Source: a virus
Direction: 5' to 3' (one strand)
Length of the DNA stretch: 22,734 bases
Virus record (IMG/VR): IMGVR_UViG_3300008113_001778
Span: 1 to 22,734 of that record
In this document: positions 1-22,734 of the stretch, in pieces
Position numbering within the stretch: position 1 is the stretch's first letter
Layout of the letters: each line of letters begins with the position of its first letter
Position numbers and translations under genes: made by a program
The notes under the pieces: generated by a model
The model's input: the letters and a program-made list of their open reading frames with translations, nothing else
Told to the model about the DNA's origin: nothing
The model's database searches: none

Positions 1-471
1 TCCGCCAGCATTGAAAAAGTATCTTGCAGCGTCTGCTGATGCAAACGTTACTGTGTTGGTAAAAGTAATGGTCCAAGTAGCGCCCGAAGTAGTTGCGGTC
101 TTTGAGTTGGTACCAGTCCATCCTGTAAATTGAGTGCCCACTGCGGCTGCATTTCCGCGATTGTTATAGCAGTTTGTGATGTCTGTGTTTACCGCAGCCA
201 ACACACTGATTAACGATCCTGTGGTGGGTGCGCTTCGTGATGTAATTGTGGTGCCTTGATGACTGGCCATGCTGGAAATGGTATTGACCAAGCTGGCCCA
301 CTGAGTGGCACTGACTGTACCAGCTGCACTTACTGTGGCCAATGCACTTTGCCCATATCCAGCTGATGTTGTTCCAGTGCTCCATGTGGCGTTGACGTTG
401 GCACCAGCGGTGGTACTAACAAAACCGTTATAATCAGTTGCTTGAATTAAGCCGCCAGCTACGTAAGTCAT
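1..471 (-). CDS. Structural/fibre-associated protein of unknown function, C-terminus cut by window edge
   Basis: The frame is open from ATG at 471 to the window edge: 157 residues with no stop, so the gene continues to the left. The start has a good Shine-Dalgarno sequence (TAGGA about 9 nt upstream) and lies 12 nt after the fibre stop codon, so the two genes are probably co-transcribed. The protein begins MTYVAGGLIQATDYNGF and is rich in Thr, Ala, Gly, Ser and Asn, with a central SLVNTISSMASHQGTT segment and the segment FTGWTGTNSKT followed by TWTITFTNTVTFASADAARYFF. I recall this arrangement from hypothetical proteins next to tail-fibre genes in marine myoviruses, but I know of no assigned function. 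The beta-rich, low-charge composition fits a virion surface protein. I saw no transmembrane segment or signal peptide. Confidence 0.85.
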   Translation of the reverse strand, partial: MTYVAGGLIQATDYNGFVSTTAGANVNATWSTGTTSAGYGQSALATVSAAGTVSATQWASLVNTISSMASHQGTTITSRSAPTTGSLISVLAAVNTDITNCYNNRGNAAAVGTQFTGWTGTNSKTATTSGATWTITFTNTVTFASADAARYFFNAGG

Positions 472-483
472 ACTTTTTTCCTA

Positions 484-2217
484 TTAATTCTTGATGGTCA
501 CAATAGCTTCAATTGTACCTTGATCTGGGGTAGTTTTGTCAACCAGACTACGTCCAATTACGTTAAATGCATTGATTTCGTTTCGCTGAGCTGCTCGAGC
601 AATGCCGTTGCCAGCTGAAACCAATCTGTCGCCTTTTTTCACGTAACCAACTACTTTGACTGGAACTCTACCAGTCATAGCCACTGGTGGGTGTGTGTCA
701 TCACTGCCTGCTCCACCGTTCATTAGGTAAGCAGCTCTTGTACTTATCACACCAAACACATTTTCACTTAGTTCTTGTTGACTGCGAGTAATTTCTTTTT
801 CGCCTCCCAATTCAACCACAGTACCAGCATCCATGACATCGTCAGCTGCAAATCGTTCTGCAACGTCAGCGTACAGTGCTGTGGTGGCCTGTGCAAAAAT
901 TCTGTTAAAGTAACCAGCTGAACTACCAATGTTGCCAACTGCATTGCCAGCACCGTTGATGATGGCAGTGGCTGCTGCGCCACTGTTGACTGTGATTGAT
1001 CCACTGGTGATCATGCCACTGGTAGTAAACACTGCAACGTTAGCAGTGCCGCCCACAGAAATGTTGGCGTTGCCACCAGGTGCACCAATGTTGGCTTCTG
1101 TGGTGCCGTTAACAATCTTGGTCACGCTAACTGCCGCGCTCAATCCTGTGAGCTGACTGCCATTACCAAGGAAGAAAGTACCAGCAATGTTGCCGCTGCT
1201 GTCAATGTTACCTGTAGCACTGATTGCACCACCTGTGCGTAGGTTACCACCTTGTACGTTGGCAGTAGCACTAACGGTTGTGGCAGCCACCAATGTTGTG
1301 TTGACGTTACCGCCTGTGATATTGCCAGTTACGCTGGCAAGGCCACCAGATAAAATGTTACCACCGGTGATGTTACCAGTTACTCCCAGAGTAGTACCCA
1401 CTGTGGCAGCGTTGGCCACAGCAAATGTACCGTTGCTGCCCAGGGCACGAGCTACGTTAAACAGAGTGCCAGCCACGTTGGCTTGTAGTGTAAGATTGCC
1501 ACCACTAATAGATGCAGCAACTATACCATCATTTGTGCTCTGACTAATTTGTACAGCATTACTGGTTCCAATAAAGATACCATTGGCATTGTTAACTTGC
1601 AAACGACCTGTGGTTGCTGTGTTAGCAGTGGCTCGCATGAAGTCTGTTGAATCCAGTGTGTCTAGGGTTTGAGCATTTGTGGCTGTACCACCAAACACTG
1701 CACTGGCATTACTGGTCAGTGTGATACCAGGATATATTGTGGTAAAGCCTGAAATTGATGGACTAGGAGTAAACTGTGCGTCTTTGCTGACATAGGCCAC
1801 AACTTGGTTGGCATCTTCCAAGGCCACAACAAAGTGATTGGTAACACCGTCACTCAGCGTTCCAGGAACGGCACCAGATGAACCTTGAGCTTGTGTATAT
1901 GCAGGGCCCACTACCAAGAATGCTGTGCCAGTCCAGACTTTTAACTGCTGGTTTGTAGTGTCGTACCACAGATCACCTGCAACGTTACTGGTTGGTGCAG
2001 TGGCTTGACTGGTAGCCGCGCTGATTGTTTTCCATACTGCGCCGTTGTAAACTTTCAACAGTAAGTTGCTACTGTCCCACCAAAGTTGACCTTCTAATGG
2101 GCTGGCCAGCAGTGCATTTGTTGGGTTACCAGAACTGGCTGGGCTTGAAAAGTTTTCTAGATGACGAACAAAGTTTTCATCTAGTAACTGTCCGTAACCA
2201 GCGTAGTTTTTACCCAC
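484..2217 (-). CDS. Tail-fibre protein with Peptidase_G2/S74-like C-terminal domain, 5' end apparently missing
   Basis: A 577-codon frame. Near the N-terminus are two related repeats, LEGQLWWDSSNLLLKVYNG (residues 41-59) and VAGDLWYDTTNQQLKVWTG (79-97), typical of T4-like marine phage fibres. Residues 182-215 hold a TLDTLDSTDFMRA segment followed by a Val/Asn/Gly-rich stretch. Residues about 277-350 are a GNITGGN-type repeat, a likely trimeric beta shaft. Residues about 438-577 (LYADVAERF, then GVISTRAAYLMN, then MTGRVPVKVVG) resemble the Peptidase_G2/intramolecular-chaperone ends that trimerise fibres and often cleave themselves; I cannot identify the catalytic residues. The first possible start is GTG at 2217 with no Shine-Dalgarno sequence. 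The same frame stays open up to 2265 and reads TADGTTNTSSSVTLVGKNYA, which looks like the conserved fibre N-terminus, so the true start codon appears lost (see the junction at 2255-2268). Confidence 0.88.
   Translation of the reverse strand: MGKNYAGYGQLLDENFVRHLENFSSPASSGNPTNALLASPLEGQLWWDSSNLLLKVYNGAVWKTISAATSQATAPTSNVAGDLWYDTTNQQLKVWTGTAFLVVGPAYTQAQGSSGAVPGTLSDGVTNHFVVALEDANQVVAYVSKDAQFTPSPSISGFTTIYPGITLTSNASAVFGGTATNAQTLDTLDSTDFMRATANTATTGRLQVNNANGIFIGTSNAVQISQSTNDGIVAASISGGNLTLQANVAGTLFNVARALGSNGTFAVANAATVGTTLGVTGNITGGNILSGGLASVTGNITGGNVNTTLVAATTVSATANVQGGNLRTGGAISATGNIDSSGNIAGTFFLGNGSQLTGLSAAVSVTKIVNGTTEANIGAPGGNANISVGGTANVAVFTTSGMITSGSITVNSGAAATAIINGAGNAVGNIGSSAGYFNRIFAQATTALYADVAERFAADDVMDAGTVVELGGEKEITRSQQELSENVFGVISTRAAYLMNGGAGSDDTHPPVAMTGRVPVKVVGYVKKGDRLVSAGNGIARAAQRNEINAFNVIGRSLVDKTTPDQGTIEAIVTIKN
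1171..1389 (-). repeat. GNITGGN-type shaft repeat within the tail-fibre gene
   Basis: This encodes fibre residues about 277-349. The unit (V/A)(T/S)(G/A)N(I/V)xGGN recurs as VTGNITGGN twice, ATANVQGGN once and ATGNIDSSGN once, spaced by 8-15 residues. At DNA level the first two units are imperfect direct repeats of about 24 bp. Repeats like this usually form an extended trimeric beta fibre and are hot spots for unequal recombination and fibre length change. Confidence 0.7.
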
Positions 2218-2720
2218 AAGGGTAACACTGCTTGAAGTATTTGTAGTACCGTCTGCCGTCCTAGTTCATCAAATACAAATTCACCGTTGAAATTGGTGCT
2301 GTTGTCAAATGCCTGTTGTTCAGGCGGTTCGCCATAGTCCAACAAGCAAGTTACCAAGATATCTGAGTACACATTACCTGAAGTGTGCAACACAGTCATT
2401 TTGTTGTTTTCAGGGTCTGTGTCTGCTGCTGAGTTGTCGTTGACTACTTTGGCATAGGTTTGATTGTACAAGTCAGCATTTTGTCCTGTGGTATTTGGGG
2501 GCAAATATGTGATAACGCCAGTGGGGTCTACCGAACTACCGCCATTGCCAAACGCCATTTCATAAATGTAGCCTAGATTTCTATCGCTTAGAGTTTGGGC
2601 CATAGCAATGCTTATATTTTCATAATGAATAGCATTGTGATCATTGTAAAAAATTTCGCCGCTTTTGGGATCATGTATCTTGACATGTCCTGTAATTTTG
2701 GCCAGTCCTGGAGTAATCAT
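2181..2720 (-). CDS. Small virion structural protein, C-terminus apparently replaced by out-of-frame sequence
   Basis: A 179-codon frame from ATG at 2720 with a strong Shine-Dalgarno sequence (GGAGG, 7 nt spacer) inside the end of the upstream 49-aa gene; the stop and start overlap as ATGA. The N-terminus reads GLAKITGHVKIHDPKSGEIF (residues 5-24), then MAFGNGGSSVDPTGVITYL (55-73), then VTCLLDYGEPPEQQAFDNS (123-141) and FVFDELG (148-154). I recall this pattern from conserved hypothetical structural proteins beside baseplate wedge and fibre genes in marine myoviruses; it has no named function that I know. The position suggests a baseplate-to-fibre connector. Residues 155-179 are encoded by DNA whose better reading is the other frame (the fibre N-terminus). 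The genuine protein therefore probably ends differently, and this C-terminus is likely an artefact of a deletion or assembly error. Confidence 0.8.
   Translation of the reverse strand: MITPGLAKITGHVKIHDPKSGEIFYNDHNAIHYENISIAMAQTLSDRNLGYIYEMAFGNGGSSVDPTGVITYLPPNTTGQNADLYNQTYAKVVNDNSAADTDPENNKMTVLHTSGNVYSDILVTCLLDYGEPPEQQAFDNSTNFNGEFVFDELGRQTVLQILQAVLPLWVKTTLVTDSY
2255..2268 (-). other. Apparent deletion junction between the 179-codon gene and the fibre gene
   Basis: Upstream of this point the 179-codon frame looks genuine (FVFDELG ends at 2259). Downstream, the fibre frame looks genuine (TADGTTNTSSSV begins near 2259) but meets TGA at 2266-2268 just before it, with no ATG and no Shine-Dalgarno sequence. 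The two frames differ by -1. The simplest reading is that the 3' end of one gene, the spacer and the start of the next are absent from this sequence. Confidence 0.6.
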
Positions 2721-2866
2721 GCGCGGCCCTCCACATAGGTTTTTTGTGTTTTAGGGTCAAAAATGCGCATGTGAGCTTGCACTGAGATTGACCCCTGCTC
2801 ATTGGGGCGACGTGGGGTCGCGGGTTTTGCAGTGTGTTGAGCGGGTTTCTGTTCGTTCTTTGACAT
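2717..2866 (-). CDS. 49-residue protein, shares the IxDPK motif with the next gene
   Basis: This is a complete short frame from ATG at 2866 to TGA at 2717-2719, filling nearly all of an otherwise empty 161-nt gap. The protein starts MSKNEQKPAQHTAKPATPRR, basic and probably disordered. It ends with GSISVQAHMRIFDPKTQKTY followed by VEGRA. The second half aligns by eye with residues 8-24 of the next protein (ITGHVKIHDPKSGEIF), which supports real coding and a common origin. The stop overlaps the next ATG (ATGA), and that gene's GGAGG Shine-Dalgarno sequence lies inside this frame, so translation is probably coupled. Its own Shine-Dalgarno candidate (AAGG) sits rather far upstream, about 13 nt. 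I recall similar short proteins in marine phage baseplate regions. Function unknown; a small virion or assembly component is likely. Confidence 0.75.
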   Translation of the reverse strand: MSKNEQKPAQHTAKPATPRRPNEQGSISVQAHMRIFDPKTQKTYVEGRA

Positions 2867-2881
2867 GGTCAGTTATTTACC

Positions 2882-5800
2882 TTATAAATCGCCCTGGAGG
2901 AACCTTGCAGATGCAGTTTGACTTTCTTGCAGGCTCAACTCTCGTTCAGCTTGTGTAGTGACCCCGTACCACCAAGTGCCCCGGCGTGTCAGTATGGTTA
3001 CTTCAACGCCTTCCATGGGCGGAATTAGCGGATCTATAGGATCGTTATTGGTTACAAATTCAATAGTCAGCGGTGAATCGTCCCCGCCAGCATCGGTGCA
3101 AATCCAACGATATTGACTGGTGGCTGTGGTATCACTGTAGTTGTACTGACGAATACCGCCCACATAAACTTCAATGCTTTCAACATAGATAGAGCTAGAG
3201 TCACCAAAATCATCAATGCTGATATTGGGAGCATAAAACACCGTTGTGGTGCCATCTCCCATGCTGGTGTCACTGATTACATAGTCTTGCAATGATTCTG
3301 GTCCAAGGTTGCCACGACCAATATCGTACACTGCTGATCCCACAGCATGGCTAGCAATACCAGTGCCAGCTGTGCCGCGCAACAATCCAGTCAAAGAGTT
3401 ATTGGCCAAATTACGTTCGCGGTAGGTGATGCGCTCACCGTTGATGGTAACAACGCCAAGAATTCCAGCTGTGAGATCAGGGTTGTCTAGCGCCGCAACA
3501 TTTTGCACATAGATTATGTCACTAGAAGTACTGAGAGCCTGTGCCAACTCAGTGGTAGTAGCAGGTGTAATTCTGTAAGTAGCTTGCACTCCGCGCATGT
3601 CTTGGAAAATACGGAATCCTATGGCTTCAGGCACAACTGAATCAGTGCACTCGGTTGCAACCACAATGTCGTTGGTTTCGATTGGTCCAGCTGCTAGAAT
3701 CAAATATTGACCGTCAACTGTGTAATCTTGGCCTTCAAACAGTCTGTAACCGTTCAATGTGACCCACAACCGACCAGCTGTGATACCTGTGCGCAGCAAA
3801 TCAAATTCGTTTGTGGGAATTGCTGTGCCCACAGTGTAGTCATAAGTTCCTGGGCCGCCACTAACTGTGCCTGTGTCATAATCGGTACTGTCGTAAGGTT
3901 CGTTAATTGTGATACCTGTAGTTACGGGTCCAACCCAAGTCAAAGTCAACAAGTTTTGCTGAGCAGTGTCGTTCCAACTGGTCACTGTAAATCTGTCATC
4001 AACATTTACAGGCACAATTAGTTCTACTGAGTTTCCAACCACAACATAGTCAGTCACTGTGGTAACAGCAATCAGTACTTGTGTACCACTAGCTGGCGGC
4101 GCATTGAAAACAACTTGTCGTCCAGGAACTTCACTACCATCCCAGTTAGTAACACTGTAGTCTCCAACTACAGCACCAAAACTCTGTACTTGTAGTTCAT
4201 TGTTGACCCAAACATTAACATCAGTTTGTGCATCAATAATCTGTTGACTGTAGCCTGTGCGTTGAGGTAGACCAAATGATAAACTGCTGTCATCACCAAT
4301 CCACTCAATTGATGCTGCTGGTCGCAAACGCACTCCGTTCTTGGTCACTACAAGATTAGGTGCATTGGTACCAGATAGCGTGCCTGTCAGGTTCAATGTT
4401 GGATTGGCCACTAGGTCAACATCAGCCACAAAGTTTTGTATGACTGGTGCACTCCATGAATATTGATCTGGTGTGGTAGATGTTGCATTGGCTATGATTT
4501 CAATGGTTTGATCGTTCCAATTGACATAGTAGTCAAGATTGCTAGTCATGTCAACACCAGCAGTGACGTTACTCACTATGATCTGTACCGGGCGCTCAAC
4601 CACACCTTCCCAGCTCAATATACTGGTTATTGCTGGTACGTAGGTATATCTCACGGTGCCAATTTGGAATCCGTGGCCATTGCCTTGCCAGTCAGACCCT
4701 GGACGAGTAAACACTCTCATGTCCAAAGTGTCAAATTCACTGCCGTTGATCAATTCTTCAGGGGCATGACCTTCGTAAGGTCCAATAAATTCGCCACCGT
4801 TGACATTGATGCTGGTGAAAGTTTCGCCCAGTGTTAGATCTGTAAACTCGCTTTGGTATTGTGCGTCAACTGGTATGGTGCCCAAGAAATAGTCGCCCCA
4901 TACCTGCACGCCCGGATAATCTACACCATCAATCAAGAGTGGTAGCTCAAGTCCAGGTAAGTTAACTCCAGCTACATAGTAGCCCATGGTACGGTCTACA
5001 CCCGACAATTCATTAGCTGGTACCAATACCCAATCTTCTAAGTTGAATGTTGGGCCAACGTTAGCTGAACTACCGTCAGAATTTGCGGCTCTCCATACTC
5101 GGTCATCATAGCGTACCAAAGTTCCATTTTCGTAAGTTCCAGTAGACTCCCAGGTCAAAACTTGTGTTTGATATTGGAATCTATCATACTTGATAACTGT
5201 GCGGAAATCTCTCACTAAGTCATTGGTGAGTCTTGCATAGGCTCTTGCGCCAGTGCCGTTGCCACCTTCAAACACCACAGTGGGCGTTGATTGATATCCA
5301 GATCCGTAGTCAGTGATATTCACCGCCACAACTTGGCCCACACTGTTGATCACTGCCACGCCAGTGGCTGGGGTAGCAGCATCGCCTACAATAGTAACTT
5401 GTGGTGGTGCCTGATACCCAGTGCCTTGATTGACCATGACAATTTCACTTAGACTCAATAGATAATTGTTGTACCATTGTGTGTAAGGCCACTCTTGCCA
5501 AACTGTACTGCTGGCTGGCAAGTCACTCTTGTCATTACTGATTTCTGCCGTACCATGATCGTATGGCAACAATACTGGGCTAGTAAATTGTGGAATCTCT
5601 AGACTGGTATTGTAATAAGCCGGTACATCAAAGTCAGTCATGTCGCCAAAGAAGGTGTTCAAACCATTATACTTGAGATTGAATTCTCGTACTTGCACGT
5701 GATATGGCTTGACTTCTTGAATGTAATCAGACACAAATTCTTGATTGTCACGCACATAGTTCTGGAATGGCAACAGTTCACGGATTCTATGATCAACGTC

Positions 5801-7234
5801 AATCAAGGATGTTTTTACCAGCCATTCTGGAGCAGAAAATTCGCTCAACACAAAGTTAAACATCAGCACCAAAGCTCGGTTGCGTTCTATTGCAAGATCA
5901 TCAACAAACAGTTCTTCGTTAATGGCTTGAATGATCTTGCGAGTTTCAATCACAGGCTCTTGGTCAAAGTATTGCGCATCAAAAACTTCTAAGTCAAAAC
6001 CAAATCTGCCCAAGGCATAGTTCCACAATTCTTCAGCAAATTTAATGGTGCCATCTTGCAAGCCAACACGACTCCAGCCAGTGTCTTCTAGCAAATAAAT
6101 TTCCCACTTGTTCTGTGCGTTGGCAGTGACTTTTACGCTAGACCCCACTGGCACAGTCAGTGTACTCAACGCACTGTACGTGAGTACTTCAGCCACGGGC
6201 TTGATGCTGAAGTTATATCCAGGACGATACCAATTGATATAACTCCAGTAGTCTGGAGTGTTGTAATTTTGCACACGGGTCAGTACCAGTTGTCGGGCAC
6301 CCAACAAAGCTGGATCAGTTTCCACAGTGTAAATTGACCACAAACCTCGATTGTTGGAATCGCTAACAACCAAATATCTATAGCCCAAAGGCACAGCATA
6401 GATATTTTGGAAACTTAAAATTTCCAAGTTTGCCACACGCAGTTCAAATCTGTCCACAAACATGCTTTGTCGTGGCCTAAACTGCACGCCGTATCTTTCG
6501 GCCACGTTCAAATTGGGGTCAGGTACTTTGTTACCAAATGTGTCAACACCACAGAAGCTGTCTTGTAGCTTGCGATACAAGTTTGCACTCAAGAACCCAT
6601 CAGCTCTGTCTTGTGCAATCAATTCATATTCTACGTGAACATTGTCATTGGTGAGTTCACGATCAAATTCGATATTCAAGATTGTGTCTTCGGCTTCAAT
6701 CAAAGTTTCGCAGTTATACAAAGCAGTAGTACTGGCGTTGATTGGTGCAATGTACGCAATGCCGCTGGCTCTTGGATTGGCAATGTACTGCGCCACAGTG
6801 TTGACGCCTAGTGTTTTGCCTTTTTGTGTGGCAACTTCAGTCAACCCACGTACCCAGAAGAAGTATTGAGTGCTAAAAGTGCCATTGGTGCTCAACACTG
6901 AGTTAATGCTGTAACTCACTGTGTCGTGCGGAATACCAGGGCCAGTGTAATTGGCTGGAGGAACTGGACTCACAATCCACTGATATACATCAACACTGGA
7001 TCCAGGGAAAATTTGTCCCCAGCGACGGCTGGCGTACACAATGTCGTCTTGGTTGGGGTCAATAAATCTCACTGTGCTGATATCCCACCACACTTCACCT
7101 ACATGTTCTGCGCCCCAAGTTGTGCCGCGAATGTTGATGTACCCAGCTAGGTGTACGAGTTTGATTCTCAAATACAAACACACTGCCAAAGTTAGCTGAC
7201 GATGAATCTTCAAAATCGTTGCCTGGTGCCCCAA
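2882..7234 (-). CDS. Giant modular baseplate/tail protein, C-terminal part (1450 codons), no credible start
   Basis: The family-like sequence begins around GTTWGAEHVGEVWWD (residues 37-51), continuing with STVRFIDPNQDDIVYASRRWG. The first 30 or so codons are an out-of-frame reading of the preceding gene. The only start is TTG at 7234, without a Shine-Dalgarno sequence, and the first internal Met is about residue 258. Modules in order: two GxGYxxxPxV repeats (598-670); a CBM5/12-like WxxxxxYxxGxLVxYxxxxW module (694-738); several beta-hairpin modules of the form VxVNxxxxxxxxDYTV...VxF...PxxGxxVxI (about 940-1060, 1148-1195, 1325-1418); and a segment FRIFQDMRGVQATYRI through VVTINGERITYRERN (1207-1275) that I recall from marine phage structural proteins. 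It ends with TAA 15 nt before the 49-aa gene. It is probably the C-terminal third of one very large wedge/peripheral baseplate protein broken at about 7140. Its position after gp6 would match the gp7-like slot, but I see no clear gp7 homology. Confidence 0.82.
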   Translation of the reverse strand: MGHQATILKIHRQLTLAVCLYLRIKLVHLAGYINIRGTTWGAEHVGEVWWDISTVRFIDPNQDDIVYASRRWGQIFPGSSVDVYQWIVSPVPPANYTGPGIPHDTVSYSINSVLSTNGTFSTQYFFWVRGLTEVATQKGKTLGVNTVAQYIANPRASGIAYIAPINASTTALYNCETLIEAEDTILNIEFDRELTNDNVHVEYELIAQDRADGFLSANLYRKLQDSFCGVDTFGNKVPDPNLNVAERYGVQFRPRQSMFVDRFELRVANLEILSFQNIYAVPLGYRYLVVSDSNNRGLWSIYTVETDPALLGARQLVLTRVQNYNTPDYWSYINWYRPGYNFSIKPVAEVLTYSALSTLTVPVGSSVKVTANAQNKWEIYLLEDTGWSRVGLQDGTIKFAEELWNYALGRFGFDLEVFDAQYFDQEPVIETRKIIQAINEELFVDDLAIERNRALVLMFNFVLSEFSAPEWLVKTSLIDVDHRIRELLPFQNYVRDNQEFVSDYIQEVKPYHVQVREFNLKYNGLNTFFGDMTDFDVPAYYNTSLEIPQFTSPVLLPYDHGTAEISNDKSDLPASSTVWQEWPYTQWYNNYLLSLSEIVMVNQGTGYQAPPQVTIVGDAATPATGVAVINSVGQVVAVNITDYGSGYQSTPTVVFEGGNGTGARAYARLTNDLVRDFRTVIKYDRFQYQTQVLTWESTGTYENGTLVRYDDRVWRAANSDGSSANVGPTFNLEDWVLVPANELSGVDRTMGYYVAGVNLPGLELPLLIDGVDYPGVQVWGDYFLGTIPVDAQYQSEFTDLTLGETFTSINVNGGEFIGPYEGHAPEELINGSEFDTLDMRVFTRPGSDWQGNGHGFQIGTVRYTYVPAITSILSWEGVVERPVQIIVSNVTAGVDMTSNLDYYVNWNDQTIEIIANATSTTPDQYSWSAPVIQNFVADVDLVANPTLNLTGTLSGTNAPNLVVTKNGVRLRPAASIEWIGDDSSLSFGLPQRTGYSQQIIDAQTDVNVWVNNELQVQSFGAVVGDYSVTNWDGSEVPGRQVVFNAPPASGTQVLIAVTTVTDYVVVGNSVELIVPVNVDDRFTVTSWNDTAQQNLLTLTWVGPVTTGITINEPYDSTDYDTGTVSGGPGTYDYTVGTAIPTNEFDLLRTGITAGRLWVTLNGYRLFEGQDYTVDGQYLILAAGPIETNDIVVATECTDSVVPEAIGFRIFQDMRGVQATYRITPATTTELAQALSTSSDIIYVQNVAALDNPDLTAGILGVVTINGERITYRERNLANNSLTGLLRGTAGTGIASHAVGSAVYDIGRGNLGPESLQDYVISDTSMGDGTTTVFYAPNISIDDFGDSSSIYVESIEVYVGGIRQYNYSDTTATSQYRWICTDAGGDDSPLTIEFVTNNDPIDPLIPPMEGVEVTILTRRGTWWYGVTTQAERELSLQESQTASARFLQGDL
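5021..5155 (-). other. CBM5/12-like carbohydrate-binding module (in the 1450-codon frame)
   Basis: Residues 694-738 read TWESTGTYENGTLVRYDD, then VWRAANSDG, ending EDWVLV. The pattern W-x(5)-Y-x-x-G-x-(L/I)-V-x-Y-x(3)-(V/Y)-W-x-A, closing with W, is that of chitin-binding-like modules of the CBM5/12 class. In phages these often sit in tail proteins that touch surface glycans. Binding is inferred from the fold pattern only. Confidence 0.55.
5225..5443 (-). other. Two tandem GxGYxxxPxV repeats (in the 1450-codon frame)
   Basis: Residues 598-670 contain VNQGTGYQAPPQVTIVG and TDYGSGYQSTPTVVFEG, linked by an Ala/Val-rich stretch (ATGVAVINSVGQVVAVNI) and followed by GTGARAYARL. I recall this beta-repeat from many marine phage tail and baseplate proteins. 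A related GSGYAVSNTVTIAG unit is present in the neighbouring frame (residues 1398-1411 of the 1948-codon frame). Confidence 0.6.
7095..7165 (-). other. Apparent frame break between the 1948- and 1450-codon frames
   Basis: The upstream frame ends its last FG-GAP blade with GSVFVFENQTRTPSW and then reads an unconvincing Arg/His-rich tail to TGA. The downstream frame becomes convincing at INIRGTTWGAEHVGEVWWD (from about 7137). The shift is +1. No classical slippery heptamer, Shine-Dalgarno sequence or ATG is present. The octamer CATCAACA (complement of 7132-7139) lies exactly at the join and could be the residue of recombination between short direct repeats. Confidence 0.6.
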
Positions 7235-10200
7235 TCATTAGGTTGCCCGACACATAGTTAACTGCTATACCAAACTGATCGTAGCTGTCAAGACTGACGT
7301 TGGAAATTTGATCACCAAACACAAACTTACCAGGATTGGTCACAGTCATACTAGAACTGGGCAAGTAATCAAATGTGTATGCGGCTCCACTTTGAACAAT
7401 CACTGAGAAGAATATAGTAGCGCCAGCATCAAAATCAGTTATGCCGTCGTCAAATATAGTTTCCAAATACAGAGTACCTCGTGGAGTACCCACTACCAAA
7501 TTGGTAGCGCCAGTGTCAATGCTAAGGCTTGATCCAAAGGCTGCGTATTCAATAGGATAAGGACTTTCAATTGTTTGAGTGTAAACAAAAGTGTCAAAAT
7601 TTAAATTGTAAAATGTTGATCCCACGCTGCCAGGTGCAACTTGTAACTTGTCGCCTACTGGTGCTGCATTACTGTTTTTAACGCTGAGAGTTAGATACCC
7701 GTCAGTTGATACTGTGGCAGTGACGTTAGGCACTGCGGCATTGATGGCTGCTGCTAGACCAGTGACATTTTGATTGGGAGCTATTGGCACTGCAACATCA
7801 ATATTGTTAACGCGGATTGTGTCACCAGCAGTCAACGTTGGGTTGGCTGTGAGTGCAGTGATTACTCCGTAGGTTCTAGACTGGTTGACTTGTCGTTCAA
7901 CCACGCCACCTTTAAAAATTTGCACACTGCTTTGCGGAGCACCTGAGTACAGACTGCAATTATAGTTGCAGAGCTCTACTGCTGAACCATAATTGCTAAA
8001 TTCAGCCACAGTGTTTTGTGACACAGTTTGTACCAGTTTGAATTGATTGGTTTCAATTTGCACTTCATCGCCCACTGCCAAGTCAGCATTGAGAGTCACT
8101 GTGTTACCGCTCACTGTGAACGTATTAGATGACGACAGTGTGGCAGCAGTTTCGTTTATGAGGAATACATTATTGACCAACACACTGACTGGTGCAGTCA
8201 CTGTGCCTAGCACAGTAAAGCTGATTGAACTAGGGTCGGTGCCGTAGATAAATCTTTGTACGTTGCGGTCATACACATACACCGCACCAGCCTCAGCGTT
8301 GCCATCAACAGTGGCATCAGGGGCGCCTACAATAAGAGTGCGACCGTCGGTGCTGCAACTGATAGTTTCGCCAAATCGCACGTTAGCTCCACCCAATGTG
8401 ATTGTGTCTACATAGGTAAAGTATGATTGAGCTCGAGCCGCAATAATGCTGCCTTGCGCAGGACTGTTCAAAAAAGTGATATCTTTGGTTGTAGCATTGA
8501 ATGTATAGTCAATGTTGGGTCGTTGCAATACTTCGTCAACCAAGATGGTAAAGCTATAGATATCGCTGACTGTAAACAAAAATTCGTTCAGTGAGAACGT
8601 GGTAGCCAACGCAGGCGGAGTGTAGGCAATGGTAAAACCAGTGATACCGCCAGTTCCATCAACACTGGTAATAGTCAATACAATGGGATTTGTGCCGCCA
8701 AAACTGGCGCCAGCAATGGTCACCGTATTGCTTACTGCGTACCCAGATCCTAAGTTAAAGATGCTGACACTGCCAGCATCGCCACCAGGTTGTCCCACTT
8801 CACCACGTGTGCGAACAATGGTAAATGCAGCATTGGTTCCTGATCCACTGGTTGAAGTCTGTGGAACATTATAGTATGTTTGCCCGTCAAGTTGTTTACG
8901 ACCCAGTCTGCGAATTGTTACCACACTGCCGGCTGGTGGTACAGTGATAAAATTAACAGTGGTAAAAGATGCATTTACTGTGTAATCCGTACCTAACAAA
9001 TACAACGTATCATCTACTGTAATATTGATTTGAGTGTTGGCATTGATTTGAATGGTGTTGGAAATTGCATACGCTGTGGTTACACCATCGGCTAGCACAC
9101 GGACAAATTGATCTTGCCAGTCAACTCTACCATAGGCGTGCACACGATTTTTGCCAGGTTCGCCAACGTACATCCAACGTTCGTCTTGACTCATCACAAC
9201 ACTATAGCCAAACTCGCCTTGATCAATGCTGACTGATCCTGGCGTGGTCAACAGTTGCCACAAGAAATATGGATTTGCAAGTGTGAGTATGGCATCACCG
9301 CTAGGCAGCGGGCTAATTGGTATGTATTGATCAGCAGTGCTCTTGACATACACATATACTGCACCAGTTGTAGTGCCACTGCCAAATCCGTAGTAAGGAC
9401 TACCAACCAGGGCAGCAAAACGATTCAATGCTTGTGCTACACTGTAACCATATTGTTCATTGGCGTCAAGATTTTCTGGGGCCAGCGTGATTACATCGCT
9501 AAACACCTGTTGTTTTTCAAGCACTTGCCATTTGCCTGTGCCATCATCATCTACCCAAACTCTTGCGCCAGGCAAAATTTCATTGGCGTAAGGCAATGTG
9601 CCCACATCAGATGCCTGTGCTACTCGCATGGTTTGTAGTGTAAATGCCAGGCCAGTGCCGTTGATTACTGTGCGATTTCCAATTGGTACAAACGCAATGG
9701 TTATCTTGTTTAGAGATGGTACTGTCAATACCTGGTACACACCGTCAACTTCGGTATCAAAGTATTTGATAATGATAGTATCACCAACGCTTAGTCCGTG
9801 TTGTTCGGTGAAAATTGCAATACTGCTACCATCAAGATTGTCACAGATATGACTGATTACTCCTGGTACATGATTGGTTCGGTAAATGTTCCAGTCATAG
9901 TCGTTGACTTTGGCAACCCAAATACTGGTTCCAGTGTAGATGTCATTGATATTGGCTTCAAGACTGGCAGGATCAGACAATTGAAATACTGTGATATCAA
10001 CGTCGTTGAGATTGACATATCCAGCTGTGGGCAAAGCAGTGTCTGTGGGCACATCAAAAGTTTCGGGCAATATGTCAGTGCTGGTCAGTTTGTAACTTTG
10101 TCTCCATACGTCACTGAGCAAAATTGTTTGATCAGCTTGACTGGCTTGCTGTGGATAAACCACTTGTACCAAACTGGGGCTGGCACTCAACAATGCACGA

Positions 10201-12941
10201 TTCAGTCGTAACTCAAAGAAACTGCGGTTGGCGTTGGCTCCGTACACTGCACGTTGCACAGCCCAGTTTTCATAAATGTCATAGTTACCAGCTTCTTTGC
10301 CAAGGTTGGCATTGGAGAACAATTCTGCAGAAAGAATAGTACCTTTACTGCCCAAGAATTGTCGATAAACATTGACCTGACTAACATCGTCAAGATTCAG
10401 TGCTGCCATGTATTGTCGTGGACGGAATCCAATCAATCCATAACTCAACAAGTCATTGTCGCCTTCAAGATTGGCGCTGTTGATGCTGTAGCTGTTGGCC
10501 AACTGATTGGCTTTGTTGGCCAAGTTTGGCAATAGCCCAAGCTCGATCTGTGTGTAATCACTCTGCACCCAGTCATTGTAGTTGAACAACGTGCTGGGTT
10601 GCACAATGGTCAATGCTGACCAATAAGTGTTTTTGTACTTGACAATTTCACCCTTGCTGTAGGTTCGCAAGCCAGTCCACTCTTCAACATTGTCTTGGTT
10701 GAGTATGAAACCTTGTGCGTCAACACTGCCATTCCACTCAGTGGTCGTTGCAGCCACAATATTCAAACGACTTTGGCGTGCACCAGTTATGGGCTCATAG
10801 ATTAAGTCGCCGAACACTGAAACATTGTCCAACACAATCATGTGTTCGTAGGCGGTGTATTTGATGTCAATAAAACTTAGAGTTTGGTCATTCAGTGGTT
10901 GCACTGTGAATGTGTTGTCAACCCGCACAATGTTGAGATTGCGTGTGGGCAATTCTCTACGATTTTGATCCAACAATAAATCTTCACTGGTTTGTGCTTT
11001 GATACTGTCTACCACAGCATCGTCTCTTGTGATTGACAAACTAAATGCCAAGGGATTTAGATTGATCAATGCATCTTCACTCCAACCTTGTTGGCTCCAG
11101 TACAAGAATTCTGTTACCATTTGTTGCCAAGACAACACATAACCATTGGCTTGATTGTCAAATGTTAAACCTTGTGTTTCTAAAAATTTGCCATAGCTCA
11201 ACAAAAAGTCAGCCACACTAGACAGACTACTGAAAATAAATCCGTATGGCACAGGCACTACCGTTTTAGTGTAAACAGTTGGTACTTGAACTGACACTCC
11301 ACCTGCTGATATAGTTTGCAATTTGCCTGCTGGCACACTTTGCAAAACGTTAAAATAAGGCTGGGTGGTGCTGTAGCCACCCACAGAATATCCGCCAGCC
11401 ACTTGTTGAATCAACACTGAACTATAACTGGTCCTATCAAACGGTTGATTTTTATACAACAACAAATTGTAACTTTCATCAGGAATCAAGAAAGTTGTAT
11501 TTGTTGAGTTAGGGCTAGATTTTTCTGTGTAAATCTTGATATATTGTTTGTCTGAGAAGCTGGCCATGCGATAGCACAGTCGTACATCAAGATTGGCCAA
11601 ATCATCAGTTAAATCTTGTGTTGAATCAAGTCCAGTTTGACGGTTGTAGTCCACAATCCAGTCAATGTAACTGGCCTTGGATACTCCGTTACCATAAACT
11701 TCAATGCCATTGGCATCAAGACGATAACGATCATTGTAAAGATACTGATCAAACTCAGCATTGTAGCGATACAAATCCCGGTCTGCAAACAAAGCAAAGA
11801 ATTTGGCCGGACGTGTTAGAGCCAACAATCTCATTACAGCAAACGGATAAGAACTAGAGTTCCACCATGAAGCTTCTACCGGGCCGCCGTCGCCTACTGC
11901 CCAGCTCTTGCGAAACTGTTGAGGATCATAGGTGCTGACTACACTTTGTAATGGTGCTAACAATTCACCTTCACTACCAGTTGGAATGACTTGTGTAAGG
12001 CTTGGTCTTGCAAACTGCGGCAGCACATACGGAGCAATTGGGTCACGAACCAAACCAGCTTCTAGATCATCCCACAACACCAAGTTGTCAGCAGTGTAAG
12101 GGGCAGTGCCGTAGGTTTCATCCCACCAACTGGGCTTGACCGAGAATCCCAGCATTTCCCATGGTGTAAATTCTGGCTGTTGAGTATCATAGAAATAACG
12201 ATAGATACCACGCCAAGCACCCAGCAAGTTTTCACCATTGAGTCTATTTTGTGCTTCGCTATAGTTGTAGGTAAATTCGTTTGTGGCAGAATACTGTTGC
12301 TCTTTGTAATCCAGTTTGTTCCAAGCCACATAACTCAAGAGTTCCTGTGCTAAGATATTGTTTACTTCAGATGCTGAAAATCCAGTGTCACGGAACTGTC
12401 CTGGTATTACGTCATACACTGACAGTGGTACTGGGTTGTCATCTAGTTTTAAATTGTTGTAAATTCTAGTTTCAAATTCTAGCAACACGTCATCGCGAAT
12501 ATCGCCAAAAGTTTTTGTAACTGATCCATCATGACCTATGATAACTGTCTGGTCGCCTTTGGAAGTTTTTTGTATCACTATCTCAGGTTGCCAAGCAGGA
12601 TACAACCCCAATTTGGTAGGTGTGTTGGGCACGAAGTTGCCATATGTTTGAACATATTCACGAATGGTAATAACATCGCCCACTGACAGTGAAACAAGGA
12701 TAGTCACACGCGGGCCGTCTGTGGCCACAACGTATTCTAAATCACGGGTAAGAATTTCATTATTGAGATACACATTCATACCAAGGTAGTTGGCAGATGT
12801 ATAGTTGTAGACTTGTATGGTATCAAACACATTGGTGGTAATAAAACTCACAGTGTAGTTGGTTTCATTATACACTGCGCCACTAGGCACCATGTCACTC
12901 CAATAAAATGGCTGTGTTTCTACTTTGCCTAGATTGGTCAC
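7095..12941 (-). CDS. Giant modular baseplate/tail protein, middle part (1948 codons), FG-GAP propeller near its end
   Basis: The frame opens at GTG 12941 without a Shine-Dalgarno sequence, 47 nt inside the previous gene. Family-like sequence begins near NLGKVETQPFYWSDMVPSG. Residues 1-700 hold a beta-hairpin module (about 28-96), an Asp/Tyr/Trp-rich core (WRGIYRYFYDTQQPEFTPWE at 243-262; SYPFAVMRLLALTRPAKFF at 364-382), and no catalytic motif I can name. Residues 754-792 are a CBM5/12-like module. Residues about 1164-1925 contain six FG-GAP-like blades (FG...(V/M)xGxP...VYVY) interrupted by beta-sandwich inserts and by a Flagellin_IN-like segment. The last 15 or so codons (after TPSW) run out of frame to TGA at 7095-7097. 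I saw no signal peptide or transmembrane helix. It is probably the middle of one giant virion protein shared with its two neighbours; a separate protein expressed by coupled reinitiation is the alternative. Confidence 0.82.
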   Translation of the reverse strand: MTNLGKVETQPFYWSDMVPSGAVYNETNYTVSFITTNVFDTIQVYNYTSANYLGMNVYLNNEILTRDLEYVVATDGPRVTILVSLSVGDVITIREYVQTYGNFVPNTPTKLGLYPAWQPEIVIQKTSKGDQTVIIGHDGSVTKTFGDIRDDVLLEFETRIYNNLKLDDNPVPLSVYDVIPGQFRDTGFSASEVNNILAQELLSYVAWNKLDYKEQQYSATNEFTYNYSEAQNRLNGENLLGAWRGIYRYFYDTQQPEFTPWEMLGFSVKPSWWDETYGTAPYTADNLVLWDDLEAGLVRDPIAPYVLPQFARPSLTQVIPTGSEGELLAPLQSVVSTYDPQQFRKSWAVGDGGPVEASWWNSSSYPFAVMRLLALTRPAKFFALFADRDLYRYNAEFDQYLYNDRYRLDANGIEVYGNGVSKASYIDWIVDYNRQTGLDSTQDLTDDLANLDVRLCYRMASFSDKQYIKIYTEKSSPNSTNTTFLIPDESYNLLLYKNQPFDRTSYSSVLIQQVAGGYSVGGYSTTQPYFNVLQSVPAGKLQTISAGGVSVQVPTVYTKTVVPVPYGFIFSSLSSVADFLLSYGKFLETQGLTFDNQANGYVLSWQQMVTEFLYWSQQGWSEDALINLNPLAFSLSITRDDAVVDSIKAQTSEDLLLDQNRRELPTRNLNIVRVDNTFTVQPLNDQTLSFIDIKYTAYEHMIVLDNVSVFGDLIYEPITGARQSRLNIVAATTTEWNGSVDAQGFILNQDNVEEWTGLRTYSKGEIVKYKNTYWSALTIVQPSTLFNYNDWVQSDYTQIELGLLPNLANKANQLANSYSINSANLEGDNDLLSYGLIGFRPRQYMAALNLDDVSQVNVYRQFLGSKGTILSAELFSNANLGKEAGNYDIYENWAVQRAVYGANANRSFFELRLNRALLSASPSLVQVVYPQQASQADQTILLSDVWRQSYKLTSTDILPETFDVPTDTALPTAGYVNLNDVDITVFQLSDPASLEANINDIYTGTSIWVAKVNDYDWNIYRTNHVPGVISHICDNLDGSSIAIFTEQHGLSVGDTIIIKYFDTEVDGVYQVLTVPSLNKITIAFVPIGNRTVINGTGLAFTLQTMRVAQASDVGTLPYANEILPGARVWVDDDGTGKWQVLEKQQVFSDVITLAPENLDANEQYGYSVAQALNRFAALVGSPYYGFGSGTTTGAVYVYVKSTADQYIPISPLPSGDAILTLANPYFLWQLLTTPGSVSIDQGEFGYSVVMSQDERWMYVGEPGKNRVHAYGRVDWQDQFVRVLADGVTTAYAISNTIQINANTQINITVDDTLYLLGTDYTVNASFTTVNFITVPPAGSVVTIRRLGRKQLDGQTYYNVPQTSTSGSGTNAAFTIVRTRGEVGQPGGDAGSVSIFNLGSGYAVSNTVTIAGASFGGTNPIVLTITSVDGTGGITGFTIAYTPPALATTFSLNEFLFTVSDIYSFTILVDEVLQRPNIDYTFNATTKDITFLNSPAQGSIIAARAQSYFTYVDTITLGGANVRFGETISCSTDGRTLIVGAPDATVDGNAEAGAVYVYDRNVQRFIYGTDPSSISFTVLGTVTAPVSVLVNNVFLINETAATLSSSNTFTVSGNTVTLNADLAVGDEVQIETNQFKLVQTVSQNTVAEFSNYGSAVELCNYNCSLYSGAPQSSVQIFKGGVVERQVNQSRTYGVITALTANPTLTAGDTIRVNNIDVAVPIAPNQNVTGLAAAINAAVPNVTATVSTDGYLTLSVKNSNAAPVGDKLQVAPGSVGSTFYNLNFDTFVYTQTIESPYPIEYAAFGSSLSIDTGATNLVVGTPRGTLYLETIFDDGITDFDAGATIFFSVIVQSGAAYTFDYLPSSSMTVTNPGKFVFGDQISNVSLDSYDQFGIAVNYVSGNLMIGAPGNDFEDSSSANFGSVFVFENQTRTPSWVHQHSRHNLGRRTCR
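7167..9452 (-). other. FG-GAP-type beta-propeller region with large inserts
   Basis: In the 1948-codon frame, blades start near residues 1164 (YGYSVAQ... LVGSPYYG... GAVYVYVK), 1244 (FGYSVVM... MYVGEPGKN... VHAYG), 1523 (FGETISC... LIVGAPDA... GAVYVYDR), 1651 (YGSAVEL... LYSGAPQS... VQIFK), 1802 (FGSSLSI... LVVGTPRG... TLYLE) and 1890 (FGIAVNY... LMIGAPGND... GSVFVFEN). Six blades are recognisable; a seventh could lie in sequence lost at the break just downstream. FG-GAP propellers are ligand- or cell-surface-binding folds, as in integrin alpha chains. Confidence 0.7.
7626..7853 (-). other. Flagellin_IN-like segment inside the propeller
   Basis: Residues about 1697-1772 of the 1948-codon frame: DTIRVNNIDVAVPIA, then VTGLAAAINAAVPNVTATVS, then DGYLTLSVKN. 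The pattern (GDxIxVNxxxV... LxxxINAA...VTAxVxxDGxLxL) matches the hook/flagellin IN motif also found in phage tail proteins. It sits between blades five and four counted from the C-terminus of the propeller list, as an insertion. Function is inferred to be structural. Confidence 0.5.
10566..10682 (-). other. CBM5/12-like carbohydrate-binding module (in the 1948-codon frame)
   Basis: Residues 754-792: EWTGLRTYSKGEIVKYKN, then TYWSALTIVQPS, ending NDWVQ. The same W...Y-x-x-G-x-(I/L)-V-x-Y...W-x-A...W pattern occurs in the 1450-codon frame, which suggests the two frames share a modular ancestry. Confidence 0.55.
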
Positions 12942-12945
12942 TGCG
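12895..12945 (-). other. Apparent frame break between the 1179- and 1948-codon frames
   Basis: The upstream frame is convincing through GYFLRSD (ends at 12937) and then reads QSRQSRNTAILLE to TGA. The downstream frame is convincing from NLGKVETQPFYWSDM (from 12935), but its only nearby start is GTG at 12941 with no Shine-Dalgarno sequence, and a TGA lies in frame at 12966-12968. The shift is +1, the same direction as at about 7140. Confidence 0.6.
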
Positions 12946-15900
12946 CAAAAAGTATCCGGCCAAGGTCAGTGGTGCTGACTGTTGCAAAATAGTCAGGCCA
13001 TATGGTCCAATATTGCCAAGGTCTCTAGTGTTGTTGGCACCAGAAATTGCTCCCGAAATGGTGGGCAAGTTTTCACAGATACTTTGATACTGTTGACGTA
13101 TAGTACCCAGTGTGAACTGATCGCTGTTGCCATTGAGCGGATTGTTTTCAAGATTGATTGGCACTTGATAAAATGCCACTTGACTGGTTTGTTCACTCAA
13201 CACCAAGACTTCAATGATATCTCCTGGTATGTAAGTTTCTTTTAATGTTATAGCAGTGCTGTTGGCAGTTCTGGTATAGGTGTATTTGCTGGGTTCTTGG
13301 AATGCAGAACCAACATAAATTTTTATTACAGGAACTATGTCAGGATCATTTACTCGTATATCAAGATTTAGTGTGCTGGTTGAGTATGTAAACTTAAACT
13401 GTTGATACACTTTGGTGGGTGTGGCAGCGTTTTGCCAACCAATTAACCTCTGGTACTCTGTGCGGGTTGCATATTCTCGAGCCGAACCTGAACTGATTGG
13501 CAAAGTAACTGATACATTGTCAAGGGTGTAAATGAATGTATCTTTATACAAATTGTTGTCAAATACAATGTCTCCAACGTTTTGTAGATTAAGATACTGC
13601 AAAGGAAATTTCAACACTACGTCAAGAATACCACTGTCGCTGACTGCATAGCTGAACAACTTACTGCCCACAAAGTCTGAACTGGGATAGGTGGCTCTGT
13701 CTCCAAAGCTAATGCCGTTGGCATCGTATACATTGAATAACGGTGCTTGTTGAACACTGGTTTTTTGCTGTGCTTCAAACCACTCATTACCGTCATACCA
13801 AAAGGTCAGTCCCTTGAGATCAGTGCCATCCAAGCATACTGTGCATTGATCAGCCAAAATTGGTGCGTCAGTTGCTGGCACCAAGTGTATGATCGGTTGT
13901 CCATTGTAGGGCAATGGTATGGGCGGTGTAGAGTCTGGTGTTACAAATTGTACCACCCAAATTTTGTTTCTAACATTGGCATCTTCATCAGCAGCAAAAA
14001 TCACTCTTGAGCCGTCAATTAGTGTATATCCATCTACTGTGTAACCAGTGCTGCCTTCTACGTTGCTAAATGCATCAGTTTCTTCAAAGTCAATTATGTC
14101 CACTGGGGCTTTGCCGCTGGTGCCCATGTTGAACAATCGAATACCTGGACGAAACTGTATAATAGGTCGTTTGGCTCGATAAACATTGTCCAACACTGCC
14201 ACAGTGTTGTTGTAATCAGCAGTGGCATTGATCACATCAATGTGAAACCAACGATTGCTGCGTGACCAAGCATTGAGATCTTTGCTGGCTCGGTCAATGG
14301 TAAGATAATCAAGCTCATCTGGTTCTGTAGCTATGGTGCTGTCATTGGCATCAACTACATAAGTTTCAGGGGTAACAAAATTTGTACCTGGCAGTAGTTC
14401 AATGCTGGAACCCACACCGGCTACATAATATTCACGATTGGTAATGGTCACGCCATTCATGGTACCACTGCCAGTCAATAAGTTAACTGGCAATCCGCCT
14501 AGAGTGGCGCTGATGCTGAATTGATATGCACTGGCTATGGTACTGACATAGTATGTATAGCCTGCTGACAAGCCGCCCAATGTAGTGCCAGTAAACACAA
14601 TCTGCTGACCTTCGTACAGGCCAGCAGTGCTGATGGTTGTGATATAGTTGGTGGCGCTGTTGGTGTTTGAACACACAATAGATCCTGTGCCAGACCCATA
14701 GCTGGCAGGATATACATCGCCTGTGAATCTAACTTTTAAGCCATTGGTAAACTGCACGCCATTGGGCGAAGTGTATTGCTGTTTTCCCAAAATGTCATCA
14801 ATGTACAGTGTGCTACTATCAGTTTGATCCAATAATTTAATTGTGCCAAAAATTTCAGGATCAGTGCCGTCTTGGTAGTACAACGTGTCCATGGTAGCGG
14901 TCAACAATGGAATCTGCGTTAATTCCCCAGCAGCAGTTTTGTACCAATTGGTACTGCTGTACTGTGCCCCGTATCTAATTGTGAATTTTTCTAGGCTAGC
15001 AATGTTTGAAGTTTTTGCCAACTGCATGTATGTGTAACCATTTGCAGTCACATAATTGATGGTATAGATTTGATAACGGTCATTAACAGGTATTACAGTG
15101 ACTTGGTCAAATGTAGTAGTGTCGTAAGTGCCAGGCAAAGCTTCGTTAGATGCACCTGGTGCCACTGGGTCAAACAATGTGGTTTGTAACCATCCACCAC
15201 CTTCGGCATCTTCAATAGGATTGGTAAACACCACGGTACGACCATTGAGATATGTAATGCCATCAATACCATTGTAAGTGTTGATAAACTGATCAACTGG
15301 TTGATTGTTGATTTGATCAAACTTCATTGTGGTCAACAAATCAACTGTGCCAATGTCTGTTAGATTGTAGTAAAAATCTTGTGCAGTTTTATAAGGTACG
15401 TCAAATATAATGGTTCCAAGATCTTCACCGTTGTTGGCCACACCCAAAACATCTCTGCTGGAAATATTTGGAGTTGATGGAATACGGCCAGAAATGCCTG
15501 GATTGGTTTGAATCCAAAATCCCGGGCCAGTGCCCGGAGTGCCGTCAACAATCTGCAATGTACCATGCATGTTGGGTTGATTTTGTGCAGAGTAATAAAG
15601 AGTGTCGGGTGCATCTTGTGGCACAACAAATGTGACCAAGCCCAAGATAGCACCATTGCGATTTACGCCTGAATTGTAACTGTCGCCCACACCAGTGGTG
15701 GGTGCTGTTTTGATCCAGAAAGGATAGGCTCCAGTCAATGCCAAGTTGAACACATAGGTGTTGCCACGAGCCAATGTCAACGTGGGATTGTTTTGGAAAT
15801 CAATGTTGTAGGCTGTGGTACCAGTGTTTTTTACTCGATAGTTAACAGTTTCCTTGGCATTTTGTGCCACTTGGAAAGTGTAACTGCCGCCTCGTACCAA

Positions 15901-16434
15901 TTCAATTTGTGGATTTTCTCCAGGTACTCCAGAAAAAGTGTAAACACCATTTTCTCTTGTGACAACAAAATTGTCACTGAACGGCACGCCGGTGGCACCC
16001 ACATCCACTGTGTCTGGGCCTGTGGGCAACCAATAGTACTGAGCAAAGTTTACAAATGCGTCATAATCAATAAACGGATCCCAGGTATAGTAGTCGCTTT
16101 GATACAAGCGGTCTGGGCGGCCGCCGTTACCGCCTTGGAACGATATAGCATCGGCCATGCCTGGGTAGGTTATTGCATTTTTAATAACATTGGTGTCGGA
16201 CTTTAGACTGATTACGCCAGGTTCTAGCTGGTAGTTGGCTCTAGTAGCATTGGGTTCAACTACGTATTTGTCGTTGGGGTTGACACCAGGGCCCACAGTG
16301 CGGCCAATGTAACCTTGTGTTTTCTTAAACTTGGGCTCTTGAATCAGCTGATCAAGAGTGGCAGCCAAGAATTGCTTGTTGGCGTCAGTCTGAAAAATCT
16401 GTGGTAGAAAGTCAACGCTTCGTGTTCTGGCCAT
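12895..16434 (-). CDS. Giant modular baseplate/tail protein, N-terminal part (1179 codons)
   Basis: ATG at 16434 shares its A with the gp6 stop (TAATG) and has a GGAG Shine-Dalgarno sequence 7 nt upstream, so this start is firm and coupled to gp6. The N-terminus TRSVDFLPQIFQTDANKQFL, with AATLDQLIQEPKFKKTQGYI after it, is one I recall from large marine T4-like structural proteins. Residues 175-189 and 217-231 repeat an RG(G/N)(S/T)Y(T/V)F strand; residues about 200-297 form a degenerate cupredoxin-like domain; residues 589-661 carry an ITTISTAGLYEGQQIVFTG... GGL...YYV...FSIS repeat unit; residues about 1014-1080 are a beta-hairpin module. The end, LQQSAPLTLAGYFLRSD (1150-1166), looks conserved, after which the frame reads an out-of-frame tail to TGA. 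The protein therefore probably continued into the 1948-codon frame. The post-gp6 position fits the outer wedge (gp7 slot in T4 order), but that assignment is by context only. Confidence 0.83.
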   Translation of the reverse strand: MARTRSVDFLPQIFQTDANKQFLAATLDQLIQEPKFKKTQGYIGRTVGPGVNPNDKYVVEPNATRANYQLEPGVISLKSDTNVIKNAITYPGMADAISFQGGNGGRPDRLYQSDYYTWDPFIDYDAFVNFAQYYWLPTGPDTVDVGATGVPFSDNFVVTRENGVYTFSGVPGENPQIELVRGGSYTFQVAQNAKETVNYRVKNTGTTAYNIDFQNNPTLTLARGNTYVFNLALTGAYPFWIKTAPTTGVGDSYNSGVNRNGAILGLVTFVVPQDAPDTLYYSAQNQPNMHGTLQIVDGTPGTGPGFWIQTNPGISGRIPSTPNISSRDVLGVANNGEDLGTIIFDVPYKTAQDFYYNLTDIGTVDLLTTMKFDQINNQPVDQFINTYNGIDGITYLNGRTVVFTNPIEDAEGGGWLQTTLFDPVAPGASNEALPGTYDTTTFDQVTVIPVNDRYQIYTINYVTANGYTYMQLAKTSNIASLEKFTIRYGAQYSSTNWYKTAAGELTQIPLLTATMDTLYYQDGTDPEIFGTIKLLDQTDSSTLYIDDILGKQQYTSPNGVQFTNGLKVRFTGDVYPASYGSGTGSIVCSNTNSATNYITTISTAGLYEGQQIVFTGTTLGGLSAGYTYYVSTIASAYQFSISATLGGLPVNLLTGSGTMNGVTITNREYYVAGVGSSIELLPGTNFVTPETYVVDANDSTIATEPDELDYLTIDRASKDLNAWSRSNRWFHIDVINATADYNNTVAVLDNVYRAKRPIIQFRPGIRLFNMGTSGKAPVDIIDFEETDAFSNVEGSTGYTVDGYTLIDGSRVIFAADEDANVRNKIWVVQFVTPDSTPPIPLPYNGQPIIHLVPATDAPILADQCTVCLDGTDLKGLTFWYDGNEWFEAQQKTSVQQAPLFNVYDANGISFGDRATYPSSDFVGSKLFSYAVSDSGILDVVLKFPLQYLNLQNVGDIVFDNNLYKDTFIYTLDNVSVTLPISSGSAREYATRTEYQRLIGWQNAATPTKVYQQFKFTYSTSTLNLDIRVNDPDIVPVIKIYVGSAFQEPSKYTYTRTANSTAITLKETYIPGDIIEVLVLSEQTSQVAFYQVPINLENNPLNGNSDQFTLGTIRQQYQSICENLPTISGAISGANNTRDLGNIGPYGLTILQQSAPLTLAGYFLRSDQSRQSRNTAILLE
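15544..15837 (-). other. Cupredoxin-like domain lacking most copper ligands
   Basis: Residues about 200-297 of the 1179-codon frame: PTLTLARGNTYVFNL, GAYPFWIKTAPTTGVGDSYN, GAILGLVTFVVPQDAPDTLY, YSAQNQPNMHGTLQIV. This matches the phage/cyanobacterial cupredoxin pattern HPFxIKT...TFxVPxxAPxxLYYxCxxHxxMxG. The expected His is Tyr237, Cys is Ala283, the second His is Gln286, and only Met289 is kept. The fold is probably retained without copper. Confidence 0.65.
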
Positions 16435-19400
16435 TAAATTACTCCACTACCAGGGGCAGTACGCAAGTTGGTACTGGTCAAGGCTTCAATCACATCAATG
16501 TTGTCAATGGTTGCACCATTGGCAAAAATTTCATTAGGCTGACTGCGTATTTCATACAAGTCGCCAAAACTCTTTTGTGGGTCCAAAGGTACCAACACCA
16601 CAGAACTAATGATAGTTCCTAGCTGTCGGTGTAGGTATGCAGCCAACTCTGAAAAATAGAATGTGTCACCAAAGTTCCACTTGTCAATTGAAAAATAATT
16701 GTTCATTTCAGCTAACACTGCACTTTTAATTTCACTGGTACTGGCTGTGCTGTTTTGTGCACGAATAACTTTGATTGTGGCACGTAGAGTCGATGCTGCC
16801 TTGGCACCAAACAACGGCTTGAACGTGACTGAGTTCAATACAATGTTGTCACTGATCATTTTGTAGTCTTGTAATTTTTGATATTCAGTATTAAGCTCAT
16901 CAATTGATGGTGGGCTGGGCTCAGTCACTGTGCCTGTGGTATCTTGCAACCAGTTTTGATATGTAGTGTAATAGCTTTGAGTTACCACATACAAGTCAAT
17001 AATGTTGGTGGTACCAGGATCAATTCTTGAAGTCAGCGGCGCATTGTGACGATACTGGAAGTACAAGCTCTGACGGCCACTGCGAGCAATCCAACCAGTG
17101 ACTTCGTCAAGTACCAGCACGCCGGTTACAGTTTGACTGAGTTCATAAAATTTTTCATCAGTGTAGGCATAGAATATCTGTCCTGGACTCCACTCTGATT
17201 TGACCAATTCAATGTCATCTAATGTGGCATAGTCACTGTTGACCACTCCTGGTTCTACCAGCAAATAACGTTGCAAGTTGTCAAAGTCCACAGTCTGTTG
17301 TAAAAACACCCAGGGTGAACTAGCTGATGCTACAGCAGGCACTGTGCCTACAATTTCTGTAAAGAAGTCTGGATTATCAGGCACACCATCATTGTCACTA
17401 TCACGATAGCTGACCAACACTTGGAAGTCGTCTACATAGCCGTCGCTTTCGACTGGTTGACCCACAATGGTCATGAAAATGTCGCCTTCCAAGGGCTCAG
17501 TTGAATTGGGTTGTGTGTTTACTGCCAACACATTAACAAAATCTTTGATCACTGTGCCAGTGCGGCTGTCGTAAATTTGTCCACCATCGTAGTAGAAAAA
17601 TCTAGTCTGCAACACTGATCCAAAATTGTACTGCAATCCACGGAAAGTAATTGTGTAGTTTTGATTTTGCACGGTAAACTGTATCAACCACGAAGCATCA
17701 AGATTGGCGCCTGAGGTGTTGCCTGCATAGGTTTGACTCCACGGTGCATTGGCATCAAGATTGGTAGATGTTATCAAATACCACGAGTATGCTGTGCCAG
17801 TAATGCTGCCGTCGCTGTCGTATCCAAGACCAAAATCACGGAACAGCACAATCTGTTCGCTCATGGCAGTTTCAATACTGAGTGGCAAGTCTGTGATAAA
17901 CAGTGGTATCACAGTGCTGATAATAGCGCCTGTGGGCACAAAGTTATTGAGTGTGATTGGTCCAGCACCGTTGCCAAGATTGCCTAGGCCGGCGTTCATG
18001 CCATCGCCAACAACTTCTAAAGGACTAGCCCAAATTTCCAAACGCTCGTCAGCTTTGGTGGGTGTGCCTAACTGTAGTTTGTTGTTGCGATCAAAATAGT
18101 AACCTGTGGGGGGCACAAATTTTATCAAACTGCCAACCAAGGCATATCTGAATTGTGTGGTAGAATCTTCGCCCACAGGAATGGGGTTGCCACTGTTGTT
18201 CTTGAAGTAGCCTGTGGTTTCGTTGGCCAAGGTAGTACTTTGTGTCCAGGTGGCGTTGGCTGCCCAAACAATACCTGGTGGCAAAGTGCTGGTGGCAGTT
18301 TCACGTGGGAAGTTGGCATAGTAAAACTGCTTCATTGAAGACTCAGTAAGCTGTGGCTGCACTTGATTGGTAATCACATCGGCAATTTCATTGCGATTGG
18401 TCCATGAGAACAATATGGTTGGCAATATGTTCTGTTCCCACAATCCGCCATCGCTTGAAAAAGTGTTTGTTGAACTGTATTTGCCAGTGTTGTCCACAAG
18501 ATCAAGATAGCGGCTGGTACCAATTGAAGCACGATTCAATGCCTTGCTCTTGATAATTGAGTTGTAGGCAGTGTATGGGAAGAGATTATAGTCTTCGCCG
18601 TTGACCATACGGTTCTGTGTGTAATATCTAGCAGGTGCACGTTGCTTGATTGCATCAATGTTTTCGCGGGCCTGACTGTTGCTCACAGGATTGGTTATTC
18701 CGCAAGTAAATGTAATGGTCTGTAAGTTGCCTTTGCGATCAATATAGCTGATTGGCAGCAACACACTTTGCATTTCTTCAGGGTTGATAATGTATTGCAA
18801 ACCATTTGATGCACGTACATAGGCTCTAAACTGTCCTACAGGTATTTCACTGAACACGCCATCGCCAAATATCATGGTGATTTGATCGTTGGTTCTCGAA
18901 GTCACAGAGTATATGGGGCGCAGTCCTGTCAATTGCTCTGTAGCAGCGGCGTAGATGTTTTCGGTGTAAGCCCACTCGCGACTGACATTGCCCACGTTGT
19001 CTAATTGAAACAACCAGCGGTCTTCGTTGTTGACACCTTCAATATTGATGTTTACAGTGCGGTTACTGATACGCTCAGCCAAGTTAAAATCTTGATTTTG
19101 CAAGGTACCTTGCTTGAAGTAAAAGAAGTAACCAGTATTGGCTGAATTAAATCCCAGTTGATCGTTGCGATACAGCACATTGAATGTTGAGTCTGGCACA
19201 GGTGATGGTTCGTAGACGTAGTCACGACCCACACTGGTTGATGTCACAGCTTCAAATGGCATTGAAATACCATCCACGGTGGCATTGTAAGGAATCACCG
19301 GCAAGAATCCTGGCACCAAATTGATAGCATACTCATCAGTGCGCACACTCAAAATGGTTTGGCGATTGCCTGGTCGACCAATTTTTTGACTATCGACCAA

Positions 19401-19889
19401 GGCAGCGTTGATGATAGCAGTAAACTGTTCTTGCCAGTCTGGATTGGTGGGGTCAGCCCAGTTAATGGTAACGTTGCTGAGGTTGACTCCGTTGTAGTCA
19501 TAGACATTTTCAGTTGTGGTAACGTTAAAAACTTTGAGATAGCCTTGAGCGGCTGTGTTGCGCTTGGCAGTATAGCTCACAAGATTGGACAGTCGAACCA
19601 CTGAATCTCGACGTTCGGCTGTGTCCAAATAGTTTTCACGAGTGTTTAAGTCTGTGCGGAAAGCCAGGGCCTGGCCCATGAATGCAATCACGTCTAGCAA
19701 GGCAATAAATTCCGATGATTCAATGTAGTCGTTGAAAGTTTCGGGGTAATACAACCGCAAGTAATCAATGAAACTCTTGCGCAAAGTTTCAAAATCGTAG
19801 CTTTGGAAGTCAGCTTCGCGGTAGGTTTGATAGATCTGTTTCCAGTCTTCTACCCCAAATATTGCTGTTTGTCTTGTGGTTTTTGCCAT
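16434..19889 (-). CDS. 6: Baseplate wedge protein, gp6-like (J-like family)
   Basis: The N-terminus is diagnostic for T4-like gp6/baseplate J-like wedge proteins: YDFETLRKSFIDYLRLYYPE (31-50), then TFNDYIESSEFIALLDVIAF (51-70), then LNTRENYLDTAERRDSVVRL (81-100). The C-terminal part (about 1040-1151; SEIKSAVLAEMNNYF, WNFGDTFYFSELAAYLHRQL) matches the conserved gp6 end. In T4, gp6 dimers form the ring that joins wedges around the hub. At 1151 residues it is much longer than T4 gp6 (about 660); the extra length is mainly beta-rich sequence between about 640 and 980, including a DSDNDGVPD loop (830-838). ATG at 19889 follows a weak Shine-Dalgarno sequence (AAGAG) and a 54-nt leader with a late-promoter-like box. 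The stop overlaps the next ATG (TAATG). No truncation is seen. Confidence 0.93.
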   Translation of the reverse strand: MAKTTRQTAIFGVEDWKQIYQTYREADFQSYDFETLRKSFIDYLRLYYPETFNDYIESSEFIALLDVIAFMGQALAFRTDLNTRENYLDTAERRDSVVRLSNLVSYTAKRNTAAQGYLKVFNVTTTENVYDYNGVNLSNVTINWADPTNPDWQEQFTAIINAALVDSQKIGRPGNRQTILSVRTDEYAINLVPGFLPVIPYNATVDGISMPFEAVTSTSVGRDYVYEPSPVPDSTFNVLYRNDQLGFNSANTGYFFYFKQGTLQNQDFNLAERISNRTVNINIEGVNNEDRWLFQLDNVGNVSREWAYTENIYAAATEQLTGLRPIYSVTSRTNDQITMIFGDGVFSEIPVGQFRAYVRASNGLQYIINPEEMQSVLLPISYIDRKGNLQTITFTCGITNPVSNSQARENIDAIKQRAPARYYTQNRMVNGEDYNLFPYTAYNSIIKSKALNRASIGTSRYLDLVDNTGKYSSTNTFSSDGGLWEQNILPTILFSWTNRNEIADVITNQVQPQLTESSMKQFYYANFPRETATSTLPPGIVWAANATWTQSTTLANETTGYFKNNSGNPIPVGEDSTTQFRYALVGSLIKFVPPTGYYFDRNNKLQLGTPTKADERLEIWASPLEVVGDGMNAGLGNLGNGAGPITLNNFVPTGAIISTVIPLFITDLPLSIETAMSEQIVLFRDFGLGYDSDGSITGTAYSWYLITSTNLDANAPWSQTYAGNTSGANLDASWLIQFTVQNQNYTITFRGLQYNFGSVLQTRFFYYDGGQIYDSRTGTVIKDFVNVLAVNTQPNSTEPLEGDIFMTIVGQPVESDGYVDDFQVLVSYRDSDNDGVPDNPDFFTEIVGTVPAVASASSPWVFLQQTVDFDNLQRYLLVEPGVVNSDYATLDDIELVKSEWSPGQIFYAYTDEKFYELSQTVTGVLVLDEVTGWIARSGRQSLYFQYRHNAPLTSRIDPGTTNIIDLYVVTQSYYTTYQNWLQDTTGTVTEPSPPSIDELNTEYQKLQDYKMISDNIVLNSVTFKPLFGAKAASTLRATIKVIRAQNSTASTSEIKSAVLAEMNNYFSIDKWNFGDTFYFSELAAYLHRQLGTIISSVVLVPLDPQKSFGDLYEIRSQPNEIFANGATIDNIDVIEALTSTNLRTAPGSGVI
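17376..17402 (-). other. DxDxDGxxD calcium-type loop in gp6
   Basis: Residues 830-838 of the gp6-like protein are DSDNDGVPD, followed by NPDFF. This matches thrombospondin type-3/EF-hand-like calcium loops (DxDxDGxxD). A single loop is present, so this is a possible metal-stabilised turn rather than a full calcium-binding domain. Confidence 0.5.
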
Positions 19890-19896
19890 TGTTGCT

Positions 19897-19943
19897 CTTA
19901 GCCTTGCACTTTGAATTATTTATTGAAAACAAAAACGGCTAAG
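19897..19943 (-). promoter_or_regulatory. Inverted repeat spanning the gp25-gp6 gap
   Basis: On the transcript, CTTAGCC (complement of 19937-19943) directly follows the gp25 stop codon, and its perfect complement GGCTAAG (19897-19903) ends 7 nt before the gp6 ATG. The loop is 33 nt and AT-rich. Pairing would cover the weak gp6 Shine-Dalgarno region. There is no T-run after the stem, so it is not a normal intrinsic terminator. Confidence 0.4.
19917..19924 (-). promoter_or_regulatory. Late-promoter-like box upstream of gp6
   Basis: AATAAATA on the coding strand matches 7 of 8 bases of the T4 late promoter consensus TATAAATA and lies 27 nt before the gp6 ATG. Late promoters of T4-like phages need no -35 element and are read by a phage sigma factor (gp55 type). 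This position would allow a separate late transcript starting with gp6. Confidence 0.45.
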
Positions 19944-20318
19944 TTATACTATGGATGCTTGGCGTTGTTGCAAGTCAAAGAAAACGCTGAGAATGTCAGC
20001 ATTGGAATTGGCCACAGTGGCTATTTCTAGCTGCAAAAGAAATCCATTCTGCTGTGGAAAGCATTGCACATTGGTCACTGTGATTCTAGGATCTTGTGCT
20101 GCCACTCGGCTAACTTCAGCCTGAATATTGCGCTGAAGTTCTTCAATTTGATTTTCAAACAAAAAATCCCACAGCACTGTGCCATACTGTGGTCGGCCAG
20201 GTAGCTCGCCTTGACGAATGTTGAACGCATTCAACAAATCGCGTTTGATCAATTCATAGTCTACCAAGGTAAACTTTTTGTATTGATTGATGGTATTGAA
20301 TCCGACAAATGTGGTCAT
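19944..20318 (-). CDS. 25: Baseplate wedge / sheath initiator, gp25-like
   Basis: At 124 residues this is the usual size for the gp25 (GPW_gp25) family. The family signature IRQGELPGRPQYGTVLWDFL (34-53) is present, with Glu38 at the conserved position. A DPR triplet (76-78, in AAQDPRITV) occupies the place of the EPR core that in T4 gp25 and relatives seeds sheath polymerisation; Asp replaces Glu conservatively. The protein sits in the inner baseplate and joins the wedge (gp6) to the first sheath ring. The earlier name gp25 lysozyme reflects the family's history, and lytic activity is doubtful. ATG at 20318 has no visible Shine-Dalgarno sequence; AATAAATA lies just upstream. It is followed by gp6 after 54 nt, the standard T4-like order. 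Confidence 0.95.
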   Translation of the reverse strand: MTTFVGFNTINQYKKFTLVDYELIKRDLLNAFNIRQGELPGRPQYGTVLWDFLFENQIEELQRNIQAEVSRVAAQDPRITVTNVQCFPQQNGFLLQLEIATVANSNADILSVFFDLQQRQASIV

Positions 20319-20322
20319 GCTG

Positions 20323-20330
20323 TATTTATT
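20323..20330 (-). promoter_or_regulatory. Late-promoter-like box overlapping the stop codon upstream of gp25
   Basis: AATAAATA (7 of 8 matches to TATAAATA) overlaps the TAA of the 456-aa gene and ends 4 nt before the gp25 ATG. If it is active, the gp25 message would be nearly leaderless. That fits the missing Shine-Dalgarno sequence but makes the site less certain than the copy before gp6. Confidence 0.3.
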
Positions 20331-21699
20331 AGGCAGTGGTCTTGTCTAATTGTGTTTGAATTGCAGCTAAGAGTTTGTCAATGACTTTGAGCACTGTTTT
20401 TAGTACGTCTCTGGCGCTGTCAATATTGCTCTGCAAAGGATTGCTGCCAAGATCGCGTGCTATCTGTTTGCCTTGATTTTCATATTTGATCAGGTCACTT
20501 TCAACCAATGCAACTTCGCCCTTGATGTATTCAAGTTGATCTTTGAAAGCAATAAATTCTACTTTTTCTGTGGCTTTGCCCAGGCCTTTGTTGAGTTCTA
20601 TAGTGCTCTTGAGTAAGTCAAATGCTTTTCCTGTGGTTTTCAAAGTGTCTTTGGTCCACTGATCAAGGTCAACCTTGGGAGGCCTGCTGTCATAACTCAC
20701 AGCTGGAATTTTGGCATTGCCTGTGATACGAGTTGCAGCAGCGTTCAAGGTGTCACGGTTTACGGTGCCTTCAGCCACAGGTGGTGTTACTTCCTCTTTG
20801 AACGGTTCAGGAATTTTGGTTTGGGCCACTCCCACTGCAAACGCTGAAGCACTGGCTGCTTGGTCAAAAGCTGTTTTTACACCTGTTGGCAGCGGAAGGC
20901 CCTGTGCCCACTTCATGGTATTGGGCACACTTTTGGCAGCATTGGCCAAAGTACCAGCAAGAGCTTGTGGATTTAGTTTGTCAGTGGGGATTCCAAGATT
21001 GCTTACAGCGTCTTTGCCCACGGCCATGAGTTTTTGCTGTACTGCATCTTGAGTGGGCAAACTTTCCAACAGACCAGTCAAACTTTTAATACCATCTTTG
21101 CCGGTCCATACTGTGGGACTTTTGAGTACATCGGTGAGTTTGTTGGCTCCAGTACTTAAAAAATTTGCGGCTGTGCCAGGCTTGATCAATCCTGCGGTTT
21201 CTAACTGGCTGGCATCCAATCCAAATTTTCCCACACCAAGAGAGTTTGTGATCTGACCAGCAGTTTGATTGACAATGGCATCAGTAATGCCGCCCACAGT
21301 TTTTTGTGCAAAACTCTTGGCTGTGTCCAATGCTCCAGTTAAGCCTCCTGGCAGTGACGAGGCCGACTGCAAAGCAGTTTGTACTCCAGTTGCTATACCA
21401 GACGCGGCTGCATTGATTTGTCCAGGTGATGGTAAATTCTTCAGTGCACCTTGCAGTGCACCTTGCGCACTGCCCCCAATGCCGGCAGCGGCCTGCCCAA
21501 CTTGGCTTAGTGCAGATTTTAGCCCGTCGGCTGCTTGTGTGGCTGCACTGAGAGAGTCGCCAGGTTTGAATCCCACCAAACTGCCAGCGTCAAGTTGCTT
21601 TTGAAATATATCTCGAGCCTGTGCTTCGGTTAGTGTGGTGGGCCCTTTGATTTCAAAAGGTTGCCCATTCAAAGGATTGGTAAATTTAAAAATACTCAT
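20329..21699 (-). CDS. Helical baseplate hub-associated structural protein (456 aa)
   Basis: ATG at 21699 overlaps the stop of the spike gene (ATGA), with GGAG 11 nt upstream, so translation is coupled. Layout: a short N-terminal domain (FKFTNPLNGQPFEIKGPTTL, then TEAQARDIFQKQLDAGSLVG; residues 4-43); an Ala/Gly/Ser-rich amphipathic region (50-150); a conserved block GKFGLDASQLETAGLIKPGT, then LKSPTVWTGKDGIKSLTGLL (157-211) that I recall from T4-like marine phage hub-region proteins; a Pro-rich linker (295-345); and a charged helical, probably coiled-coil end (355-455). No peptidase or lysozyme motif is visible. Lying between the gp5-like spike and gp25, it is probably a hub or tail-tube-proximal structural protein. 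The exact role is unknown and the N-terminal module has no name I can give. Confidence 0.8.
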   Translation of the reverse strand: MSIFKFTNPLNGQPFEIKGPTTLTEAQARDIFQKQLDAGSLVGFKPGDSLSAATQAADGLKSALSQVGQAAAGIGGSAQGALQGALKNLPSPGQINAAASGIATGVQTALQSASSLPGGLTGALDTAKSFAQKTVGGITDAIVNQTAGQITNSLGVGKFGLDASQLETAGLIKPGTAANFLSTGANKLTDVLKSPTVWTGKDGIKSLTGLLESLPTQDAVQQKLMAVGKDAVSNLGIPTDKLNPQALAGTLANAAKSVPNTMKWAQGLPLPTGVKTAFDQAASASAFAVGVAQTKIPEPFKEEVTPPVAEGTVNRDTLNAAATRITGNAKIPAVSYDSRPPKVDLDQWTKDTLKTTGKAFDLLKSTIELNKGLGKATEKVEFIAFKDQLEYIKGEVALVESDLIKYENQGKQIARDLGSNPLQSNIDSARDVLKTVLKVIDKLLAAIQTQLDKTTA

Positions 21700-22734
21700 G
21701 TTGCTGAAATCTCCACACCTGCTGGTACTGGTGGCGCCCCAGGTGGCGGAGTAGGCTTGCCATCTTCTAGGGCAACTTCTACATCCACACCTTTATTGTG
21801 GTAACTCCAAGGCTCGTGAGTTGGTGCTCGTGTGACCACACTTTCAAGTTTGTTTTTAACCACTTGCCAACCTTTGCTGGTGTCAAATTCAGTGTCATCT
21901 AACAGAGTTTTCTGTAATGGTTGTGGAGCAGTCACTGATGCCGCAGCAGGACCGTTTAAATCAATGCCACCAGCACTCAAAGCCAAACTGCCGCCTCCAG
22001 CCCAGGATCCTGTGGCGCTTTGCAATGCCAGTGAACCATCAGCCTTGATACCCACAGCGGCTTTGCTGTACAATGTTAAGTTTTGCTGTGCAGTGGCAAT
22101 GAGATCAATTTCGGCCTGAAGCTGTATGTTTTCTTTGGCTTTGGCCTTGATATTTCTGCCAGCATACATGTTGATATCACGATCAGCATGCAGATTTATA
22201 TCACCTTGTGTTCTTATGTTTACTGAGTTGGTACTAAACACATCCACAGTGCCTTCTTGACCTAACTCAATCCAAGTCTGTCCGTTGGCATGCAAGATGT
22301 ACAAGAAATTACCCGAGTCATTCATGGTGATTTGATGACCCTTGGCCGTGCGCAATCTAAACAGTTGATTGTTGCCGTCAATGTCCCCGTCGTCCATGAC
22401 CAAGGTGTGTCCGCCCATGCGTCCAATAACTTGCAGGTCTGCAGGTTTGACTTCACCTGAATTTAGTTTGGCTCTAGCATCACTGGGGGCCAGGCCACCT
22501 TGATAAACCGCAGTTCCCGGAGTACTGATACCAAACACTGCACTGGGGCTTTCACGCTGGCTGCTACTGCGTATGGGACCGCGTTCGATATCTTCGCTGA
22601 CGCCTTGCTGGAACATGGCCGCAGCCACCACACTGTGCACTGGTTTGGCTTGATCAAAAAATCTTGTGCTGTTGTCGGCTGCTTGATTGCTGACATTGAT
22701 TTCAGTTACTGGCAACAGTGTGGCTTGTGCAAAG
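21696..22734 (-). CDS. 5: Baseplate hub/central spike protein, gp5-like C-terminal part (5' end outside window)
   Basis: The frame is open to the right edge; TTG at 22715 is only an internal Leu (upstream codons read FAQATL), so the true start lies outside. Counting from that Leu, GGHTLVMDDGDIDGNNQLFR (101-120), LRTAKGHQITMNDSGNFLYI (121-140), QTWIELGQEGTVDVFSTNSV (146-165) and GDINLHADRDINMYAG (171-186) match the gp5/VgrG-type C-terminal region whose intertwined beta-prism forms the membrane-puncturing needle. The regular hydrophobic alternation continues to about 252. A TRAPTHEPWSYHNKGVDV segment (295-312) and a Pro-rich tail follow. T4 gp5 also has OB-fold and lysozyme domains; any such parts would be upstream and cannot be judged here. 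No Zn-binding or PAAR tip is seen. The stop TGA overlaps the next ATG. Confidence 0.9.
   Translation of the reverse strand, partial: FAQATLLPVTEINVSNQAADNSTRFFDQAKPVHSVVAAAMFQQGVSEDIERGPIRSSSQRESPSAVFGISTPGTAVYQGGLAPSDARAKLNSGEVKPADLQVIGRMGGHTLVMDDGDIDGNNQLFRLRTAKGHQITMNDSGNFLYILHANGQTWIELGQEGTVDVFSTNSVNIRTQGDINLHADRDINMYAGRNIKAKAKENIQLQAEIDLIATAQQNLTLYSKAAVGIKADGSLALQSATGSWAGGGSLALSAGGIDLNGPAAASVTAPQPLQKTLLDDTEFDTSKGWQVVKNKLESVVTRAPTHEPWSYHNKGVDVEVALEDGKPTPPPGAPPVPAGVEISAT

Follow-up and report, generated by a model that had tools for sequence, protein, structure and literature searches.

The junction at positions 2257-2260 of the window, the 22,734-nucleotide stretch of viral DNA analysed here (IMG/VR record IMGVR_UViG_3300008113_001778), separates a small virion gene from a fibre gene. 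This junction, termed b3, is very probably a data fault, in which an assembly gap was closed without trace, and no biological feature. The nearest relative at this site, locus L002, is 88% identical to the window on one side of the junction and 95% on the other, and has 222 bases where the window has 4, leaving a net 218 bases absent. Missing are the last 47 codons and the stop codon of the small gene, the spacer, and about 16 codons at the 5' end of the fibre gene, its start codon among them. The joint is judged here against relatives of 88-95% identity or less. An earlier sequence-only reading of the window had described both genes as damaged at one point, and as a description of the record this holds: the small gene is without its 3' end and the fibre gene without its 5' end.

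The open reading frame of the small gene in the window has 179 codons and spans 2720 to 2181 on the minus strand in the list of open reading frames. Codons 1-154, ending with the residues DELG (2259-2720, minus strand), represent the genuine 5' part of the gene, as indicated by relatives and by the profile of PHROG 11259, a family of unknown function. The remaining C-terminal tail (2181-2258, minus strand) is false, being an out-of-frame reading of fibre-gene DNA. The sequence and the list of reading frames are both in line with the earlier view that the protein is convincing up to FVFDELG and that its last 25 codons are out-of-frame fibre DNA. The PHROG 11259 profile covers residues 8-157 of the window protein (E 1.4e-52) and residues 7-194 of the whole L002 protein (E 4.5e-70). 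The match thus extends over most of the small protein, and in the window it ends at the start of the false tail.

A search of IMG/VR with the 179-codon protein gave 310 relatives, of which the best 80 (L002-L081) were kept and translated. All 80 agree with the window through E(F/Y)VFDELG (residue 154) and diverge after it, continuing with LK.W.G....LRL(I/V)THVIFHPVQKSLNRQIQIDYT(L/V)RIQTL(S/T)N... and sharing, with small variants, the C-terminus LRLITHVIFHPVQKSLNRQIQIDYTLRIQTLSNINAV. The conserved C-terminal segment LRLITHVIFHPVQKSLNRQIQIDYTLRIQ or a close variant of it is likewise present in 80 of 80, and is absent from the window protein because its DNA is lost. The small gene is 200-201 codons long throughout the 80 relatives kept, with the stop at 201 codons; in L064, where the match starts one residue later, the length is 200. 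When the window protein was aligned with 31 of the 80 relatives, colinearity extended to the end in all 31 but not in the window protein. The sequence-only reading had asked whether relatives are longer at the C-terminus, and all 80 extend past DELG to the shared end. Conversely, the overlapping gene arrangement with the same 25-residue tail, which that reading named as the observation that would speak against damage, occurs in 0 of the 80 relatives kept. A structure prediction for the whole 201-residue protein, based on 32 sequences, reached a mean pLDDT of 38 and was set aside.

On the other side of the junction, the fibre gene (484-2256, minus strand, assigned from relatives) lacks about its first 16 codons. 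The fibre-like frame TADGTTNTSSSVTLVGKNYAGYG runs into the 179-codon frame, and its first listed start is a GTG at 2217. Among the 80 relatives kept, 79 loci reach this point and in each of them the next gene starts with ATGGC; L063 ends before the fibre start and lies outside this count. The start was placed by script in 77 loci and was read from the sequence in L055 and L061, where the script had chosen an earlier ATG. The spacer between the stop codon of the small gene and ATGGC measures 21-50 bases in all 79 loci. Nearly all of them have a fibre N-terminus of the pattern MAY.I.L..G..FAT(I/V).DG, and the window joins the fibre protein at ADGTT, immediately after the (I/V) codon. The extra N-terminus beginning with Met that was to be looked for in fibre relatives is therefore present in 79 of 79. 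Near the C-terminus, residues 411-500 of the 577-codon frame (484-2217) weakly match Peptidase_G2, a self-cleaving intramolecular chaperone, scoring 26 bits where the cut-off is 25.

The same gene arrangement is found in named phages. Among 60 matching phage records, the three examined encode small proteins of 198, 202 and 199 residues, each followed by a gene with a separate Met start. Exact searches for the immediate surroundings of b3 in viral_contigs, which may omit very near records, gave no hit for a 22-mer across the joint and none for a 27-mer of the fibre-side flank. A 29-mer of the other flank was found in two contigs (one of them L004, the other L306), both from other strains and both whole at the end of the small gene; no same-strain contig was recovered with it.

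Break b3 is one of seven places in the window where conserved coding DNA is absent, with 126 to about 399 bases missing at each, all within 22.7 kb. Most of them fall in a giant virion structural gene (2882-16434, minus strand, assigned from relatives), whose first third matches PHROG 10938 (virion structural protein). In each of the six full-length relatives, which were fetched at length from among 20 searched records, this gene forms a single frame of 4784-5045 residues, with some regions varying in length between strains. In the window it is split in three by two frame breaks, b1 (12932-12940, about 140 bases absent) and b2 (7139-7151, about 191 bases absent), which are presumably the first two breaks of the sequence-only reading. 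Three further losses in the giant gene keep the frame, namely c (9277-9283, about 156 bases), d (6442-6443, exactly 126 bases or 42 codons) and e (4475-4480, about 399 bases fewer than in L138). The seventh site, x (21273-21274), lies in a 456-codon gene and lacks exactly 126 bases (42 codons), also in frame. All four in-frame losses, c, d, e and x, had gone unnoticed in the earlier reading. The sizes were taken from relatives L138/L218 or, at d and x, exactly from a record of the same strain.

All six full-length relatives carry the blocks absent from the window at b1, c, b2, d and e, and a block like that missing at x is found in all six as well. The size of the loss at e is the least certain of the seven: the region around it (about 4478) varies by hundreds of bases between relatives, the six being about 400-760 bases longer than the window there, and part of this loss may be natural, given that the relatives' own length varies. 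An exact 28-mer beside site e gave no match, so that no same-strain contig was found for it. At b1, b2 and b3 the tetranucleotide CTAG coincides with the joint or lies no more than a few bases away. This was taken as chance, since the window holds 53 CTAG, none lies at c, d or e, and the one at b2 is missing in the same-strain record. Upstream of the giant gene are genes matching baseplate wedge subunits, gp25 and a hub/tail-lysozyme protein, and the gene content is nothing unusual for a jumbo myophage.

The same-strain record (IMGVR_UViG_3300008267_001453, 18,980 bases, fetched as L137, L217 and L301) differs from the window by 9 mismatches over about 17.3 kb, aligned in six ungapped pieces. 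Its locus L301 stops at about window position 5424, and the record therefore covers five of the seven break sites, excluding b3 and e. At d and x it is whole, both 126-base blocks being present. At b1, c and b2 both records are broken, with ends that differ by 5, 38 and 13 bases, respectively. The same-strain record lacks 5 bases beyond the window's loss at b1 and 13 bases beyond it at b2, and at c it is a net 38 bases longer than the window and out of frame. Such differing ends argue against deletions shared by descent, which would have identical ends. Four of the nine mismatches fall within 19 bases (window 9480-9498), about 200 bases from break c, and local strain variation there may have broken the assembly near c. 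No paper was found under the metagenome number 3300008267.

At the two window joints that can be measured exactly, the abutting sequences share 0 bases (d) and 1 base (x). Comparable joints occur in other records. In a control pair, L143/L223 (3300008117_000729) lacks 170 and 46 bases that are present in L142/L224 (3300008108_000041), with 0 shared bases at the 170-base site, whose flanks are 100% identical, and 1 at the 46-base site. In addition, L213 (3300017777_006628) lacks 41 bases of the giant gene relative to a record more than 99% identical and whole there, and L254 (3300044675_006717) lacks 37 giant-gene bases relative to a whole record, also more than 99% identical, with a joint sharing 3 bases. 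By protein comparison, about 100 bases are missing from the giant gene in L295 (3300008267_000313). The near absence of shared sequence at the joints argues against both recombination between repeats and false overlaps, and fits contig ends that were simply abutted.

A survey of other contigs, which detects frame-breaking losses only and only over the stretch that each contig covers, found the giant frame unbroken in 121 of 127. Of the six with a broken frame, one is the same-strain record, and another (3300009163_000265) has a frame slip of one base close to the end of its contig. Broken frames were seen in 3 of 8 records numbered 3300008xxx against 3 of 119 others (Fisher p 0.003, a post hoc comparison), a hint only of an excess in that group. 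Scaffolds are normally expected to contain gaps. No N marking a gap was found in the window, and the fetched loci, 2.16 Mb when overlapping stretches are counted more than once, are likewise free of N. Either N-bearing records were not included or the Ns were taken out; in the latter case every gap would become a joint of the kind seen here.

We thus propose that the window is a fragment from a jumbo myophage, assembled with the gaps between contigs closed up so that neither bases nor Ns stand in their place. The loss at b3, about 218 bases, would then begin at codon 155 of a virion gene of about 201 codons and extend about 16 codons into the fibre gene, and the phage itself would most likely carry both genes whole. 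This verdict at b3 draws on L002, the 80 relatives and the resemblance of b3 to its sister sites, all of which except e are covered by the same-strain record. We infer that b3 has its cause in common with these sites, and that this cause lay in joining scaffold gaps or removing Ns and not in another fault of assembly. Some observations weigh against the proposal. A real deletion common to the strain would break both of its records at one place, as is seen at three sites, though with ends that differ, and plain gaps do not predict the 126-base size at both exactly measured sites. The length variation among relatives at e and the 3 bases shared at the L254 joint also count on this side. The earlier interpretation is thereby partly supported: the damage it described is in the record, whereas its suggestion that the fibre, if the loss is real, would lack its baseplate-attachment end is unsupported as biology, since an assembly artefact very probably accounts for the loss.

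That the phage, or a defective sub-population of it, truly lost the end of the small gene together with the fibre start by deletion is improbable. The record is self-consistent on both flanks of b3, and three sister sites are broken in the second same-strain record too, both of which a deletion would accommodate. However, it would have to account for seven losses within 22.7 kb, in conserved virion genes with frames that are open elsewhere, for two losses (d and x) that are missing from the same-strain record, and for the 5-, 13- and 38-base differences between the ends at b1, b2 and c; moreover, the 0 and 1 bases shared at the joints indicate that repeats were not the driver. A process that recurrently excises blocks of 100-400 bases from virion genes, at the same sites within one phage population, with slightly varying ends and with whole and defective genomes mixed, would be a real source of such losses and is very unlikely. 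Also scarcely credible is a natural overlap of the two genes, in which the 25-residue C-terminus would be genuine and the fibre protein would start from the GTG at 2217: both frames are open, but the arrangement is seen in none of the 80 relatives and in none of the three named phages examined. Programmed frameshifting or ribosome bypassing that links the small gene to the fibre gene can practically be dismissed. An out-of-frame continuation does exist, but the window is short of DNA and carries no extra DNA, and in the relatives a stop codon ends the small gene and the fibre gene has its own start.

Within the artefact verdict, a fault of the assembler other than gap closure, that is, falsely overlapped reads or read pairs, or contig ends trimmed in relation to the word length, is possible but doubtful. 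It would draw on the 126 bases lost at both exactly measured sites. This number equals 127 minus 1 and could, as a guess, point to an assembler word length of 127. On the other hand, false overlaps require several shared bases, more than the 0 and 1 found in the window, and the remaining losses are of other sizes, about 140, 156, 191, 218 and 399 bases in the window and 170, 46, 41 and 37 in other records. Closure of gaps between contigs without bases or Ns remains our preferred reading.

Regardless of the exact step, the case serves as a caution only. Records of this kind give split genes, false out-of-frame tails and in-frame shortened proteins of normal appearance, and four of the seven losses in the window, being in frame, would slip past checks that use open frames alone. 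Scaffold-gap artefacts in metagenomic contigs are a known data fault. The window resembles them in having joints without shared sequence, ends that differ within a strain and whole copies elsewhere. It differs from them in that its gaps carry no Ns and in the two exact 126-base losses, which such artefacts leave unexplained.

A distant DNA search of the 'phages' collection with window positions 1-8000 gave no match. Two named phages have a structural module close to that of the window: Agrobacterium phage Atu_ph07 (MF403008.1), presented in its report as a jumbo phage (PMC6102473), and Sinorhizobium phage Phosso (PV764938.1), likewise a jumbo phage. In both, as in the window, a giant structural gene (4449 residues in Atu_ph07, calculated from coordinates) is followed by a small gene, of 198-199 residues in these phages, and then by a gene that in them has its own Met and a start resembling the fibre start. 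Their small proteins are 52-57% identical to that of the window. Atu_ph07 differs in carrying two small genes between the giant gene and the small gene. The window, in turn, differs from both phages in that the ends of its genes and further blocks are missing.
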